In this document: positions 1-64,000 of the stretch, piece by piece | How positions within the stretch are numbered: position 1 is the stretch's first letter | Layout of the letters: every line of letters begins with the position of its first letter | Assembly (NCBI RefSeq): GCF_025685425.1 | Contig: NZ_JAGTAS010000052.1 | Location: forward strand, 124,001-188,000 | Length of the DNA: 64,000 nt | From: Terriglobus albidus | GTDB taxonomy: Bacteria; Acidobacteriota; Terriglobia; Terriglobales; Acidobacteriaceae | Direction of reading: 5' to 3' | Program-made: the position numbers and the translations under genes | The notes under the pieces: generated by a model | Database searches by the model: none | The model's input: only the letters and a program-made list of their open reading frames with translations | Told to the model about the DNA's origin: nothing

Positions 1-1134
1 GCAGCTGGCCAGGCTGCCGGTCGTCGCGGTATGGGCGAGCGTCCGATGATGGATAAGGATGTCATCGTGATCTCCTCGAACGAGAACCCGCTTGGACCGG
101 CTCCTTCTGCTCTTGCCGCCGTCGCGCAGGCAGGCCCCACCGGCGGCCGTTATGACAAGTACGGTGTTGGCCCCGGCGTTGTGAAGACTCTCTCCGAGCA
201 GTTTGGTCTGAAGCCCGGTTATGTTCAGCTCTATCCCGGTTCCGGCGGTCCGCTGGATATGGCGCTGATGTCGAACATCGGCCCCGGCAAAGGCCTGGTC
301 ACCGCCGATCCTTCCTATGAGCAGGGCTCTCGCGCTGCCATGAAAGTAAAGGCTCCGCTGAAGCAGGTTCCGCTCAACGCCAAGTACGAGCACGATGTAA
401 AAGCCATGCTGGCTGCCGATCCGAACGCCGGCGCTTTTTACATCGTCAACCCGAATAATCCGACCGGCACGATGACGCCGAAGGAAGACATCATCTGGCT
501 GATCAACAACAAGCCCAAGGGCTCGGTTGTAATCGTCGACGAAGCCTATCACCACTTCTCCACCCATGAGTCGATCATCGATCAGGTTGCCGCGGATAAG
601 GACGTCATCGTTCTGCGCACCTTCTCGAAGATCTACGGCATGGCTGGTGTCCGTGCTGGCTTCGCCATCGCCCGCCCGGATCTGCTGGAGAAGTTCGAAA
701 CCCTGAGCGGCAACGTCAGCCTGCGCAACACGGCTTCAGTTTCGCTGCTCGCTGCTGCCGCTGCGGGCGCCAGCCTCCGTGATCCTGAGTTGGTTCCGCT
801 GCGCCGCAAGATCAACACCGACATCCGCGAAGCCACGCTGGAGTTCCTGGACAAGAAGGGATACAAGATAGTTCCCGGCTCCCAGGCCAACATGTTCATG
901 GTCGATGTCAAGCGTCCTGGCAAGGACTTCCAGCAGCTCATGATGAAGGAGAAGATCGCGATCGGCCGTACCTGGTCTGCCATGCCGACCTACGTTCGCG
1001 TCACCGTCGGCACCAAAGAGGAGATGGATAAGTTCCAGACGGCATTCGTCAAGTGCATGGATGTTCCTCCGGGAGCTGTCAATGCCTCACTGCACTCGGA
1101 GCTCTACATTCCCAGCGAACTGCACCGCGCCTGA
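1..1134 (+). CDS. PLP-dependent aminotransferase, HisC-like (5' partial)
   Basis: This is a fold-type I aminotransferase resembling histidinol-phosphate aminotransferase. The substrate is unknown. The frame is open from base 1, and the residues before the first internal ATG at 31 look like the tail of a Tat-signal linker, so the true start lies outside the window. Visible motifs are SSNENPLGP near the N-terminus, NPNNPTGT, VDEAYHHF and FSKIYGMAGVRAG, which holds the PLP lysine. The paralogue at 23570 is similar along its whole length and has a complete Tat signal (SRRSFL), so this copy was probably exported too. A terminator follows at 1161, then an M29 aminopeptidase. The fold is certain. 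HisC itself is a less likely identity because of the presumed export and the duplication. Confidence 0.85.
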   Translation, partial: AAGQAAGRRGMGERPMMDKDVIVISSNENPLGPAPSALAAVAQAGPTGGRYDKYGVGPGVVKTLSEQFGLKPGYVQLYPGSGGPLDMALMSNIGPGKGLVTADPSYEQGSRAAMKVKAPLKQVPLNAKYEHDVKAMLAADPNAGAFYIVNPNNPTGTMTPKEDIIWLINNKPKGSVVIVDEAYHHFSTHESIIDQVAADKDVIVLRTFSKIYGMAGVRAGFAIARPDLLEKFETLSGNVSLRNTASVSLLAAAAAGASLRDPELVPLRRKINTDIREATLEFLDKKGYKIVPGSQANMFMVDVKRPGKDFQQLMMKEKIAIGRTWSAMPTYVRVTVGTKEEMDKFQTAFVKCMDVPPGAVNASLHSELYIPSELHRA

Positions 1135-1160
1135 TGGCCGTGCGTTCCAAACCCGGAAAC

Positions 1161-1190
1161 GAACCCCGGCTACGGCCGGGGTTCTTCTTT
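1161..1190 (+). terminator. Rho-independent terminator after the aminotransferase
   Basis: A perfect 10-bp stem (GAACCCCGGC, loop TACG, GCCGGGGTTC) is followed by TTCTTT. It lies 27 bp after the aminotransferase stop and separates it from the aminopeptidase. Confidence 0.8.
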
Positions 1191-1239
1191 CCACCGGACT
1201 GCACTGCCGTTCACAATGGCTTAAACTTGGAGTAACGCC

Positions 1240-2295
1240 ATGATGCAGACGGCCCAACAGCAGCAGCCCCTCCTCTCCACCTCGTTTCCCGCCGAGTTCA
1301 CACCTGGCGCCCGCTCCGCAGTGCGTACCTGCCTGCGTGTACAGCCGGAAGAAAAGGTCACTCTCATCACCGATGAAAAGTGCCTTTCCATCGCTGCCTC
1401 CATCGCGGCAGAGCTGGAGGACCTGGGTTGTATCTGGAATGGCTTTATCTTGGAACAACTTGCGCCCCGGCCGCTGGCGAACATGCCGCAGGCGGTTCTG
1501 GATGATATGGAGACCTCCCAGGTCTCAATCTTCGCCGTGGAAGTGCAGCCGAACGAGCTGCGCAGCCGTATGCAAATGACCGATGTGGTGAACCGCCAGG
1601 GAATCCGCCATGCCCACATGGTGAACATCACCCCCGAGATCATGACCCAGGGCATGCGCGCTGATTATCAGGCAGTCGATGAGCTCTCCCAGGCTGTACT
1701 GGATCGCGTGCAGAAGGCGACTTACGTCCGCGCCACAACCCCGGCAGGCACTGACCTGCATGTGGCGCTCTCGCCCGAGTACAAGTGGTTCAAGACCTCC
1801 GGCATCATCTCGCGGGAGAAATGGGGCAACCTGCCCGGCGGCGAGTGTTTTACCGCGCCAGGAGAGGTGAACGGTGTCTTCGTCGTGGACGGCGTTGTGG
1901 GCGACTATCTCTGCGCCCGCTACGGCATTCTGGAGCACACCCCGCTTACGATCTGGATCGAGGGCAACCGCATCCGCCGCGTAGCCTGCGATAACAAGCA
2001 GCTTGAAGAAGACTTCTGGGCCTATACCCACACCGACGGTAACTCCGACCGCGTGGGCGAGTTCGCTATCGGCACCAACATCGGCGTCACCAAAGTGATC
2101 GGCAACATCCTGCAGGACGAGAAGTTCCCCGGCATCCATATCGCCTTCGGCGACCCATACGGGGCGCACACCGGTGCGCCATGGAGGTCGTCAACGCATA
2201 TTGATGTCGTGGGCCTGCACTTCAACATCTGGCTTGGTGATGAACATGGCGAAACCCAGATCATGCAGAATGGCGAATTTTTGATACAGCCGTAA
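1240..2295 (+). CDS. M29-family aminopeptidase
   Basis: This is a 351-residue metallo-aminopeptidase of the M29 (thermophilic aminopeptidase, AmpS/AmpT) family, which removes N-terminal residues from peptides using two metal ions. The M29 ligand blocks appear in order: GGECFTAPGEVNG with both glutamates (about residue 205), GEFAIGTN, HIAFGDPYGAHTG (His and Tyr), and THIDVV (His and Asp, about residue 320). It is somewhat shorter than typical members of about 410 residues, mostly at the N-terminus. No signal peptide is visible, so it should be cytoplasmic. It follows a presumably exported aminotransferase. A comparable aminotransferase and peptidase pair occurs at 23570-26095. Confidence 0.85.
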   Translation: MMQTAQQQQPLLSTSFPAEFTPGARSAVRTCLRVQPEEKVTLITDEKCLSIAASIAAELEDLGCIWNGFILEQLAPRPLANMPQAVLDDMETSQVSIFAVEVQPNELRSRMQMTDVVNRQGIRHAHMVNITPEIMTQGMRADYQAVDELSQAVLDRVQKATYVRATTPAGTDLHVALSPEYKWFKTSGIISREKWGNLPGGECFTAPGEVNGVFVVDGVVGDYLCARYGILEHTPLTIWIEGNRIRRVACDNKQLEEDFWAYTHTDGNSDRVGEFAIGTNIGVTKVIGNILQDEKFPGIHIAFGDPYGAHTGAPWRSSTHIDVVGLHFNIWLGDEHGETQIMQNGEFLIQP

Positions 2296-2395
2296 ATCTC
2301 GAGCTGGACTCGATATTTCGTTTGTTTGTCATCCTCGCAGGCAACCATTCGCGAGTGGGAACTCTTCTACTGCAATGCAGTCTGGGAGTTCCCCT

Positions 2396-4156
2396 ATGCG
2401 TCGACCTCTTCTGCTTTCGGTTCTCCTCTTTGGAGCATCCACTGCCTTAATCTCTCAAACCATAGCTAGCTTTGAAATGTACGGTACCAACTCCTGGACC
2501 ATCGCGCCCTCTTATGCTGTCGCTCGCGGTGACTTCCACAATGCAGGCAAGCAGGACGTTGTCTATGTGGGTAGTACGCAATCGCAAACTGTGTTTACGA
2601 TGTTGACGGGGAACGGCGACGGCACCTTCCAGGCCCCACAAACAGTCGCATCACCGGGCACTTTTACAAGCGATCTCGCTGTGGCCGATCTAAACGGAGA
2701 CGGCAATCTCGACCTGGTGGCAGCTACCGACAACGGGCTGGCGGTGTTCTACGGCAACGGTAACGGAACCTTTCAGGCGGCGGTGCAATACCCGACGACA
2801 GCAACGCCAAATTCTGTTGCTGTGGGTAATTTCTTCAGTGACGGCCACCCCGATGTTGCGGTCGGCGATAGCAAAGGAAACGTCGAGTTCTTCAAAAATG
2901 TAAATGGAAACAGCCTGGTGTTGACTTCCAGCGTAAGTATCGCAAGCGGCACCTCAACGCTGGTTCGCGCGGGCAATTTGAATGGGAATGGTCTCACCGA
3001 TTTGGGTGTGCTGGTTCAGGGCAATTTTTCAGGAACGTACAGCGGCGTGGTCTTTGCGGTATGGAACCTTGGCAACGGCAACTTCAGTGCCGATAACCTG
3101 GCGAGCTACCCAAGTCCGTTGTCGCTGAATGTGGGCTCCGCCAATGGCACCGGAATCGACGATATCCTCGTCTCGTACGACTGCAATCCCAGTGTGCCTC
3201 CGGGCACTTCCCAAACCGCATCCTGCACCGGGATCGACATCTTCTACGGGCAGGGCAATCAGAGATTAATCCAGCGCACTGCGGTCACCGATCCGCCCGA
3301 TCTCGCGGCGAACAGCGCGCCCTGGCCTGCTGATGTAAATGGCGACGGCATTATCGATATCGTATCGGCGGGCTACCACAAGCAACTCGATGGCTACGCC
3401 GGATTGATGGTGTGGCTGGGCAATGCCGATGGCACATTCCAGCAGACGCCGCAGTATTACTTCGCAGATACCGATAACGCCGGAGCCATCGTCCCTGGAG
3501 ACTGGAACCGCAACGGAATGATGAGCTTCATCATGGTGGGGGGTGCAGGGACGGAGGTATATATCAACGGCAGCACTCGCGCCGGGTGCAGCACTTATAC
3601 CATCAGCCCTTCCGTGACCGTATGTCAGCCGATAAACAACACCTACGCGCCGAGCACAGTGACGGTGCAAGCCAACGGCTACGACACTACGCCAATGACC
3701 GCGATGCAGGAATACATCGATGGCACACTCGAATACTCAAAGCCGGTGACGAGCTTCAATACAGCCTTCAATCTTAATCCGGGCACTCACCTGCTCGTGA
3801 CCAAAGGCTGGGACCAGAGCGGTGTCAGCTTTAGGGCCGACCGTACAATCACCGTCTTCAATGGCAGTCCGTACCCGGCCTGCGCCGCAGCGTTCGGTAC
3901 AGCCAATATCTGCCTGCCTTCGGGCACGACGAGCAGCTCACCGGTGCACATCCTCGCCAATGGGGCGACCGATAGTATCCCCACGGCAGCGCAACTCTAC
4001 ATCGATGGGAACCTGGTGGTGAACAACACGACCGGGGCTACTTCCTATGTGGACACGGCCCAAAGTCTGTCCTCTGGAACACACTACCTCGTCTTCAAGA
4101 TGTGGGACAGCAATGGAGGCGTTTACCAGGCCACCAAGACCCTCACGGTGAACTAA
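2396..4156 (+). CDS. Secreted FG-GAP/VCBS-repeat protein with Ig-like domains
   Basis: The start at 2396 (MRRPLLLSVLLFGAS) is preferred to the ATG at 2375, because GGGAG lies about 8 bp before it and it opens directly on a signal peptide. The N-terminal two thirds hold FG-GAP/VCBS repeats with calcium-type loops such as DLNGDGNLD, VNGDGIID and GNGDGTFQ, which usually form an integrin-like beta-propeller. The C-terminus has two tandem Ig-like repeats of about 85 residues, each with a YIDG(T/N) and GTH(L/Y)LV pattern. It is probably extracellular or outer-surface, and the ligand is unknown. Acidobacteria carry many such proteins. No operon partner is evident. Confidence 0.8.
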   Translation: MRRPLLLSVLLFGASTALISQTIASFEMYGTNSWTIAPSYAVARGDFHNAGKQDVVYVGSTQSQTVFTMLTGNGDGTFQAPQTVASPGTFTSDLAVADLNGDGNLDLVAATDNGLAVFYGNGNGTFQAAVQYPTTATPNSVAVGNFFSDGHPDVAVGDSKGNVEFFKNVNGNSLVLTSSVSIASGTSTLVRAGNLNGNGLTDLGVLVQGNFSGTYSGVVFAVWNLGNGNFSADNLASYPSPLSLNVGSANGTGIDDILVSYDCNPSVPPGTSQTASCTGIDIFYGQGNQRLIQRTAVTDPPDLAANSAPWPADVNGDGIIDIVSAGYHKQLDGYAGLMVWLGNADGTFQQTPQYYFADTDNAGAIVPGDWNRNGMMSFIMVGGAGTEVYINGSTRAGCSTYTISPSVTVCQPINNTYAPSTVTVQANGYDTTPMTAMQEYIDGTLEYSKPVTSFNTAFNLNPGTHLLVTKGWDQSGVSFRADRTITVFNGSPYPACAAAFGTANICLPSGTTSSSPVHILANGATDSIPTAAQLYIDGNLVVNNTTGATSYVDTAQSLSSGTHYLVFKMWDSNGGVYQATKTLTVN

Positions 4157-4287
4157 AAATAGCCATAGTCTGCCGGCATCGTTGGGCGAATGGAAGGGAT
4201 GTCCCCGCCCGAGGGTTGCGAGCCGATTCGCAATCCTCGGCAAATAGGCATCCTTGAACGGGCTTTCAACCTATCGTTTAGAAACGC

Positions 4288-4403
4288 CAGGGCATTTTCC
4301 CTGTAGGTGTAGTTCAGAGCATCCGCATCTATGGGCGTTTTCCGAAAGGAAAACGCCGCCGTACGCCCCTTCCAGGACATCCAGCAACAGCGAAAATGCT
4401 CTA
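4288..4403 (-). repeat. Family A palindromic element, copy a
   Basis: This is an imperfect palindrome of about 116 bp. The left end GGGCATTTTCCCTGT pairs with the right end GAAAATGCTC, followed by TA. The inner arm reads GGCGTTTTCC/GGAAAACGCC. It lies in the 361-bp gap between the FG-GAP gene and lspA, in the opposite orientation to copy b. I see nothing else convincing in this gap, although the preceding bases (GAACGGGCTTTCAAC) resemble a degenerate start of family B. Confidence 0.8.
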
Positions 4404-4517
4404 ATGGCTAAAAGGAACAAGCAGGGTGAGTCATGCTTTGGCATTTTGGCCCCGCGTCCAACTTCACTCGTGTTCGCCAGGACACAGTGAATTCTGCAAT
4501 TCATTTGGGATGTTTCG

Positions 4518-5039
4518 ATGAAATTCGCATACCGAAGTCTTTTATTGTCTTCCGTTTTGTTCCCCTGTATTGGCTGCGATCAGGCGACGAAGCAGATTGC
4601 AATGTCCGCTCTCGACGACTCGCCTCACACATATTTAGAAGGCATTCTCCGCCTTCAGCTCTCATATAATTCCGGCGCCTTCCTCAGCATCGGAGACAAT
4701 TTGTCACCCTTCACCAGGCAAAGTATCTTCTTCTGGGGAGTTGCCTCCTTACTCCTAGCCGCTTTGTTGTATTTGCTTTTTGCGCAGCGAATTACTCGAC
4801 CACAAGTCATCGGACTTGGCCTGTGTTTCGCGGGTGGGGTAAGCAATCTAGTCGATCGAGTCCGTTTCAACGGCACCGTCGTGGATTTTCTCAACCTCGG
4901 CGTCAACCATCTCCGTACTGGTATCTTCAACGTAGCGGACATGCTCATCCTTACGGGCGCCGCTATCCTGGCGACATCGTTTTTCAGAAAACCGGCACGC
5001 CCTTGCCAAGCGGTTCATGAGGGTATGAGTCCTGAATAA
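4518..5039 (+). CDS. lspA: Signal peptidase II (lipoprotein signal peptidase)
   Basis: This is the aspartic membrane protease that cleaves prolipoprotein signal peptides ahead of the lipidated cysteine. The family motifs are present: CDQATKQIA after the first hydrophobic stretch, SYNSGAFLSIGD, GGVSNLVDRVRFNGTVVDF with one catalytic Asp, and GIFNVADM with the second. There are four hydrophobic segments, and the 173-residue length is normal. It stands alone, with repeat-filled gaps on both sides, rather than beside ileS as in many bacteria. Codon use looks less GC-biased than in nearby core genes, which could mean acquisition. The window also encodes substrates for it (for example the DUF4382 lipoprotein at 51182). 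Confidence 0.92.
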   Translation: MKFAYRSLLLSSVLFPCIGCDQATKQIAMSALDDSPHTYLEGILRLQLSYNSGAFLSIGDNLSPFTRQSIFFWGVASLLLAALLYLLFAQRITRPQVIGLGLCFAGGVSNLVDRVRFNGTVVDFLNLGVNHLRTGIFNVADMLILTGAAILATSFFRKPARPCQAVHEGMSPE

Positions 5040-5120
5040 AAAACTCACCTTCCTTTCTTGCGATGCCCGAGGGGATCTGCTTTAGCTCTGTTCCCGCTCG
5101 AAACCCAACGGCAGAACGGA

Positions 5121-5185
5121 AGATTTCTCCGCTACTCTTCACTCCGGCAAAGCTGGCCGGGACCCGAGCGCTACGAAATGACAAA
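5121..5185 (-). repeat. Family D repeat, copy 1
   Basis: On the minus strand it reads TTTGTCATTTCG, then CGCTCGG, CCGGCCAGCTTTGCCGG, and ends GAAGAGTAGCGGAGAAATC. Copy 2 at 39634-39707 matches nearly throughout. It lies in the 377-bp gap between lspA and the small Cys-rich gene, which otherwise holds only copy b of family A and its shared left flank. Confidence 0.75.
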
Positions 5186-5249
5186 AAATAGCGAAGCCTC
5201 CCCTTGGACGTTTTTCCTCGTGTCGCTTGCATCTCATACAAACGCGAGA

Positions 5250-5364
5250 TAGAGCATTTCACTGTTGCTGGGAATCCCGGAAGGGGAGTGCAGCGGCGTT
5301 TTCATTGCGAAAAGCACTCATAGATGCGGAAGCCCTGCTCTACGCCTACAGGGAAAATGCTTTA
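5250..5364 (+). repeat. Family A palindromic element, copy b
   Basis: It begins TAGAGCATTTCACTG and ends GGGAAAATGCTTTA, with inner arm GCGTTTTCATTGCG. TA is present at both ends. The roughly 45 bp to its left (from about 5205) also precede copy d at 7484, so part of the flank is itself repeated. Confidence 0.85.
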
Positions 5365-5416
5365 AGCCAGAGAACTGGAGAGGAGTAAGATCGATCCCGT
5401 AGTATCTTTCCCGGCC

Positions 5417-5746
5417 ATGACCTCCAGAGAGCAATTCTCTCCGCTATGCGATGTGCACTACACCTCCATGCAAAGAATGATGGTGGAGGAAGATGGCGAG
5501 GAGATACAGTCGTATCACATCTGCGAGCGGCGCGATTGCAGCCGGGTATTCCGCGACGCCTTCGGGTATTCAGACTTGATTGAGGGGCAATTCGACAAGA
5601 GCCGCGCTTTTATCCGGAAGTGCCCGGCATGCGGGGCGATCCTTTATCTGGCCGAAGTGGATCAGCCCCGGAAGCTCGAGACTTGGGAATGCCCTCGAAT
5701 GAACTGCGAGTTCTCCGAGGAGTTCCCCTCCCCAGCAGCGCGCTGA
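5417..5746 (+). CDS. Small Cys-rich (zinc-ribbon-like) protein, unknown
   Basis: I do not recognise this 109-residue protein. It has four cysteine clusters: CDVH near residue 11, CERRDC near 37, CPACG near 69 and CPRMNC near 92. The last two look like a zinc ribbon, which suggests metal binding and possibly contact with nucleic acid or protein. There is no signal peptide or membrane segment. It is bracketed by family A repeats, copy b ending 52 bp upstream and copy c starting 10 bp downstream. The ATG start is the only reasonable one, and no strong Shine-Dalgarno sequence is visible. Even cysteine spacing supports a real gene. Confidence 0.65.
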   Translation: MTSREQFSPLCDVHYTSMQRMMVEEDGEEIQSYHICERRDCSRVFRDAFGYSDLIEGQFDKSRAFIRKCPACGAILYLAEVDQPRKLETWECPRMNCEFSEEFPSPAAR

Positions 5747-5755
5747 GTTTCTGAT

Positions 5756-5815
5756 TAGAGCGTTTTCCCTGTAGATGCGGAGGCTCTGGACTACACCTAC
5801 GGGCAAAACGCTCTA
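5756..5815. repeat. Family A palindromic element, copy c (short form)
   Basis: This 60-bp form keeps only the outer arms: TAGAGCGTTTTCCC at the left and GGGCAAAACGCTCTA at the right, without the inner palindrome. TA is present at both ends. Its last three bases, read on the minus strand, are the TAG stop of the secreted-protein gene that follows. Confidence 0.8.
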
Positions 5816-6202
5816 TTCTCTCTTGACATCGACTGTTCGGAACAACCTGCCATCCACTAATCGTAGAGTTCCGGTCATCCTTGCTCCGTCGACATGGAAA
5901 GTCCAGGTTCCTTTTTCAAAATGGCACACCAGAGTCTTGTCCCCGTAGCTACAGTCGAGCACGCCCATGGTCTCGCGCTTTCCGGAAACGATCTTATCCG
6001 CCTTCCAACTTAACTTACCGGGCGCGATCTCTTTGATCTGGTAAATCACATCTTCGTCGTGGCATGCAGACGGGCGTACCACACAGGTTGACTTTCCACT
6101 CCACTCCCCGAGCACGTCTTTGGTCTCTCCTGCCTGTGCAAACCCTGCTGTCCACAAGATCAAAACGGAGAACGAAACGGTGAGAGATCGGTATCGCATC
6201 AT
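5813..6202 (-). CDS. Small secreted protein, unknown function
   Basis: This is a predicted 129-residue exported protein. The start at 6202 (MMRYRSLTVSF) is chosen because AAGGAGG lies 8 bp before it. A longer frame to 6268 adds residues unlike a signal peptide. A hydrophobic signal ending in GFAQA is followed by a mature domain with four cysteines (two near STCVVRPSACH, then LDCSYG and VCHF), probably disulphide-bonded in the periplasm. The sequence LGEWSGKSTC and the ending in beta-like stretches suggest a small lipocalin-like barrel, which is inference only. The stop codon is supplied by the end of repeat copy c. Confidence 0.7.
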   Translation of the reverse strand: MMRYRSLTVSFSVLILWTAGFAQAGETKDVLGEWSGKSTCVVRPSACHDEDVIYQIKEIAPGKLSWKADKIVSGKRETMGVLDCSYGDKTLVCHFEKGTWTFHVDGARMTGTLRLVDGRLFRTVDVKRE

Positions 6203-6270
6203 GCTTTTATCCTCCTTGGGCTCCGCACGACAGGGCTGGCATCCTTCATTGGTTTCCAGCGCTCGCAAGG

Positions 6271-6687
6271 TCAGCGCTGGCTATTCACATATTCGGTGTC
6301 GTGGCGCCTGCCGAACTCAACCAGCGCCTGCTGATTTCTGGGTGGCCAAACTGGTTCCTTCTCCATCCAATCCATCAGTTCTGCAAAAAAGCTCTCATGA
6401 CCACCGGGGGTTGCGACCAAGAGGAATCGTGTGCGGTCATCGCTGCTGTTACGAAAAGAATGAACGTCACCCGGAAGGGCAACGGCACTATCGCCAGCGC
6501 GCAGAGTTCGGGTTTCTCCAGCGATGTCTGTGTCCAAGGAGCCCTCCAGTACAACAAACCTTTCAGCCATGTGCCTATGGAAGTGCAAGGGGGCTCCTGG
6601 AAAATGAGGGGGCACCGATAGTTCAATGAGACAATAGCGCCCTTCGGTTTCGGTGGATATTACCCGTAAATGAACCTCTGTATTCAT
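6271..6687 (-). CDS. Cupin-domain protein
   Basis: This is a 138-residue single-domain cupin. The metal-binding cupin motif 1 is visible as PLHFHRHMAERFVVLEG (His, His, Glu), and motif 2 lies around LPGDVHSFRNSSD. The start at 6687 (MNTEVHLRV) is chosen because upstream residues are the antisense of the divergent tetR gene. It may be a small-molecule binding protein, isomerase or dioxygenase-like enzyme; the substrate cannot be read. It is transcribed divergently from the TetR gene 49 bp away and shares its operator region, so it is the likely regulatory target. Confidence 0.8.
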   Translation of the reverse strand: MNTEVHLRVISTETEGRYCLIELSVPPHFPGAPLHFHRHMAERFVVLEGSLDTDIAGETRTLRAGDSAVALPGDVHSFRNSSDDRTRFLLVATPGGHESFFAELMDWMEKEPVWPPRNQQALVEFGRRHDTEYVNSQR

Positions 6688-6723
6688 TGGATAGAAGCTG
6701 CGACGGAGCTCCGGAATCGCCTG

Positions 6724-6785
6724 TATACTTGACACGATGTCAACCTCCAAAACAAAACCTAGCGCAACGCTTGACAGGGTGTCAA
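6724..6785. promoter_or_regulatory. Twin palindromic operator and TATACT box, cupin/TetR
   Basis: Two copies of TTGACA-N3-TGTCAA lie at 6729-6743 and 6771-6785, 42 bp apart centre to centre, about four helical turns. The first covers the ATG of the tetR gene and abuts a TATACT box (6724-6729). The second lies inside the tetR frame over a GTG codon at 6779. The layout suits autoregulation by the adjacent TetR protein, acting on both genes. Binding is inferred. Confidence 0.7.
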
Positions 6786-7351
6786 GCGCAAAGCAGCGTA
6801 TCTTACAAGCGGTTCTGACATTGCTCGCGCGCCGCGGGAACGCTGAAGTTTCTATGGCCGAGATTGCCCGCGCCGCCGGAATCTCGCGCCAAGCTCTGTA
6901 CCTGCATTTTCCGGAACGATCAGCTCTCTTTATCGCTCTTGCGGCTTTTGCTGACGAGCACCGCGGATTGGCTTCGGAACTTGACCGAGTGCACAATGCC
7001 CCGTCGGGCCTCGCGGCTCTGGAAGCATTCGTGACATTACAGGCGCGGATGAACCCCGGCATCTGGGCAGTTGCACGGAGTGTGGATGCAGTAAGGCGCC
7101 GCGATCAAGCGGCTGAAGCAGCCTGGCAGAACCGGCTTCGGAACAGGCTTGCCACCTGCCGACGCATCATAAAGAAGTTGAATCAGGACGGGGCATTGCG
7201 TACCGGTCTGAATAGCGACATTGCGGTCGATCTTCTGTGGACGATCACGTCTTTGCGCACATGGGAGGACCTTGTATTGGAACGGAAATGGCCGGCCGAA
7301 GTCTACCGCACGCACGTGATGGATATACTCAGCCGCAGCCTGCTTAAATAA
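6737..7351 (+). CDS. TetR/AcrR-family transcriptional regulator
   Basis: This is a 204-residue regulator. The N-terminal helix-turn-helix spans about residues 17-63 (AKQRILQAVLTLLARRG, then EIARAAGISRQALYLHFPE), as is usual for TetR. The C-terminal ligand-binding domain is all-helical and variable, so the effector is unknown. The start is uncertain: ATG at 6737 or GTG at 6779. Each falls at the same place within one of the two palindromes, and neither has a clear Shine-Dalgarno sequence. A TATACT box ends 8 bp before the ATG, which would give a nearly leaderless message. It probably represses the divergent cupin gene and itself. Confidence 0.88.
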   Translation: MSTSKTKPSATLDRVSSAKQRILQAVLTLLARRGNAEVSMAEIARAAGISRQALYLHFPERSALFIALAAFADEHRGLASELDRVHNAPSGLAALEAFVTLQARMNPGIWAVARSVDAVRRRDQAAEAAWQNRLRNRLATCRRIIKKLNQDGALRTGLNSDIAVDLLWTITSLRTWEDLVLERKWPAEVYRTHVMDILSRSLLK

Positions 7352-7483
7352 GCGGAGGCATTCGCGCCACTTCCTGCGGGCACGTTCTATTGAGAACGCC
7401 TACGGCGTCGGGGGCAAAATTGTCAGAAACACCGTCTTGGCTGATTTTTCCTCTTGTCGCGCGCATCTCATACAATCGCGAGA

Positions 7484-7597
7484 TAGAGCATTTCACTGTT
7501 GCGGGGAATGCGGGAAGAGGAATGCAGCGGCGTTTTCATTACGGAAAACGCCCATCGATGCGCAAACCCGCACTACACCTACAGCGAACATGCTCTA
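7484..7597 (+). repeat. Family A palindromic element, copy d
   Basis: It begins TAGAGCATTTCACTG, has the inner arm GCGTTTTCATTACGG, and ends ACATGCTCTA, with TA at both ends. It fills most of the gap between tetR and the aldo/keto reductase, ending 5 bp before the reductase Shine-Dalgarno sequence. Its left flank (from about 7436) repeats the flank of copy b. Confidence 0.85.
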
Positions 7598-7615
7598 TTG
7601 CCAAAGGAGCGAAGC

Positions 7616-8566
7616 GTGAACTTCAACATTCTCGGTAACTCAGATATGCAGCTTTCTCCCATCGGATTCGGCGCCTGGGCTATCGGCGGCGGCGGATGGG
7701 CCTTCGGTTGGGGCGCGCAGGAAGATAAAGACTCCATCGCTGCCATCGAACGCGCTCTGGACCTCGGTGTCAATTGGATCGACACCGCTGCCGTCTACGG
7801 GCTGGGACACTCAGAAGAGGTCGTCGCCAAGGCGCTGCGCAAGTCTGCACACAAGCCTTGGATCTTCACCAAGTCCAGTATGGTGTGGGACGACAAGGGC
7901 AACATCACCAACTCCATGAAGCAGATCAAACGGGAGTGTGAAGACTCGCTACGCCGGCTGAATCTCGACGTGATCGATCTGTACCAGATTCACTGGCCGA
8001 AACCCGACGAAGAGATCGAAGAGGGCTGGACGGCGATGGCCGATCTGCAGCGCGAGGGCAAGGTGCGCTGGATCGGTGTCTCAAACTTCTCTGTCGACCA
8101 GATGAAGCGCGCGCAGAAGATTGCTCCCATCACCTCGCTGCAGCCGCCCTACTCCATGCTGAAGCGCGATTACGAGGCGGAGGTGCTTCCCTTCTGCCGG
8201 GAGAACGGCATCGGCGTTATTAACTACTCGCCCATGCAGAGCGGTATGCTCACCGGCAAGATGACCAAAGAGCGCGTCGCCCAGATGCCGGACGACGACT
8301 TCCGCAAACGCGCCCTGAATTACCAGGAGCCGAAGCTCTCGCAGAACCTCAAGGTCGCAGACAAGCTGAAAGAGATCGGGGCGAAGTACGGCGTGACTGC
8401 CGGCGTCATCGCCATCGCCTGGACGCTGAAGAATCCTGCGATCACGGCGGCCATTGTCGGCGGACGCAATCCGCAGCAGGTGGAGGAGACCGCGGCCGCG
8501 CTCGACTTCGTTCTGCCGGACGAGGAATACAAAGCGATCAACGACTATCTACAATCAAACGCATAG
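7616..8566 (+). CDS. Aldo/keto reductase
   Basis: This is a 316-residue NADPH-dependent aldo/keto reductase with a TIM barrel. The start is a GTG at 7616, because AAAGGAG lies 6 bp upstream and the protein then opens with the family's usual beta-hairpin (LGNSDMQLSPIGFGAW). An in-frame ATG at 7499 lies inside repeat copy d and should be ignored. The catalytic tetrad is visible: Asp and Tyr in DTAAVYG, Lys in IFTKSS and His in YQIHWP. The C-terminal GGRNPQQVEE resembles the cofactor phosphate-binding segment. The substrate is not predictable. The promoter must lie in or before the repeat. Confidence 0.9.
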   Translation: MNFNILGNSDMQLSPIGFGAWAIGGGGWAFGWGAQEDKDSIAAIERALDLGVNWIDTAAVYGLGHSEEVVAKALRKSAHKPWIFTKSSMVWDDKGNITNSMKQIKRECEDSLRRLNLDVIDLYQIHWPKPDEEIEEGWTAMADLQREGKVRWIGVSNFSVDQMKRAQKIAPITSLQPPYSMLKRDYEAEVLPFCRENGIGVINYSPMQSGMLTGKMTKERVAQMPDDDFRKRALNYQEPKLSQNLKVADKLKEIGAKYGVTAGVIAIAWTLKNPAITAAIVGGRNPQQVEETAAALDFVLPDEEYKAINDYLQSNA

Positions 8567-8623
8567 GCTTTGCGGCTCTGTCTATTCTTTGGATAGGCAG
8601 AGCTACACTGCGTGAGCATTTGT

Positions 8624-10180
8624 ATGAAGATTCTTACTGCAGAGCAGATGGGCGAGACGGACCGGCGCACCGCCGCGGAGTTCGGCTTCTCCATGCAGGA
8701 GTTGATGGAGAACGCCGGTATCTCCGTCGCGTGCTTTGCGCTGCGGCGTTATCCCGAGGCACGCCGCATCGTCGTCCTCTGCGGCAAGGGCAATAACGGG
8801 GGCGATGGCTTCGTCGCTGCCCGACGCCTGCACGCCTCCGCGCGGAAGGTCCAGGTGATCGTTCTGGCCGCAGGCAAAGACGATCTGCGGGGCGACGCCG
8901 CCCACGCCTTCAGCGCGCTGGACGCTCCGGTGACCTTCGCGACGGAAAATATCGTCCTTCCCGAAGCTGATCTCTATATCGACGCGATCTTCGGCACTGG
9001 ATTCAAGCCTCCGATACGTGGCCTGGCCTGCAACCTGCGAGAACAACTGATCCAGCTTGCAAAACCTGTTTTGGCCGTCGATCTTCCCTCGGGGTGGGAT
9101 GCGGACTCGCACGAACCTACCGCCGGGGGGGCATTTCCCGCCGACTCTGTCGTAACCTTTACCGCCCCGAAGCCGGCGCACATCTTCGGACAGTTGAACC
9201 GGGATGCTGCTTTCGGTGCAGTCGCAGTTGCCCCGATCGGCTCTCCCGCGGAATCTCTGCCCAAAACCGACCTTACCTGGACCGGCTCCTCCAAAGCGCT
9301 GACGGAGGCGCCTCGCCCACTGAACAGCAACAAGGGACGCTTCGGACACGTTCTGGTGCTCGGCGGCTCGAGAGGAAAATCCGGAGCCGCGGCAATGGCT
9401 TCACTCGCAGCACTGCGTTCCGGCGCGGGCCTGGTTACAGCCGCGGTGCCTGATTCCGTGCTCGATTCCGTAGCGCGCATTGCTCCGGAGTTGATGAGCC
9501 TGCCGCTTCAGGAGACCGGAGGTCATGTTGCCCTGGCGAACTTCGACACGCGCACGCAGTGGCTGGAGAAGATCAGCGTTCTCGCCATCGGCCCCGGCCT
9601 GGGAACACAGCCGGAGACGACCGAGTTCGTTCGGCGCACAGTGCTAAAAACAGCTCTTCCGATCGTTATCGATGCCGATGCCCTGAATGCCTTTGCCGAA
9701 AAACCAGAGCTATTGCGCGCACAGGCCGGACGCGTGATGGTGTTGACACCGCACCCAGGTGAGATGGCGCGCCTTCTTCGTATCTCTGTCAAAGAAGTAG
9801 AGGCCGACCGAATCGGAATTGCCCGTCACTATGCCACCGATCGCAACCTGACCCTGGTGCTGAAGGGCTGGCGGACTCTGGTGGCCCATCCGGATGGAGA
9901 GATCTCGGTCAACACCACCGGACACCCCGCGATGTCGAAGGGCGGCAGTGGAGACATTCTGACAGGCATTGTTGCAGCCATGCTGGCTCAGTATCCCGAT
10001 CACGTCAAAGACGCCGTAAACGCCGCCGTCTATCTGCATGGTCTCGCCGGCATGATGGCTGCGCGCCACCAGGACGAACATACGGTGCTCGCCACCGACA
10101 CATTGGCCCATCTGAGCGACGCCTTCCGCTACTGTACCGCGGACGAAGACGGCCTCACCTGGGTTGGAGGACTTCGCTAG
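8624..10180 (+). CDS. nnrD: Bifunctional NAD(P)HX epimerase/dehydratase
   Basis: This enzyme repairs damaged (hydrated) NAD(P)H by epimerising the R form and dehydrating the S form with ADP or ATP. The N-terminal YjeF_N domain shows GKGNNGGDGFVAARRL, DAIFGTG and DLPSGWDAD. The C-terminal carbohydrate-kinase-like domain starts near NKGRFGHVLVLGG and includes VIDADALNAF, TPHPGEMARL and MSKGGSGDILTG. The fused two-domain form is common in bacteria. The ATG at 8624 (MKILTAEQM) is preferred to a GTG at 8612, which adds four residues; neither has a strong Shine-Dalgarno sequence. tsaE begins 4 bp after the stop, a widespread gene pair. Confidence 0.93.
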   Translation: MKILTAEQMGETDRRTAAEFGFSMQELMENAGISVACFALRRYPEARRIVVLCGKGNNGGDGFVAARRLHASARKVQVIVLAAGKDDLRGDAAHAFSALDAPVTFATENIVLPEADLYIDAIFGTGFKPPIRGLACNLREQLIQLAKPVLAVDLPSGWDADSHEPTAGGAFPADSVVTFTAPKPAHIFGQLNRDAAFGAVAVAPIGSPAESLPKTDLTWTGSSKALTEAPRPLNSNKGRFGHVLVLGGSRGKSGAAAMASLAALRSGAGLVTAAVPDSVLDSVARIAPELMSLPLQETGGHVALANFDTRTQWLEKISVLAIGPGLGTQPETTEFVRRTVLKTALPIVIDADALNAFAEKPELLRAQAGRVMVLTPHPGEMARLLRISVKEVEADRIGIARHYATDRNLTLVLKGWRTLVAHPDGEISVNTTGHPAMSKGGSGDILTGIVAAMLAQYPDHVKDAVNAAVYLHGLAGMMAARHQDEHTVLATDTLAHLSDAFRYCTADEDGLTWVGGLR

Positions 10181-10184
10181 ATTC

Positions 10185-10622
10185 ATGCTGGTAAAGAGAT
10201 TCAAGACCCGCTCCGTGGAGGGCACACTTGCTCTTGGCCCGAATATGGCCGAGAAGCTGATGCCGACACCGAAGCTAATTCTGCTGCGCGGCGAGTTAGG
10301 CGCTGGAAAGACCACCCTGGTGAAAGGTATCGCCCAGGCACTGACCGGAGTCGATCCAGAAGAGGTCACCAGCCCGACCTTCACGCTAGTGCACGAGTAT
10401 GCGGGACCCAAGGTGCATCTGTATCACCTCGACCTCTACCGCCTGGAAAAGGAAGAAGAGCTCGCGGCGCTGGGTATCGATGAGATGGCTTCGCAGCCTG
10501 ATGCGCTTGTTCTGGTGGAGTGGGGTGATAAGTTCCAGAGCGTGATTCAGCGCGCGGATGGACAGATCATGATGCGGGCGAATGATCTGGATGAGCGGGA
10601 GATCTTTTTGGAGATTTTGTAG
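10185..10622 (+). CDS. tsaE: tRNA threonylcarbamoyladenosine biosynthesis ATPase TsaE
   Basis: TsaE is the P-loop ATPase that works with TsaB and TsaD in making the t6A base of tRNAs reading ANN codons. The Walker A motif is GELGAGKTTL at about residue 36, and the TsaE-specific TSPTFTLVHEYAG and HLDLYRL segments follow. The length (145 residues) is normal. The ATG at 10185 is preferred to an in-frame TTG at 10164 that overlaps nnrD. It is almost certainly cotranscribed with nnrD. TsaB and TsaD are not in this window. Confidence 0.93.
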   Translation: MLVKRFKTRSVEGTLALGPNMAEKLMPTPKLILLRGELGAGKTTLVKGIAQALTGVDPEEVTSPTFTLVHEYAGPKVHLYHLDLYRLEKEEELAALGIDEMASQPDALVLVEWGDKFQSVIQRADGQIMMRANDLDEREIFLEIL

Positions 10623-10643
10623 GAGCGCTCTGAGTGGCACGAA

Positions 10644-10797
10644 CTGGGTGCCCCACATACGCGAAGTTTATGTGGGATTATCGAGCGAAGCTCGATCCAG
10701 GGAGTGCCAGATTAGAAATAGATTCCTGCGGGATGGCTAAAACGGTTCGCGCATAGCGCGAATGCCGACATAAGCTTCGCGTATGTGGGGCACCCAG
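10644..10797. repeat. Family C element with perfect 23-bp terminal inverted repeats
   Basis: The left end (10644-10666) starts CTGGGTGCCCCACATACGCG, and its exact 23-bp reverse complement ends the element at 10775-10797. The 154-bp unit fills most of the gap between tsaE and the convergent TonB-like gene. It contains smaller palindromes (ATCGAGCGAAGCTCGAT and TTCGCGCATAGCGCGAA). It has no coding capacity, and no target duplication is obvious. Related GTGGGGCACCC cores occur at 15066-15153, 26131-26215, 33823 and 56163. Confidence 0.75.
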
Positions 10798-10805
10798 AGT
10801 ATGGG

Positions 10806-11453
10806 CTAATTCGATTCCAGCGTGATGCACTCCCATCCACATCCGCCGGGATGTCTGCGCCGGTCGAAGTGGAAGTGCAGTTCCTGCTCGCTGCTGATGG
10901 GTCTGCCGTTCTTCGTTGCGGGATGAAAGACCCACTGCTGTACTGTCGCCAGCACCATCTGATCGATCTGCGTTCCCATCCCTCTCCGTGCGTGCACGCG
11001 GGCGATGTGGCCGGTATCGTCGATCTGCAGGTCGACGAAGATATCACCGGTAGCGCCGACCTCTGACAGGTCAGGACGCTCCTGAGGGAACGCCTGCACG
11101 AAGGCGATGCTCACGTTGCCGTCACCCAACGCTTCATTGCCGCGCTCGCCCGGAGGATCGACCGGAGGCATCACCAAAACCGGAGCCTCCACCAACTTCT
11201 TCGGAAGGGCGTGGCGCTTGAGGGCTCGCTTCACCTCATGCGTCTGCGAGAGTTTTCCGGGGTTGTAGGTCATAAGTACTCTCGCGCCCTGACGGGTTCC
11301 GGCCGGCTTCAGCTTCCGAGCGCCAATCCACCAGGCATTTGCCACCAGAAAGAGAGCGAGCAGATGCAGCCCGGTCGAAACAGCACACCTACCCTGCTGC
11401 GTCTGCAGCAGGAGCGCCGATCGCTGTCTCCACACCAGCAACTGCTCTCCCAT
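10806..11453 (-). CDS. TonB-family energy transducer protein
   Basis: This is a protein of about 215 residues with one membrane segment near residues 26-42, a linker, and a C-terminal TonB_C-type domain (GDIFVDLQIDDTGHIARV, then a VLATVQQWVFHPATKNGRP stretch). It probably couples the inner-membrane proton gradient to outer-membrane receptors such as the one at 19472, though pairing with a specific receptor cannot be shown. The start at 11453 is chosen because AGGAG lies about 11 bp upstream; ATG at 11480 is an alternative, and longer versions would overlap the divergent gene. No exbB or exbD lies nearby. The linker is only mildly proline-rich. Confidence 0.72.
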   Translation of the reverse strand: MGEQLLVWRQRSALLLQTQQGRCAVSTGLHLLALFLVANAWWIGARKLKPAGTRQGARVLMTYNPGKLSQTHEVKRALKRHALPKKLVEAPVLVMPPVDPPGERGNEALGDGNVSIAFVQAFPQERPDLSEVGATGDIFVDLQIDDTGHIARVHARRGMGTQIDQMVLATVQQWVFHPATKNGRPISSEQELHFHFDRRRHPGGCGWECITLESN

Positions 11454-11548
11454 GAGGACCGTCTCTCCTATGCGGCCCATCGTACCGCAGTGATTCGGCT
11501 GGAAGCGATGGCTTTCCTGCGATACAGACTGCGAGATAGACTGCTGCG

Positions 11549-12085
11549 GTGAAACTCCTGCCATTGTCAGCCGTCGTCGCGACCGCACTCCTCTGCCCTG
11601 TTCTTCCTGCCCAGACATCGAAGGTAAACCTCGATCCCAAGGTCCCTGCTGCCAAGACGCTACCGCCTTTTTCCGGTACCTGGATATTAAATCAGCAGCG
11701 CAGCAAGCTGACGCGGCGGATCGAGGGCGAGAGCAAAGCGGTCATCCAGTACGACGGCAAGACCTGGCACTACATCCACTCGCACCAGGAGACTCCAAAT
11801 GACGAACCCGAGGCGTGGCAGGTGACATTGGAAGTCAACTCACCGAAGCTGCATGTCGAACCGGGCGATGAGGTCACCTTCCGCTCTCGAATCCGCCGGC
11901 AGGGTAACGCTATGTTATTGGAAGAATGGGGTACGACCGGGCACGGCCAGAAAATTCACAACACCGTGCGCTACACCCTGGAAGATAGCAACAATACGCT
12001 GGTGCAGACCGAGGTCTCGGTCGGTCCGCTCGGCCCCGTACGTAATGTCTACGTCCTGGAGCGCGTGCGGACCACTGCAGAGTGA
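11549..12085 (+). CDS. Secreted protein, unknown function
   Basis: This is a 178-residue protein with a GTG start and a signal peptide (MKLLPLSAVVATALLCPVLPAQ). I do not recognise a named domain. FSGTWILNQQRSKL at about residue 41 is a beginning often seen in small acidobacterial exported proteins with a lipocalin-like barrel, and the rest alternates in a beta-strand pattern. It is probably periplasmic. It is divergent from the TonB-like gene and convergent with the transpeptidase gene, with only 6 bp between the two stops. Confidence 0.7.
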   Translation: MKLLPLSAVVATALLCPVLPAQTSKVNLDPKVPAAKTLPPFSGTWILNQQRSKLTRRIEGESKAVIQYDGKTWHYIHSHQETPNDEPEAWQVTLEVNSPKLHVEPGDEVTFRSRIRRQGNAMLLEEWGTTGHGQKIHNTVRYTLEDSNNTLVQTEVSVGPLGPVRNVYVLERVRTTAE

Positions 12086-12091
12086 GAAGAA

Positions 12092-13423
12092 TTACTGCGA
12101 TACACCCACAGCAACCTGCTTGGGCTCGTCCGCGCCGGCGGCAGTCGTCGCCGGAGCCGTCTTCTGCAGGAAGTAGCTCTTATCTGCCATTGCACGATAG
12201 AAGAGCCCAGTCAGCTCCGCCGCCTTCGGACCAAAGGTCGGGCGTCCGCCTTCCAGGAAGAAGACCGTCACCATCCGGCCGATCGGGGTATCCGCGTAGG
12301 AGGCGAACCAGCCATAGCGGGTTCCGTTATTGGAGCAAGTGCCGGTCTTGCCCAGCACAGGGAACTCCTTGAAGTTGGCCCGCAGTGAGCGTGCGGTACC
12401 GTAACGGGCGTCCACCGCGCCGGCCATGCCGGGCAACATCTCCGGAATCAGCGGAGCGATATCGAGGGTCCGCTTCACCTTTGGCTGGAAGTTCGCCACA
12501 GCGTCCGCCGTAGTGGGATGCTGCAGGTAGTAGAGCGTGCCACCGTTGGCGATCGCGGAGACCAAAGCACCGAGTTGCAGCGGGGTCATCGAGATGCTCT
12601 CACCAAAGGAGCACATGCGGCCCACGCCACCCAGCTTCTCCGGCAGTTCCTCATCGGGATAGACACCGAGCTGCTCGCCCTCAATGTTGTAGCCGGCCAG
12701 CTCGCCCAGGCCGAACATGTTGGCGTAGTGTTTGACCCTCTCAAAGCCCATGCGGCGGCCCAAAACTTCAAAGTACGGATTCACCGACTTGGCCAGCGCG
12801 TAGTCCAGATCCACGTTGTAGTGGCCGCCGAGGTTGACCGGCGTGTCGTGCTTGATCAGGCCCTCGGAGAGAGCCGCCAGGGCCACACTCAGCTTGATGG
12901 TGGAGCAGGGTTCAGCTCCGCGCGAGAGCGCCAGCTTCTGGTTGACCATGGCCAGGACACGGCCGTTAGTGGGATCGATCGCCACCGCAGTGCCATTCAT
13001 ATTGCCCAGGGCCTGAATCAGCGACTCGCGAACGACCGGATCTTCTCCGGCTGTAACATCGCCCAACGTCAGATTGTCCGCAAAGGAACTCGCCGTAAAC
13101 CGCTCAGAGAAACGGCTGGCGCGGGTTCTCTTAACAGCCAATTTTGGAGAAGCGCCACGCTTCCCTTTTGCGGCAACAACCTTTGACCTCGAAGACGGCG
13201 CTGCCTTGGTGGCTGCTGCCGATTTGCCGGCGCGGCGGCTATGCTGCAGGCCGGCGAGATGCGCCTTTCCGCGAGTACTCTCCTGTACCTTAGCGCCTCC
13301 GCGGGTATGCCTTGCGCTTGTCGGCGTGGGGTCGGCCGCCAGTGCGGCGGTGGTGGAAACAGCGAGAATACCTACAACGAGTCCTGGAAGAAAGTTCCTG
13401 AAGCCCTGAATCATGCGTCGCAC
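12092..13423 (-). CDS. Penicillin-binding transpeptidase-domain protein
   Basis: This is a DD-transpeptidase or carboxypeptidase-like protein. A signal or anchor (FLPGLVVGILAVSTTAALA) is followed by a Lys/Ala/Arg-rich linker to about residue 110, then a lone transpeptidase domain. The active-site motifs are STIK (about residue 173), SVN (about 211) and KTG in LGKTGTCSNNG (about 357). At 443 residues it lacks the N-terminal pedestal of class B PBPs such as FtsI and any glycosyltransferase domain. It lies downstream of ftsZ in the same direction, so a role in septal wall synthesis is attractive but unproven. A class D beta-lactamase-like activity is the main alternative. Confidence 0.82.
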   Translation of the reverse strand: MRRMIQGFRNFLPGLVVGILAVSTTAALAADPTPTSARHTRGGAKVQESTRGKAHLAGLQHSRRAGKSAAATKAAPSSRSKVVAAKGKRGASPKLAVKRTRASRFSERFTASSFADNLTLGDVTAGEDPVVRESLIQALGNMNGTAVAIDPTNGRVLAMVNQKLALSRGAEPCSTIKLSVALAALSEGLIKHDTPVNLGGHYNVDLDYALAKSVNPYFEVLGRRMGFERVKHYANMFGLGELAGYNIEGEQLGVYPDEELPEKLGGVGRMCSFGESISMTPLQLGALVSAIANGGTLYYLQHPTTADAVANFQPKVKRTLDIAPLIPEMLPGMAGAVDARYGTARSLRANFKEFPVLGKTGTCSNNGTRYGWFASYADTPIGRMVTVFFLEGGRPTFGPKAAELTGLFYRAMADKSYFLQKTAPATTAAGADEPKQVAVGVSQ

Positions 13424-13551
13424 ATCCCTGCGCCAACCCGTGCTAAGCGCCGATCTTTATTCTTTTTATCCTACCTTGACCTGACCAAAATCGATCAGAC
13501 CCGGCGCCATACAACTTTAGACGCGTTTGCCCAATACGGAACGCGTTTTTT

Positions 13552-14934
13552 TTACATGCCTCCACGCCGTAGAAACGCTGGAATGTCCAGCTCATCCTGC
13601 TCTTGACGTACGGTAGCCGACGGAGTGGAGGCAAAAGTTGCCACCGGCTCGGGAACCACAGGGGCAGCCGCGACCGGCGCGGGCTGTTCGACCGGTACCG
13701 GCGCCGCCACCTCCGGCGTGGTCTCTACCCATTGCTGCGGCGGCGGAGCAGCGGACTCACGGCGCTCGCGGCCGGTCAGGAAGAACTCGTCTTCGAAGAC
13801 CGAGGGCGACTCGGGCCGCTGGGCGATTGGAATCTCCACCTTTTGCATGACCGGAGTCTCGCTGGCAAAACGCGGCATCGCCGAGGGCCGGGCGTCATAG
13901 CGGACCGCAGGCTCCAGCGCCTCCTGCAACATCCGCTCGCGGCGCTGCGGCATCTCCTGCTTGAAGCCGGTGGCGATAACGGTAATCTTCACATCCTCAC
14001 CCATCGACTCATCCTGCACCGCACCGAAGATGATGTTGGCATCTTCATGCGCGGCGTTCTGAATGATGGTGGAGGCTTCGTTTACCTCGCTCAGCTTCAG
14101 TGAGCTCGATCCGGTGATGTTGATCAGGATGCCCCGTGCGCCATCGATGGCTCCGGCTTCCAGCAGCGGCGAAGCCATGGCGGCAATTGCAGCTTCCACC
14201 GCACGATTCTGTCCCGCGCGTACCGCTGTTCCCATCACGGCATAGCCCATGCCCGCCATCGTCGTCTTCACGTCGGCGAAGTCGCGGTTGATGATGCCGG
14301 GGATGGTGATGATGTCCGAGATTCCCTGCACGCCCTGACGCAGCACATCATCCGCAATACGGAAGCTCTCGAAGAAGCCTGCGTCCTTAGCGACGGCCAG
14401 CAGCTTTTCGTTGGGAATAACGATGACGGTGTCAACGGCGTCCAGCAGCTCCTGCAGGCCACGCTCGGCCTGCATCATGCGGCGCTTGCCTTCAAACCCA
14501 AACGGCCGCGTCACCACAGCCACGGTCAGCGCACCCATCTCGCTGGCCAGCGAAGCGATCACCGGAGCGGAGCCGGTTCCCGTACCTCCGCCCAGACCGG
14601 CCGTGACAAAGACCATGTCCGCGCCTTCCAGCGCCTCAATGATCTTGTCGGAGTCCTCCAGAGCCGCACGGCGGCCCACATCCGGATTCGCGCCGGCGCC
14701 CAGACCTGAGGTCAGCTTGACACCCAGCTGCAACTTAACCGGCGCCAGAGAGCCCTCGAGCGCCTGAGCGTCGGTATTGGCAGCGATAAACTCCACGCCT
14801 TCCACCTTGGCCGCAATCATGCGATTGACCGCATTGCCGCCACCACCGCCTACGCCGATGACCTTAATCTTGGCGCCGGTGCGGGTCTCATCGTTGTAGT
14901 GGATGCGGATCGGATCTTGGGGCGTATTCGACAT
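13552..14934 (-). CDS. ftsZ: Cell division protein FtsZ
   Basis: FtsZ is the tubulin-like GTPase that forms the cytokinetic ring. The N-terminal nucleotide site shows [12 protein letters not shown], and the tubulin signature [13 protein letters not shown] lies at about residue 115. The T7 catalytic loop falls around [15 protein letters not shown]. The C-terminal 100 or so residues are a Pro/Ala/Glu-rich linker ending in the conserved tail [11 protein letters not shown], which binds FtsA. The length is 460 residues. It follows ftsA after a 264-bp gap holding a family C repeat, so ftsZ probably has its own promoter. A transpeptidase gene follows. Confidence 0.97.
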
Positions 14935-15065
14935 GGGAATGCGTTAACTCCTGCGTTAATGGTCATTCTGTCATTCGTCCGCGTGCAAAGAAATGCGGAA
15001 AAGCAAATGACGGTTATCAAAGTCGATTCCTGAGGCCGAATCAGGACCCAACGCCATAGCTGTAT

Positions 15066-15153
15066 CGCGAATATCCCACCCATCGCGTATCGGGGACCCC
15101 GACGAACTTCCTTCGTTGGGGTGATTTGCGATGGATGGGGCACCCAGGACCGG
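15066..15153. repeat. Family C-like inverted repeat between ftsA and ftsZ
   Basis: The segment runs from TATCCCACCCATCGCG to CGATGGATGGGGCACCC, enclosing GGGGACCCCGACGAAC and TTCGTTGGGG. It forms nested imperfect hairpins with the GGGGCACCC core seen in other gaps. It splits ftsA from ftsZ, which are often adjacent, and could end or attenuate the upstream transcript. No clear U-tract is present. Confidence 0.55.
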
Positions 15154-15198
15154 GACCTGCCGTAGATCAAGGCTTCATTTGGCGTTGGATGACACACA

Positions 15199-16428
15199 CT
15201 ACATCGTGCCGGCGAAGATCGCCTTCAGCTTGGCGCGAAGGCCCATCTCTTCACTGGCACGGCGCACCTGCGTGCGATGTGTATACAGCAACATGCCAAT
15301 CAGAGCCGCAAACTCCGGCTGCGCCAGCTCCTCGGGCATGCGTGACAGCGGTACCGGATAGCCAACGCGTGCCGGTACACGCAGCATGCTCTCAGCGACA
15401 TCCAACAGGCCAACCAGCTTGGCCGAGCCACCGGTCAGAACCAGGCCGGCGCCGAGCGCTTCCAGCACACCGCCCTGCCGCAGGTTCTCTCGCAGCATCT
15501 GCATCAGCTCACGCGCTCGCGGCTCAAGAATCTCCGCCAGGTAGCGATGACGTACGATGCGTGCCGGCTGTCCTCCGCTGAGCGCCAGGTTGCCGCCAAT
15601 CTCAATCTCATTCAACTGCGGCACACTCGTCACAACACAGTTGCCCCAGACCTGTTTCAACTGCTCGGCCTCTTCAACGGGCACATGGAGGCCGACCGCA
15701 AGATCGTTCGTGAAGTGATCACCGCCGATCGGCAGTACAGCCGTATGCGCGACCGCGCCCTCGAAGAAGACCACCATCTCTGTAGTGCTGGCCCCGATAT
15801 CCGCAATGCAGACACCGAGCTCGCGCTCATCGGCACTGAGAACAGCCTCAGCCGCGGCAATGCCCTCATAAACTGTGTCCAATACCTCGAGGCCGGCCTT
15901 GTTTGCGCAGGTCACAACCGACTGCGCAACACCTCCGGAGCAGGTGGAGAGGTGAAGGTTTACTTCAAGCTTCGTACCCACCATCCCGACAGGATCATGG
16001 ATACCCGGCTGGTCGTCCAGGATGAACTCCTGTGGCAACAGGTGCAGAATCTCGCGATCCGCCGGCAAAGCCACGGAGCGTGCGCGATCTACAGCCGCCT
16101 TGACTTCTTCGCGCGTGATCTCACGCATGCGACTGCCCATGCTGATGCCACCGCGGCTGTTGACGCCACGCACATGCATACCGCCGACGCCAACGATAGC
16201 TGTCTCGATCCCTGCCTTGGCTGTACGTTCGGCGGCAAGCGCAGCGCGATTGATCGCATCTGCGGCCGGGCCGAGATCGGCGATCAGCCCCTTGCGCATG
16301 CCTTTCGACGTCTCAATGCCGTGGCCGCGATAGCGCAGCACGCCGTCCTGAACCTCGCCCACCAGCACGCAGCTCTTGGAGTTACCTGCATCCAGAACCG
16401 TAATCAGAGTCTCTTCACGAGGTTTCAC
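15199..16428 (-). CDS. ftsA: Cell division protein FtsA
   Basis: FtsA is the actin-fold ATPase that anchors FtsZ polymers to the membrane. The GTG start at 16428 is chosen because it overlaps the ftsQ stop as GTGA and opens on ETLITVLDAGNSKSC, the phosphate-1 motif. Other actin-fold motifs are CIADIGASTTEMVVF (phosphate 2) and GAGLVLTGGSAKLVG (adenosine). The 1C-type domain falls around IPQEFILDDQPGIHDP. At 409 residues the length is normal. It ends KLKAIFAGTM, which may act as the amphipathic membrane helix. Translation is probably coupled to ftsQ. Confidence 0.96.
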   Translation of the reverse strand: MKPREETLITVLDAGNSKSCVLVGEVQDGVLRYRGHGIETSKGMRKGLIADLGPAADAINRAALAAERTAKAGIETAIVGVGGMHVRGVNSRGGISMGSRMREITREEVKAAVDRARSVALPADREILHLLPQEFILDDQPGIHDPVGMVGTKLEVNLHLSTCSGGVAQSVVTCANKAGLEVLDTVYEGIAAAEAVLSADERELGVCIADIGASTTEMVVFFEGAVAHTAVLPIGGDHFTNDLAVGLHVPVEEAEQLKQVWGNCVVTSVPQLNEIEIGGNLALSGGQPARIVRHRYLAEILEPRARELMQMLRENLRQGGVLEALGAGLVLTGGSAKLVGLLDVAESMLRVPARVGYPVPLSRMPEELAQPEFAALIGMLLYTHRTQVRRASEEMGLRAKLKAIFAGTM

Positions 16429-17768
16429 CGGGCCACCCCCGCGGAGGGCACGGTGGAATGTGCCGGCTGACTCAACAGATCCTTTGACGGACGAGCCACC
16501 TGTCCGGGTTTGGCAATTGGCATCTTCCACTTCACGGCCGGCTTTGCGGGCTGCTTTGGCGCGGGTCCGGCAAGACGGATGGCAACATCATCCGGAATAC
16601 CGGAGCTAGTGTCCCGCACCGGAGCTGCACTCGCGACTGCCTGTTGCGGCTTCGCGGCGACGGGCCGCGGCGCAGCAGCCTTGGTTACGGACGCCTTCGC
16701 TGTAACAACAGGCTTGCTCTTTGGCGCAGGCAGCTGCGGAGCAGGTGTGGCTGCAGCGACCGGCTTTACCGGAGCATCTTTAGCCGGAGTGACATCTGCG
16801 GCAGCAGAAGCCGGCGGAGGGCCTCCTGCATCCTTTGCCATCTCCAGAACGACCTGCGTCTCATAGCGCATATCCGCGGAAGCCAGTCTTGGATACTGCT
16901 GCTTCCACTCCGGCAGATGTTGCTGATACTTCTGGTAGCGCTCCAGGAACTTGTCATCGCCAAAGTGCACCAGTACTTCCATCCCGTGATCGGGGATGAG
17001 CGCCTTCACATCTTCGGGATTGCTGACATCCACTTCGCTGACCTGGTCGCTGATCTTTGCGCCTCCGCCATCAAGGTCGGCAATGAAGCGCTGGTAGAGC
17101 TTCATGCGGGCGGCGCGGGTGCCAGTGGGCTCGTTGGCCACAATCCCGGTGACCACGGGGAAAGAATAGCGTGGATCGCCCGCCGCATCGGCCGGCAGAT
17201 CCAGAATGACTCCATTGGCGTCGACCAGGCGAATGCCGTCGGGTTGGCGTAGATACGCAACGGGGGTACGTTCCACCACGGCGACACGGAGCCGATTCGG
17301 CAACAAGCGCATCACAGTGGCATGCTCCACCCAGGGCAGTTCCTCCAGTTGCGCGCGGCGGTCTGTAAGCGGTACGCGAAAGATATTGCGTTCTACATCT
17401 TCTCCAAAGATGCTGAGCATCTGCGGCCGGGAGACATGCGTATTGCCGGCAATCTCAATCGATGCCGAGCTTGCGATGCGAAACCGGTCATCCCGGAGAA
17501 GATAGTTCCTCGCCATGAGGAATGCGCCTGTCATGCCGCCGAGCGTGAGTACCAGGCCTGACGCGGCCGCGATGCGGCCCCACTTTGTTTGCGGTAAAAG
17601 CCCCTTCCGCACGCGGACGCGCTGACTCGCGCGAAAAAACTCCGCGTCGTCATCGGCAAAATCATCCTCAGAGCGGCGACGCCTGCGGCGGTCGACCTCC
17701 TGGTTCGGGTACGAATCGGCTACAGGGTCAGCGTGTTCCGAGGCGCGTTTTGAAAAAAAATCTGGCAT
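16425..17768 (-). CDS. ftsQ: Cell division protein FtsQ/DivIB with a long C-terminal tail
   Basis: FtsQ is the bitopic divisome protein that links FtsL/FtsB to the septal synthase. It has a charged cytoplasmic head (an RRRRRR stretch near residue 28), one membrane segment (SGLVLTLGGMTGAFLM) and a POTRA domain starting at ASIEIAGNTHVSRPQML, followed by the FtsQ beta domain. After about residue 295 comes an Ala/Pro/Lys/Val-rich tail of some 150 residues, which is unusual, since many FtsQ proteins end soon after the beta domain. The stop overlaps ftsA by GTGA. murC lies upstream, but murB and ddl, often between murC and ftsQ, are absent, and a repeat sits in the gap. Confidence 0.92.
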   Translation of the reverse strand: MPDFFSKRASEHADPVADSYPNQEVDRRRRRRSEDDFADDDAEFFRASQRVRVRKGLLPQTKWGRIAAASGLVLTLGGMTGAFLMARNYLLRDDRFRIASSASIEIAGNTHVSRPQMLSIFGEDVERNIFRVPLTDRRAQLEELPWVEHATVMRLLPNRLRVAVVERTPVAYLRQPDGIRLVDANGVILDLPADAAGDPRYSFPVVTGIVANEPTGTRAARMKLYQRFIADLDGGGAKISDQVSEVDVSNPEDVKALIPDHGMEVLVHFGDDKFLERYQKYQQHLPEWKQQYPRLASADMRYETQVVLEMAKDAGGPPPASAAADVTPAKDAPVKPVAAATPAPQLPAPKSKPVVTAKASVTKAAAPRPVAAKPQQAVASAAPVRDTSSGIPDDVAIRLAGPAPKQPAKPAVKWKMPIAKPGQVARPSKDLLSQPAHSTVPSAGVAR

Positions 17769-17881
17769 CAGGCAAAACGAAATACAGGGAGAAATGCCGC
17801 AAACGTGCTCGCGAATCCGCTTCGACTATAAATTGACAAAGCAGGAATTCAGCCGCGCGCGTATCCGGGAAGATACCTCTT

Positions 17882-17996
17882 TCGAGCATTTTCCCTGTTG
17901 CTGGGGATTTCGGAAGAGGCGTGCAGCGGCGTTTTTGTTGCGGAAAACGCCCATAGATGCAGAAGCCTTACTCTACACCTACTGGGAAATGCTCTA
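17882..17996 (+). repeat. Family A palindromic element, copy e (inside the division cluster)
   Basis: It begins CGAGCATTTTCCCTGTTGC, has inner arm GCGTTTTTGTTGCGGAAAACGC, and ends GGGAAATGCTCTA. The last three bases, read on the minus strand, are the TAG stop of murC. It fills about half of the 225-bp murC-ftsQ gap. Confidence 0.85.
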
Positions 17997-19382
17997 TGCG
18001 CTCGCTTCCAGTTTTGACAACAACAGCGCTCCGGCGTGAGAGACATTCCCTGCTCCCAGGGTCAGGATGACGTCTCCTTCACGGGCTTCCGTTGCCAGTG
18101 CCTGCACCGCCGCTTCCATGCTTTCAGCGTGAGACACAGACGGATGCCCGGTAAGGCGAACCTCCTCCACCAGCGCCGGAGTATTCACGCCGGGGATGGG
18201 CTGTTCGCTGGCGGCATAGATGTCGAGCACCTGCAGCACATCTGCATCACCAAAGGAACCGGCGAACTCCGCCATCAGATCGCGGGTACGGGTATAACGA
18301 TGCGGTTGGAAGAGCACCAGTACGCGTCCGTAGCCGCATTCCCTGGCGGCGCGAAGGGTCGCCTGCACCTCGGTGGGGTGATGACCGTAGTCGTCGACGA
18401 TCGTGATGCCGCGAGCCACTCCTTTAATCTGGAAGCGGCGATCGACTCCGCGAAACGCAGCAATTCCCTCGATGAGCTTGTCATCCGTCACTCCAAGCTG
18501 CACCCCGATGGCCACTGCCGCGGTCGCGTTCAGCACGTTGTGCTTCCCGGGAACATGCAGCTCCAGCGGCCCGATCACACGTCCCTGATGGACTACCTGA
18601 AAGCACGCGTGGGAGCCCGCTGTGCGCGGCAGCATCTTTAACCGGAAGTCGGCCTCTTCGCGCTCGCCGTAGGTATAGATGCGGCGGCTCGCCCGCGGCA
18701 GGATCGCGCGCAACAGGTCATTGTCGATGCATGCTGTGACTGCTCCATAGAATGGCACGCGGTCCATAAAGGTAATGAAGGCGCCTTCGACATCTTCCAT
18801 GTCGCGGTAGCAGTCCATATGCTCCCGGTCGAGATTGGTCACGACGGCGAGGACGCTGGGGAGCTTGAGGAAGGAGCGATCGCTCTCATCGGCTTCGGCT
18901 ACCAGATACTGTGAGGTCCCTAGGCGGGCATTCGAGCCCAGAGCAGCGACACGCCCGCCGACCACGACTGTCGGGTCCAGGCCTCCGGCGGCCAGCACCG
19001 AGGCCACCATCGAGGTAGTAGTGGTTTTGCCATGCATACCGGCAACGGCGATGCCGTACTTCAGCCGCATCAGCTCGGCCAGCATCTCGGCGCGCTGAAT
19101 GACGGGAACCTTACGCGATCTTGCATCCAGCACTTCAGGGTTGTCTTTGGCTACGGCAGAGCTGGTCACCACGACATCGGCCTCGGCGGCATTCTCCGCA
19201 CGATGCCCTTCAAAGATCACAGCGCCGAGCTTTTCCAGCCGGTCGGTCACGGGCGAGCGCCGCAGATCGGAGCCGGAGACGGAATATCCCATCGTCAACA
19301 GGATCTCCGCAATCCCACTCATACCGATGCCGCCAATGCCAATAAAGTGAACCCGTTGTGTTGGTGCAAACATAGGTTTCAC
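17994..19382 (-). CDS. murC: UDP-N-acetylmuramate-L-alanine ligase
   Basis: MurC adds the first amino acid of the peptidoglycan stem, joining L-alanine to UDP-MurNAc with ATP in the cytoplasm. The N-terminal nucleotide-sugar loop is FIGIGGIGMSG, the ATP loop is AGMHGKTTTTSM (about residue 114), the metal-binding segment is VAEADESD, and DDYGHHPTEV marks the C-terminal domain. The length is a normal 462 residues. The coding sequence ends normally (KLEASA) and its TAG stop is formed by the end of repeat copy e. It starts the division cluster murC-ftsQ-ftsA-ftsZ on the minus strand. Confidence 0.96.
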   Translation of the reverse strand: MKPMFAPTQRVHFIGIGGIGMSGIAEILLTMGYSVSGSDLRRSPVTDRLEKLGAVIFEGHRAENAAEADVVVTSSAVAKDNPEVLDARSRKVPVIQRAEMLAELMRLKYGIAVAGMHGKTTTTSMVASVLAAGGLDPTVVVGGRVAALGSNARLGTSQYLVAEADESDRSFLKLPSVLAVVTNLDREHMDCYRDMEDVEGAFITFMDRVPFYGAVTACIDNDLLRAILPRASRRIYTYGEREEADFRLKMLPRTAGSHACFQVVHQGRVIGPLELHVPGKHNVLNATAAVAIGVQLGVTDDKLIEGIAAFRGVDRRFQIKGVARGITIVDDYGHHPTEVQATLRAARECGYGRVLVLFQPHRYTRTRDLMAEFAGSFGDADVLQVLDIYAASEQPIPGVNTPALVEEVRLTGHPSVSHAESMEAAVQALATEAREGDVILTLGAGNVSHAGALLLSKLEASA

Positions 19383-19416
19383 TGTATCAAGGTGAGGAGT
19401 TCTGGCCCTGTGGACA

Positions 19417-19452
19417 CAAAACAGAAGGGCGCGGATTGCTCCGCGCCCCTTC
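19417..19452 (-). terminator. Rho-independent terminator of the TonB-dependent receptor
   Basis: On the minus strand a GC-rich stem (GAAGGGGCGCGGA, a short loop, TCCGCGCCCTTC) is followed by TGTTTTG. It lies 20 bp past the receptor stop and before murC. Confidence 0.75.
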
Positions 19453-19471
19453 CGGTTATGTCACGTTCCGG

Positions 19472-22400
19472 TTAGAACATGATCTTCCCACCCAGCGTGA
19501 TCAGACGCGGGAAGTTGATGGCGTTGGTGGATACCTGGCCGAAGGAAGAGGAACCCACTTTCAGGGCTGCCGAGGAGATCGCGAACTGCGGTGTATTGGT
19601 CAGGTTCATGAACTCCGCACGGAACTGCATGGTCACGCGCTCCGCATGGAAATCCTTGAAGATAGATGCATCCACGTTCCGGTATCCGGGAGCCTGGCAG
19701 CTGCCGATGGTACGAGGAGCGTTGCCATTGTTCCCCTGTCCCGGGTCCGCAAAGGCGCTGGTATTGAAGAACAGCTTATTGCCATTCTGGCCATTGCGGC
19801 TCTGAACCGAACCGGAGGTGCATACGTCCACTCCCGGAACCAGATTCGGACGCTGCACGGCATTTCCGTAGCCGGAGTTGTTATTCGTATTCAACTGAAT
19901 CGGAACCGGCCCGCCCTGCTGTGCGACGAAGGTTGAATTCAGATCCCAACCGCCAACCGCGAGATCAATCCAGCGGTTGTGGCTGAGGTAGGCGCGGCCT
20001 CTTCCGAATGGAAGCTGCCAGGTACCGGCAGCCGTATAACGAAGAGGCGTATTGTTGATCGCGCGAGCATACTCACCATTCAGGTTGTAGATATCCTGCG
20101 GTCCGTTGTTGCCGGGGTTCAGGCTGCTGCCCTGACCGAAGCTGGAGTCCCAGTTCGAGGACCAGGTCAATGCCGTCACGAAGGTTGCGCCGTGCGCCAT
20201 CTTCTTCTGGGCCTTGATGATCATTGAGTTGTACAAGGACTTCGAGTTGCTCGGCTGAATACTGACGGTCGTAAATTCAGGGAATGGTTTGCAGAGCTGC
20301 GAGTTGGCTACGGTTGCCGCAGCGATCGCTCCGATTCCACCCTTATTGTAGTAAGGGTTGGAGCTTTTCGCGTTGAGGAAGGTTGCAGCCGAAGCACCGG
20401 TGTTGGCAGGGCAGGCACCCTGGCCGTAAGGAATTGCGCCCAGGTTGACCTGATCCAGGTTATAGGTGGTGCCGTTGCCAGGCAGCAGGTTACGTCCCTT
20501 CGAACCGACATACCCCAACTGCAACGCCACACCGTATGGCAGTTCACGCTGGATATCGAGCGAGTACTGCTGCACCACCGGCGACCGGCGATTCTGATCG
20601 ATCGTCGTGAGAGCGTCGCCAAGTCCCTGCGAATATCCGAGCGAATTACCTACAGGCTGGTTGATTCCGTTCGGATAAGGGTTCGCGAGGGAGTTTGCCG
20701 GCGTATTGTTGCTGTCGTTAGAGGCAACATACGAGGTGGTCGACACATAACCAGGAGCCAGCGAGGCGCTCGTGGAGTAGTAGATCGGAGCATAAAAGAC
20801 GCCGTATCCGGCACGAACAACCGTCTTCTGGTCAAGAGAGTAGACCAGGCCGATACGTGGAGCGAACTTCGTATTGCTGTTGTTGCAGCAGGTAGTGGGG
20901 TAACCGTTCTGGCCGGCGAACATGATACCGCCCTTGGTCGCTACGCCAGAGGTAGAAGAAATTGGATTGGAGACAGTACGGTCGAAACCGATCGCGTATT
21001 TATTGTTCCGCTCGTGGACTCCAGGCTCATATTCATAACGTAGACCGGCATTGAGGGTCAGCCGGCTGGTTAAGCGGTAATCATCCTGGATATAGAAGGC
21101 ATGGTACGGAACATTGAGTGCGATCTTGCTGGCGATCTGTACCTGGCCGGTTGTTGGGTAGCCGAGCAGCAGGTCGGCAATATCGGCACCAGTGGCGAGA
21201 CCACCTACGTTTTTCGAGTTCGCATTGATAGCGGTAAAGGTGTTGTTGAAGGTAAAGAAGCCATTACCATTGCTGACGTTGGTGAAGTCTACGCTGATGG
21301 AACGGTAGACGTAACCACCTTTCAGTGACTGTTTACCGAGCGACTTGGAAATGCCTGCAACGAAGTTGCGAGAGTAGAACGCCGCCGGTCCGGAGTTATT
21401 GGTTCCCAACTGTGCATTGATCTGTGTCAGCGTCACTCGCGGAAACGACTTCTTCTGAAGCGCGCTTACATAGCTGGAAGGTAGACCGAGCTGCGTCTGA
21501 TCGTAATTATTGGTAAGGTCGAGGGTGTTGTTCGGGAAGCGATTGAACCCCCAGCCAACCGTCAATACCGTCGTCGGATTCAAGGTATAGGTCGTGTTGA
21601 CGGTGGTGGCGTCTACCTTACGGTAGAGCAGGTAGGAGTTGGTATCACCCGCAAACGAACCCAGCGGATTACCACCTGGCTCCTTCGAGCCATAGTGCAT
21701 ATAGGAGATGTTCGCAGCCCAACGTTGGGTGATCTGATGATCGAGCTTGCCAACGAACTCGTCCGCCCGGTCGCCAAGAAGATCCGTTGGACGGAAGTTG
21801 GTACCACCATAGGAAGTAGTCGCTGTGCAGATGGAAGTGCAGGTCGGCAGCGCGGCAAGGATCTTCTGGCCGATCGCAGACTGACGGCTGGAAGGAATGA
21901 TATTGCCTGCGAACTGCGTACGATTACCCGTCGATCCAGTCGTCGCCGGATCATAAATCTTCAGTTGAGTTGTCCGCGCAACATCTGCATAGCTGCTGGA
22001 AAAATCACCGCTGCGCTCTGCCGCCGTTGGCAAATAGTAGTTCGTCGCCAGAGGAGAGCGCTGACGATAACCTTCTTCGGTCAGCCAGAAGAACGTCTTA
22101 TCTTTGCCGTTGTACAGGTGAGGAATCACAACGGGACCACCAATGGATCCTTCATAGGTGTACTGCGTGATGTTCGGACGTCCGGTGCCGTTGTAGTTGT
22201 TGTTCCAGGTGTTCGCTGACCAGTTGGTCTGACGCGTTGTGCCGAGCAGGTTGCCGTGCAGCGTGTTCGTACCGCTCTTCAGCAGCGTGTTGAAGTTACC
22301 ACCACCGGTACGGCCCATTTCTGCATCGTAGGTGTTGGTCTGGATCTTCATTTCCTGCACGGCGTCGACCGAAGGAATGATCACGGCTCGGTTGGAGAAA

Positions 22401-23023
22401 TCGGTAACCGGTACGCCATCGATCTCGTAGTTATTGCCGTTGATCGGTCCGCCTGAAACGGAGATCGCCGATGAACCGGACTGGTCCTGGAAACGATTGA
22501 AGCGCGGATCGCCCGTTGCCGTCACGTTGGTGTTGAGCTTGGTGAGGAGGAAGGGATTGCGGCCCAGGTTGGGAAGATCCTGCAGCTTCTGGGTATCGAA
22601 GACCTGACCATTCGATGCGGTAGAGCTATCGACAAGCGGTGCGTCTGCGGTGACTTCAACCGTCGTGGACGAGGCGCCAACCGCGAGAGGGGTATCAATG
22701 GTCACCGTCTGCTGCGTGGCGACGTTGACGCCCTTACGGACATATGTCTGGAAGTTTGCCGAGGTCACCGTCAGATCGAAGGTGCCAGGATCGACGGCGC
22801 TGAACAGGTACTCGCCGGCTCCATTTGAAACCGCGGTACGTGCAATCTTGGTGTTTACATCGGTCAACGTAACGGTAGCGCCGGCAATTGCGGCACCCTG
22901 GGAATCAGTGACACTGCCTTTCAGCGTGCCGTAATAGGATTGCGCGAGCATGCCGGGTGCGAACATCAACGCCACCGCCAGCAGCCCCATCAGCCATTGG
23001 AAACGAGTACGGATAACAGCCAC
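19472..23023 (-). CDS. Oar-like TonB-dependent receptor with carboxypeptidase-regulatory domain
   Basis: This is an outer-membrane receptor of about 1183 residues. After a signal peptide ending MFAPGMLAQ comes a carboxypeptidase-regulatory-like domain (GTLKGSVTDSQGAAIAGATV), then a TonB plug region (about residues 130-250) and a long beta-barrel ending in phenylalanine (TLGGKIMF), as outer-membrane proteins do. The GTG at 23023 is preferred because AGGGAGG lies 5 bp upstream; an in-frame GTG at 23056 is weaker. Such receptors are greatly expanded in Acidobacteria and are usually guessed to import carbohydrate or peptide. Divergence from an exported aminotransferase and a dipeptidase favours peptides here, which is inference. 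A terminator follows. Confidence 0.92.
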   Translation of the reverse strand: MAVIRTRFQWLMGLLAVALMFAPGMLAQSYYGTLKGSVTDSQGAAIAGATVTLTDVNTKIARTAVSNGAGEYLFSAVDPGTFDLTVTSANFQTYVRKGVNVATQQTVTIDTPLAVGASSTTVEVTADAPLVDSSTASNGQVFDTQKLQDLPNLGRNPFLLTKLNTNVTATGDPRFNRFQDQSGSSAISVSGGPINGNNYEIDGVPVTDFSNRAVIIPSVDAVQEMKIQTNTYDAEMGRTGGGNFNTLLKSGTNTLHGNLLGTTRQTNWSANTWNNNYNGTGRPNITQYTYEGSIGGPVVIPHLYNGKDKTFFWLTEEGYRQRSPLATNYYLPTAAERSGDFSSSYADVARTTQLKIYDPATTGSTGNRTQFAGNIIPSSRQSAIGQKILAALPTCTSICTATTSYGGTNFRPTDLLGDRADEFVGKLDHQITQRWAANISYMHYGSKEPGGNPLGSFAGDTNSYLLYRKVDATTVNTTYTLNPTTVLTVGWGFNRFPNNTLDLTNNYDQTQLGLPSSYVSALQKKSFPRVTLTQINAQLGTNNSGPAAFYSRNFVAGISKSLGKQSLKGGYVYRSISVDFTNVSNGNGFFTFNNTFTAINANSKNVGGLATGADIADLLLGYPTTGQVQIASKIALNVPYHAFYIQDDYRLTSRLTLNAGLRYEYEPGVHERNNKYAIGFDRTVSNPISSTSGVATKGGIMFAGQNGYPTTCCNNSNTKFAPRIGLVYSLDQKTVVRAGYGVFYAPIYYSTSASLAPGYVSTTSYVASNDSNNTPANSLANPYPNGINQPVGNSLGYSQGLGDALTTIDQNRRSPVVQQYSLDIQRELPYGVALQLGYVGSKGRNLLPGNGTTYNLDQVNLGAIPYGQGACPANTGASAATFLNAKSSNPYYNKGGIGAIAAATVANSQLCKPFPEFTTVSIQPSNSKSLYNSMIIKAQKKMAHGATFVTALTWSSNWDSSFGQGSSLNPGNNGPQDIYNLNGEYARAINNTPLRYTAAGTWQLPFGRGRAYLSHNRWIDLAVGGWDLNSTFVAQQGGPVPIQLNTNNNSGYGNAVQRPNLVPGVDVCTSGSVQSRNGQNGNKLFFNTSAFADPGQGNNGNAPRTIGSCQAPGYRNVDASIFKDFHAERVTMQFRAEFMNLTNTPQFAISSAALKVGSSSFGQVSTNAINFPRLITLGGKIMF

Positions 23024-23569
23024 TACAACCTCCCTGAGAACTTCTTTTCGTGACACATGCCTTGGGCCACCGGCGGGTACACGTGTGCGCGCACACGGCG
23101 GCGGCAGTTCCGTGAGAAAGAACTTTGAGCGGCGACGAGATGCGGCTGTGCATCGACTTATGTCGATGTGCCGACACGACGCCCCTTGGCGTTTTCGCCT
23201 TGACTGTCAGTTGCTCTACAAAAAAGGACCGGTACTGCTTACAACTATCTCTGCGAATCTGCTCTTGCTACGACGGAAGAACAAACTTGAACTTACGAGA
23301 CTGCTGTGAGGGTTCCGCATTGTTCGGCGCGGAACGAAACCACGTACATAGACTCCGGCAGCCTCCTGCGAGTCGTTCGGGCCCGAGGATGCTAACCGTA
23401 GGTTGGTGAGATTGGTTTGAGTCTGCCAGCACCCCGGTAACGTGTCAACGAATTTTTATATTGATCTCTTCATCTATTCGCATTCACTTGAAGATTTCTT
23501 CGACTTCCCTCAAGATTTGAAGACACCCGGCCCCCGCGATCCACGTGTTTTTCAACAAGGAGATATGTC
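23024..23569. promoter_or_regulatory. Long divergent intergenic region with two palindromes
   Basis: This 546-bp gap separates the receptor (minus) from the aminotransferase (plus), so it must hold both promoters. It contains the perfect palindrome CGTGTGCGCGCACACG at 23082-23097 and CATCGAC-N4-GTCGATG at 23151-23168, both on the receptor side. I cannot assign promoter boxes with confidence, and no coding region is convincing. The aminotransferase has a good Shine-Dalgarno sequence (AAGGAG) just before 23570. Confidence 0.5.
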
Positions 23570-24790
23570 ATGTCGTCCCCGGTTTCCCGCCGCTCGTTCC
23601 TCTGTAGTATGGGTGCTGCCGCCGCCAGCATCCCGGTCCTCACCGAATCTCACTTTGCCTGGGCAGCACAACAGACTGGCGCAGCACCCGCAAAACAACC
23701 TTCACAGATGCAGATGATGAAGCAGATGATGGCCTCCATGCCGAAGGACGCCGTGCTCATCAATGCCAACGAAAATCCGCTCGGCCCCTGCGAGGCAGCC
23801 CGCACCGCCATCGCCGAAGTTGCCGCCAAAGGTGGACGCTACGACTTCCTGGAAATGTTTTCGCTCATGGAGGTCTTCGGCAAACAAAATGGTGTCGAGC
23901 CCGACTACGTTGCCGTCTATGCCGGATCGAGCGAGCCACTCCACTACTCCGTCCTGAAGTACACCGGACCCGACAAGCCACTGGTCACGGCCAACCCAAC
24001 CTATGAGGCTGCGCAGCGCGCCGCTGCAATCGCCGGCGCCAAGACCATCACCAAAGAGCTCACCTCCACCTATTCTCATGACGTGAAGGCTCTAGCCGCC
24101 GCGGCGCCGAACGCCGGCGTGATCTATCTGTGCAACCCCAACAACCCGACCGGCACCATCACGTCACGTGAAGACATCCTGTGGCTGCTGGACAACAAGC
24201 CGAAGGAGACCATGCTTCTGGTCGACGAGGCTTACATCCATCTCTCCGATGCGAAGAGCGTTGTTGATCAGGTCAACACGCGCAAGGACATCATCATCCT
24301 GCGCACCTTCTCGAAGATCTATGGCATGGCGGGTATCCGCGCCGGGCTTGCCGTGGCGCATCCGGAGGTCCTCAAGAAGCTGACCGAGTGCGGCGAAAAT
24401 GCCATGGCGGTCACCTCTTCGATCGCGGCGCGCGTCTCCCTGGAAGACAAGGACCTGGTGCCCGCGCGCAAGAAGTACATTGGCGAGGCTCGCACCGAGA
24501 CACTGAAGTTCCTGACCGACTGCGGATACAAGGTCATTCCGGGTTCGCAGTCCAACTGCTTCATGATCGATACCGGCCGTAACGGCCGTCAGGTGATGGC
24601 GGCGATGGCGCAGAAGAAGGTCATCATCGGCCGCACCTGGCCCATCTGGCCTAACGTCGTACGCATCTCCGTCGGCACCAAGGAGGATATGGCGAAGTTC
24701 CGTACGGCCTTCAAGGAAGTGATGGACACTCCGGTCAAAGCGGACCTCGAACAGATGGAACGTATCGCCGTTCCGGTGCACTTCTCCTGA
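23570..24790 (+). CDS. Tat-exported PLP-dependent aminotransferase, HisC-like
   Basis: This is a fold-type I aminotransferase of 406 residues. It begins with a twin-arginine signal (SRRSFLCSMGAAAASIPVL) and a short linker, so it should be folded with PLP in the cytoplasm and exported. The catalytic core has NANENPLGP, NPNNPTGT, VDEAYIHL and FSKIYGMAGIRAG with the PLP lysine. It is a paralogue of the gene at 1-1134. AAGGAG lies 8 bp before the ATG. The nearest named relative is histidinol-phosphate aminotransferase, but a periplasmic PLP enzyme beside a dipeptidase suggests a role on amino acids released outside the cytoplasm. The substrate is unknown. Confidence 0.9.
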   Translation: MSSPVSRRSFLCSMGAAAASIPVLTESHFAWAAQQTGAAPAKQPSQMQMMKQMMASMPKDAVLINANENPLGPCEAARTAIAEVAAKGGRYDFLEMFSLMEVFGKQNGVEPDYVAVYAGSSEPLHYSVLKYTGPDKPLVTANPTYEAAQRAAAIAGAKTITKELTSTYSHDVKALAAAAPNAGVIYLCNPNNPTGTITSREDILWLLDNKPKETMLLVDEAYIHLSDAKSVVDQVNTRKDIIILRTFSKIYGMAGIRAGLAVAHPEVLKKLTECGENAMAVTSSIAARVSLEDKDLVPARKKYIGEARTETLKFLTDCGYKVIPGSQSNCFMIDTGRNGRQVMAAMAQKKVIIGRTWPIWPNVVRISVGTKEDMAKFRTAFKEVMDTPVKADLEQMERIAVPVHFS

Positions 24791-24810
24791 TCGCATCGAA
24801 CCAGCCGCAC

Positions 24811-24846
24811 AACGGCTCCGGTCACACCGGAGCCGTTTATCTTTTA
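24811..24846 (+). terminator. Rho-independent terminator between aminotransferase and dipeptidase
   Basis: A perfect 12-bp stem (AACGGCTCCGGT, loop CAC, ACCGGAGCCGTT) is followed by TATCTTTT. The dipeptidase start is 29 bp further on, so termination may be partial. Confidence 0.8.
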
Positions 24847-24874
24847 CTCATCCATCCCGCACAAGGAGTTTGTT

Positions 24875-26095
24875 TTGGTCTCTGCCCGTCGTATCGCCGC
24901 CGCTACCCTCTTGCTTCCCATGGCAGCCTTTGCTCAAAAGAAGGTGACCGATGCCGAGGTGAACAAGATCACCCGTGAAGCCATCCTGATCGACATGCAT
25001 AACGACATCACCTCCGAGACGGTGACGGGATACGATATCGCCACGCCCAACAAGAAAGGACAGACTGACCTTGCCCGCATGAAAGGCGTGCTGGGAGGCG
25101 AGTTCTTCGCCGTCTATGTGGGAGCGAATTATGTCGAAGGAAATCACTCGGCGAACCGGGCGCTACAGATGATCGATACGGTGCGCCACGATGTTGTTGA
25201 GGGCCATCCGAAAGACTTCCTTCTTGCGACCACTGCCGCCGACGTCTATGAGGCGAAGAAGCAGGGCAAGATTGCAGCCTTGATGGGTATCGAAGGCGGA
25301 CACGCCATTGAGGATTCTCCTCGCCTGCTGCGCGATTTCTACACCCTGGGCGTCCGTTACATGACGCTGACGCACTTCAACACCAATAACTGGGCAGACT
25401 CGCAGGGCGATATCGACAACCCAAAGGTGGAACACCATAACGGCCTCACGCCGCTGGGCAAAGAGATCGTCAAGGAGATGAACCGCCTGGGCATGATGGT
25501 CGATATCTCGCACACGGCAGACAAGACCTTCTGGGATGCCCTTGAAACCTCCACCGCGCCCATCATTGCATCGCACTCCGGCTGCCGCGCCGTCACCGGA
25601 TACACCCGCAATATGACTGACGAGATGATTAAGGCGCTTGCAGCCAAAGGCGGCGTCGTCAATATCAACTTCGGTTGCGAGTTCCTTTCGCAAAGCTACT
25701 TTGAAGGCTCGCGGGAGTTGAATGCGAAGATCCGCCCGCAATATGAAGCAGCGCAGAAGATTAGCGATCCCAAGGAGCGTGAGGCCGCCGTGGATAAGAT
25801 TCGCGAACAGTTCGCGGGAGCGCTTCCACCTGCAACCATTGACGATGTGGTCGCACATATCGATCACGTCCGCCAGGTTGCAGGCATCGACGCCATCGGC
25901 ATTGGAACTGATTTCGACGGTGTGGCCTGTGTTCCCAAGGACCTTGATTCTTACGCGAAGTTCCCTAACCTGACGCGCAAGCTGCTGGAGAAGGGCTACA
26001 CCGGGGAAGACATCAAGAAGATCTATGGAGCCAACATGCTGCGCGTGATGAAGGCTGTGGAAGATCGTGCCAAGGCGATTCAGTCAGGAAAGTAA
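24875..26095 (+). CDS. M19-family (renal-type) dipeptidase, exported
   Basis: This is a 406-residue zinc dipeptidase. The TTG start at 24875 is supported by AAGGAG 6 bp upstream and by a short signal peptide (RRIAAATLLLPMAAFAQ). The M19 ligands are visible: HxD in IDMHNDIT, Glu in MGIEGGHAIED, His in MVDISHTAD and His in IIASHSGCRA, with Asp in GIGTDFDGV. It hydrolyses dipeptides, probably in the periplasm. It follows the exported aminotransferase, which suggests a chain from receptor uptake to dipeptide cleavage and amino-acid turnover. A terminator hairpin lies between the two genes, so they may be only partly cotranscribed. Confidence 0.93.
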   Translation: MVSARRIAAATLLLPMAAFAQKKVTDAEVNKITREAILIDMHNDITSETVTGYDIATPNKKGQTDLARMKGVLGGEFFAVYVGANYVEGNHSANRALQMIDTVRHDVVEGHPKDFLLATTAADVYEAKKQGKIAALMGIEGGHAIEDSPRLLRDFYTLGVRYMTLTHFNTNNWADSQGDIDNPKVEHHNGLTPLGKEIVKEMNRLGMMVDISHTADKTFWDALETSTAPIIASHSGCRAVTGYTRNMTDEMIKALAAKGGVVNINFGCEFLSQSYFEGSRELNAKIRPQYEAAQKISDPKEREAAVDKIREQFAGALPPATIDDVVAHIDHVRQVAGIDAIGIGTDFDGVACVPKDLDSYAKFPNLTRKLLEKGYTGEDIKKIYGANMLRVMKAVEDRAKAIQSGK

Positions 26096-26130
26096 ACAAT
26101 CAACTGACTTTGGAAGCAGTAGACACTCGT

Positions 26131-26318
26131 TGCCCCATTCTTCGCGGGTTTTATCGCGAAGGGTGGGGTCCCCGGCGAATTTGTTCGCTGGGGTTTAGCG
26201 TGGGGTATCGCGCTTTGCGCGACCGTATTTCTATAGCCCTAGCGTCGATTTGGCATCGATAGATAGAAGTGCTTTGGAAAATAAAGGCCGTGCCAATGTC
26301 CCCCAGGGACATTGGCAC
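26131..26318. repeat. Family C-like repeat and a perfect 29-bp hairpin
   Basis: The gap after the dipeptidase holds nested palindromes related to family C (TTCGCGGGTTTTATCGCGAA; CCCCGGCGAATTTGTTCGCTGGGG; ATCGCGCTTTGCGCGA). Separately, 26290-26318 is a perfect hairpin with 13-bp arms (GTGCCAATGTCCC) and the loop CCA. No U-tract follows it, so it is more likely a REP-type unit than an ordinary terminator. Confidence 0.6.
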
Positions 26319-26392
26319 CCGATGCATGGGATCCAGAAATTATCGATGCGCCCTAACTACCGTGACTCCTTCGTTCTTGAGAAGTCATTCGC

Positions 26393-27157
26393 TTATCTCG
26401 CTTCTACTTCGGCGCTTTGTTCTGTGGCTGAAGTCTCGGAAGCTTCTTCGAGCTTTCCGCCTGCTCGTCCATAGTCCAGCAAGGACAAAGACAGAGTTCC
26501 CAGCCCGTAAGCACTGCTAATGGCAACGAGTCCCGTATCGTGCGCATGCAAAGCACTTTTCATCAGCTCCACAACACCGTAAGAGCATAGAAGCGCCGAC
26601 AGCGCATAGGGATGTTTCAACACCGCTCCGAGGAACTTCGCGATGCCGAAACGCGATGCTGTGAGGCGCTGGCCAAATCGGCGCAGTTCATTCTGGAAAC
26701 CCACAACGGCTGCGGCGGGAATGTAGCCAAGAGGCGTTCTCACCCGGTTCCAATCGATGTATCCCGCATGGAAACCACTTGCTGAAAGCAGCAGACTGCC
26801 CAGGATTACTCCCGCGGCATTGAGCCTGGGTGCGGCGACAGGATAACGGGGTTTCTGCCGAAGCGCATAGTCTGACGCAATCCAAAGGAAGCCAACCGCC
26901 GTATCAAGGTTCGGGTGGAGACCCCGTCTCAAGAGGAGACCGGTATTCCCTGCCATCAAACTGATAGCGGTAACGGTGGGAGCGGCACTGATTAGGCGAC
27001 TTCGAACAGCGGCAAACAGGCAGTGACCTCGATAAGGCGACTCATCCAATTGTAGGGGAGTGCAGAAATCGCTACGCATTGCAGTGCTTGACGCGTTTCG
27101 AGTTCGTAACGGCCTCGTACAGCAAGCCTCCCTGAAATCTTTAACAACGCGTAACAA
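26393..27157 (-). CDS. Hypothetical multi-span membrane protein
   Basis: I do not recognise this protein. It has several moderately hydrophobic helices (around TVTAISLMAGNTGLLL, AGVILGSLLLSASGF, LCSYGVVELM, and LVAISSAYGLGTLSLSLL), with basic residues between them, and a Glu/Ser/Ala-rich C-terminus. The start is unsure: the frame opens with TTG at 27157, but ATG at 27079 is also reasonable and neither has a clear Shine-Dalgarno sequence. It is divergent from the propeller gene at 27235. Function is unknown. Confidence 0.5.
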   Translation of the reverse strand: MLRVVKDFREACCTRPLRTRNASSTAMRSDFCTPLQLDESPYRGHCLFAAVRSRLISAAPTVTAISLMAGNTGLLLRRGLHPNLDTAVGFLWIASDYALRQKPRYPVAAPRLNAAGVILGSLLLSASGFHAGYIDWNRVRTPLGYIPAAAVVGFQNELRRFGQRLTASRFGIAKFLGAVLKHPYALSALLCSYGVVELMKSALHAHDTGLVAISSAYGLGTLSLSLLDYGRAGGKLEEASETSATEQSAEVEAR

Positions 27158-27234
27158 GACTTCAGGGTAAGTTAAGGCGGCGCAACGAAACTCAGTGTGC
27201 CGGTCAATCCCGAGCTCATCCTGGAGTCTTCGTC

Positions 27235-28245
27235 ATGCGCTTGTTCCCGCTAGCAGGAACCGTTCTTCTCTCTCTTGCCTCCGTCTCTCACGCGCAGGCC
27301 TATCACATCGCGGACCACTGGCAGGTTGGCGGTCAGGGTGGCTGGGACTATATGCTCAGCGATGACGCCGCGCATCGCCTCTACATCGCTCACAACGCGC
27401 GGGTTGAGGTCGTCGACACTGCCACAGGCAAGCTGATCGGCGCTATTACCGGTCTGAAGAGCACGCATGGCGTCGCGCTTAATCCTGATGGAAAGACGGG
27501 TTATATCAGTGACGGCGCGGGCAATGCCATCGTCGTCTTCGATCGCACATCGCTCGCGGTGAAAGCAACGGTTCCTGCCGGAACGAACCCCGACGGCATC
27601 GCCTATGAGCCGACTACGAAGACCGTGTGGGCCTTCAACGGACGCAGCAAGAATGTCTCCGTCCTGGACACGAGCAATAACACCATCGTCGCCACCATTG
27701 CCCTTCCCGGCAAGCCTGAGTTTCCGCAGGCGGATGGCCACGGCGCTGTCTTCGTCAACATTGAAGATGCAAATTCGATCGTGAAGCTCGACGCCCAAGG
27801 CAAGAAGATTGTGGGCACATGGCCGCTGGCCGGCTGCGAGTCTCCTTCGGGCATGGCCATCGACAACGCCAAGCGTCGCCTGTTCTCAGTGTGTGACGGC
27901 AAGAAGATGGCTATCGTCGATTTCACCTCCGGCAAGCTGCTTGGCCTCGCATCGATCGGAGACTCGCCCGATGCAGCTGGTTTCGATGCCAAGACCGGCT
28001 TTGCCTTCTCTTCGAACGGCGAGGGTTCCCTGAGCGTTGTTGATACCAGCAAGGCGGGCTTCCCAACCATCCAGACGCTGCCCACGGCACGCGGCGCCAA
28101 AACCATGGCCTTCGACGCGGCCGCCGGGAAGATCTTCCTGGGCGCCGCCAAGTACGGCCCAGCACCAGCTCCGACGGCTGCCACACCTCGTCCTCGCCCA
28201 ACGGTTCTTCCAGACAGCTTCGAAATCCTTGTCGTCAGCCGTTAG
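27235..28245 (+). CDS. YncE-family (YVTN) beta-propeller protein, exported
   Basis: This is a 336-residue protein with a signal peptide ending VSHAQA. The mature part is a seven-bladed-type propeller of YVTN/YncE repeats of about 40 residues, visible as VVDTATGKLIG, VFDRTSLAVKAT, VLDTSNNTIVAT, IVDFTSGKLLG and VVDTSKAG. The C-terminus has a Pro/Thr-rich stretch. Such proteins are periplasmic or surface, often of unknown ligand. The TAG stop at 28243 forms the first three bases of repeat copy f. A strong hairpin lies about 140 bp later. Confidence 0.82.
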   Translation: MRLFPLAGTVLLSLASVSHAQAYHIADHWQVGGQGGWDYMLSDDAAHRLYIAHNARVEVVDTATGKLIGAITGLKSTHGVALNPDGKTGYISDGAGNAIVVFDRTSLAVKATVPAGTNPDGIAYEPTTKTVWAFNGRSKNVSVLDTSNNTIVATIALPGKPEFPQADGHGAVFVNIEDANSIVKLDAQGKKIVGTWPLAGCESPSGMAIDNAKRRLFSVCDGKKMAIVDFTSGKLLGLASIGDSPDAAGFDAKTGFAFSSNGEGSLSVVDTSKAGFPTIQTLPTARGAKTMAFDAAAGKIFLGAAKYGPAPAPTAATPRPRPTVLPDSFEILVVSR

Positions 28246-28347
28246 AGCAATTTCCTGTGGGTGTGCTGTAGGATTCCGCCTCTATGGGGCGTTGTCCGCA
28301 ATGAAAACGCCGCTGCACTCCTCTTCCGGGATACCCAGCAACAGGGA
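28243..28347 (-). repeat. Family A palindromic element, copy f (right end degraded)
   Basis: It begins TAGAGCAATTTCCTGTGGG, has inner arm GGCGTTGTCCGCAATGAAAACGCC, and fades after CCCAGCAACAGGGA. It is reversed relative to copy b. Its first TAG is the stop of the propeller gene. The remaining bases of the 306-bp gap up to rbfA hold the hairpin at 28389 and probably the rbfA promoter. Confidence 0.8.
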
Positions 28348-28388
28348 CCCTCCTCTGAGGGTCGTCGGTCGCCAAGAAATGTCATCCC

Positions 28389-28428
28389 ATGAAAGGAGGC
28401 CTGCCGGGCGGGCCTCCTTTCATGTTTT
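28389..28428 (+). terminator. Strong hairpin, probable terminator
   Basis: A perfect 13-bp stem (ATGAAAGGAGGCC, 9-nt loop, GGCCTCCTTTCAT) is followed by GTTTT. It probably ends the propeller transcript, separated from the gene by the repeat. Confidence 0.7.
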
Positions 28429-28551
28429 CCGGAAATCTTATGGCTTGGAGAACCTGCCTCAGTCCCGGCGGCCGTAGAGCCATCGCAGCCTCTTAATTAC
28501 GTTAGGCGTCAAGCGCCGACTCTGGTATCCTCACTGGTTCCCCAAGATTTT

Positions 28552-28929
28552 ATGCCTGAGCAGCGAGCCAAAGCCCATCACCGCAACCGAGTCATCGGTA
28601 CCCTTCGCGACGAGATCGCCATCATGATTGAAGGCGAACTCTCCGACCCACGCATCGGTCTCTGTCACGTCACCGAGGTCGTTCTTGCCCCTGGCGGCAA
28701 GTCAGCCCGTGTCTTTGTCTCTGTCGAAGGGGACGAAGCCACCGAACTTTCCACCCGTGAAGGCCTGATGGCCGCACGGGCGTACATCCGTTCCGAGATA
28801 CGGGAACGGATGGGTGTACGACAGATTCCCGAGCTCACCTTCGTTATTGACCGCTCCGAAAAGCTCACCGCCCGGGTCGATGAGCTGCTCACGCGCACCA
28901 GGAAACGTGAGCGAAAGGCGGGTCAGTGA
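28552..28929 (+). CDS. rbfA: Ribosome-binding factor A
   Basis: RbfA is the KH-like protein that helps mature the 30S subunit and is important in cold. The family pattern is clear: QRAKAHHRNRVIGTLRDEIA at the N-terminus, then LSDPRIGLCHVTEV, ARVFVSV and a RIRELTFVID-like strand (here IPELTFVIDRSE). The length of 125 residues is normal. The stop overlaps the next start as GTGA, so it is coupled to nrnA. rbfA is separated from infB and nusA, which lie 12 kb away on the other strand, although many bacteria keep them together. Confidence 0.93.
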   Translation: MPEQRAKAHHRNRVIGTLRDEIAIMIEGELSDPRIGLCHVTEVVLAPGGKSARVFVSVEGDEATELSTREGLMAARAYIRSEIRERMGVRQIPELTFVIDRSEKLTARVDELLTRTRKRERKAGQ

Positions 28930-29900
28930 CCTATTTTGCCGCCACTTCAGAGCTGTTAAATCAAATCCGCAGCCGGCAGCATTTCCTCATTACCTCGCAC
29001 GCACGCCCTGACGGTGACGCCATCGGTTCCCTGCTGGCCACAGCAATGCTGCTGGAGCAGCTCGGCAAAACCTGTGACATGGTGGTCGCGGATCCCGTGC
29101 CCGCGATCTACCTGAATATGCCGCAGGTGGACCGCATCCGCGTCGCCACGTCCGTCGAAGGCCCCTACGATGCCGTCATTCTTCTTGAATGCGACTCGGT
29201 GGAGCGGTCGCGGGTTCGCGGCACCAATGGCACCTTTCTTATCAATATCGACCATCACTCCAGCGGACGGGAGTTTGCCGACTTCAACTGGATTGATCCG
29301 CAAGCATGTGCTGTGGCGGCAATGATCTATCACCTGGCGCTGGCGGCTGGAGCCACCATCACCCCCGAGATGGCGACCTGCCTGTATGCCGCCGTGCTTA
29401 CCGATACCGGTTCATTTACCTTCGCGGGCACCAATGCGGACACCTTCGCTCTCGCCCGTGACCTGGTTCTCGCCGGGGCCAACGCAGCGTGGATTGCCCG
29501 TGAGGTCTACTTCACCAATCCGGCGCCCAGGATCCGCATCCTTGGAGCCGCCCTTTCCAAGCTCAATATCCAGGACAAACTTGCCTGGGCGTGGATCACG
29601 CTGGAAGACATGCTGGAAAGCACAGCCCAGGAAGAGGATTGCGAGGGCGTCGTGAACTATCTCATCTCCATCGCCGGAATCGACTGCGCAGTTTTTCTGC
29701 GGGAGCTGCCTCGGACCACTGCTAACAGCGGTCCTCAGTTCCGGCTCAGCATCCGTAGTAAAGGGCGAGCCAATGTAGCCCGGGTGGCTGAGCACTTCGG
29801 CGGCGGCGGACACTTGAACGCCAGCGGCTGCACGGTCGATGGCGACCTCGAAACCGTCATTGATCTGGTCGTCAAACGCCTCCAAGCCGAACTCTGTTAG
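28926..29900 (+). CDS. DHH-family phosphoesterase, NrnA-type
   Basis: This is a 324-residue DHH/DHHA1 enzyme of the NrnA family, which degrades short oligoribonucleotides and in some bacteria dephosphorylates 3'-phosphoadenosine phosphate. Motif I is SHARPDGDAIGS, motif III is the DHH box NIDHHSSG (about residue 108), and the C-terminal DHHA1 domain ends with GGGHLNASGC, which binds the substrate. The start is a GTG overlapping rbfA. The rbfA-nrnA order is a common bacterial arrangement and supports an RNA-turnover role. Confidence 0.92.
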   Translation: MTYFAATSELLNQIRSRQHFLITSHARPDGDAIGSLLATAMLLEQLGKTCDMVVADPVPAIYLNMPQVDRIRVATSVEGPYDAVILLECDSVERSRVRGTNGTFLINIDHHSSGREFADFNWIDPQACAVAAMIYHLALAAGATITPEMATCLYAAVLTDTGSFTFAGTNADTFALARDLVLAGANAAWIAREVYFTNPAPRIRILGAALSKLNIQDKLAWAWITLEDMLESTAQEEDCEGVVNYLISIAGIDCAVFLRELPRTTANSGPQFRLSIRSKGRANVARVAEHFGGGGHLNASGCTVDGDLETVIDLVVKRLQAELC

Positions 29901-29929
29901 CCTAGTTTTCATTGCGCGACAAAGCTGAG

Positions 29930-31810
29930 ATGACTCCGCCCAACGATGGCGTACGCCGGTGGCTTCACCGGCTGCGAACGGCTGAGGCTTTTTCTGCGAC
30001 ACAGGAGCTGGTTGTCCTTTTCCTGGTGACCTCCTGGCTGCTGGCCTTCGGCTTGATTCCGCTCCGCATTGGTCACCTGCATATCAGCCGAACCGAGCTG
30101 GGCCTGGTTGGCGCAGACGAGCCTCGTTACGCGCAGGTAGCCCGCGAGATGCTGGAGGTCCACTCAGCCGAGTGCCACGCCCTCCACACTACCGTCCGGC
30201 CCCGCAGCCTGGCCTGGAAAGATCTGACGGCCAGCTATCACTGTTTGACCGCAGGCGCAATTACTCCGATCCTCTATGGTGTTCCCTGGCTGGAAAAGCC
30301 GGCGCTCTATTACTGGCGCGCCATGAGCTTCTTCAAGGAGTTCGGCATCTCCGACTGGTCGGCCCGTTTACCCTCTACAACAGCCACCTTCGCCCTTATC
30401 CTGCTGATCTACCTCCACATGCGCCGTTTTCGTCCGGGCGGGCACCTGGATGCAGCCCTGATCACGGCCTCGTGTATCGCGATGGTGGCTTTCTCCCGCG
30501 GCGCTTCCACGGATATGCAGCTGGCCGCGCCGTTTTCCATCGGCATGCTCGGCTGGTACGCCTGGTATGAGACAGGCAAGAAGTTCTGGCTCTTCGATCT
30601 TTACTTCTTCGGCGGCGCGGCAACTCTGGCCAAGGGTCCGATAGCGCCCTTCATGATCATTTGCATCCTGCTGCTGTTTGCCGGTCTGCGGCGGGAATGG
30701 AATATCGTGCGCCGCACCATCTGGCTGCCGGGAGTGGCTCTCTACCTGGCGATGGTGCTGCCGTGGTTCATCGCCGTACAGCTCCGCAACCCGGATTTCT
30801 ACCGGCTCTTCTTCCTGCAGCACAATCTTGAGCGCTTCGCTACCGATCGCTACCAGCACCACCAGCCGATCTACTACTACCTGGTCGTACTGATCCTGGG
30901 TCTGATGCCCTGGACGGTGATGAGCCTCCGGGCCATGGTGGACTCCATCCAGATCTCGGTTGCGGAGTGGAGGGTGCGCCATAATCGGGTTCGCTACGTA
31001 GGGAATACCCGCCCGGGTGATGCCTTCCCGGAGTTCCTGGTCATTTGGGCCATCTTTCCGGTGCTGTTCTTCACCTTCTCTGGTTCCAAACTCCCCGGGT
31101 ACATTCTGCCGGCTATTGCACCGATCACCATTCTGACGGGCGACTACCTGTACCGCGTGCGGCAGTACAAGCTCAAGTGGTGGCTGCTCGGCGGCCACGC
31201 TGTCGTCGTCTCCACGATGACGTTTGTGCTTCTGCTCTGCCCGCAGTACATGATCTATGAGCGCTTTGTTCCGGCAGCCAAAACCATCTTCTGGGCGGCA
31301 CTCTGGGCGGCTGTGACCGGGGCCGCCATTTACCTGACCGTCCGCCGATGGGGAACAAAATACCTGCGCGCCATCACTCTGGCGCCGGTCCTGGCACTGC
31401 TCTTCTTCCTGTTGAGGATGAACGGCTGGCTGCTGGACGCCAATTACTCCGCCCGCCCCCTGGCGGAGCGCATCGCCCAGGAAGCCCCGGATATCCCCAC
31501 GTTGGCGACCTATCACATCCGCCGTGACATGGACTACGGCCTGGCGTTCTACCGCAACCAGCCGCTCCGCCACTACTTCCACGAGGAAAGTGCGACGGAG
31601 AAGGTCAATATTATCGCCGAGATTCCCCAGGAACAGCACATCCTGGTCCTTCGGGAACGCGACATTCCCCAGCTTTCCACGATCCTTGCGGGACGCCTCT
31701 ACACGCCGCTTTTCCTCTATGAGTGGCAGGGACTGGCGGTCTACCGCGTCTCTGCGGGAACCCAGACCGCAAACTTTTCGGAAAAACCTTCCGCACACAA
31801 TCGGCGTTAA
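29930..31810 (+). CDS. ArnT/PMT-like membrane glycosyltransferase
   Basis: This is a polytopic protein of 626 residues resembling GT-C glycosyltransferases of the ArnT (GT83) and PMT families, which transfer a sugar from a polyprenyl-phosphate donor in the periplasm. After the first membrane segment comes the acidic GADEPRYAQVAREML motif, the catalytic-loop signature of this group. About ten more hydrophobic segments follow, then a soluble C-terminal domain. Insertion-like residues between about 80 and 110 (HALHTTVRPRSL) are poorly conserved in appearance. The ATG at 29930 is preferred to the TTG at 29912. The acceptor could be lipid A or a protein. It lies 29 bp after nrnA. Confidence 0.85.
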   Translation: MTPPNDGVRRWLHRLRTAEAFSATQELVVLFLVTSWLLAFGLIPLRIGHLHISRTELGLVGADEPRYAQVAREMLEVHSAECHALHTTVRPRSLAWKDLTASYHCLTAGAITPILYGVPWLEKPALYYWRAMSFFKEFGISDWSARLPSTTATFALILLIYLHMRRFRPGGHLDAALITASCIAMVAFSRGASTDMQLAAPFSIGMLGWYAWYETGKKFWLFDLYFFGGAATLAKGPIAPFMIICILLLFAGLRREWNIVRRTIWLPGVALYLAMVLPWFIAVQLRNPDFYRLFFLQHNLERFATDRYQHHQPIYYYLVVLILGLMPWTVMSLRAMVDSIQISVAEWRVRHNRVRYVGNTRPGDAFPEFLVIWAIFPVLFFTFSGSKLPGYILPAIAPITILTGDYLYRVRQYKLKWWLLGGHAVVVSTMTFVLLLCPQYMIYERFVPAAKTIFWAALWAAVTGAAIYLTVRRWGTKYLRAITLAPVLALLFFLLRMNGWLLDANYSARPLAERIAQEAPDIPTLATYHIRRDMDYGLAFYRNQPLRHYFHEESATEKVNIIAEIPQEQHILVLRERDIPQLSTILAGRLYTPLFLYEWQGLAVYRVSAGTQTANFSEKPSAHNRR

Positions 31811-31844
31811 CTCCGCTAAGCTGCTGCAAGGCCCCAAACGACCT

Positions 31845-32843
31845 GTGAGCGCAGCCGCACAACTCGACCTGCTTGACCTTCGGCACTACTCTGGCCGCCA
31901 GCTTCGGTCTCTTCTGGAAGAAGAAGCACGGCAGTGGAGGGACCTGCTGGAGTGGGACTACTCCACCTCGATCGAACTGCTGCTGCAGTATCTGGATGCC
32001 CGCATCCTGCCGGGCTACGTCGCGCTCGACAACGGTAATGTCTGTGGTTACACCTTCAGCGTTTATGAAGGAGACAAAGCCGTCGTTGGGGACACCTTTG
32101 CTCACGCGACCCAATCTGAGAACGCCAAAGATATCGAGCATCGTCTGCTAACCCATCTCATCGAGACCCTGCAGCACTCACCGCAGGTGCAGCGTGTGGA
32201 GTCGCAGTTGTTGCTGCATCCAGCCGGATCTCTGGCTGCTCCGTTTTTAACAACGGGCTTCCGCGTACACCCACGGCTCTTCCTGCACTGCGACCTGAAG
32301 CAGAACGCAGCCCTGCCTGCGTCCCATCCGGAACACAAGCTTCCCGAGCCGCTGGTGCTGCGGCAGTGGGTCAATGCCAACTTCCAGCCGGCGGGCGAGC
32401 TGATCCACCGCACCTACCGCGGCCATCTGGACGCCTCCATCAACGATCAATACCGCTCACTGCATGGATCGTTGCGCTTTCTGCATAACATCGTCCGCTT
32501 TCCCGGCTGCGGTGTCTTCGATGCAGAGTCGTCCTGGGTGATGATTGACCCCGACGGCGGCACGCTGGAAGGAATGATCCTCTGTTCCCGCGTCTGCGAC
32601 CACGTGGCGCATATTACGCAGCTCTGCGTCGCACCCAGGCTGCGCGGCCAGGGCTATGGGCGCATGCTGATCCAGAAGGCGGCAGCCGGCCTGCGGCAGC
32701 GCGGATATGAAGCCATTACCCTTACGGTCACCGAAGAAAACACCTCTGCCGTCGGTTTGTACGAGGATCTCGGCTTCCACACCCGCCATCGCTTTGACGC
32801 CATGGTCTGGGATAAACGGGAACTTCTAACCACAGCCCGTTAG
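31845..32843 (+). CDS. GNAT-family N-acetyltransferase
   Basis: This is a protein of about 332 residues whose C-terminal 150 residues form a GNAT domain: HITQLCVAPRLRGQGYGRML contains the acetyl-CoA pyrophosphate loop, and NTSAVGLYEDLGF follows. The N-terminal half (from LRHYSGRQLRSLLEEEA) is also alpha/beta in pattern and may be a second, degenerate GNAT fold. The start is put at a GTG (31845), because upstream codons in this frame overlap the glycosyltransferase and look unlike protein; the Shine-Dalgarno match is weak. The substrate is unknown. It is probably cotranscribed with the upstream glycosyltransferase. Confidence 0.78.
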   Translation: MSAAAQLDLLDLRHYSGRQLRSLLEEEARQWRDLLEWDYSTSIELLLQYLDARILPGYVALDNGNVCGYTFSVYEGDKAVVGDTFAHATQSENAKDIEHRLLTHLIETLQHSPQVQRVESQLLLHPAGSLAAPFLTTGFRVHPRLFLHCDLKQNAALPASHPEHKLPEPLVLRQWVNANFQPAGELIHRTYRGHLDASINDQYRSLHGSLRFLHNIVRFPGCGVFDAESSWVMIDPDGGTLEGMILCSRVCDHVAHITQLCVAPRLRGQGYGRMLIQKAAAGLRQRGYEAITLTVTEENTSAVGLYEDLGFHTRHRFDAMVWDKRELLTTAR

Positions 32844-32877
32844 GCGCGCCTGACGGGCTGATATCATCAGAGACGGA

Positions 32878-33291
32878 ATGGCAACGCATTCACAGGTGCC
32901 GGCCTCGCTCGCCGGAGAATCCAAGACACTCCCAATCATGGCGCTTCTGGCCGGATGGCTGGTTCCCGGTGCGGGTCATCTCTTTGTCCGCAAGCCCATC
33001 CGCGCGGCGCTGATCTTCGTCTCCATCACGAGCATGTTCTTCATCGGCATCGGCCTGCAGGGCAAGATCTACCAGCCCAATACCGGCGATCTGCTCGATA
33101 TGTTGAACTTCGCCGGAGACCTCGGCGCGGGACTTCTGTATCTGCTTGCTCGTCTGCTGGATTGGGGACACGCGTCGGTACAGATCGCTGTCGCCGACTA
33201 CGGCACGCGTTTTATCGTTGTGGCGGGTCTGCTGAATATTATGGCGGCGGTCGATGCACATTCGCTGGCGAACGGGAGGAAGCCCCTGTGA
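32878..33291 (+). CDS. Small membrane protein, unknown (DUF6677-like)
   Basis: This is a 137-residue protein with three hydrophobic stretches: IMALLAGWLVPGAGHLF, AALIFVSITSMFFIGIGL, and FIVVAGLLNIMAAVDAH. The first block (GWLVPGAGHLFVRK) is the type of start seen in TM2/DUF6677-like proteins, which is as far as I can assign it. Its stop overlaps the start of the next small gene (GTGA), so the two are probably translated together and may form one membrane complex. Confidence 0.68.
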   Translation: MATHSQVPASLAGESKTLPIMALLAGWLVPGAGHLFVRKPIRAALIFVSITSMFFIGIGLQGKIYQPNTGDLLDMLNFAGDLGAGLLYLLARLLDWGHASVQIAVADYGTRFIVVAGLLNIMAAVDAHSLANGRKPL

Positions 33292-33464
33292 GCCTCTCCC
33301 ACTTCTCCGCTGTTCTGCTCTTCTCGCTGTTTACATCAGTGGTCTTCGGCATTACGCAGCGTAGCGAACCCAAAGCGATGGTTCGTTTTGGCGCGTACTG
33401 CTTTGCGATGTTTGTTGGCGGGGTGATTGTCGCGAGCTGGCTGATGTATTTCATCAAGCACTAA
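33288..33464 (+). CDS. Very small membrane protein, unknown
   Basis: This is a 58-residue product starting at a GTG (33288) that overlaps the previous stop, with GGGAGGA 8 bp upstream. It has two hydrophobic helices (SAVLLFSLFTSVVFGI and AYCFAMFVGGVIVASWLMYFI) joined by a short polar loop (TQRSEPKAM). It ends before a hairpin at 33483. Tight overlap, Shine-Dalgarno sequence and membrane character support a real gene. No function can be given. Confidence 0.7.
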   Translation: MSLSHFSAVLLFSLFTSVVFGITQRSEPKAMVRFGAYCFAMFVGGVIVASWLMYFIKH

Positions 33465-33482
33465 AACGGTTTTAACGAATCA

Positions 33483-33511
33483 CAAATACCCATGTAGAAC
33501 ATGGGTATTTG
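33483..33511 (+). terminator. Hairpin after the small membrane proteins
   Basis: A 13-bp perfect stem is present (CAAATACCCATGT, CATGGGTATTTG side paired around AGAA). There is no clear T-run after it, so efficiency is uncertain. Confidence 0.55.
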
Positions 33512-33566
33512 AATGTTGCCCATTTTGTTTGTCATACCGTAAGGATCTGCTTCTCTTCCTATTCCA

Positions 33567-33660
33567 GAACTATGGAGCGGGCTTTCAGCCCTTCCTCTGT
33601 CTTAGGGGCGGTGACCTGGGGCGCTGCCCCAGGCTGGTATAGAGCGCGCCTTCAGCGCTT
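33567..33660 (+). repeat. Family B repeat, copy 1 (three hairpins)
   Basis: It consists of three successive hairpins: GGGCTTTCAGCCC, then CCTGGGGC-GCT-GCCCCAGG, then AGCGC..TTCAGCGCT. Copy 2 is at 39521-39617. It sits in the 418-bp gap between convergent genes, followed by family A copy g and a family C core (GGGTGGGGCACCC) at 33823. Confidence 0.78.
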
Positions 33661-33698
33661 TTGTGGCCGGGAAAAGAATTGTGGCTTCTCTGCCACCC

Positions 33699-33812
33699 TG
33701 GAGTATTTTCCCTGTTGCTGGGTATCCCGGAAGGGAGTGCAGCGGCGTTTTCATTGCGGAAAACGCTTATAGATACGGAAGCCCTACTCTACACCTACAG
33801 GGAAATGCCCTA
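33699..33812 (+). repeat. Family A palindromic element, copy g
   Basis: It begins GGAGTATTTTCCCTGTTGC, has the inner arm GGCGTTTTCATTGCGGAAAACGC, and ends GGGAAATGCCCTA, followed by GC. TA is present at the right end only. It lies between convergent genes and touches no stop codon. Confidence 0.82.
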
Positions 33813-33882
33813 GCATTGCGAGGGTGGGGCACCCGACTGGGAAGACGAATCAAAAGCGCTACGCGCGGCTATGGCTTGACCG

Positions 33883-35055
33883 TTAGATCCGAACGAGTTC
33901 CCTCTGGATCTTTCCTGTCACGACCGCTTTGCCCGGCCGCGTGATCATGTTGACTTCACTGCGGAGACCGAACGCACCCGGATAGTACAACCCTGGTTCC
34001 ACGGAGAAGCAGGTCATCGGCAGGATCAGCCGTTCGTCGTGCGTTTCCAGGTTATCCAGATGCGCTCCGTTGCCGTGCAGCTCGATCGCAATATTGTGAC
34101 CGGTGCGATGCGTAAACCAGGCTGCCTGGCCGGCGTTGCGAATGACAGTACGCGAAGCCTCATCCGCCTCCCATCCCGCGATCGGACGATTCGCAGCAAA
34201 CGCCTCTTCGACGGTCTTGATGGCGGCATCGCGCGCTGCTGTTACCGTTGCGAAGGTCTGCTGTTCGCGTTCGGTCGGCTCGCGGTCTACGACACCGGTC
34301 CAGGTAATGTCATACCAGACTGCATTTGGGTCGCCCGCCATCTTCGACCAGATATCGATCAGGACAAAGTCTCCCTTGCGGATCGGTCGTGAGCTCGACG
34401 GCGAGGGCTCATAGTGAGAGTCGGCCGCATTGGGGCCGACGCTCACATTGGGTCCGTGCTCGGTGATCATGCCGGCTTGCTCGATCTTCTCCTTGAGCCA
34501 GTTCACCATGGTGAACTCATCGGTTCCACTGGAGCGCACACGGTCGCCAATCTGCTCCCAGCCCGCAGCAAGAATCTCATCCAGCAATACCTGCGCCTTG
34601 TAGTGTGAAGCGACCTGCTCCTCAGTAAGAACCGCCTCAAAGCGGCTGACCATATCCGCAGACGATACGATCTGCTTGCCCCAGCTCCGCAGCAGCTCCA
34701 CCGTTCCGGCATCCACCATCGACACATACATGATGGCGTTGCGCGGCGAGTACTGCATGGCGATCTTCGTCGCGCCGGTCGTCAGCCGTTCGAGCTTTGC
34801 TTCAAGTTCCTGCCAGGAGCTGTACTCTTCCTTCTGGCCAGGAAGCCCATCCAACCGCAGCGATTCGATGCGATGCACCAGCTTCTTCGGCTCGCCATAG
34901 GCGGGAACCAGATAGTACCAGCGGCGGGTGACATGCAATCCCCCGCCCAGGCCGAGGATGCGGTACGCGATAGGGTCGCGATAGTGATGGTCATAGAACA
35001 GCCATGCATCCGCGCCGATCTCGCGCAGAGCTTCCTGAATCGCTTGAAGGTTCAT
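33883..35055 (-). CDS. M24-family peptidase (Xaa-Pro aminopeptidase-like)
   Basis: This is a 390-residue pita-bread-fold metallopeptidase. The N-terminal creatinase-like domain runs to about residue 160. The C-terminal catalytic domain shows the five metal ligands in order: Asp in VLIDIW, Asp in WYDITWTG, His in RTGHNIAIELHG, Glu in FSVEPGLY and Glu in LRSEVN. It lacks a signal peptide, so it is cytoplasmic. It may remove N-terminal residues before proline or act on other dipeptides. It follows the DUF2911 gene after a strong terminator. Confidence 0.88.
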   Translation of the reverse strand: MNLQAIQEALREIGADAWLFYDHHYRDPIAYRILGLGGGLHVTRRWYYLVPAYGEPKKLVHRIESLRLDGLPGQKEEYSSWQELEAKLERLTTGATKIAMQYSPRNAIMYVSMVDAGTVELLRSWGKQIVSSADMVSRFEAVLTEEQVASHYKAQVLLDEILAAGWEQIGDRVRSSGTDEFTMVNWLKEKIEQAGMITEHGPNVSVGPNAADSHYEPSPSSSRPIRKGDFVLIDIWSKMAGDPNAVWYDITWTGVVDREPTEREQQTFATVTAARDAAIKTVEEAFAANRPIAGWEADEASRTVIRNAGQAAWFTHRTGHNIAIELHGNGAHLDNLETHDERLILPMTCFSVEPGLYYPGAFGLRSEVNMITRPGKAVVTGKIQRELVRI

Positions 35056-35068
35056 TGCTCCACTCCGG

Positions 35069-35110
35069 TTAAAAGACTAAGGCACGTCCTACCGGACGTG
35101 CCTTAGTCTT
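35069..35110 (-). terminator. Rho-independent terminator after the DUF2911 gene
   Basis: A perfect 17-bp stem (AAGACTAAGGCACGTCC and complement, loop of four) is followed on the minus strand by TTTT. It lies between the DUF2911 gene and the M24 peptidase gene. Confidence 0.82.
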
Positions 35111-35120
35111 CTCGGAAATC

Positions 35121-35666
35121 TTAACGAACGATGATCGGCACGGAGGCGTCTGTCGTCTCCCACTTGATGTGCATGTCCGTCCGTTTGCCCACGGTGTTCT
35201 CAAAGCTGATGCTCATCTTCTCCTGCGGAGAAGGCAGGGTCTTTACGTCCATGTTGACACGGACCAGATCGCGATCGGCATGGTACTCGGTGCCCCATTG
35301 CCCGGTCTCCATGCTGATGATCAGTTGCCACGACTTCTCGCCGGGCAGGGTGTAGATCGTGTAGTTGCCGGCTGCAACCGGCTTTCCAGCGACTGAGATA
35401 TTGCCGCCGCTCACAACGAAGGTAGTCGCTTCATTCGCTCCGGTACGCCACACCTGTCCGTAGGGCACCAGGCCACCCATGACCTTACGGCCGCGCATCG
35501 ACGGTGTGTGATAGTCCACGGTGATCTTTACAGGCCCCAGCGCAACCTCAGCCTTGGCCGGCGGACTCGCCATCGCGCCACCCGGTTGACCACCACCCAT
35601 CTGCGCCATCAGCGGGCTACAACAAAGCCCGGCCACGATACTCAGCAACATCGAACGACGATTCAT
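35121..35666 (-). CDS. DUF2911-domain exported protein
   Basis: This is a 181-residue protein. The start at 35666 (MNRRSMLLSIVAG) is chosen for GGAGG 5 bp upstream and a clear signal peptide ending SPLMAQ. A Gly-rich linker is followed by a DUF2911 domain, with VDYHTPSMRGRKVMG, YGQVWRTGANEAT, AGNYTIYTLPG and DLVRVNM as its conserved blocks. The family is common in Acidobacteria and Bacteroidetes and has no known function. It is followed by a strong terminator and preceded by the flavoprotein gene, 77 bp away. Confidence 0.88.
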   Translation of the reverse strand: MNRRSMLLSIVAGLCCSPLMAQMGGGQPGGAMASPPAKAEVALGPVKITVDYHTPSMRGRKVMGGLVPYGQVWRTGANEATTFVVSGGNISVAGKPVAAGNYTIYTLPGEKSWQLIISMETGQWGTEYHADRDLVRVNMDVKTLPSPQEKMSISFENTVGKRTDMHIKWETTDASVPIIVR

Positions 35667-35743
35667 GACAACCTCCGCCACCACTCTACATGGACGAAGG
35701 GTGTGTCATCCAATTCCTGACCGTCAGAAACTGGATGGCACTC

Positions 35744-36988
35744 CTATGCCATCTTGTTACCGCGGCGCTGCATCGCTTCCATACGGCTGTAGAGCTCCTG
35801 CAGCAGATGTACACCAGTCACGGCTTCTTCCTGGTTGGGCGTCTCATCGGTTTCGTTCCAGCCGGACTCTTCGCCGTTGAGACTGGTCTGCACGACAATG
35901 CCGTCGCGGCGAGCGACGATGTTTACGTTCTTATAGCCAAGACCGTAGTGCACATTCTCCTGCGGAATGAGCCATGCGATCTGACCGCGTACCGGCGTAA
36001 TCGACTCGTCATTCCAGAGAGCACGGCCACCGTAGCCCGGACAGTTAATGATGGTCTTCTGCGGCAGCGCCGCGAGATCGGCGGGAGAGTGGAACTCGAC
36101 CCTCTCAACCTTTCCACCTGCGATCAGAAAGTCGTTCATTAACTGGCGCGAGTAGTCGGCCACATTGAACATCAGGGTCGTATTGCGGCGTACATACTTC
36201 GTCGGGAATGGATGCGACCCAGCGGGCAGCAGTTGCGGCATTGCCGTGATATCCCGGATGCGCGAGGCGTAGCGCGCGAACTCATGACGTCCTGCCCCCT
36301 GCGCCTGGCTTTCGCGGCGCTTCTGCGCCTCTTCCGGTGAGAAATCGCTCAACTGGTAACTGTCAAAGTACTCGATCGGATTTCCCGGCATTCCGAGATA
36401 GCTCTGATACATCGACCAGCTGGTGCGCGCCATAAGCTCCCACAAATCGCCAAACGCGGGCGCCACTACATTGCTGAGAGCGACGCGTGAGTCCGGAGTC
36501 CAGCTTCCGGTAGCGCGTGCGGAACGCACCTCGGGTGGACGCTCCTTGGCGTAGATGGTGACATGGGCACCTGCACGCTGCGCCGTGATGGCAGAGGTAA
36601 GCCCCAGCGCGCCGCAGCCGATCACGGCAATCTCCTTATCGCCGTTGCTCGCCCTCATCGCGTTCTCGACCGCCACAGCCGCCGAGCCCCAGCTCAACGA
36701 CCATCCGCTGCCGCCGTGACCGTAATTATGCGAGACGATCTTGTCACCGACCTTCTCTACCTCAAGCCGGGGACCCTGCGCACGGAAAGGACGCAGGCAT
36801 ACCGTAATGCGGAAAAGGCGGTCTTCATGGGCGCGGATCGGCACCAGCTCGGGTACGCGGTCATAGAACGGCAGTGCTGGAGCGGTTGCGCTGCCTGCTG
36901 TCACCGGCCTCTTCGCACACCCGGCCAGGCCGAGCATGCCGACCCCCGCAAATGCACTCGACTGTCGCAAAAACTCACGCCGTTTCAT
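35744..36988 (-). CDS. Tat-exported D-amino-acid-oxidase-like flavoprotein, apparently circularly permuted
   Basis: This is a 414-residue protein with a twin-arginine signal (MKRREFLRQS) and a possible lipobox (LAGC, Cys24). The FAD Rossmann motif AVIGCGALGL is at residues 121-130, not at the N-terminus of the mature protein. Before it, at 66-101, lie RPFR and HNYGHGGSGWSLSWG, blocks that in eukaryotic D-amino-acid oxidase (RPVR, HNYGHGGYGLTIHWG) are near the C-terminus. After it come INCPGYGGRALW, PVRGQIAWL and a GWNETDE segment, which match the middle of that enzyme, and the protein then stops. It should oxidise D-amino acids or a related amine in the periplasm. The order change is discussed in the findings. 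Confidence 0.85.
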   Translation of the reverse strand: MKRREFLRQSSAFAGVGMLGLAGCAKRPVTAGSATAPALPFYDRVPELVPIRAHEDRLFRITVCLRPFRAQGPRLEVEKVGDKIVSHNYGHGGSGWSLSWGSAAVAVENAMRASNGDKEIAVIGCGALGLTSAITAQRAGAHVTIYAKERPPEVRSARATGSWTPDSRVALSNVVAPAFGDLWELMARTSWSMYQSYLGMPGNPIEYFDSYQLSDFSPEEAQKRRESQAQGAGRHEFARYASRIRDITAMPQLLPAGSHPFPTKYVRRNTTLMFNVADYSRQLMNDFLIAGGKVERVEFHSPADLAALPQKTIINCPGYGGRALWNDESITPVRGQIAWLIPQENVHYGLGYKNVNIVARRDGIVVQTSLNGEESGWNETDETPNQEEAVTGVHLLQELYSRMEAMQRRGNKMA

Positions 36989-37086
36989 TCATTCGACTCC
37001 AGGCAAGAGATAGAGACATCCCCGAACGCAACGCGCTGCGCCACTTCAGGATAGGTTTTCCGGATCGAGGTAAGGTCTCACCCCGA

Positions 37087-38292
37087 TTACACCACATTCC
37101 GTCGTGCCGTTAAGTCCAACAACGGGCCGGTCATCGCGGTTGTTACCACCGCCATCAACACCAGCAAGGTGAAGACCTGGGCATTGAGAATGCCTTCGCG
37201 GTAGCCGGCATTCAGCACAATCAGCTCGACCAGCCCGCGCGTATTCAGCAACACGCCGATCCGCAGGGCCTTCGACCACGGCGTACCTGCAACGACCGCA
37301 CCGAACATCCCTCCCACGATCTTGCCCAGCACGGCTGCGGCAAGTACCAGCAGCAGATCACTCCAGCCGCCCGCGTGAAAGAGCTCCGGCCGCATCCGCA
37401 GGCCGGTCAGTGCGAAGAATGCAGGCAGAGTCCAGGCTGAAACGACCAGGAAGAGCCGCTCCATGATGCCCGCGACGCGTTCCGACGGAACGCAGATACC
37501 GGCCAGAAAAGCGCCAAAGAACAGGTGAATGCCAAGCGCGTTGGTCACCCATGCGCTGATGCCAGGCAGCAGCACCAGCACCACGGTCCATACCGGACGC
37601 TCCAGTGAGACACGGCGCAACATTGGCCGCACGCCAGCCATCATCACAACGATGAAGGCCACCAGGAGACTGAGCCGCACCACGATCTCAACCGCGCCAC
37701 CGCCGTGCAGCACTGCCAGCAACGCTGCCAGAACGCACCATGCAAGGGCATCATTAAGGGCTGCGCTCAGCAGCGACTGCTGCGCTACCTCCGCATTTAC
37801 CGGCACGCCCGCTGTCTCGCGGTCGCGCAGGATGCGAGCAAGCACCGGCAGCGCTGTGATGCTCATGGCCACGGCGAGAAAGATACGGAATCCGCAGCGA
37901 GCATCCTCAGCCACGCCATAATGCCGCAGAAGAATCGGAGCCAATAAGGCTCCAACAAGGAACGGCAGTAGAATGCTGCCTGCGGTCGTCGCCACCACGC
38001 GCCGTACATGATGCGCCACCTCACGCAGATCCAGCTCCGCGCCGACCAGGAAGAGAAACGCTACCAGCCCAACGTTGCTGAGCAGTTCCAACCAGGACAG
38101 ACGCGCGGGAGCAAATAACATTGTGGTCACCGCCGGCATCCAGCGTCCCAGCGCGACCGGCCCCAGCAGAATGCCGCCGGCGATCTCGCCGATCACTCGC
38201 GGCTGGCTCAACCGCTGCGCCAACGCTCCGCACAGCCAGGTCACTGCCAGGATCACCGCCAGTTGCAGCGGCAACAGAATGAGCAAGGTCAT
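37087..38292 (-). CDS. CPA2-family cation/proton antiporter (Kef-like)
   Basis: This is a 401-residue membrane protein with about twelve hydrophobic segments. The start is VIGEIAGGILLGPVALG, a block typical of the Na+/H+ exchanger domain in CPA2 transporters. NVGLVAFLFLVGAELD and ALNDALAWCVLA carry the ion-binding Asp residues, and LLNTRGLVELIVLN is the conserved late motif. There is no C-terminal TrkA domain, so it is the short form. It exchanges Na+ or K+ for H+. Its ATG overlaps the stop of the upstream small gene (ATGA), so it is coupled to it. Confidence 0.9.
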   Translation of the reverse strand: MTLLILLPLQLAVILAVTWLCGALAQRLSQPRVIGEIAGGILLGPVALGRWMPAVTTMLFAPARLSWLELLSNVGLVAFLFLVGAELDLREVAHHVRRVVATTAGSILLPFLVGALLAPILLRHYGVAEDARCGFRIFLAVAMSITALPVLARILRDRETAGVPVNAEVAQQSLLSAALNDALAWCVLAALLAVLHGGGAVEIVVRLSLLVAFIVVMMAGVRPMLRRVSLERPVWTVVLVLLPGISAWVTNALGIHLFFGAFLAGICVPSERVAGIMERLFLVVSAWTLPAFFALTGLRMRPELFHAGGWSDLLLVLAAAVLGKIVGGMFGAVVAGTPWSKALRIGVLLNTRGLVELIVLNAGYREGILNAQVFTLLVLMAVVTTAMTGPLLDLTARRNVV

Positions 38293-38798
38293 CGAGGCTT
38301 CCGCTTCTGCTCGCGGCGTGCGCCCACCACAATCGCAGCTTCAGTTAACAGCAGCACCACTCCTACAGGAAGCAAACGCGCAGCCAGCATACCGGCCCAG
38401 TTGATAGTGAAACCCGAGATGATCTCCGCCAGCCCGAGTGCGGCGCCAACACCAAACAGGCTGCCACCCGCCCAACGTCTGAACCGCGCCGAGATCTCGC
38501 TGTGGTTAGCTTTGGCCCCATGTGCTTCAAAGAGCGGAGCTCCCACCATACCGCGGCGGTCATACACACGCGTAATCATCGTGGGATATAGGACCACCAC
38601 CTCGCGTGCATAACGCTCGGCATCGGCCATATCCGCCGCAACAACGCAGAAAGGACCTTCCGGCGTCGCCTCTCCCTCAACTGTCTCCGGGCGATCGCCG
38701 CTGAACAACACGGCGAACTCGCCTTCGGCCATACGCTCATTCCAACTGGATGGGCGGTGCGAAGGGTCGTACAAAGGCAGAATGCGAAGGGAGTTCAC
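38289..38798 (-). CDS. Hypothetical protein with C-terminal membrane segments
   Basis: I do not recognise this 169-residue protein. A soluble N-terminal half (PSSWNERMAEGEFAVLF, then FCVVAADMADAERYAREVV) is followed by two hydrophobic segments (GSLFGVGAALGLAEIISG and GMLAARLLPVGVVLLLTEAAIV) and a basic tail. Its stop overlaps the antiporter start (ATGA), which suggests an accessory or regulatory role for the antiporter; this is inferred from position only. Confidence 0.65.
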   Translation of the reverse strand: MNSLRILPLYDPSHRPSSWNERMAEGEFAVLFSGDRPETVEGEATPEGPFCVVAADMADAERYAREVVVLYPTMITRVYDRRGMVGAPLFEAHGAKANHSEISARFRRWAGGSLFGVGAALGLAEIISGFTINWAGMLAARLLPVGVVLLLTEAAIVVGARREQKRKPR

Positions 38799-38909
38799 TC
38801 AAAAAGTATAGTGGCCCAATCACATAAGACCTTCATCGGCAAGGGTGACAACGCAAGATCGCACATCGCCGTCTCAACGGCAATTACCTGCAGAGCAGAG
38901 GAGGAATTT

Positions 38910-39365
38910 ATGCCACAGGCAACAGAGGTAAAAATAAACGCTCTCACTCCCGAGTATTCCAATGAAGCAGTAGAGCGCATGTATGTGCAATGGGATGATG
39001 CGCTATCCCATAACGACCCCGAGCGCTTATTGGCCTGCTACGCTCCTGACGCTGTACTGGAGAGCCCATTGGTCCCGCACCTGATGGATCAGGAAGATGG
39101 TGTCTGTCGCGGCCACGAGCAATTGCGCCCCTTTTTCGAGATTCTGGCAAAGCGCAAGCCCTCTCTGCGTCAATATTTCCGCAGCGGATTCTTCACCGAT
39201 GGGAAACACCTTATCTGGGAGTACCCGCGTGAAACACCGGACAAGGAACAAATGGATTTTGTAGAAGCGATGACCCTCAATGATCAGGGATTAATTCAGC
39301 GCCATTGTGTTTATTGGGGTTGGCGAGGAGTCAGCGTACTCCAGAACGATCAGTATCATCAATAA
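38910..39365 (+). CDS. SnoaL/NTF2-like domain protein
   Basis: This is a 151-residue cone-shaped alpha+beta barrel protein of the SnoaL-like/nuclear-transport-factor-2 superfamily, with the typical pattern MYVQWDDALSHNDPERLLACYAPDAVLESP. The start at 38910 has GAGGAG 6 bp upstream. Members can be cyclases, isomerases or binding proteins; the substrate is not known. It is divergent from the hypothetical/antiporter pair. Its TAA stop at 39363 is the first three bases of repeat copy h. Confidence 0.8.
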   Translation: MPQATEVKINALTPEYSNEAVERMYVQWDDALSHNDPERLLACYAPDAVLESPLVPHLMDQEDGVCRGHEQLRPFFEILAKRKPSLRQYFRSGFFTDGKHLIWEYPRETPDKEQMDFVEAMTLNDQGLIQRHCVYWGWRGVSVLQNDQYHQ

Positions 39366-39477
39366 AGCATTTTCACTGTTGCTGGGTATTCCGGACGAGG
39401 AGTGCAGCGGCGTTTCATTGCGGAAATCGCCCATAGGCGCGGAAACCCTCCACTACACCTAGAGGGAAGATGCCCTA
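39363..39477 (+). repeat. Family A palindromic element, copy h
   Basis: It begins TAAAGCATTTTCACTGTTGC and ends GGGAAGATGCCCTA, with inner arm GGCGTTTCATTGCGGAAATCGCC. TA is present at both ends. Its TAA is the stop of the SnoaL-like gene. Confidence 0.83.
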
Positions 39478-39520
39478 ACCTTTCGATACATTGAACAACG
39501 ACGATGCCCGCAAAGCATGC

Positions 39521-39617
39521 AGAACTATAGAGCGGGCCTTCAGCCCTTACCCAGCCTGGGGCACCGAAACCTGGGGCGTTGCCCCAGGCTGGTATAGAAC
39601 GCGCCTTCAGCGCTTAG
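39521..39617 (+). repeat. Family B repeat, copy 2 (three hairpins)
   Basis: The order of hairpins is the same as in copy 1 at 33567: GGGCCTTCAGCCC, then CCTGGGGC-GTT-GCCCCAGG, then GCGC..CTTCAGCGC. It lies 43 bp after family A copy h and is followed at once by family D copy 2, so three families are stacked in this gap. Confidence 0.78.
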
Positions 39618-39633
39618 AGCAACGGCACGTTTG

Positions 39634-39707
39634 TTTGTCATTTCGAAGCGCTCGGCGTCCCCGGCCAGCTTCGCTGGCTGGGGTGAAGAGTAGCGGAGAA
39701 ATCTGCG
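39634..39707 (+). repeat. Family D repeat, copy 2
   Basis: It begins TTTGTCATTTCGAAGCGCTC, contains GGCCAGCTTCGCTGGC, and ends GAAGAGTAGCGGAGAAATC. It is the inverted counterpart of copy 1 at 5121-5185, with about 10 extra bases in the middle. Confidence 0.75.
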
Positions 39708-39760
39708 TCTCGACCAATGTTTTCTTACCTGGGACAACCCTCTGGAAAAGCAGATCCCTG

Positions 39761-39829
39761 GTGTTTTCATTGCGGAAAACGCCCATCGATGCCGATGCTC
39801 TGGACTACACCTACAGGGAAAATACTCTA
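39761..39829 (+). repeat. Family A palindromic element, copy i (left part missing)
   Basis: It starts at the inner arm GTGTTTTCATTGCGGAAAACGC and continues to the right end GGGAAAATACTCTA; the left outer arm is absent. Its final three bases, read on the minus strand, are the TAG stop of the AhpD-like gene. Confidence 0.8.
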
Positions 39830-40234
39830 TCCAACAAGAAACTCTTTATCCACCGGAATCTGCATCGCATTCGCCAGGTTATTTGTCTCCGCCGCCATAC
39901 CGACGACCGCAAGAAACTCAGCGTGTTGCTCGTCGGAAAGCCCCTTCGTTCGTGCGGCCGCAGTATGCGAGTGGATGCAGTAAGGGCAACTGTTCACCGT
40001 CGAGACGGCAATATAGATCAGTTCCTTCGTAAGAGGATCGAGAGTTCCGGGCTCGATCATCACCTCTTTGATACTCGCCCATGTCCTCTGCAGCAGCGCG
40101 GGCTGGTTCGCGAGAGCACGCCAGAAGTTGTTCACGAAATCCGTCTTGCGAACAGCGCGAATGTCGTCGAAGACAGCTTTGAGTTCCGGCACCTTGTTGA
40201 TCTCGTCGTCTGTCCAGAGCTTTACAGTGGCCAC
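39827..40234 (-). CDS. AhpD-like carboxymuconolactone decarboxylase-family protein
   Basis: This is a 135-residue helical protein of the CMD/AhpD superfamily. The redox motif SCPYCIHSH (Cys-x-x-Cys and following His) is that of alkyl-hydroperoxidase AhpD-like proteins, which reduce peroxides through a thiol relay. LTKELIYIAVSTVN before it is the usual helix. The length is normal for a single domain. The stop codon comes from repeat copy i. It is downstream of no evident partner, and infB lies on the same strand beyond a terminator. Confidence 0.87.
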   Translation of the reverse strand: MATVKLWTDDEINKVPELKAVFDDIRAVRKTDFVNNFWRALANQPALLQRTWASIKEVMIEPGTLDPLTKELIYIAVSTVNSCPYCIHSHTAAARTKGLSDEQHAEFLAVVGMAAETNNLANAMQIPVDKEFLVG

Positions 40235-40308
40235 GGCAGTTCCTCCATTCAGAAGCTCACGAAGTGGCTCCTCGTCTCATTTTCCCACCCGCACGAACAA
40301 CGTCGGGC

Positions 40309-40340
40309 AAAACAAAAGGCAGGCCCGAAGGCCTGCCTTT
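40309..40340 (-). terminator. Rho-independent terminator of infB
   Basis: An 11-bp stem (AAAGGCAGGCC, loop CGAA, GGCCTGCCTTT) is followed on the minus strand by TTGTTTT. It is 23 bp past the infB stop. Confidence 0.85.
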
Positions 40341-40362
40341 CTTTGTTTCGATGCAACCTGGT

Positions 40363-43300
40363 TTACGCGTGTGCGGCAGCTGCCTTGGCTGCGGCTTCCC
40401 GCAGTTCGGCGGTATTGGCTCCGAGCTCGGCGGCGATCTTCTCGGTGGTGTACGCCTCGATCATGTCGCCGACCTTGATGTCCTTGAAGTTGAGATCGAT
40501 ACCGCACTCATAGCCTTCGCGAACATCGCTGACATCGTCCTTGAAGCGCTTGAGGTTGGTGATCTTGCCCTTCCAGATCTCCTCGCCGTCGCGCTTCACG
40601 CGTACCTGCGAGTTGCGGTGAATGACGCCGTCGCGCACTGTGCAACCGGCAATCTGACCCACCTTCGAGATCTTGAAGACATTGAGCACTTCGGCGCGGC
40701 CCTGGTACTGCTCGCGGTAGACCGGCTCCAGCAGACCGTACATCGCCTTGGTGATCTCGTCCTGCAGCTCGTAGATGATGGAGTGCATACGGATCTGGAC
40801 GTTTTCCTGCTCGGCCAGTTCGGCAGCCTTGCGCTCCGGACGCACGTTGAAGCCGATGATGATCGCGTTGGACGCGGTTGCCAGCAGAACGTCGCTCTCG
40901 GTGATGGAACCTACACCCGAGTGCAGTACCTTTACGCGCACCTTCTCGGTCGACATGCGCTGCAGCGAGTCGGCCAGAACCTCGACCGAACCCTGCACGT
41001 CGCCCTTGAGGATGATGTTCAGGTCCTTCACGCCGGCCTGCTTGATCTGCTCCGCCAGGCCTTCCAGAGACACGCGGCTCGACTTGGCAAGCTGCGCCTC
41101 GCGCTCCTTCATCTTGCGGTACTGCGCAATGCCCTTGGCCTTGTCGCGGTCCGCCATCACCAGGAAGGTATCGCCGGCATCCGGAATACCTTCCAGACCC
41201 AGGATCTCCACCGGTGTCGACGGCCCCGCCTCGTGGATCGAGCGGCCGCGGTCGTCGAACATGGCGCGCACCTTACCAAAGGTGTTGCCGACGATATAGC
41301 TGTCGTTGACGCGCAGCGTACCGTTCTGCACCAGGATCGAGGCCACGGCGCCACGGCCGCGGTCGAGCTTGGCTTCGATGACAGTACCGACCGCCGGACG
41401 CTCCGGAGTAGCCTTCTGCTCGTTCGTGTCGGCGACCAGGCAGATCATCTCTTCCAGGCCGTCGAGGTTGATGCGCTTCTTCGCCGATACCTGAACGAAC
41501 GGCGTATCGCCGCCCCAGCTATCCGGCTGCAGACCGCGATCAGCAAGCTGCTGCATGACGCGATCCGGATTTGCTTCAGGTTTGTCGATCTTGTTGACCG
41601 CAACGATGATCGGCACCTTGGCCGCACGTGCGTGATCGATAGCTTCCAGGGTCTGCGGCATTACGCCGTCGTCGGCTGCTACCACGACCACGACGATATC
41701 CGTCACCTTGGCGCCGCGGGCACGCATGCGTGTAAAGGCCTCGTGACCCGGCGTATCCAGGAAGACGATCTCACGGCCAAAAGCGGGCGAGCCTTCCTTG
41801 GTGACATGGACCTTGTAGGCGCCGATGTGCTGGGTAATGCCACCGGCTTCGCCGCTGGCGACGTCGGTCTCACGCAGCGCATCCAGAAGACTGGTCTTGC
41901 CGTGGTCGACGTGACCCATGACGGTGACCACCGGCGGACGAACGATCTCCACCATGCCGGAGGTATCTTCCAGCAGGCCCTCGATGGCCTCGTTCTCGAG
42001 CTGTTCTTCCACCGAGATGATGCTGACGTCCGCGCCGAACTGGCGCGACACATCCTTCACCAGTTCATTGTCGAGCGACTGGTTCACGGTGACGAAAACG
42101 CCCTTCATCAGCAGCGAGGCGATCAGATCCTTACCACGGACTTCCAGCTTTTCGGCCAGGTCCTTGACGCTGATGCCCTCGGTCACGGTGAGATTTTTCG
42201 TGATCGGTACGGGCTCACGCGAAACCGGCATACCGCCGAAGCGCGGAGCGTTGAAGCCCTTCATCGGGCCTTCTTTGCTCTTCTCGTACTGCTGGCCGCG
42301 GCGATTTCCGCCGGGGCGCTGTCCGGGACGGCCGGTCGGTGCCCCAGGGACGTCACCCGGAGGCGGCAGCATGCCCGGTGCTCCGCCGGGACGCGGACCA
42401 CCGAAGCCAGGACGCTGGCCAAAACCAGGACGGCCGCCACCCGGACCACCGGTCGGGTGCGTACGCGTCGGATGCATCGGACGGCGCTCGCCGGGACGCA
42501 GGGGAGGACGACCGCCGCCACCTGGACCGCCTTGGCCACCGCCACCCGGTCCGGAAGGACGCGGGCGTTCAAAGATGGGACGGCCACGCTGCACGCCGAG
42601 ATTCGCCGCGCCGACAGGAGCGGTATACGTCGGGCGCGGTCCGGTCTGCGGCATGATTACGCGGCGTGCGGGTGCTGCCGGTGCGGCAGGAGCCGCAGGT
42701 GCTGCCGCGGCGGGGGCAGGAGTGGCAGCCGGTGCCTCCGGCGGTGCCGGAGTAGCTGCCGGCTGCTCCGCCGGAGCAGCCGGTGCGGCATGAGAGGCAG
42801 CTGCGGCAGGAGCAGGTGCGTGGGCGACTGGAGCTGCCGGGGTCACGGGCGGCTTGGCCACAACAGCACCAGCGCCCGCCGGAGGTACACCAGCGATAGC
42901 CGGACGCGGAGCCGCGACTACCGGACCGGCCGGAGGACGGCCGGCAATGGCAGGAGCAGGGGGCGTCGCCTTAGGAGCGATGATCTGGGGGCCGCGGCGC
43001 TCCATCTGCGGCATGATACGCCGCGGAGCAGCCGGTTGTTGTGAAGGGGATGTTGCAGCCGGTGCGCTTGGGGCGGTCACAGCCGGGGCTGCGGGGGCGG
43101 CCGGGCTAGACGACGGCGCCGGGGTCGCAGCCGGAGGCGTTGCCACCGGGGGAGCGACTGCCGGACGAGTCACCACCACGCCGGGGCGCGGCGGTGTAGC
43201 GACGGCCGGACGCTGCGGAGGCGCAGCCACGGCGGGGCGTTGCGGCGGCGGGGCCGCCGGGCGCGAATGCGCCTGCTGCTCAGCCTGTTTGCGCTCCAGA

Positions 43301-43551
43301 ATCGCCTTCAGCGCATCGCCAGGCTTCGAGATCTTCGAAAGATCGATTTTGGGTTCGCTGGCGGCAGCGCGCGCTCCACTCGACGGCGCACCGCCGCGGA
43401 GGTATGTGCGCACACGCTCGGCTTCATCTTCTTCCAGCGAGCTTGAATGCGTCTTCTTTTCGGTCACACCCACTGCGGTCAAAGCGTCGAGAATCGACTT
43501 GCTCTTGACCTCCAGTTCGCGCGCCAGATCATTGATTCGAACTTTACTCAT
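40363..43551 (-). CDS. infB: Translation initiation factor IF-2
   Basis: IF-2 is the GTPase that brings initiator tRNA to the ribosome. The N-terminal IF2_N segment is [20 protein letters not shown] very long linker of roughly 350 residues, rich in Ala, Pro and Gly (with Gly/Arg-rich [13 protein letters not shown] stretches), follows. The G domain begins at about residue 545 with [14 protein letters not shown], then DTPGHEAF and NKIDK. Domains II to IV complete the protein. At 1062 residues it is long for the family, because of the linker. It is downstream of nusA and rimP and ends at a clear terminator. Confidence 0.97.
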
Positions 43552-43677
43552 CCGTCCCCTATTCGCTACCCCTTGCAGACTCAGCCGTTCATACGCAGCC
43601 TCAACCCTTCGGGATGTTTAAAACCGTCAACACACCATCTTACCGCCGTTCCGCATCGGCCGAACGGCGTCCACAGC

Positions 43678-45279
43678 CTAACCACGGTCGCGGCCATCTT
43701 CGTCGCGCTCGTTGTCAATCGTCTCGTTCGAGATCTCCTCCGACTCCGCAACCAGTGTGTCCACACTGTCGTTGTCGAGCTCAATCTGTTCTTCCCGGGC
43801 ATCCGCGTCCGAGTAGGCATCGGTTCCCGAGTCTGCCTCTTCGGCGTCCTGAAGCTCCTCGGTCGACTCGTTAGCTTCTTGCGCCGTCAGCCCTTTACCT
43901 TCGTTTTCTGCTGCCAAGATCTCTTCCGGTGTCTTCGCCACTGAAGATTCCTCCTCAACGGCTTCAGATGCCGCCTGCACCAGGGCAGGACGCTCCTCAC
44001 CTTCGGCATACTGGCCGAAATAATGGCGAACCGCGACCGAGATCTTCTCCACGGTCTTCTCGCCGATACCCGGAACCTCTTCCAACTGCTCCGGAGTCAT
44101 GTCGGCCAGCGATTCCACCGTCGTAATTCCGGCAGCGATCAGCTTTTCCAGGATCGTCTCGCCCAGCTCGGTGACCTGCTCGATCGGAGTCGACGGTCCG
44201 CCGGAGAGCGCCTGCATGGCCTGCTCGACCTCCTGGCGCTTCTCTTCCTCGCTCTTGATATCGATCTTCCAGCCGAGCAGCTTCGCTGCCAGACGCACAT
44301 TCTGGCCCTTCTTGCCGATAGCCAGCGACAACTGAGTGTCGTCAACGATCACTTCAAGCTGCTTCTCGGTCAGGTCCGTAATGGAGACACGCGAGACCTT
44401 GGCGGGTTGCAATGCCTTCTCTGCGAAGGTTGTGATCTCATCGGAGAATTCGATGATGTCGATCTTTTCGCCGCGCAGCTCGCGGATGATGGACTGTACA
44501 CGCATGCCCTTCATGCCGACGCAGGCGCCAACCGGATCCACATCCTTGTCTCGTGACTGTACGGCAATCTTCGTGCGCTCGCCGGCCTCACGGGCAATGG
44601 CCTTGATCATTACCGTGTTGTCGTAGATCTCCGGAACCTCAGCCTGGAACAGGCTCTGCACCAGTGCAGGAGCGGCGCGGCTGACAATCACCTGCGGGCC
44701 TTTGGCGGCGCGGTCCACGCGTAACAAAACGACGCGAACGCGCTCACCCACGGCGAACTGCTCAAGCCGGCTCTGCTCCCGCTTCGGCATGCGGGCCTCG
44801 GCCTTGCCGATATCGAAGATCACGTCCATCGGCTCCAGGCGTTTGACTGTCGCCGTGATGATCTCGCCGATACGGTGGTTGTACTCGTTGAAGACCGTGT
44901 CACGTTCCGCTTCGCGCACCTTCTGGAAGATGACCTGCTTAGCCATCTGCGCGGCAATACGGCCCAGCGGGCTGGTGTCCTTGTAGAAACGCAGCTCACC
45001 ACCGGCCTCGACTTCGGGCGCAAGTTCACGTGCCTGCTCCAGCGTGAGCTGGTTCAACTCGTCCTCAACCTGCTCAGGACCTTCCACCACGGTCTTGTAC
45101 ACATAGGCCCGGATCTCGCCCGTCTCCCGATCCAACTCGGCGCGCATATTCTCCTGCGTGCGGTAGTACTTGCGGGTCGCCAGCGCAATCGCGTCTTCCA
45201 CGGCGGCGACCACAATCTCCGCATCAATACCTTTTTCGCGGCTCAGAATCTGAATCGATTCGTACAGTGCACTTGCCAT
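43678..45279 (-). CDS. nusA: Transcription termination/antitermination factor NusA
   Basis: NusA binds RNA polymerase and modulates pausing, termination and antitermination. The N-terminal polymerase-binding domain (ALYESIQILSREKGIDAEIV) is followed by an S1 domain (GEIITATVKRLEPMDVIFDI) and two KH domains (VGACVGMKGMRVQSIIRELRGE and LAIGKKGQNVRLAAKLLGW). A helix-hairpin-helix region then appears (MTPEQLEEVPGIGEKT). The C-terminal 100 residues are highly acidic and Ser/Glu-rich, with no clear domain. The length is 533 residues. It is in the order rimP-nusA-infB, a well-known operon. Confidence 0.97.
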   Translation of the reverse strand: MASALYESIQILSREKGIDAEIVVAAVEDAIALATRKYYRTQENMRAELDRETGEIRAYVYKTVVEGPEQVEDELNQLTLEQARELAPEVEAGGELRFYKDTSPLGRIAAQMAKQVIFQKVREAERDTVFNEYNHRIGEIITATVKRLEPMDVIFDIGKAEARMPKREQSRLEQFAVGERVRVVLLRVDRAAKGPQVIVSRAAPALVQSLFQAEVPEIYDNTVMIKAIAREAGERTKIAVQSRDKDVDPVGACVGMKGMRVQSIIRELRGEKIDIIEFSDEITTFAEKALQPAKVSRVSITDLTEKQLEVIVDDTQLSLAIGKKGQNVRLAAKLLGWKIDIKSEEEKRQEVEQAMQALSGGPSTPIEQVTELGETILEKLIAAGITTVESLADMTPEQLEEVPGIGEKTVEKISVAVRHYFGQYAEGEERPALVQAASEAVEEESSVAKTPEEILAAENEGKGLTAQEANESTEELQDAEEADSGTDAYSDADAREEQIELDNDSVDTLVAESEEISNETIDNERDEDGRDRG

Positions 45280-45346
45280 TTCTGCTTACCTCAACTTCCT
45301 CAATCTCATTCACTGCTTGCGCCAGACGCTACTTCCACCAGACAAG

Positions 45347-45928
45347 CTAAAACTCTGCCACCAGCTGCGCCTTTTCTACGTTCGAGAGCGCTATCTCCAC
45401 CGTGTCCAACCCGGCCGAGGCCTTCTTCGCCTTCCCCTTCTGCTTCACGGCCGAAAGGTCAAGCTTCACCACACCATCCGCGAAGCTCATCCGCCCGGTC
45501 CAATGCCGGTTGCTATTAACCGGCTCGAAGGTTTGCACCTTTACCAGACCGCCGGCAAACCGTTCATAATCTGCTGCACCCCGCAGCTTACGCTCCAGAC
45601 CCGGCGATGACACCTCCAGGGTGTACTCGGCACCGGGGACCAGATCTTCCACATCCAGCAGCGTTCCAAAGTCCCGCGCAAAAACTTCGCAGTCCTCATG
45701 TGTGATGCCCGAGAGAGCTTCTACGGGAACGCCGCTGGGCAGGTCTTCCAGTTCCCCTGCTTTGGCCGCAGCCACCAGCTTTGCCCGCCCCTCGGCATCC
45801 TTCTCCAGGTACACGGCGAGCGCACGATGCTTGCCCGCTCCCTGGAAGGTGATATCCACCACCTCCAGATGATGCGAGGCCGCTACCCGCTCCGCCGCAG
45901 CCCGAATCTGGTCGATCTGTAATGCCAT
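45347..45928 (-). CDS. rimP: Ribosome maturation factor RimP
   Basis: RimP assists 30S assembly. The start at 45928 (MALQIDQIRAAAERV) has GAGG 7 bp upstream; a longer frame to 45997 runs through a terminator hairpin and should be discarded. The family blocks are VVDITFQGAGKHRALAVYL, ITHEDCEVFARDFGTLLD and YTLEVSSPGLERKL. The insertion EGRAKLVAAAKAGELEDLPSG before the second block is longer than in many homologues. It heads the rimP-nusA-infB operon. Confidence 0.93.
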   Translation of the reverse strand: MALQIDQIRAAAERVAASHHLEVVDITFQGAGKHRALAVYLEKDAEGRAKLVAAAKAGELEDLPSGVPVEALSGITHEDCEVFARDFGTLLDVEDLVPGAEYTLEVSSPGLERKLRGAADYERFAGGLVKVQTFEPVNSNRHWTGRMSFADGVVKLDLSAVKQKGKAKKASAGLDTVEIALSNVEKAQLVAEF

Positions 45929-45971
45929 TGCCAAACCTCTTTTTCCACCGTGGGGAGGCGGTTTTAAGAGC

Positions 45972-45996
45972 AAATAAAAAGTGGGCTCATCGCCCA
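45972..45996 (-). terminator. Rho-independent terminator of the Clp-fold protease gene
   Basis: On the minus strand GTGGGCGATGAGCCCAC is followed by TTTTTATTTGC. It is about 110 bp past the protease gene stop and ends the glyQ-glyS-protease transcript before rimP. Confidence 0.8.
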
Positions 45997-46104
45997 CTCA
46001 TCTCTCTCGCCAACGGCCGGCCATATCCACGGTCCCGCGCAAGATCAACGCGTCGCTATCCATTATGGTACGCCCGCGCCCCCCAAAACTCAAATCTTTG
46101 GATT

Positions 46105-47136
46105 TTATCGGATATGGAAGGTCGTCACCGAGATCTTCCGGCCGGCGATCTGGGCTTTCTTCCAGCCGCTCTTATCGTTCAGCGCCACCCAGCGGCGTTC
46201 CTCCGCCCGGTAGTGCCAGTCCTTGTCGAGCTGGAAGAAGATCTGCAACCCGTTGGCCTCCATGATGTTCGAAATGGAGTTGTCATGGGCATTGCGGGCG
46301 TCATAGTCCACATAGGCGTTCTGCCCCATCTCTGCATACACCGCATTCAGCTCGAAGAGAAGATGGTTCACACTGTCTTCCATCTGCTCCGCATGCAGGC
46401 CGATACGCTGCGCCTCCCGCAGAGTGATGGGATAACTGTGCGAAGGATAGCCCGAGTTCAGCACATTGCTGATCTTCTTTGCTTTCTGTGCATCCTTCAG
46501 GTGATACGACAGAATCTCCAGGCAGAGCTTGGTCGAAAGAGCGCTCGACCGGTCCACAGCGCCGATCACCAGCGGATGGACATACTGAAACAGGGCTCCA
46601 TACGGATTGCTCTTTTCCCCTCTCGCCTGCCGCCGCCAGAGATTGATGACCCGCTGCAGCTCGTCCTGACTCACGCTGACGCGGTCGTTATCGCGGTCGA
46701 TCGGCGACAGGTCATGCGTCAGCGAGGTATCCACCGCGGACAGATGGGCGAGCGGCCCCATCAGAATGTTGTCCGCTCCCAGCGCCAGCATGGTGGCGGC
46801 GCTCTGGCACTCGAAAGGAGCCAGCACCGTCAGTCTCTTGACGTACTGCCGCAGCAGATTCACCATCCGCAGCGAGGCCTGGCCGTTGCCGCCATCGCTC
46901 TTGATAAACAGGCAGAGCCGGTCGACCTTGCCGACGCTCTGCAACAGGCCATACAAGCCGGAGACGTCGTTGTGGCAGATCGATCCCTTATTGGAGTTCC
47001 AGTAGGTGATAACCGGTTGATCAAGCGCCACCTCCAACTGCTTGAGAATCGTCTGTGTCTTCTCCAGCAGCATGGGAGGCTTAATCGCCTTTGGCTTCGC
47101 CTCCTCCGGATTGATGACTTCCCTTTTCCTGGCCAT
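46105..47136 (-). CDS. SDH-type ClpP-fold serine protease-like protein
   Basis: This is a 343-residue protein resembling the serine dehydrogenase proteinase (PF01972) and SppA-like Clp-fold group. LCLFIKSDGGNGQASLRMVNLL is the ClpP-like oxyanion and turn region, and FECQSAATMLALGADNI carries the probable nucleophilic serine. No signal or transmembrane segment is obvious, so it may work on the cytoplasmic side. Archaeal SDH-type proteases are usually membrane-associated, whereas this one begins with a Lys/Glu-rich stretch. It lies 8 bp downstream of glyS, so it is probably cotranscribed with glycyl-tRNA synthetase, an unexpected partner. Confidence 0.78.
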   Translation of the reverse strand: MARKREVINPEEAKPKAIKPPMLLEKTQTILKQLEVALDQPVITYWNSNKGSICHNDVSGLYGLLQSVGKVDRLCLFIKSDGGNGQASLRMVNLLRQYVKRLTVLAPFECQSAATMLALGADNILMGPLAHLSAVDTSLTHDLSPIDRDNDRVSVSQDELQRVINLWRRQARGEKSNPYGALFQYVHPLVIGAVDRSSALSTKLCLEILSYHLKDAQKAKKISNVLNSGYPSHSYPITLREAQRIGLHAEQMEDSVNHLLFELNAVYAEMGQNAYVDYDARNAHDNSISNIMEANGLQIFFQLDKDWHYRAEERRWVALNDKSGWKKAQIAGRKISVTTFHIR

Positions 47137-47144
47137 TTATTTCC

Positions 47145-49232
47145 TTATCCCGCCGTTACGATCTCCGAGAAGTCAGCGATACGTGAGAAGTCCTGCAGCA
47201 CACGGTTCAGCAATCCCAGGCGGGCAGCGCGCAGGCGTTCTTCCGGCGCCATCACCATCACCTTATCGAAGAAGGCATCGACATGAGGACGCAGTGTCGC
47301 GATGGTCTGCAGCGCCTCGACGTACTGCTTTTCACGACGCTGACCTTCCACCCAGGCAGCCAGACGGCCACTCTGCTCAGCCAGCGTACGCTCGGCCGGC
47401 TCGACGAGGAAGTCCGGAGTCCACGCGGCGTTCTCGCCCTTCTCGCGTGCCTGCGTCAGGATATTCTTCATACGCTTGAAGGCCGCTGAGATTGCCGCGA
47501 AGTCCTCCGAGCCGCGAACCTCCGTCACCGCCTGGGCACGCGCCACAGCATCAGGCACATCATCGGCTCCAGCAGCCTGAACCGCCTTCACGACGTCGTA
47601 CGCATAGCCCTTTACGTCCTTGAGGTAGAACTCGACACGCTCCGTAAAGAACTGTTCGACCTTCGTCGCCGTCGCGGAATGCTCCGATCCAAGTCCAGCG
47701 ATCTCGCTCAACAGCAGCGGAAGCTTTGCCTCGGCCAGCATCTTCACAATGCCATTGGCGGCGCGGCGCAGACCGAAGGGATCCTTCGATCCGGTTGGCT
47801 CCAAACCCAGACCGAACATGCCGCCGATGGTGTCAGCCTTATCGGAGATTGAGAGCAGCAACCCTTCAACCGTGCGCGGCACGGAATCTTCCATCGATGC
47901 CGGCAGATACTGGTCATAGACCGCCAGCGCGACCGTCTCGCTTAGCCCCTGAGCGCGGGCATACAGGCCACCGACGATGCCCTGCAGCTCCGTAAATTCC
48001 TTCACCAGCTCGCAGGTCAGGTCGGTCTTGGCGATGGTTGCTGCCTGATCCAGAGCCGCGGCATCGGCATCGGTCTTCCGTTCTTCGCACAGACGCGCCA
48101 GCTCTGCAGCGACCTTACGCACCCGCTCCGACTTGGCGAAGTAGCTGCCGAGGTCCTTCTGGAAGGTGACGTGCTTGAGATTTTCCATGCGGTTGACCAG
48201 CGTCGTCTTCTGATCGAACTCCCAGAAGAACCGAGCATCGTTGAAGCGTGCGCGCAGTACTCGCTCGTTGCCGGTGCGGATGATCTCCAGTCCCTCGGCA
48301 TCGGGTTCAATGTTCAACACCGTCAGGAAGTGCGCCACGAGCTTGCCGCCCGCATCCTCGACGGCGAAGTACTTCTGGTGGTCGCGCATCACGGTCACCA
48401 GAACTTCTTCCGGAAGCTCAAGGTACTCGGTCTCGAAGCCGCCCAGCACCACATACGGCCACTCGGTCAGGTGTGTGACGGTCTCAACCAGTTCCAGATC
48501 CTCGCGCCAGCGGGCTCCGGAAACCGTACGGGTCACGGCATCCAGAGCCTTACGAACCTTCTGGCGCCGTACCGCTACATCGGCGAGCACAAAGGCCTTC
48601 TCCAACGCCGCAAGGTACTCCGACGGCCGGGCAATCGCGATGGCCTCAGCGCCGAAAAGGATGCGATGGCCGCGAGTCGTATTGCCGGCGGTCACACCGG
48701 CGAACTCAACCGGAACAACAGCTTCACCGAGCAGGGCGATCATCCACTTGACCGGACGGACAAAACGCTCCGGCTTCCCGGCGCGCCAGTACATGTTCTT
48801 CGCCCAGTAAAGGCCGGCAATTTCTTTCGGCAGTTCGGCGGCAATGACCTCGGCGGCGGCTTTACCCGGCCGCGTCACCGTCGCGCCAAGATATTCGCCT
48901 TTGGCATTGGTCACCGTCCTCAGATCGCTGAGGCTGACACCTGCCTTCTTTGCGAAGGCCGAAGCGGCTGGTGTCGGCTCTCCGTCCTTGTAGGCCACCT
49001 TCAGCGAAGGTCCGAGCATCTCCTCCACCGCGTCCGGCTGCTGTGTGCGCACCCCTGTTACCAGTACGGCCAGACGGCGAGGCGTCGAATAGCTCGTTAC
49101 CAGCGAGCCCTCTTCCAGCAGGCGTTCACGGCCGAGCAGAGCCTCAACACGCGTTGCCAACTCTGCCTGCGCGGAAGCGATCATCCGCGCCGGGACCTCT
49201 TCCAATCCAATCTCAAATAGAAAATCAGCCAT
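47145..49232 (-). CDS. glyS: Glycyl-tRNA synthetase beta subunit
   Basis: GlyS is the beta subunit of the alpha2beta2 bacterial glycyl-tRNA synthetase, which recognises the tRNA. The start at 49232 (MADFLFEIGLEEVPARM) is the characteristic N-terminus; the frame extends further upstream but that part overlaps glyQ. The family blocks are FAVEDAGGKL, RVLRARFNDARFFWEFD and FGLRRAANGIVKML, with a DALR-like anticodon-binding region at the C-terminus. The length is 695 residues, as expected. It follows glyQ by 17 bp. Confidence 0.96.
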   Translation of the reverse strand: MADFLFEIGLEEVPARMIASAQAELATRVEALLGRERLLEEGSLVTSYSTPRRLAVLVTGVRTQQPDAVEEMLGPSLKVAYKDGEPTPAASAFAKKAGVSLSDLRTVTNAKGEYLGATVTRPGKAAAEVIAAELPKEIAGLYWAKNMYWRAGKPERFVRPVKWMIALLGEAVVPVEFAGVTAGNTTRGHRILFGAEAIAIARPSEYLAALEKAFVLADVAVRRQKVRKALDAVTRTVSGARWREDLELVETVTHLTEWPYVVLGGFETEYLELPEEVLVTVMRDHQKYFAVEDAGGKLVAHFLTVLNIEPDAEGLEIIRTGNERVLRARFNDARFFWEFDQKTTLVNRMENLKHVTFQKDLGSYFAKSERVRKVAAELARLCEERKTDADAAALDQAATIAKTDLTCELVKEFTELQGIVGGLYARAQGLSETVALAVYDQYLPASMEDSVPRTVEGLLLSISDKADTIGGMFGLGLEPTGSKDPFGLRRAANGIVKMLAEAKLPLLLSEIAGLGSEHSATATKVEQFFTERVEFYLKDVKGYAYDVVKAVQAAGADDVPDAVARAQAVTEVRGSEDFAAISAAFKRMKNILTQAREKGENAAWTPDFLVEPAERTLAEQSGRLAAWVEGQRREKQYVEALQTIATLRPHVDAFFDKVMVMAPEERLRAARLGLLNRVLQDFSRIADFSEIVTAG

Positions 49233-49249
49233 CGTTCTCTTTCGCCGCT

Positions 49250-50215
49250 TTAAGCGGAAAGCGCCTCCGCCGGTGCGGTGAGTTCCTGCTGCTGCGCGTA
49301 CGCCTTTGCCACCCCCACAACCAGGGCACGAATGCGCGCCATCACGCCCACGCGCTCGGTCACGCTGATCGCGCCGCGCGCATCCAGCAGATTGAAGACA
49401 TGCGAACACTTCAGCGCCAGTTCATAGGCTCCCAATACGGGGAAACGGCGCTGTGCCTTCAGGCTTTCGAGCTCCGATATACCCTTGGCGGCATCCAGCA
49501 ACGCCAGGCATTCGGCCTCGTACGCGTTCAGGTGCTCCCATAGCTTGTTCACATCGGCAAAGTCGAAGCTGTAGGTCGAGTACTGCTCTTCCTCGTACAG
49601 CCGGATCTCACCATAGGTGGTCTGCTTGCCGGTGTCTGGTTCAATCGCCCATACGATGTCATAGATCGAGTCGACGCCCTGCAGAAACTGGGCGATGCGT
49701 TCCAGACCGTAGGTGATCTCGCCGCACATCGGCTCCAGATCCAGGCCGCCGCACTGCTGGAAGTAGGTGAACTGCGTGATCTCCTGGCCATCGAGCATCA
49801 TCTGCCAGCCGACGCCCCAAGCGCCGCCCACAGGCCACTCCCAGTTGTCCTCTTCAAATTTCAGGTCGTGTTTTTTCAGGTCGATCCCGATAGCGCGCAG
49901 GCTGTCCAGGTAGACCTCCTGCACATCCGCCGGTGGCGGTTTGAGGATCACCTGGAACTGCGTGTGCTTGTACAGGCGATTCGGATTTTCTCCATAGCGC
50001 CCGTCGGCCGGACGGCGCGAAGGCTGCGCATAGGCAATGCGTACAGGCTTCGGTCCAAGAACACGCAGGAAGGTATCCGGCGACATTGTTCCCGCGCCGA
50101 CTTCCACGTCATACGGCTGCTGCAGCACACACCCACGCTCCGCCCAGAAGCTCTGGAGCCGGAACAGGAGCTCCTGAAAGGTGAGCGCCTCTTTCCCATT
50201 CGCAACAAACGGCAT
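49250..50215 (-). CDS. glyQ: Glycyl-tRNA synthetase alpha subunit
   Basis: GlyQ is the catalytic subunit forming glycyl-adenylate. The blocks include [58 protein letters not shown] and [18 protein letters not shown], all diagnostic. The length of 321 residues is slightly above the typical size of about 300. The gene starts the glyQ-glyS-protease unit on the minus strand, 72 bp past the DUF892 gene's stop, with a terminator between. Confidence 0.96.
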
Positions 50216-50240
50216 GCCTCAAGTCTACCCGAGGCGAAAC

Positions 50241-50276
50241 AGAAAACCGGAGAGAGGCAGGCTCCCCTCTCCGGTT
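50241..50276 (-). terminator. Rho-independent terminator of the DUF892 gene
   Basis: On the minus strand the stem AACCGGAGAG...CTCTCCGGTT, with G/C-rich internal part, is followed by TTCTG. It lies directly after the DUF892 stop and before glyQ. Confidence 0.72.
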
Positions 50277-50287
50277 CGTCTGGACGA

Positions 50288-50902
50288 CTACGCGGCTCTG
50301 GACTTTCCTCGCGACGGCTTCTTCGGCGATGTCTTCGATGTATGCGGCGTCTGCTTGCGGGTCATGGATGCTTCTCCTGCCTCATCCTCCTCCGAGACCG
50401 TCTCAACATCTTCATCTTCTGACATCTCGGCTGCTTCCCCAATCAGTTCCTTAGCCTTTGCCGCCAACTTTTCATTGGCAGCCTCTTCCTCCTCAAGCGT
50501 CTCTGTCAGCAGGTCGACGATCTCGTCCTCCCCGAGCCCGCGAGCGATTTCAATCACTGACGTATATCCGGCGATCTCATAGTGCTCCACCCGCGAAGCA
50601 GCGCCGGTGATCATCAAGTCTCCGAATGGGGCCTCTTCGCCCTGTTCAATGACCTCCTTGCCCTCTTCCACAAGACCTTCCATGCCCTTGCAGAGCTTGC
50701 CGGTCGGTTTCTCGCCGAGCTGCTCAAAGACCCGCTGTAAGCGCTCTACATGTCCTTTGGTCTCTTCCAGATGCTGGTTGATCGATTCAGCCAGTTCCTC
50801 GTCCTCGCACGCCTTGACGATCTTTGGCAGCGCCTTTACAAGCTGGTTTTCAGCACTGTAGAGATCCTTCAACTCATCCACCAGAACTTCCTTCAAGCTC
50901 AT
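50288..50902 (-). CDS. DUF892 (YciF-type) ferritin-like stress protein
   Basis: This is a 204-residue protein. The start at 50902 (MSLKEVLVDELKDLYSAENQL) has AAGGAGA 7 bp upstream. The first 160 residues match the DUF892 four-helix ferritin-like bundle (with VKACEDEELAESINQHLEETKGH and GYTSVIEIARGLGED), which in related proteins can bind iron and is induced by stress. The tail is odd: an acidic run (SEDEDVETVSEEDE) is followed by a short basic end (KTSPKKPSRGKSRAA) reminiscent of DNA-binding proteins. It may protect DNA, as inference. It is followed by a terminator. Confidence 0.85.
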   Translation of the reverse strand: MSLKEVLVDELKDLYSAENQLVKALPKIVKACEDEELAESINQHLEETKGHVERLQRVFEQLGEKPTGKLCKGMEGLVEEGKEVIEQGEEAPFGDLMITGAASRVEHYEIAGYTSVIEIARGLGEDEIVDLLTETLEEEEAANEKLAAKAKELIGEAAEMSEDEDVETVSEEDEAGEASMTRKQTPHTSKTSPKKPSRGKSRAA

Positions 50903-51021
50903 CGCATTTCTCCTTGAGACTCCGTCGCCGGCAGAACTGATTTTGGGCCGCCAGCGTGCAGGATGAGAGCGTGGAGTTCCCGCCAGGGTTGCCCTGTGGT
51001 CGTGTGGATCAAAAAACAATT

Positions 51022-51060
51022 CAAAAAAACGGGCCCGACTCCCCAAGAGATCGGGCCCGT
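51022..51060 (-). terminator. Rho-independent terminator of the DUF4382 lipoprotein gene
   Basis: On the minus strand ACGGGCCCGA ... TCGGGCCCGT is followed by TTTTTTT, a very strong terminator. It is about 120 bp past the stop codon, with repeat copy j lying between. Confidence 0.85.
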
Positions 51061-51065
51061 GGTGC

Positions 51066-51171
51066 CAGAGCATTTTCCTGTTGCCGGTATCCCGGAGTGC
51101 AGCGGCGTTTGGTTGCGGAAAACGCTCATAGATGCCGAAACCTACACTACATCTACAGGAAAAATGCTCTA
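51066..51171 (+). repeat. Family A palindromic element, copy j
   Basis: It begins CAGAGCATTTTCCTGTTGC, has inner arm GGCGTTTGGTTGCGGAAAACGC and ends GGAAAAATGCTCTA. TA is present at the right end only. It sits between the stop of the lipoprotein gene (51182) and its terminator (51022-51060), that is in the 3' untranslated part of the message. Confidence 0.83.
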
Positions 51172-51181
51172 CCGTGATGCC

Positions 51182-52597
51182 TTACTGGCATTGAGTAAAT
51201 GCCAGCGCCGACGTCACGGAGATTGTTGCCCCTCCTGCCGTCAGGGCATACGCCTGGCTCTTCATCTCGGACGGAGTGCAGTTCAGCGTTCCGCCGGAGG
51301 AAGGTACAAACGCAATGCCATCGACGACATACGTGGCATACGGAGACGACTGGGTCAACGTCGCTCCCGAGGTTGAGTAGGCTCCGACATAGCTGCCGGC
51401 GGCCGGTAACAATAGGGAGTAGCTGGCACAATCGGTGTTATTCGGGCAACTGGATCCTGCTGCGGTCGTTACGGCAGAGGTCGCAGCGTTCTGCTGAGCA
51501 TTGGGGACCAGAGGAATGGTGTACGTTGTGGACGCGATAGTCTCCAGCGCACTGAGCGAAACATCAGCCACCGTTCCACTGTTGCTCGCATTCTGGCTGG
51601 TTACCTTTCCGGAGAGGGTCGCAGTATCCGTCCCTGCGGCCAATGGCGCGGACAAGGCGATCTTGCCGGTAGTCTCACCGTTGGAGACGCCGGTCACGAT
51701 GGCAGGTGCATAGACTGCCCCGGTTGAGCTAATGCCAACCACGACGATGTCATACATGCCGGTCGGCAGCGGACAGAAGACGAAGGTACCGTCAGCATTC
51801 GCCAGCGTGGACATCACGATGCGGTCAACGCCAGTTGAGTCTTTCTGCTCCAGAGCAACCAGGACGTTCCCCGCCACCGGCTTACCGGAGACCTTGTCGA
51901 GAACCGTTCCGTTGATGGAAGTAGCCGTGGTCGTCACCTCACCCGCGTGAAGGACCGGCTTCAGGCGGAACTGCCCGTTGCCGGTCTGCACAATTGAGGC
52001 ACAGGTGTCGAAATCGATGTTCAGATCCTTCGTCTGTCCCGCCCCAATGGTGAAACCTCCCGATGCCAGCTGGCCGGAAGGAATTTTAATTCCGGTCTTC
52101 GCTTCACTCGAAAGCTGCAGGGCATAAGCCTTGCTGTCCGCGCTGAGGACCAGGCAGTTCGCCGTACCGGCAGCGCTGCACTGATTGTTGGAGATGGATG
52201 CCGAGTTGTCGGCGAGGATGACACGGATCTGTTGATACGTACCTGCCTGTAACTGCTTTGCATCTCCCAGTGTCGCCAGAAAACACTGGTTATTTGCCTG
52301 ACCGAGAAGATCGATTTGCCTGGGGGAGGAGGAGAGCTTGGGGGTGAGGTCCTGCCAGCCAGAATCGGTGGCCGAGGCCGTGGCACTGGTGTGCGCCTGA
52401 ACATCGACGACAGTTACGTAAACATGCAGGAACGGACCGGATGGGCCGGCACAAGTGGCTGGATCGCTGATCGAAACGGTAGCCATTCCCATTCCAGAGG
52501 TGGATCCAGAATTTGATCCACTTCCACACGCGATAAGAAAAAACATAACGAGGGATAAAAATACCGCACACGCGACATAACAGCCAGATTTCGACAT
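51182..52597 (-). CDS. DUF4382-domain lipoprotein
   Basis: This is a 471-residue lipoprotein. The signal (YVACAVFLSLVMFFL) ends in the lipobox LIAC. The DUF4382 domain at about 38-205 is recognisable by ATVSISDPATC and FLHVYVTVVDVQAHTSA. A carboxypeptidase-regulatory-like Ig domain then follows (SINGTVLDKVSGKPVAGNVLVAL), and the last part is Ser/Thr/Ala-rich and probably another surface domain. The mature protein has several Cys residues. DUF4382 proteins are frequent in Acidobacteria and are presumed outer-membrane or surface lipoproteins. The function is unknown. Confidence 0.85.
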   Translation of the reverse strand: MSKSGCYVACAVFLSLVMFFLIACGSGSNSGSTSGMGMATVSISDPATCAGPSGPFLHVYVTVVDVQAHTSATASATDSGWQDLTPKLSSSPRQIDLLGQANNQCFLATLGDAKQLQAGTYQQIRVILADNSASISNNQCSAAGTANCLVLSADSKAYALQLSSEAKTGIKIPSGQLASGGFTIGAGQTKDLNIDFDTCASIVQTGNGQFRLKPVLHAGEVTTTATSINGTVLDKVSGKPVAGNVLVALEQKDSTGVDRIVMSTLANADGTFVFCPLPTGMYDIVVVGISSTGAVYAPAIVTGVSNGETTGKIALSAPLAAGTDTATLSGKVTSQNASNSGTVADVSLSALETIASTTYTIPLVPNAQQNAATSAVTTAAGSSCPNNTDCASYSLLLPAAGSYVGAYSTSGATLTQSSPYATYVVDGIAFVPSSGGTLNCTPSEMKSQAYALTAGGATISVTSALAFTQCQ

Positions 52598-52810
52598 GAC
52601 TCACTCCGAGGACTTTTGTGTAATGTCCCTATTGGCCTTGAGAAGTTAGTTGCGACATATTGCGCCGTACGTTGCCAGAAAATCTGTTACACAGTGGAAT
52701 TACTCTTCCGGTGTTCGATGACGTACAGATCCTTAGCGCCGCCGCACCCGCTTCACCTCAGCCACTACGGCGGTGAAGCAACCGGAGAGAGATGCCATAC
52801 TGGAGCGCGT

Positions 52811-53575
52811 ATGACGCGATTCACGACAACGGTCTTTCTGGCAATGCTCTCCATTAGTACGTTTCCTCTTTCGGCACAGAAAAAAAGGACAACCGAACGT
52901 AGCGTGCGTGTTCCGTTTGTTGGCTGCAAGGCTGATGGGCAGGCGGGACCGGAGGAAGCACCTTCTGGCGAACCGATCGTTGTGGCTCTTCCTGCCGATC
53001 TAAGTGGGAAATTCGCTTACTACAAAGGTGAAGATGGCTTTGGACTGCTCGCGCCTAAAGGCTGGAATTGTTTCGAGGCTTATGGCTCAAACGGAAGTTC
53101 CTTATTTGTTATGCCCGAACGGATTGATTCCGAGAGATTTTTCTCTGGCGCGCAAACAGAATTCTCCGGCCCAGCTATTCAACTCTCCAGCTCCATCGGC
53201 GATACATCAGGGCGATTTGAAGTCGCCCGTATTATTGCGCGAGTCTTTCCCCAGCGTCAGTCCTTCGTCCGTAGGCTGATAGAAGACACTGACGGCTTGC
53301 TCAATAAATCCGATGTCGTCTATGGCCCCTACAAAACCGACAAACTTGTTCGTCTCAACCGCAATACGGTCGAGTTCCAGACGCCGGCCAATACAGATGG
53401 GCTTGGCACCATGTCACGACTTCGCAAAAGCGCTCAGCCCATTACAGGCGTCATCGTACTGACTGGTGAGACTCCCGATGCCATTCATCTCTCCGTTCGG
53501 CTCAGCCCGAATCAGGCTTCGCTTGCTCCTTACATCATCCGGAGATTGGAGACGGAAATACGGTCGGCAAAGTAA
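52811..53575 (+). CDS. Secreted protein of unknown function
   Basis: This is a 254-residue protein with a signal peptide (MTRFTTTVFLAMLSISTFPLSAQ). The start at 52811 is chosen because upstream residues in the frame lack protein character; the Shine-Dalgarno match is weak. The mature part begins with a basic stretch (KKRTTERSVRVP) and a single Cys near VGCKADG; GFGLLAPKGWNCFEAYGSNGSSLFV is the most conserved-looking block. I do not recognise a named domain. It is divergent from the lipoprotein gene, with a 213-bp gap that should hold both promoters. Confidence 0.68.
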   Translation: MTRFTTTVFLAMLSISTFPLSAQKKRTTERSVRVPFVGCKADGQAGPEEAPSGEPIVVALPADLSGKFAYYKGEDGFGLLAPKGWNCFEAYGSNGSSLFVMPERIDSERFFSGAQTEFSGPAIQLSSSIGDTSGRFEVARIIARVFPQRQSFVRRLIEDTDGLLNKSDVVYGPYKTDKLVRLNRNTVEFQTPANTDGLGTMSRLRKSAQPITGVIVLTGETPDAIHLSVRLSPNQASLAPYIIRRLETEIRSAK

Positions 53576-53630
53576 AGGTTAGTTCTGTTGGTGAAGATAC
53601 AACTCCGCTGCAGTAGCGATCAGGGGAATA

Positions 53631-54371
53631 TTACAGCCGCGCCAAGACCCGGGCGCTTCGCATCTGCCGTTCCAGGTTACGCTCCAGAATCTCCACCGCA
53701 AACCTCCGCACCATTGCCAGCGGTCCCGTCTTCCCCGACGGCTCCTTCAACAACTCAGCCAAGGGACGTCGCAGCATTCGCTCCGCCAGCGCTACTGCTT
53801 CCGGCGGCAACGCAACCGAACCTGGACGCTTATGCACGCCGCAGGTAACGCCATCGGCTCCGGCGGCAAACCAGACGGGATGTCCGCGCAATGCTTCCGC
53901 GCATACGATGCATGCACCAAGCTCCGGCAGCCAGCCCATCAACCGAGTCATCCAGAGCGTGAAGTAGGTTACCGGCATCCACGTCTGGCCGACCTTCACT
54001 TCGGACAACGTCGCCACGGTCAGACGAAAGACATCGTCTTCTACCGCGCGCTCCGGCAGCGCCTCTCCCAGCACCTCCGCCAGAAACTGCAATGCCGCCA
54101 CCCGGGCGTAATCCACCGGCTCACTCATCGGCGACCAGACGATCTCGAATGAGTCCATCCGCACCAGGTCCTGCTTTGGTTTTTCGGCATACGTGGCGCG
54201 CACGTGGGTCATCGGCTCCAGAGCTCCGCCGAAGCGCTTGCGCGACCTCATCGCGTGGCGCGCCACGCCCTTCACTACGCCCTGCTCGCGCGTGAAGAGG
54301 CTGACCAGCAGATCTGCCTCTTCAAAGGGCCAGGTCCGCAGTACGATCGCCTCTGTCTGATGTGTGGTCAC
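53631..54371 (-). CDS. recO: DNA repair protein RecO
   Basis: RecO helps load RecA with RecF and RecR and anneals single strands. The GTG at 54371 (VTTHQTEAIVLRTWPFEEADLLV) is preferred because RecO normally begins with this OB-fold strand; a TTG at 54398 adds nine residues and lies in the terminator of the gene upstream. EPMTHVRATYAEK and the helical domain follow. Cysteines in ACIVCAEA and VTCGVHKR could bind zinc as in many RecO proteins. The length is about 246 residues. Confidence 0.9.
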   Translation of the reverse strand: MTTHQTEAIVLRTWPFEEADLLVSLFTREQGVVKGVARHAMRSRKRFGGALEPMTHVRATYAEKPKQDLVRMDSFEIVWSPMSEPVDYARVAALQFLAEVLGEALPERAVEDDVFRLTVATLSEVKVGQTWMPVTYFTLWMTRLMGWLPELGACIVCAEALRGHPVWFAAGADGVTCGVHKRPGSVALPPEAVALAERMLRRPLAELLKEPSGKTGPLAMVRRFAVEILERNLERQMRSARVLARL

Positions 54372-54391
54372 GCTGGGAAAGAGTCTTACAC

Positions 54392-54424
54392 AAAGCAAAC
54401 GCGCAGCCCGTAGGCTGCGCGTTT
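54392..54424 (-). terminator. Terminator after the ferredoxin gene
   Basis: A 12-bp stem (AAACGCGCAGCC, loop CGTA, GGCTGCGCGTTT) is present, followed on the minus strand by GCTTTG. It separates the ferredoxin gene from recO. Confidence 0.65.
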
Positions 54425-54465
54425 ATCTTGAATCCGTGCCGTCCCTCAACGGCAGTTAGAGGGAT

Positions 54466-54726
54466 TTAGCGGCCGAAGTGCGTCTTCGCCTTGTCGGCAA
54501 AGATGGCGAAGTTCTCGGGCAGATCGTCGCCGGCATAGATCGCCGACACCGGGCAGACCGGAACGCAGGCGCCGCAATCAATGCACTCCACCGGATCGAT
54601 GTAAAGCTGCTCAGCCTCAGCGTGGCCAGCCTCATCCTTCTTCGGGTGAATGCAATCGACGGGGCAGGCGTCTGTACAAGCCGTGTCCTTGGTGCCGATG
54701 CAGGGTTCTGCAATTACGTATGCCAT
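54466..54726 (-). CDS. Bacterial ferredoxin (3Fe-4S/4Fe-4S type)
   Basis: This is an 86-residue two-cluster ferredoxin. The first set, CIGTKDTACTDACPVDC, has the C-x7-C-x3-CP spacing seen in seven-iron ferredoxins. The second set is CIDCGACVPVCP, of the usual 4Fe-4S type. It transfers electrons in the cytoplasm. The length is short, close to FdxA minus its C-terminal extension. It is monocistronic, ending at a terminator. Confidence 0.92.
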   Translation of the reverse strand: MAYVIAEPCIGTKDTACTDACPVDCIHPKKDEAGHAEAEQLYIDPVECIDCGACVPVCPVSAIYAGDDLPENFAIFADKAKTHFGR

Positions 54727-54866
54727 CTCTTAACTCATGCCTCCAGATTGTCTCGCGTGAGTTCATCATAACAGCCATTTCGCCCGCTCCAATACTGGCG
54801 AAATGCATTTCTATATCGGACTAAAGCAGTACGAATTCTGGTTGCCCGGCGTGTGCCTAATCAGCG

Positions 54867-55736
54867 TTATTTCGCCGCCTCGCGCCGCTCCCGGAACTCT
54901 GCCGGGGTCGGAATCGGTTCCAAATTGCGCCCGGCAAACATATCTGTAAACATCGTTTGCATCTCCTTCGAAATGCGGCCATTGCTCGCCAGCACCTCGC
55001 GGCTGTCGAGCTTGAAGGGTGAGCCGTCAAAGCCGGTTACCGTGCCACCGGCTTCGCGCACCAACAGTACGCCTGCAGCGGTATCCCAGGGATTCAGGTT
55101 GAACTCCCAGAAGGCCTCCAGGCGGCCGCACGCCGTATAGGCCAAATCAATCGCTGCCGCTCCGGCGCGACGCACACCGTGCGAACGCAACGTGAGTTGC
55201 TGGTAGAAGTGGATATTCGGATTCTCGTGGCGCTTATGGCTGGGGAAGCCGGTGGCGAGCAGGCTCTCCTGCAGCAGCTCGGTCTTCGAAACCGAGATGC
55301 GGCGACCATTCAGCCACGCACCTTCTCCCTTACCGGCGATAAAGCATTCATCACGCAGCGGTTCGTAGATAACTCCCGCAACCAGTTCGCCATCTTCATC
55401 GGGCCTCAGGCTTGAGGCGCGCTGCTCCAGCCCCATGGAGACGCAAAAGTACGGGAATCCATGAGCAAAGTTTGTCGTACCATCGAGGGGATCAACATAC
55501 CAGCGGAACTCCGCATCCAGAGCCTGTCGCGTGCCTTCCTCGCCATAGATGCCGTGATCTGGAAAGACCTGCCGCAAACGCTCGCCGATCAACTTCTCAC
55601 TGGCGCGGTCGGCGACCGTCACCAGGTCCACGTCGCCCTTGTATTCCGCCGCAACACCGCTCTCGTAGTAGCTCCGGAGCAGCGCCCCGGCCTCCTTTGC
55701 GATCTCAGCGGCCTTCTGCGCAACTTCCAGAGACAT
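54867..55736 (-). CDS. suhB: Inositol-1-monophosphatase-family phosphatase
   Basis: This is a 289-residue Mg-dependent phosphatase of the inositol monophosphatase family. The active-site motifs are YGEEGT (metal Glu), WYVDPLDGTTNFAHG (Asp-Pro-x-Asp) and NPWDTAAGVLLVREAGG (the final Asp). In bacteria the group includes SuhB (which also acts on Nus factors) and CysQ. SuhB is the better fit by length, but function on inositol phosphate, NADP or RNA polymerase cannot be decided. The start overlaps the hfq stop as TAATG, so translation is coupled. Confidence 0.9.
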   Translation of the reverse strand: MSLEVAQKAAEIAKEAGALLRSYYESGVAAEYKGDVDLVTVADRASEKLIGERLRQVFPDHGIYGEEGTRQALDAEFRWYVDPLDGTTNFAHGFPYFCVSMGLEQRASSLRPDEDGELVAGVIYEPLRDECFIAGKGEGAWLNGRRISVSKTELLQESLLATGFPSHKRHENPNIHFYQQLTLRSHGVRRAGAAAIDLAYTACGRLEAFWEFNLNPWDTAAGVLLVREAGGTVTGFDGSPFKLDSREVLASNGRISKEMQTMFTDMFAGRNLEPIPTPAEFRERREAAK

Positions 55737-56020
55737 TACTCCACCACCTCACGATTGCCGCTGCGCGGCTTGGTGCGGCGCTCTTCGGCTATGGTGCGAA
55801 TCTGCTGCTTGTAGATAAAAAGGTTGGGCTTTCCTTCGCGTGTCAGACGGATCATCGTGTCATCGAAGTACTCGATCCAGCCGCTCACGCGCTCCCCGTC
55901 GCGCAGTTTTACGACGACGGGTACCTGGCGCTCACTCAGGCTCTTCAGGTACAGCGCCTCCTGCCCGGTCTCTCCTGGCGGGGGCGACTTATGACGGCGC
56001 TTTCCATTGGCGAACGGCAT
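55736..56020 (-). CDS. hfq: Hfq-like Sm RNA-binding protein
   Basis: This is a 94-residue Sm-fold protein. The core ALYLKSLSERQVPVVVKL, RDGERVSGWIEYFDDTMIRL and FIYKQQIRTI follow the Sm1 and Sm2 patterns of Hfq (E. coli: RVPVSIYLVNG, GQIESFDQ, YKHAIST). The Sm2 motif has YKQ in place of the usual YKH. The N-terminus (KRRHKSPPPGETGQ) is basic, and the C-terminus is short. It should act as an RNA chaperone for small RNAs. Its stop overlaps the suhB start by one base. The divergence means the RNA-binding role is probable rather than sure. Confidence 0.78.
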   Translation of the reverse strand: MPFANGKRRHKSPPPGETGQEALYLKSLSERQVPVVVKLRDGERVSGWIEYFDDTMIRLTREGKPNLFIYKQQIRTIAEERRTKPRSGNREVVE

Positions 56021-56149
56021 AACTTACATACTACCTGCCGGTCTTCTGCTCATTAGGGTTTCATTCCGTCTCCGGGGCGTATCTAAGGGACTTTGTTGTG
56101 TTTTGTTGAAATTTTTGGGGTGATCCTTGCCAACCTAGCGTTGCCAGTG

Positions 56150-56205
56150 TTCACCCCAGAGAGTGGGGCACGCGGACTGGGGTACAACGAGAGGAAAACA
56201 AACTG
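56150..56205. repeat. Family C core fragment near the VWFA gene
   Basis: GAGTGGGGCACGCGGACTGGGGT (56159-56181) matches the GTGGGGCACCCG core seen in other gaps, but no clear inverted partner is present. It lies in the 191-bp gap between hfq and the VWFA gene, downstream of the latter. The rest of that gap shows no coding potential. Confidence 0.4.
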
Positions 56206-56211
56206 CTCGCC

Positions 56212-57138
56212 TCAGCGGTAGTATCCGGTCCGGTGACGGAGTTTGTACCGCGAAGCCAGCTCCGGCTGGGTCATCTCGACGCGGATCGACCGCAGCCTCT
56301 CGCCTCCGGGCTTACCTGGCGATGCGTAGTAGCCGATCGCATACTGCGAGCGCAGGTCGTCGGAGACCTTATCCAGAGCCTTCTGCAGGTCCTTGGGATC
56401 GTCGACATAGTAGTAGCGCCCGCCGGAGTCTTCTGCCATCTGCATCAGGGCATGCTCGCCGCCCACGTTACGTCCGGCGTCGGCGCGAATTGGCACGATG
56501 ATCAGGCAGTACACCATGGCCCCGGCGCGCTGCACCTGCTCCATGGCCTGCGCGTAGGTAGCTCCCTTCACCGTATCGCCGCCATCAGTTACCAGCACGA
56601 TGACACGGCGCCTGGTCGCATCCCGTTTTGCATCTTCCAGACGTTGCGCCGAGAGATACACCGCGTCATACAGCGCCGTGGAAGGACCATAGTCGAGATG
56701 GTTGAGGCCGCGCTCCACCCGTTTCAATTCATTGGTAAACGGCACCACTTCGCTCACCGCGTCAGAGAACTCTTCCACGGCAAGCTCATCCTGCGGGCGA
56801 AGCATCGTCCGCGCGAACTGTTTCGCTGCATCTCGCGCAAGCCGATCGTCGCGCACCATACTCTCACTGGTATCCAGTGCGAGGACCATGCTGAGCGGAG
56901 TCCCGCTCTCGCGCTCGAAGAAGGCGATCTTCTGTGGCATGCCATCTTCCAGCACGCGGAACTGGTCCTGCTCCAGCCCGCCGATCAACGCACCGTGCTC
57001 GTCGGTCACATTCACGGCAACGTTCACCAGACGTGTGTTCACGCGTACGACCGGAATATCTCCCGGCCGCTGCTGAGCAGGCTCCTGAGCTCCGAGAAGC
57101 AGCATCGCACCCAGCGATATGGCAGCGGCAACCTTCAC
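56212..57138 (-). CDS. VWFA-related acidobacterial protein (TIGR03436-type)
   Basis: This is a protein of about 308 residues. The GTG start at 57138 overlaps the moaE stop (GTGA), and a signal or anchor (AAAISLGAMLLLGAQ) follows. The domain has a VNVAVNVTDEHGALIGGLEQ beginning, typical of the acidobacterial VWFA-related family, then a von Willebrand A fold with an intact MIDAS: DTSESM, a Thr in PSTALYDAVY and Asp in VTDGGD. It probably binds a divalent metal and a protein partner in the periplasm. The molybdopterin genes upstream suggest an operon by position, not by function. Confidence 0.87.
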   Translation of the reverse strand: MKVAAAISLGAMLLLGAQEPAQQRPGDIPVVRVNTRLVNVAVNVTDEHGALIGGLEQDQFRVLEDGMPQKIAFFERESGTPLSMVLALDTSESMVRDDRLARDAAKQFARTMLRPQDELAVEEFSDAVSEVVPFTNELKRVERGLNHLDYGPSTALYDAVYLSAQRLEDAKRDATRRRVIVLVTDGGDTVKGATYAQAMEQVQRAGAMVYCLIIVPIRADAGRNVGGEHALMQMAEDSGGRYYYVDDPKDLQKALDKVSDDLRSQYAIGYYASPGKPGGERLRSIRVEMTQPELASRYKLRHRTGYYR

Positions 57139-57572
57139 CCGCGCACAATCTCCTCGGGGAACGGTTCCCCGTCTGCCCATACGGCGCCGTCTTCAAACTG
57201 CTCTTTCTTCCAGATGGGTACGGTTTTCTTCAAAGTATCGATCAGCCAACGGCAGGCCTCGAAGGCTGCCCCGCGGTGTGCGCTGGCGACGGCGATCAGA
57301 ACGCTGCTCTCACCGACGTACAGCCGACCCAGACGGTGCACCACAGCAATATCGCGCACACCAAATTTCGCAATCGCCTCCTCGGCCAGGTTGCGCATCT
57401 GGTTCAGCGCCATCTCCTCATACGCCTCGTAGTCCAGATAGAGCGTCCTGCGGCCGCGCGTATTGTCGCGCACAATCCCGTCAAAGACGCATACCGCGCC
57501 GTCCGCCCCCGCTTTCAGCGCGGCGGTAATGCTTCCTGCGTCAATCACTTCCCGGACAATGGCAATTTGCAT
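57135..57572 (-). CDS. moaE: Molybdopterin synthase catalytic subunit MoaE
   Basis: MoaE inserts sulphur carried by MoaD into precursor Z to make molybdopterin. The family blocks are GAVCVFDGIVRDNTRGRRTLYLDYEAY, VHRLGRLYVGESSVLIAVAS, HRGAAFEACRWLIDTLKKTVPIWKKE, with the conserved lysines in KKTVPIWKKE. The length is 145 residues. It starts 12 bp after moaD and its stop overlaps the VWFA gene start (GTGA). No other moa gene is in the window. Confidence 0.95.
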   Translation of the reverse strand: MQIAIVREVIDAGSITAALKAGADGAVCVFDGIVRDNTRGRRTLYLDYEAYEEMALNQMRNLAEEAIAKFGVRDIAVVHRLGRLYVGESSVLIAVASAHRGAAFEACRWLIDTLKKTVPIWKKEQFEDGAVWADGEPFPEEIVRG

Positions 57573-57584
57573 GATTCCTGCATC

Positions 57585-57878
57585 TTAGACGGTGCGTGGC
57601 GACGGGAGGATTATCTTCTTCCATGGCACATTACCTGGCGCACCGCCGCTGACCGGCGGCAGCAGAGCCACCTCATCGCCCTCGTGCAACAGGACCTCAT
57701 CGCCGGCGTACTCCTGGTTTACTGCAATTGCCATGGACTTCCATGCCGTGTGCGGCATTCGTCCATGGAAGACCTTCCGGAGCGCTCCGACATTGCAGCC
57801 GGTTTCGACCTCCACGTCCTCTGACGGACAGGCAAACAACTCCTTCAGCACCCCAAAGTACAAGACCCGCACCCGCAT
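57585..57878 (-). CDS. moaD: MoaD/ThiS-family sulphur carrier with an extended C-terminus
   Basis: This is a 97-residue beta-grasp ubiquitin-like sulphur carrier. It begins RVRVLYFGVLKELFACP and has the LLPPVSGG segment whose terminal Gly-Gly must normally be the free C-terminus for thiocarboxylation. Here 18 more residues (APGNVPWKKIILPSPRTV) follow the GG before the stop. The tail would need removal, or a partner gene would have to supply the carrier. The reading frame is continuous and no nearby shift would create a stop after GG. It is adjacent to moaE. Confidence 0.82.
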   Translation of the reverse strand: MRVRVLYFGVLKELFACPSEDVEVETGCNVGALRKVFHGRMPHTAWKSMAIAVNQEYAGDEVLLHEGDEVALLPPVSGGAPGNVPWKKIILPSPRTV

Positions 57879-57917
57879 ACCCCAAGGGTACGCGAAGGCG
57901 GGTCTCTTTCCTCATTG

Positions 57918-58451
57918 TCAGACACTTTGCGGAACGCGCGGCTTTGAGCGCCGTAGAATCACCGCCGATGCCAGCGTCACCAGCAGGGCGACCGGGAACG
58001 GCTCCAGGAAAGTCATTGCGGAGTTATAGAGCGGATTGGCATAGAGCGCCTTCATCCTGGCAATGCCATCCAACTGCTTCTGGACGGTTGCAGCGTCTAC
58101 ACCAGAGGCCTTGAGCTTCGCCACCTGGTATGCCGCGTACTTGTCCATGAAGTCGGGCATGAAGTTGTAGTACAGAATCTCCCAGGCCACGACATAACAG
58201 ACACAGGAGATCACGGCGATACCCAGTCCCACCAGGAACGCACGTCCGAAGGTCACCGTACCGTCGCTGATGTTGTCCCGGTACGACTTCACCCCAAAGA
58301 AGATCACCAGCGACGAGAGCACTATGGTTGTATAGCCGACCAGATACCCGCGATCGAACCCGATCCGATCTGCGAAAACCATGGAGATCACCATGAGCGA
58401 CGCCGAGATCGCACCGGCGATCAGACCAAATGTAAGAATGACTTTCTTCAT
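57918..58451 (-). CDS. DUF4199 membrane protein
   Basis: This is a 177-residue protein of the DUF4199 type, with four hydrophobic segments (ILTFGLIAGAISASLMVISMVF, LVGYTTIVLSSLVIFFGV, FLVGLGIAVISCVCYVVAWEIL, FPVALLVTLASAVIL) and a loop containing YRDNISDGTVTFGRAFLVG, which is the family signature. The function is unknown. It lies 125 bp downstream of the LuxR-type membrane gene and in the same direction, a neighbourhood that may indicate regulation of this gene by it. Confidence 0.83.
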   Translation of the reverse strand: MKKVILTFGLIAGAISASLMVISMVFADRIGFDRGYLVGYTTIVLSSLVIFFGVKSYRDNISDGTVTFGRAFLVGLGIAVISCVCYVVAWEILYYNFMPDFMDKYAAYQVAKLKASGVDAATVQKQLDGIARMKALYANPLYNSAMTFLEPFPVALLVTLASAVILRRSKPRVPQSV

Positions 58452-58576
58452 CTCTTTCCCTCAGCAAGGAGTCAAAATACTCCTCACCATCGCCTCCCAA
58501 GGTTGCGGGTGTCGTCATTCTTTCGGATGATTTTGGGGTTTTCCAGCGGAATCGTACCTTTGGATGACGCGATGAG

Positions 58577-59020
58577 TTACGGCAGGATGCCGGTCTCTTT
58601 CGCTATCTGCACTGCCTGCGTCCTGCGCTCCGCGCCCAGCTTGCCGAAGACCCGGCTGCAATGTGTCTTGACCGTGTTCTCACTGACGAACAGGCGTTCG
58701 GCGATCTCGCGGTTGCTCAGCCCTGCCGCGACCAGCTCGAGGATCTCCATCTCGCGCGGCGTGATGCCAAGCTTCCCCACGCGCTCCTGATTGCGGACGA
58801 AAGGAGCCGCGGCAGGGACCAGAATCTCTCGCACTTCTACCGGCCGCCTCCGTGTCAGTTTCAGACCAAGCCAGATGCCGAAGGCCGAGCAGATTGCGGC
58901 GACCAGCGCTCCGTAAATTTCCACAGAATGATCGATGACCAGGAACCGATACTGGCTCCATTGCAGTAATGCAATTGCCACGCCGCCCACTACCCCACAG
59001 ACCAGAAGATGCCGCATCAT
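58577..59020 (-). CDS. Membrane-anchored LuxR-type transcriptional regulator
   Basis: This is a 147-residue protein with two membrane segments at the N-terminus (LLVCGVVGGVAIALLQW and IYGALVAAICSAFGIWLGL), then a short linker (RRRPVEVREILV) and a LuxR/NarL helix-turn-helix domain: LGITPREMEILELVAAGLSNREIAERLFVSENTVKTH. There is no receiver domain, so it is not a classic response regulator. It would bind DNA while tethered in the membrane, or after release. The target may be the adjacent DUF4199 gene. Confidence 0.85.
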   Translation of the reverse strand: MMRHLLVCGVVGGVAIALLQWSQYRFLVIDHSVEIYGALVAAICSAFGIWLGLKLTRRRPVEVREILVPAAAPFVRNQERVGKLGITPREMEILELVAAGLSNREIAERLFVSENTVKTHCSRVFGKLGAERRTQAVQIAKETGILP

Positions 59021-59045
59021 CGCCGTGCAGCGATGATACCCAAAC

Positions 59046-59080
59046 GCAAAAAGGGCGGCCCCCGAAGGAAGCCGCCCTTT
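59046..59080 (-). terminator. Rho-independent terminator of lon
   Basis: On the minus strand AAAGGGCGGC ... GCCGCCCTTT is followed by TTTGCG. It lies 15 bp past the lon stop. Confidence 0.82.
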
Positions 59081-59094
59081 GAATCTGCGGTGGA

Positions 59095-61542
<2,448 letters not shown>

Positions 61543-61679
61543 GTGAGTGAACCTCTATCAAATCTTCTCATATCAGATGCCGCAGAACTAGTTTGGTCGC
61601 AAACTGCCTCCCCTCCGTTGGATGACTTATCGGCTGGACGGGTGATCCGCTGAGTGGAAACTCTGCTAAAGTTCCCGGC

Positions 61680-62483
61680 ATGAGCAACATCCAGCGCTTC
61701 TTCGTTGCATTTTCAGCGGCCGCTTCCACGCTGCTGGCCACCCAGACGCCGACGCAAACCCAGCAAAAACCTCCCGCCTTCGACATCGCCTCAGTGAAGC
61801 AGAACAAGGGTATTGGCGACGGAAGATCTCATATATGGAGTTCCTCCGACAATGGCAACTTCAAAACCCAGAACGTCTCCATGAAGAGCCTGCTGGAATT
61901 TGCCTACGGCCTTCCTCAAGCCCAGATGCAAGGATCGCTCGACAAGGTGAGCGGGGTCACCTTCGATGTCGAAGCCAAGCTCGACGAGGAATCAGAGGTG
62001 AGGTTTGAGGCCGCTGATCGGGAGGCACGCCGGGAGTTGAAGAGCAGGATGCTGCAGTCTCTTCTGATAGATCGTTTCCACCTTGCCTGTCACCGAGAAA
62101 ACCGTGAGATGACCAGCTATGCGATTGTCACCGACAAAGGAAGCCCAAAGCTAAAGCCGACACAGGGTAGCGGCCTGCGATTTGACACTGGATACGGAAG
62201 GATTCGTGCGCAGGGCGCCACAGTGGAACAACTCGCACGATTGATTGCCCAGCGCCTGAATGAGCCCGTGGTTGACGCCAGCGGTATTACCGGCAGATAT
62301 GACATGGAGATCAACTTCACGCCTCCGGAAGGCCCAATGAAGCTGAACGGTCAGGCGATTCCCGACCCTCCGCCCTCGATCTTCACCGCCATGCAGGAAC
62401 AACTAGGCCTTAAGCTCGAGAAGCGGAAGGGACCGGTAGAGGTCCTGATCGTCGATCACGTCGAGATGCCGACAGAAAACTAG
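61680..62483 (+). CDS. TIGR03435-type exported protein
   Basis: This is a 267-residue protein of the TIGR03435 family, large paralogous group in soil Acidobacteria. A signal (FFVAFSAAASTLLA) is followed by PAFDIASVKQNKG, the family's common start, then MKSLLEFAYGL, LLIDRFHLACHRENREM and PVVDASGITGRYDMEINFTP. Function is unknown. It is divergent from lon and convergent with pheA, with 12 bp between the two stops. Confidence 0.9.
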   Translation: MSNIQRFFVAFSAAASTLLATQTPTQTQQKPPAFDIASVKQNKGIGDGRSHIWSSSDNGNFKTQNVSMKSLLEFAYGLPQAQMQGSLDKVSGVTFDVEAKLDEESEVRFEAADREARRELKSRMLQSLLIDRFHLACHRENREMTSYAIVTDKGSPKLKPTQGSGLRFDTGYGRIRAQGATVEQLARLIAQRLNEPVVDASGITGRYDMEINFTPPEGPMKLNGQAIPDPPPSIFTAMQEQLGLKLEKRKGPVEVLIVDHVEMPTEN

Positions 62484-62495
62484 CTAGCCGCGAAA

Positions 62496-63332
62496 CTAGC
62501 TAGCTGCGACATACCGCCCCATCTCACGCACCAGGTCGCAGCTCTTCGCAAGGCTGGCGACTGCCTGGTCTGCCTGCTCCTCTCCGCTAAAGCGGAAGTC
62601 CACGTAAAACAGGTACTCCCAGGGCTTCCCTGGCACCGGCCGCGACTCGATCTTCGTCAGGTCCACACCGGCCTCCGCGAGCCCCTGCAGCGCCTGCACC
62701 AGCGTTCCTGGCCGATGCGCCACCGAGAAGGCCAGGGAAAGCTTGTTTGCCTGCGGAATAGTGACCGCATCTGCCTGGCGTTTCAGCAGGAGAAAACGGG
62801 TGTAGTTCTCCGGATTATCTTCAACACCAGCCTCGAGGATCTCGGCTCCGTATTCTGGGGCCGCGGGGGCGCTGGCAATCGCAGCCGTGGAGCGATCGCC
62901 TTTCGCCATCATGTGTTTTACGCTGCCCGCAGTGTCGTAGAACGGAACCGCATCGAGCTCACGATGAGCCGCCAGCCAGCGGCGGCACTGGCTCAACGCT
63001 ACCGGATGCGAAAGTACCCGTTTCACCTCACCAAGTGTGGCACCGGGCATCACCATCAGATTGTGCAGGATGCGCAGCAGCAGCTCTCCTTCAATGCGAA
63101 GGTCGTGGTTGAAAAGCAGGTCGTAGTGCTCTGCCACGGAACCGTGCAGCGTGTTTTCGATCGGGAGCACGGCGGCATCGACACCGTCGCCCGCTGCCAG
63201 GCGTTCCACCACCTCGACGGAAAGAGCACAAGGCACGATAGTTACGCCTTCGCCCAACATCTTCATTGCGGCAGCGTGGCTGTTCGATCCACGCTCACCT
63301 TGAATTGCAACTCGCAAAGCAACCTTTTCCAT
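62496..63332 (-). CDS. pheA: Prephenate dehydratase
   Basis: Prephenate dehydratase converts prephenate to phenylpyruvate in phenylalanine synthesis. The catalytic domain has VAIQGERGSNSHAAAMKML, VLPIENTLHGSVAEHYD, and NYTRFLLL (with the TRF catalytic Thr). The C-terminal ACT regulatory domain (LSLAFSVAHRPGTLVQALQG) ends with ESRPVPGKPWEYLFYVDF, where the ESRP motif binds phenylalanine for feedback inhibition. The 278 residues carry no chorismate mutase domain, so it is monofunctional. It follows the convergent TIGR03435 gene. Confidence 0.95.
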   Translation of the reverse strand: MEKVALRVAIQGERGSNSHAAAMKMLGEGVTIVPCALSVEVVERLAAGDGVDAAVLPIENTLHGSVAEHYDLLFNHDLRIEGELLLRILHNLMVMPGATLGEVKRVLSHPVALSQCRRWLAAHRELDAVPFYDTAGSVKHMMAKGDRSTAAIASAPAAPEYGAEILEAGVEDNPENYTRFLLLKRQADAVTIPQANKLSLAFSVAHRPGTLVQALQGLAEAGVDLTKIESRPVPGKPWEYLFYVDFRFSGEEQADQAVASLAKSCDLVREMGRYVAAS

Positions 63333-63483
63333 TTGTGCTCACTATGACCCAGGAGAAATTCCCCTGCAAATTCTGGCAACGTTCAAAGTCTATCTGGCAA
63401 CTTACTCTGACGTGACGCCTGTCGTCATACAAGTTTCCCCGTACCGTGTGCGGGGCATTCTATTCAGGAAGGAGGGACTTCCA

Positions 63484-63636
63484 ATGCTCTGGACGATTAC
63501 CGTCATTCTTCTCGTTGCGTGGCTCGTCGGTCTGGTTTCCAGCTACACCCTGGGCGGCTGGATTCACCTGTTGCTGGTCCTCGCGGTGATCTCGCTGATC
63601 TTCAATCTGCTTGCCGGCCGACGCTCAACGCTTTGA
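63484..63636 (+). CDS. Lmo0937-family small membrane protein, copy 1
   Basis: This is a 50-residue peptide with two hydrophobic segments (MLWTITVILLVAWLVGLV and WIHLLLVLAVISLIFNLL) joined by the signature SSYTLGGW. The start at 63484 has a strong AAGGAGGG 8 bp upstream. Members are small, stress-associated and of unknown function. It is followed by a paralogue 58 bp later and by csbD, which suggests a general stress unit. Confidence 0.85.
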   Translation: MLWTITVILLVAWLVGLVSSYTLGGWIHLLLVLAVISLIFNLLAGRRSTL

Positions 63637-63694
63637 CCTCACATGTACCTGCGGAACGCATTCGCGTAAGCCGGAAGAAGGAGTAGGGAAAGAA

Positions 63695-63844
63695 ATGCTG
63701 CTCTTCTTGACGATTGTGTTGTTCGCTCTTTGGCTGCTCGGTATGGTCAGTACCTACACGTTGGGCGGGTGGATCCATCTGCTGCTTTTTCTGGCTGTGG
63801 CCGCGCTGCTTATCCGCTTAATTCAGGGACGCAATCCGCTCTAG
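63695..63844 (+). CDS. Lmo0937-family small membrane protein, copy 2
   Basis: This is a 49-residue peptide like the previous one: two hydrophobic segments with the linking motif STYTLGGW, ending in a short basic tail (QGRNPL). The start at 63695 follows GAAGGAG and an A-rich spacer. It is a tandem duplicate and the two differ mainly in the second helix. It lies just before the CsbD gene. Confidence 0.85.
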   Translation: MLLFLTIVLFALWLLGMVSTYTLGGWIHLLLFLAVAALLIRLIQGRNPL

Positions 63845-63896
63845 CAGCGGGTTGCGCCTCCCTTTCAGAACGCACGACCAAGTAAGGAGTCTCATC

Positions 63897-64000
63897 ATGA
63901 ACAAGAGCAACGTCAGCGGAAAAATCGATCAGGTCGTGGGCAAGGTCAAGGAAGGCGTCGGAGAAGCCATCGGCAATGAGCGCCTTGCCAACTCCGGTGT
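63897..64000 (+). CDS. CsbD-family stress protein (3' partial)
   Basis: Thirty-four codons are visible before the window ends. The ATG at 63897 has AAGGAG 7 bp upstream. The residues MNKSNVSGKIDQVVGKVKEG, then GEAIGNERLAN, fit the start of CsbD-like proteins, small hydrophilic stress proteins controlled by sigma-B or similar factors in other bacteria. It continues beyond base 64000. Confidence 0.8.
   Translation, partial: MNKSNVSGKIDQVVGKVKEGVGEAIGNERLANSG

Follow-up and report, generated by a model that had tools for sequence, protein, structure and literature searches.

PLP chemistry in the periplasm is already known through pyoverdine tailoring, where, according to the excerpts of a review drawn on here, the Pseudomonas fluorescens transaminase PtaA carries a Tat signal, is reported to be exported folded together with its cofactor and converts the glutamate of the pyoverdine chromophore to alpha-ketoglutarate (PMC6206403). 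The same excerpts place PtaA in species lacking pyoverdine, and leave two questions open: the periplasmic regeneration of PLP from pyridoxamine, and the role of the family where there is no pyoverdine (PMC6206403). A second described system is the lao-cccA-ridA cluster of Gluconacetobacter diazotrophicus, encoding a Tat-type L-amino-acid oxidase, RidA and a cytochrome c, and its authors, in the sections of the article used here, consider the oxidase periplasmic (PMC5053998).

The window, by which I mean the whole 64,000-nucleotide stretch of Terriglobus albidus DNA that was analysed, encodes an aminotransferase (AT2) with the following surroundings:

19472 to 23056, minus strand: outer-membrane receptor, which I take to be Oar-like (Pfam domains CarboxypepD_reg and OMP_b-brl_4)
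23057 to 23569, no strand: divergent intergenic region of 513 bp between receptor and AT2, from the coordinates
23570 to 24790, plus strand: AT2, Tat-type PLP aminotransferase of the NCBIfam NF006580 subfamily, 406 aa, SRRSFL
23570 to 23665, plus strand: predicted Tat signal peptide of AT2, MSSPVSRRSFLCSMGAAAASIPVLTESHFAWA, cleavage likely after AWA (sequence, and motif in relatives)
24811 to 24847, plus strand: terminator-like hairpin in the AT2/M19 gap, 12 pairs, loop of 3, T-rich tail (z -3.93)
24875 to 26095, plus strand: M19 dipeptidase with a Sec-like N-terminus (Pfam PF01244 at 347.8 bits, motifs, structures)

AT2 resembles PtaA in being a PLP transaminase with a Tat-type signal, and PtaA is its nearest named function by profile score; it differs from PtaA in scoring 399 bits where the PtaA model demands 500, and in having the Oar-like receptor and the M19 dipeptidase as neighbours. 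No description of an exported PLP transaminase grouped with an outer-membrane receptor was met in the literature consulted; exported enzymes of these kinds are already known singly.

AT2 and its predicted export signal

Against the NF006580 (PRK09105) profile AT2 scores 500.9 bits, above the curated cut-off of 444, and NF051461, the PtaA equivalog, is its second-best NCBIfam model at 399.3 bits, under a curated cut-off of 500; the window's paralogue, AT1, passes NF006580 as a whole gene (461.6 bits) and reaches 355.3 bits on NF051461 for the part of the gene inside the window. The NF006580 cut-off is also passed in Caulobacter vibrioides, which served as a control. The model carries no substrate name and does not include any association with receptor, RidA or oxidase genes. 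The hallmarks of a fold-type I PLP transaminase are all there: a lysine (K249, in FSKIYG), NNPTG, DEAY and a carboxylate arginine (R365, in RISVG), and across 18 aligned sequences S6, R7, R8 and F10 (SRRxF), K249 and R365 are invariant, as are N191, N192, P193 and D219-Y222. From family knowledge, K249 is presumably the Schiff-base lysine and R365 the carboxylate arginine.

A contig search confirmed 579 stretches, and the best 80 of these were kept as relatives, so that all counts on their 103 AT copies describe the closest relatives; the window's own AT2 lies outside the 103 while two near-copies (L077 and L058) lie inside, and genes were called by a custom codon-score script that placed some starts too late. 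All 103 of these 103 closest copies carry an RRx[FLM] motif with a hydrophobic stretch behind it, TatC is encoded in the genome, and among six other class I/II aminotransferases of T. albidus the bare motif occurs once, as RRAL in an extended upstream frame with charged residues after it. The Tat-type signal that the preliminary description had read in AT2 is thereby upheld, with PtaA as precedent, and the predicted export of AT2 via Tat is well supported by sequence; the enzyme would then act in the periplasm.

None of seven partner labels occurs within three genes of AT in 47 of the 103 copies from these best 80 stretches, 12 of the 47 having fewer than three genes on one side. All 14 proteobacterial copies other than L084 are partnerless, and among the neighbours at these 14 loci (61 of 74 listed proteins scanned) five TonB receptor domains, two D-aminopeptidase domains and an otherwise mixed set were found. 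L084, filed as a Rhodanobacteraceae MAG, has a GC content of 0.61 and a long branch on the AT tree, and may have been placed in the wrong bin.

Linkage to receptor, oxidase and RidA

The divergent arrangement of AT2 and an outer-membrane receptor, already noted in the preliminary description, is present, and the 513-bp region between them would be a shared control region for both. Since the T. albidus genome holds at least 66 such receptors (65 of 124 candidates scored), adjacency alone is insufficient and an orthologue test was used instead, in which 31 receptor genes lying near AT copies were compared and 19 of them matched the window's receptor best among the 66 paralogues, 16 of them by at least 291 bits and three by 55-90 bits; 18 of these 19 directly adjoin AT. 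On the AT tree the receptor linkage requires 12 changes and the oxidase/RidA linkage nine (gain and loss being indistinguishable), both linkages therefore occurring in separate branches, and the window's receptor is the AT2 neighbour conserved deepest among those found, across deep Acidobacteriota branches. The biggest receptor-AT branch has a SulP permease as third gene (17 loci) in place of a peptidase or oxidase. Another type of receptor, with L262 as its best match, turns up in nine AT loci; in the T. albidus genome the 17 kb surrounding the L262-type receptor gave no tblastn hit for AT, M19, oxidase or RidA.

The oxidase, whose best solved relative is the L-amino acid oxidase 2jae, lies within three genes of AT in 12 of the 103 copies from the best 80 of 579 stretches and, in addition, four genes off in L084; an exported-type RidA lies within three genes in 10 of the 103. 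A Tat motif is visible at six of 13 oxidase starts and a signal at eight of 10 RidA starts, some starts having been called too late, and one RidA-cluster member without a signal (L063) was excluded from the label. In relatives the M19, receptor or AT gene adjoins this Tat-type oxidase and exported RidA in varying orders: L079 has receptor, AT, M19, RidA and oxidase at one locus, L084 has AT, M19, RidA and oxidase together, and in congener G002 RidA and oxidase adjoin a receptor that shares 63% identity with that of the window, AT not being adjacent. The genes on either side of this G002 group are 60-87% identical to those around the M19 orthologue of congeners G006 and G009, and the three G002 genes fill the same locus where those genomes have M19. 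Of 19 genomes of the genus, 17 have oxidase and RidA side by side, among them T. albidus, where the pair (G000:C38) shows the lao-ridA-type adjacency on a separate contig from the window. At family level the oxidase occurs in 13 of 17 genomes with AT vs four of 10 without (Fisher p 0.10); the association across all 247 genomes (p 1.2e-12), mostly kinship, was dropped as proof because the within-family link is not significant.

T. albidus and its relatives thus share with the lao-cccA-ridA cluster a Tat-type L-amino-acid oxidase adjoining RidA; as far as the consulted sections of that article go, they differ in that RidA here has its own export signal, whereas the third gene there is a cytochrome c, and an aminotransferase, M19 and receptor are not named for that cluster (PMC5053998).

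A possible route for peptides in the periplasm

The explanation that I favour, tentatively and at somewhat below an even chance, is that AT2 is a Tat-exported, PtaA-like NF006580 transaminase in a loosely linked set for periplasmic peptide and amino-acid breakdown. Peptides would be imported by one particular Oar-like receptor, dipeptides would then be split by the exported M19 enzyme and the freed amino acids transaminated by AT2 in the periplasm, while the Tat-type oxidase would deaminate amino acids oxidatively and the exported RidA clear the imine; the resulting 2-oxo acids would take up the amino groups that AT2 transfers, which would thereby be funnelled to ammonia. The gene set could be one that is shuffled between loci, with the acceptor supplied by oxidase and RidA. 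What the sequences support is the family, the export signals, the linkage of AT to receptor orthologues, a partial linkage to M19, oxidase and RidA, and the presence of oxidase and RidA in the genome; I infer the substrates, the reaction directions and the joint action of the enzymes. The gene for an apparently exported transaminase beside one outer-membrane receptor suggests that imported peptides are dismantled between the two membranes, and the proposal in the preliminary description that such peptides are cut and modified there gains from the receptor and oxidase/RidA neighbourhoods but loses its original footing in two enzyme-peptidase pairs.

That these parts form a periplasmic transdeamination cycle in Acidobacteriota, with its own receptor, M19, Tat transaminase, and an oxidase and exported RidA regenerating the 2-oxo-acid acceptor, is conceivable but on the unlikely side. 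If true, oxo acids made on site would be the answer to the acceptor, serving peptide nitrogen scavenging by soil bacteria, and the conserved receptor with the exported oxidase/RidA pair would be a concrete answer to PLP regeneration and to the non-pyoverdine role of the family.

The receptor linkage also fits an unlikely alternative in which AT2 is a PtaA-like tailoring enzyme working on a residue within a larger secreted or imported molecule (e.g., a peptide siderophore) that the receptor carries; PtaA, whose model is second best for AT2 at 399 bits, modifies the chromophore glutamate and is also found in pyoverdine-free species in the excerpted review (PMC6206403), but AT2 falls under the 500-bit cut-off and product-assembly families were not met among the neighbour proteins scanned, which are part of the neighbours.

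The M19 dipeptidase and the paralogous locus

The exported M19 dipeptidase described as following AT2 is indeed there: its ORF passes the PF01244 cut-off (347.8 bits), has a predicted Sec-like N-terminus and the metal-binding motifs HND, EGGH, ISHT, SHSG and GTDFDG, and begins with TTG, AAGGAG lying ahead. It aligns nearly end to end with the solved M19 dipeptidases 3id7 (presumably Sco3058) and renal dipeptidase 1itq, sharing their metal-ligand motifs, and unlike them is predicted to be exported and adjoins a transaminase gene. The M19-like PvdM of pyoverdine maturation would be a further M19 relative in the periplasm that accompanies exported PLP enzymes.

M19 stands beside AT in five of the 103 copies from the best 80 of 579 stretches, two of the five loci (L058, L077) being near-copies of the window, and the neighbourship persists at about 60% (L081) and 57% (L084) AT identity; congener G018 (L062) has AT2 without M19 beside it, and in congener G009 the M19 orthologue is present in a genome with no NF006580-type aminotransferase. 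The neighbourship is real but narrow, and the conservation in Acidobacteria that the preliminary description had looked to holds in this small group and gives way beyond it. The hairpin in the AT2/M19 gap was equalled in stability by 0 of 200 shuffles, and hairpins occur in AT-M19 gaps of four of five relatives against 0 of 17 control AT-SulP gaps (0 of 6 where the gap is at least 80), counts from a custom script on relatives that are kin, not independent; general pattern scans for terminator-like sites gave no clear excess (5 vs 3.2 +- 1.9 shuffled; 11 vs 6.4 +- 2.8). This hairpin and the one at the paralogous locus (12 and 10 pairs) are perfectly paired with T-rich tails between AT and peptidase, simple co-transcription is therefore doubtful, and a single operon for aminotransferase and peptidase likewise looks doubtful.

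Against the joint breakdown set thus stand the partnerless copies (47/103), the infrequent M19 adjacency (5/103), the hairpins (four of five AT-M19 gaps), the SulP gene in third place in the biggest receptor-AT branch, the within-family link of AT and oxidase, which falls short of significance, and the oxidase/RidA pair on another contig. The hairpin between AT2 and M19, that infrequent adjacency among the best 80 of 579 stretches and the M19 without AT in G009 would all suit two ordinary, independent exported enzymes that share no pathway and whose adjacency was simply inherited by a few related genomes; I consider this rather unlikely, as the neighbourship survives at about 60% (L081) and 57% (L084) AT identity and the same receptor, RidA and oxidase recur with AT-M19 in different orders.

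The paralogous locus at the window's start comprises:

1 to 1134, plus strand: AT1, Tat-type paralogue, most of the gene, which starts 120-135 bases ahead of the window
1161 to 1184 (L009:9161-9184), plus strand: terminator-like hairpin in the AT1/M29-like gap, 10 pairs, loop of 4 (z -2.60)
1240 to 2295, plus strand: M29-like protein (Pfam M29, 50.1 bits), signal peptide none visible

Both genes of this earlier-described second pair are present, and the full AT1 gene (L009:7866 or 7881 to 9134) has a Tat-type signal, SRRNFM, upstream of the window edge. The M29 match covers residues 157-347 only, at 50.1 bits vs a Pfam cut-off of 27, and inspection by eye found no signal peptide; lacking the full-length domain and export signal of an exported M29 aminopeptidase, the protein is probably cytoplasmic, given no visible signal and just 50 bits. 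A second exported pair therefore falls away, and the pairs are not duplicated, because M19 and M29 are unrelated families; hairpins, moreover, separate AT from peptidase, that at 1161-1184 being equalled in three of 200 shuffles and its like present in AT1-M29 gaps of eight of eight loci, the window's own counted.

That the AT subfamily works in the periplasm on cell-wall material (diaminopimelate, D-amino acids, peptidoglycan-derived peptides) is very doubtful: in one Granulicella/Edaphobacter branch eight of eight loci have asd, lysC, dapB and M29 genes ahead of the Tat-type AT1, with dapA (six of eight) and dapD (five of eight) downstream (families named from one representative each), a D-aminopeptidase comes after AT in L090 and M19 enzymes are able to split L,D-dipeptides, but the dap setting is limited to that one AT1 branch (one change on the tree), occurs in 0 AT2-type copies among the loci compared, and has hairpins in four of five AT1-dapA gaps scanned.

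A further protein is a candidate member of the AT2 gene set only:

35744 to 36988, minus strand: D-amino-acid oxidase relative with a Tat/lipoprotein-type N-terminus (profile, motif order, fold)

The predicted N-terminus agrees with the Tat-exported D-amino-acid-oxidase-like neighbour reported earlier, but the domain order is not the native one, the C-terminal motif lying ahead of the Rossmann domain, and the protein is apparently circularly permuted; its fold matches DAAO in a weak AlphaFold model (pLDDT 58.7, 8 sequences). Near AT2, the window also contains mur/fts genes.

Probable export of the aminotransferases

The open reading frames named in the preliminary description are present where it placed them, and those that matter here are as follows.

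19472-23056 (-): Oar-like outer-membrane receptor, divergent from AT2
23570-24790 (+): AT2, an aminotransferase of class I/II whose N-terminus bears SRRSFL, together with a hydrophobic stretch and a cleavage-type site, AWA
24875-26095 (+): M19 dipeptidase
1240-2295 (+): M29-like gene, next to AT1, the AT2 paralogue at the window start
35744-36988 (-): DAO-like, a D-amino-acid-oxidase relative (homologues L205-L211)
G000:C38:17285-18835 and 18946-19425, on another contig of this genome: oxidase/RidA pair, a Tat-type L-amino-acid oxidase and an exported-type RidA

AT2 scores 500.9 bits against the NCBIfam model NF006580 (cut-off 444), the second-best model, PtaA, giving 399 bits and not reaching its own cut-off of 500, and only AT2 and AT1 exceed the NF006580 cut-off in the whole 6.1-Mb genome. 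AT1, which is entire in the stretch L009 (7866 or 7881 to 9134), also has a Tat-type signal at its N-terminus. S-R-R-x-F is invariant in 18 aligned homologues; all 103 aminotransferase (AT) copies of close relatives (101 loci; AT2 itself left out) have RRx[FLM] with a hydrophobic stretch after it, and 101 of the 103 carry an AxA-like site. Of the genome's six remaining class I/II aminotransferases, five lack the motif and one has a bare RRAL within an extended upstream frame. TatC is encoded in the genome. From motif and conservation, on which this call rests, export of AT2 is very likely. The exported enzyme is itself of a known kind, and what is new is its setting.

The receptor and a proposed shuffled gene set

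The setting was surveyed in 101 loci, made up of 80 contigs (the best 80 of 579 confirmed stretches), 20 stretches from genus and family genomes and L009, in all of which genes were called and clustered, with clusters named from Pfam scans of representatives and a neighbour defined as lying within three genes of an AT copy.

Neighbours of the 103 AT copies
Window-type receptor: 19/103
Second receptor type: 9/103
SulP permease: 18 copies, 17 loci
Oxidase and/or exported RidA: 13/103 (oxidase alone counted, 12/103; RidA alone counted, 10/103)
M29-like gene: 8/103
dap cluster with full-length M29: 8/103
M19: 5/103

No partner label is carried by 47 of the 103 copies, 12 of which have fewer than three genes on one side, and, except for L084, all proteobacterial copies (14/14) fall among these 47. 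On a quick AT tree, in which gain and loss of labels are indistinguishable, M19 requires 4 label changes, oxidase/RidA 9 and the receptor 12.

Pfam PF25183 outer-membrane receptors number at least 66 in this genome, so each of the 31 receptor genes belonging to clusters in AT loci was matched against 66 of them, the window's own and 65 others. The window receptor comes out top for 19 of the 31, by at least 291 bits in 16 and by 55-90 bits in three (L079, L114, L126); the other 12 match another paralogue best, the L262 receptor in nine. Eighteen of the 19 window-type receptors directly adjoin AT (one gene intervenes in L100), and the set takes in both Bryobacterales loci, with receptor, AT and SulP in close succession, and loci in which receptor and AT diverge like those of the window. 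A window-type receptor orthologue beside AT is the strongest link among those found, and a functional link between AT2 and the receptor is likely.

The remaining partners recur in changing combinations. In the Granulicella locus L079 receptor, AT, M19, RidA and oxidase are all in one place; L084 holds AT, M19, a 109-aa gene, RidA and oxidase; and the congener G002 has RidA and oxidase clustered, without AT, with a receptor that shares 63% identity with the window's. The genes flanking that cluster share 87% and 60% identity with the neighbours of the M19 orthologue in G006, and 80% and 65% with its neighbours in G009, so the same chromosomal place holds M19 in these two genomes and receptor, RidA and oxidase in G002. 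AT, M19, receptor, RidA and oxidase thus look like a single functional set that has been shuffled, which is the ground for our main explanation, and a functional link of AT2 to M19 and to oxidase/RidA is plausible. No description of the grouping turned up in literature searched on periplasmic aminotransferases, Acidobacteria, RidA and oxidases, and dipeptidases, which took in few subscription papers. The locus L063 (G018:C4:1768500-1788000) holds two more divergent Tat-type aminotransferase copies at most 6 kb apart, in a genome with five such copies in total.

Peptidase partners and the surroundings of AT1

The two enzyme-peptidase pairs of the preliminary description do not hold as duplicated pairs: the M19 protein has a Sec-like N-terminus and metal motifs, and the M29-like protein, which matches M29 over its C-terminal half only, has no signal peptide seen at its N-terminus. 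Both gaps hold hairpins, one of 12 pairs with a T-rich tail between AT2 and M19 (z -3.93, equally stable in 0/200 shuffles) and one of 10 pairs between AT1 and the M29-like gene (z -2.60, 3/200). Hairpins recur in 4/5 AT-M19 gaps of relatives (L079 being the exception), 8/8 AT-M29 gaps (this genome included) and 4/5 AT-dapA gaps, and in 0/17 AT-SulP gaps. These terminator-like structures make it unlikely that the pairs are simple operons. Nor is the pairing generally kept, M19 lying near the five AT copies tabulated and not near the rest.

Across the genus AT1 often sits between the M29-like gene downstream and, upstream, a YbdK-type carboxylate-amine ligase gene and one that we take to be, and ourselves name, ATP-grasp-like (both at L009:5020-7626, retained in several congeners); a Pfam scan of one homologue of the latter assigned no family. 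In one Granulicella/Edaphobacter branch (L101, L103, L104, L108, L111, L112, L123, L130) asd, lysC, dapB and M29 genes lie upstream of AT1 in 8/8 loci, with dapA downstream in 6/8 and dapD in 5/8 (L123 ends at a contig end), and AT1 there retains its Tat motif.

Amino-acid oxidases

The best solved relative of the oxidase is 2jae, an L-amino acid oxidase from Rhodococcus opacus. The oxidase occurs in 18 of 19 genus genomes and is adjoined by exported-type RidA in 17, this genome included; the congener G009 lacks both AT and oxidase, and G015 has the oxidase pair and no AT. Co-occurrence of AT and oxidase inside the family (oxidase in 13/17 genomes with AT vs 4/10 lacking it, p 0.10) is not significant. 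In Gluconacetobacter a Tat-type oxidase is reported to lie next to RidA, and oxidase mutants to lack indole-acetate production (PMC5053998). In G006 a SelA/DgaE-like PLP enzyme with the Tat-type motif VSRRRFLRW, scoring under the DgaE cut-offs, adjoins a second oxidase copy (L202:about 5000-6417).

The DAO-like protein, as had been proposed, appears to be Tat-type, with a putative Tat/lipoprotein-type signal at its N-terminus. Its residues 58-114 align to 320-376 of D-amino acid oxidase 7ct4 and residues 116-164 to 5-53 of D-amino acid oxidase 1c0i, the C-terminal motif preceding the Rossmann domain in 8/8 aligned sequences (the window's included), and its domain order is apparently circularly permuted; among the papers matched, going by titles and abstract openings, none deals with a circularly permuted D-amino acid oxidase. 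With a weak predicted model, Foldseek ranks 1 to 33 are D-amino-acid and D-aspartate oxidases, at TM-scores of only 0.34-0.54. Being present in 8 of the 247 genomes of the phylum, the protein is no fixed member of the AT gene set. Genes for an M24 peptidase and a DUF2911 protein (33883-35684, -) directly adjoin it.
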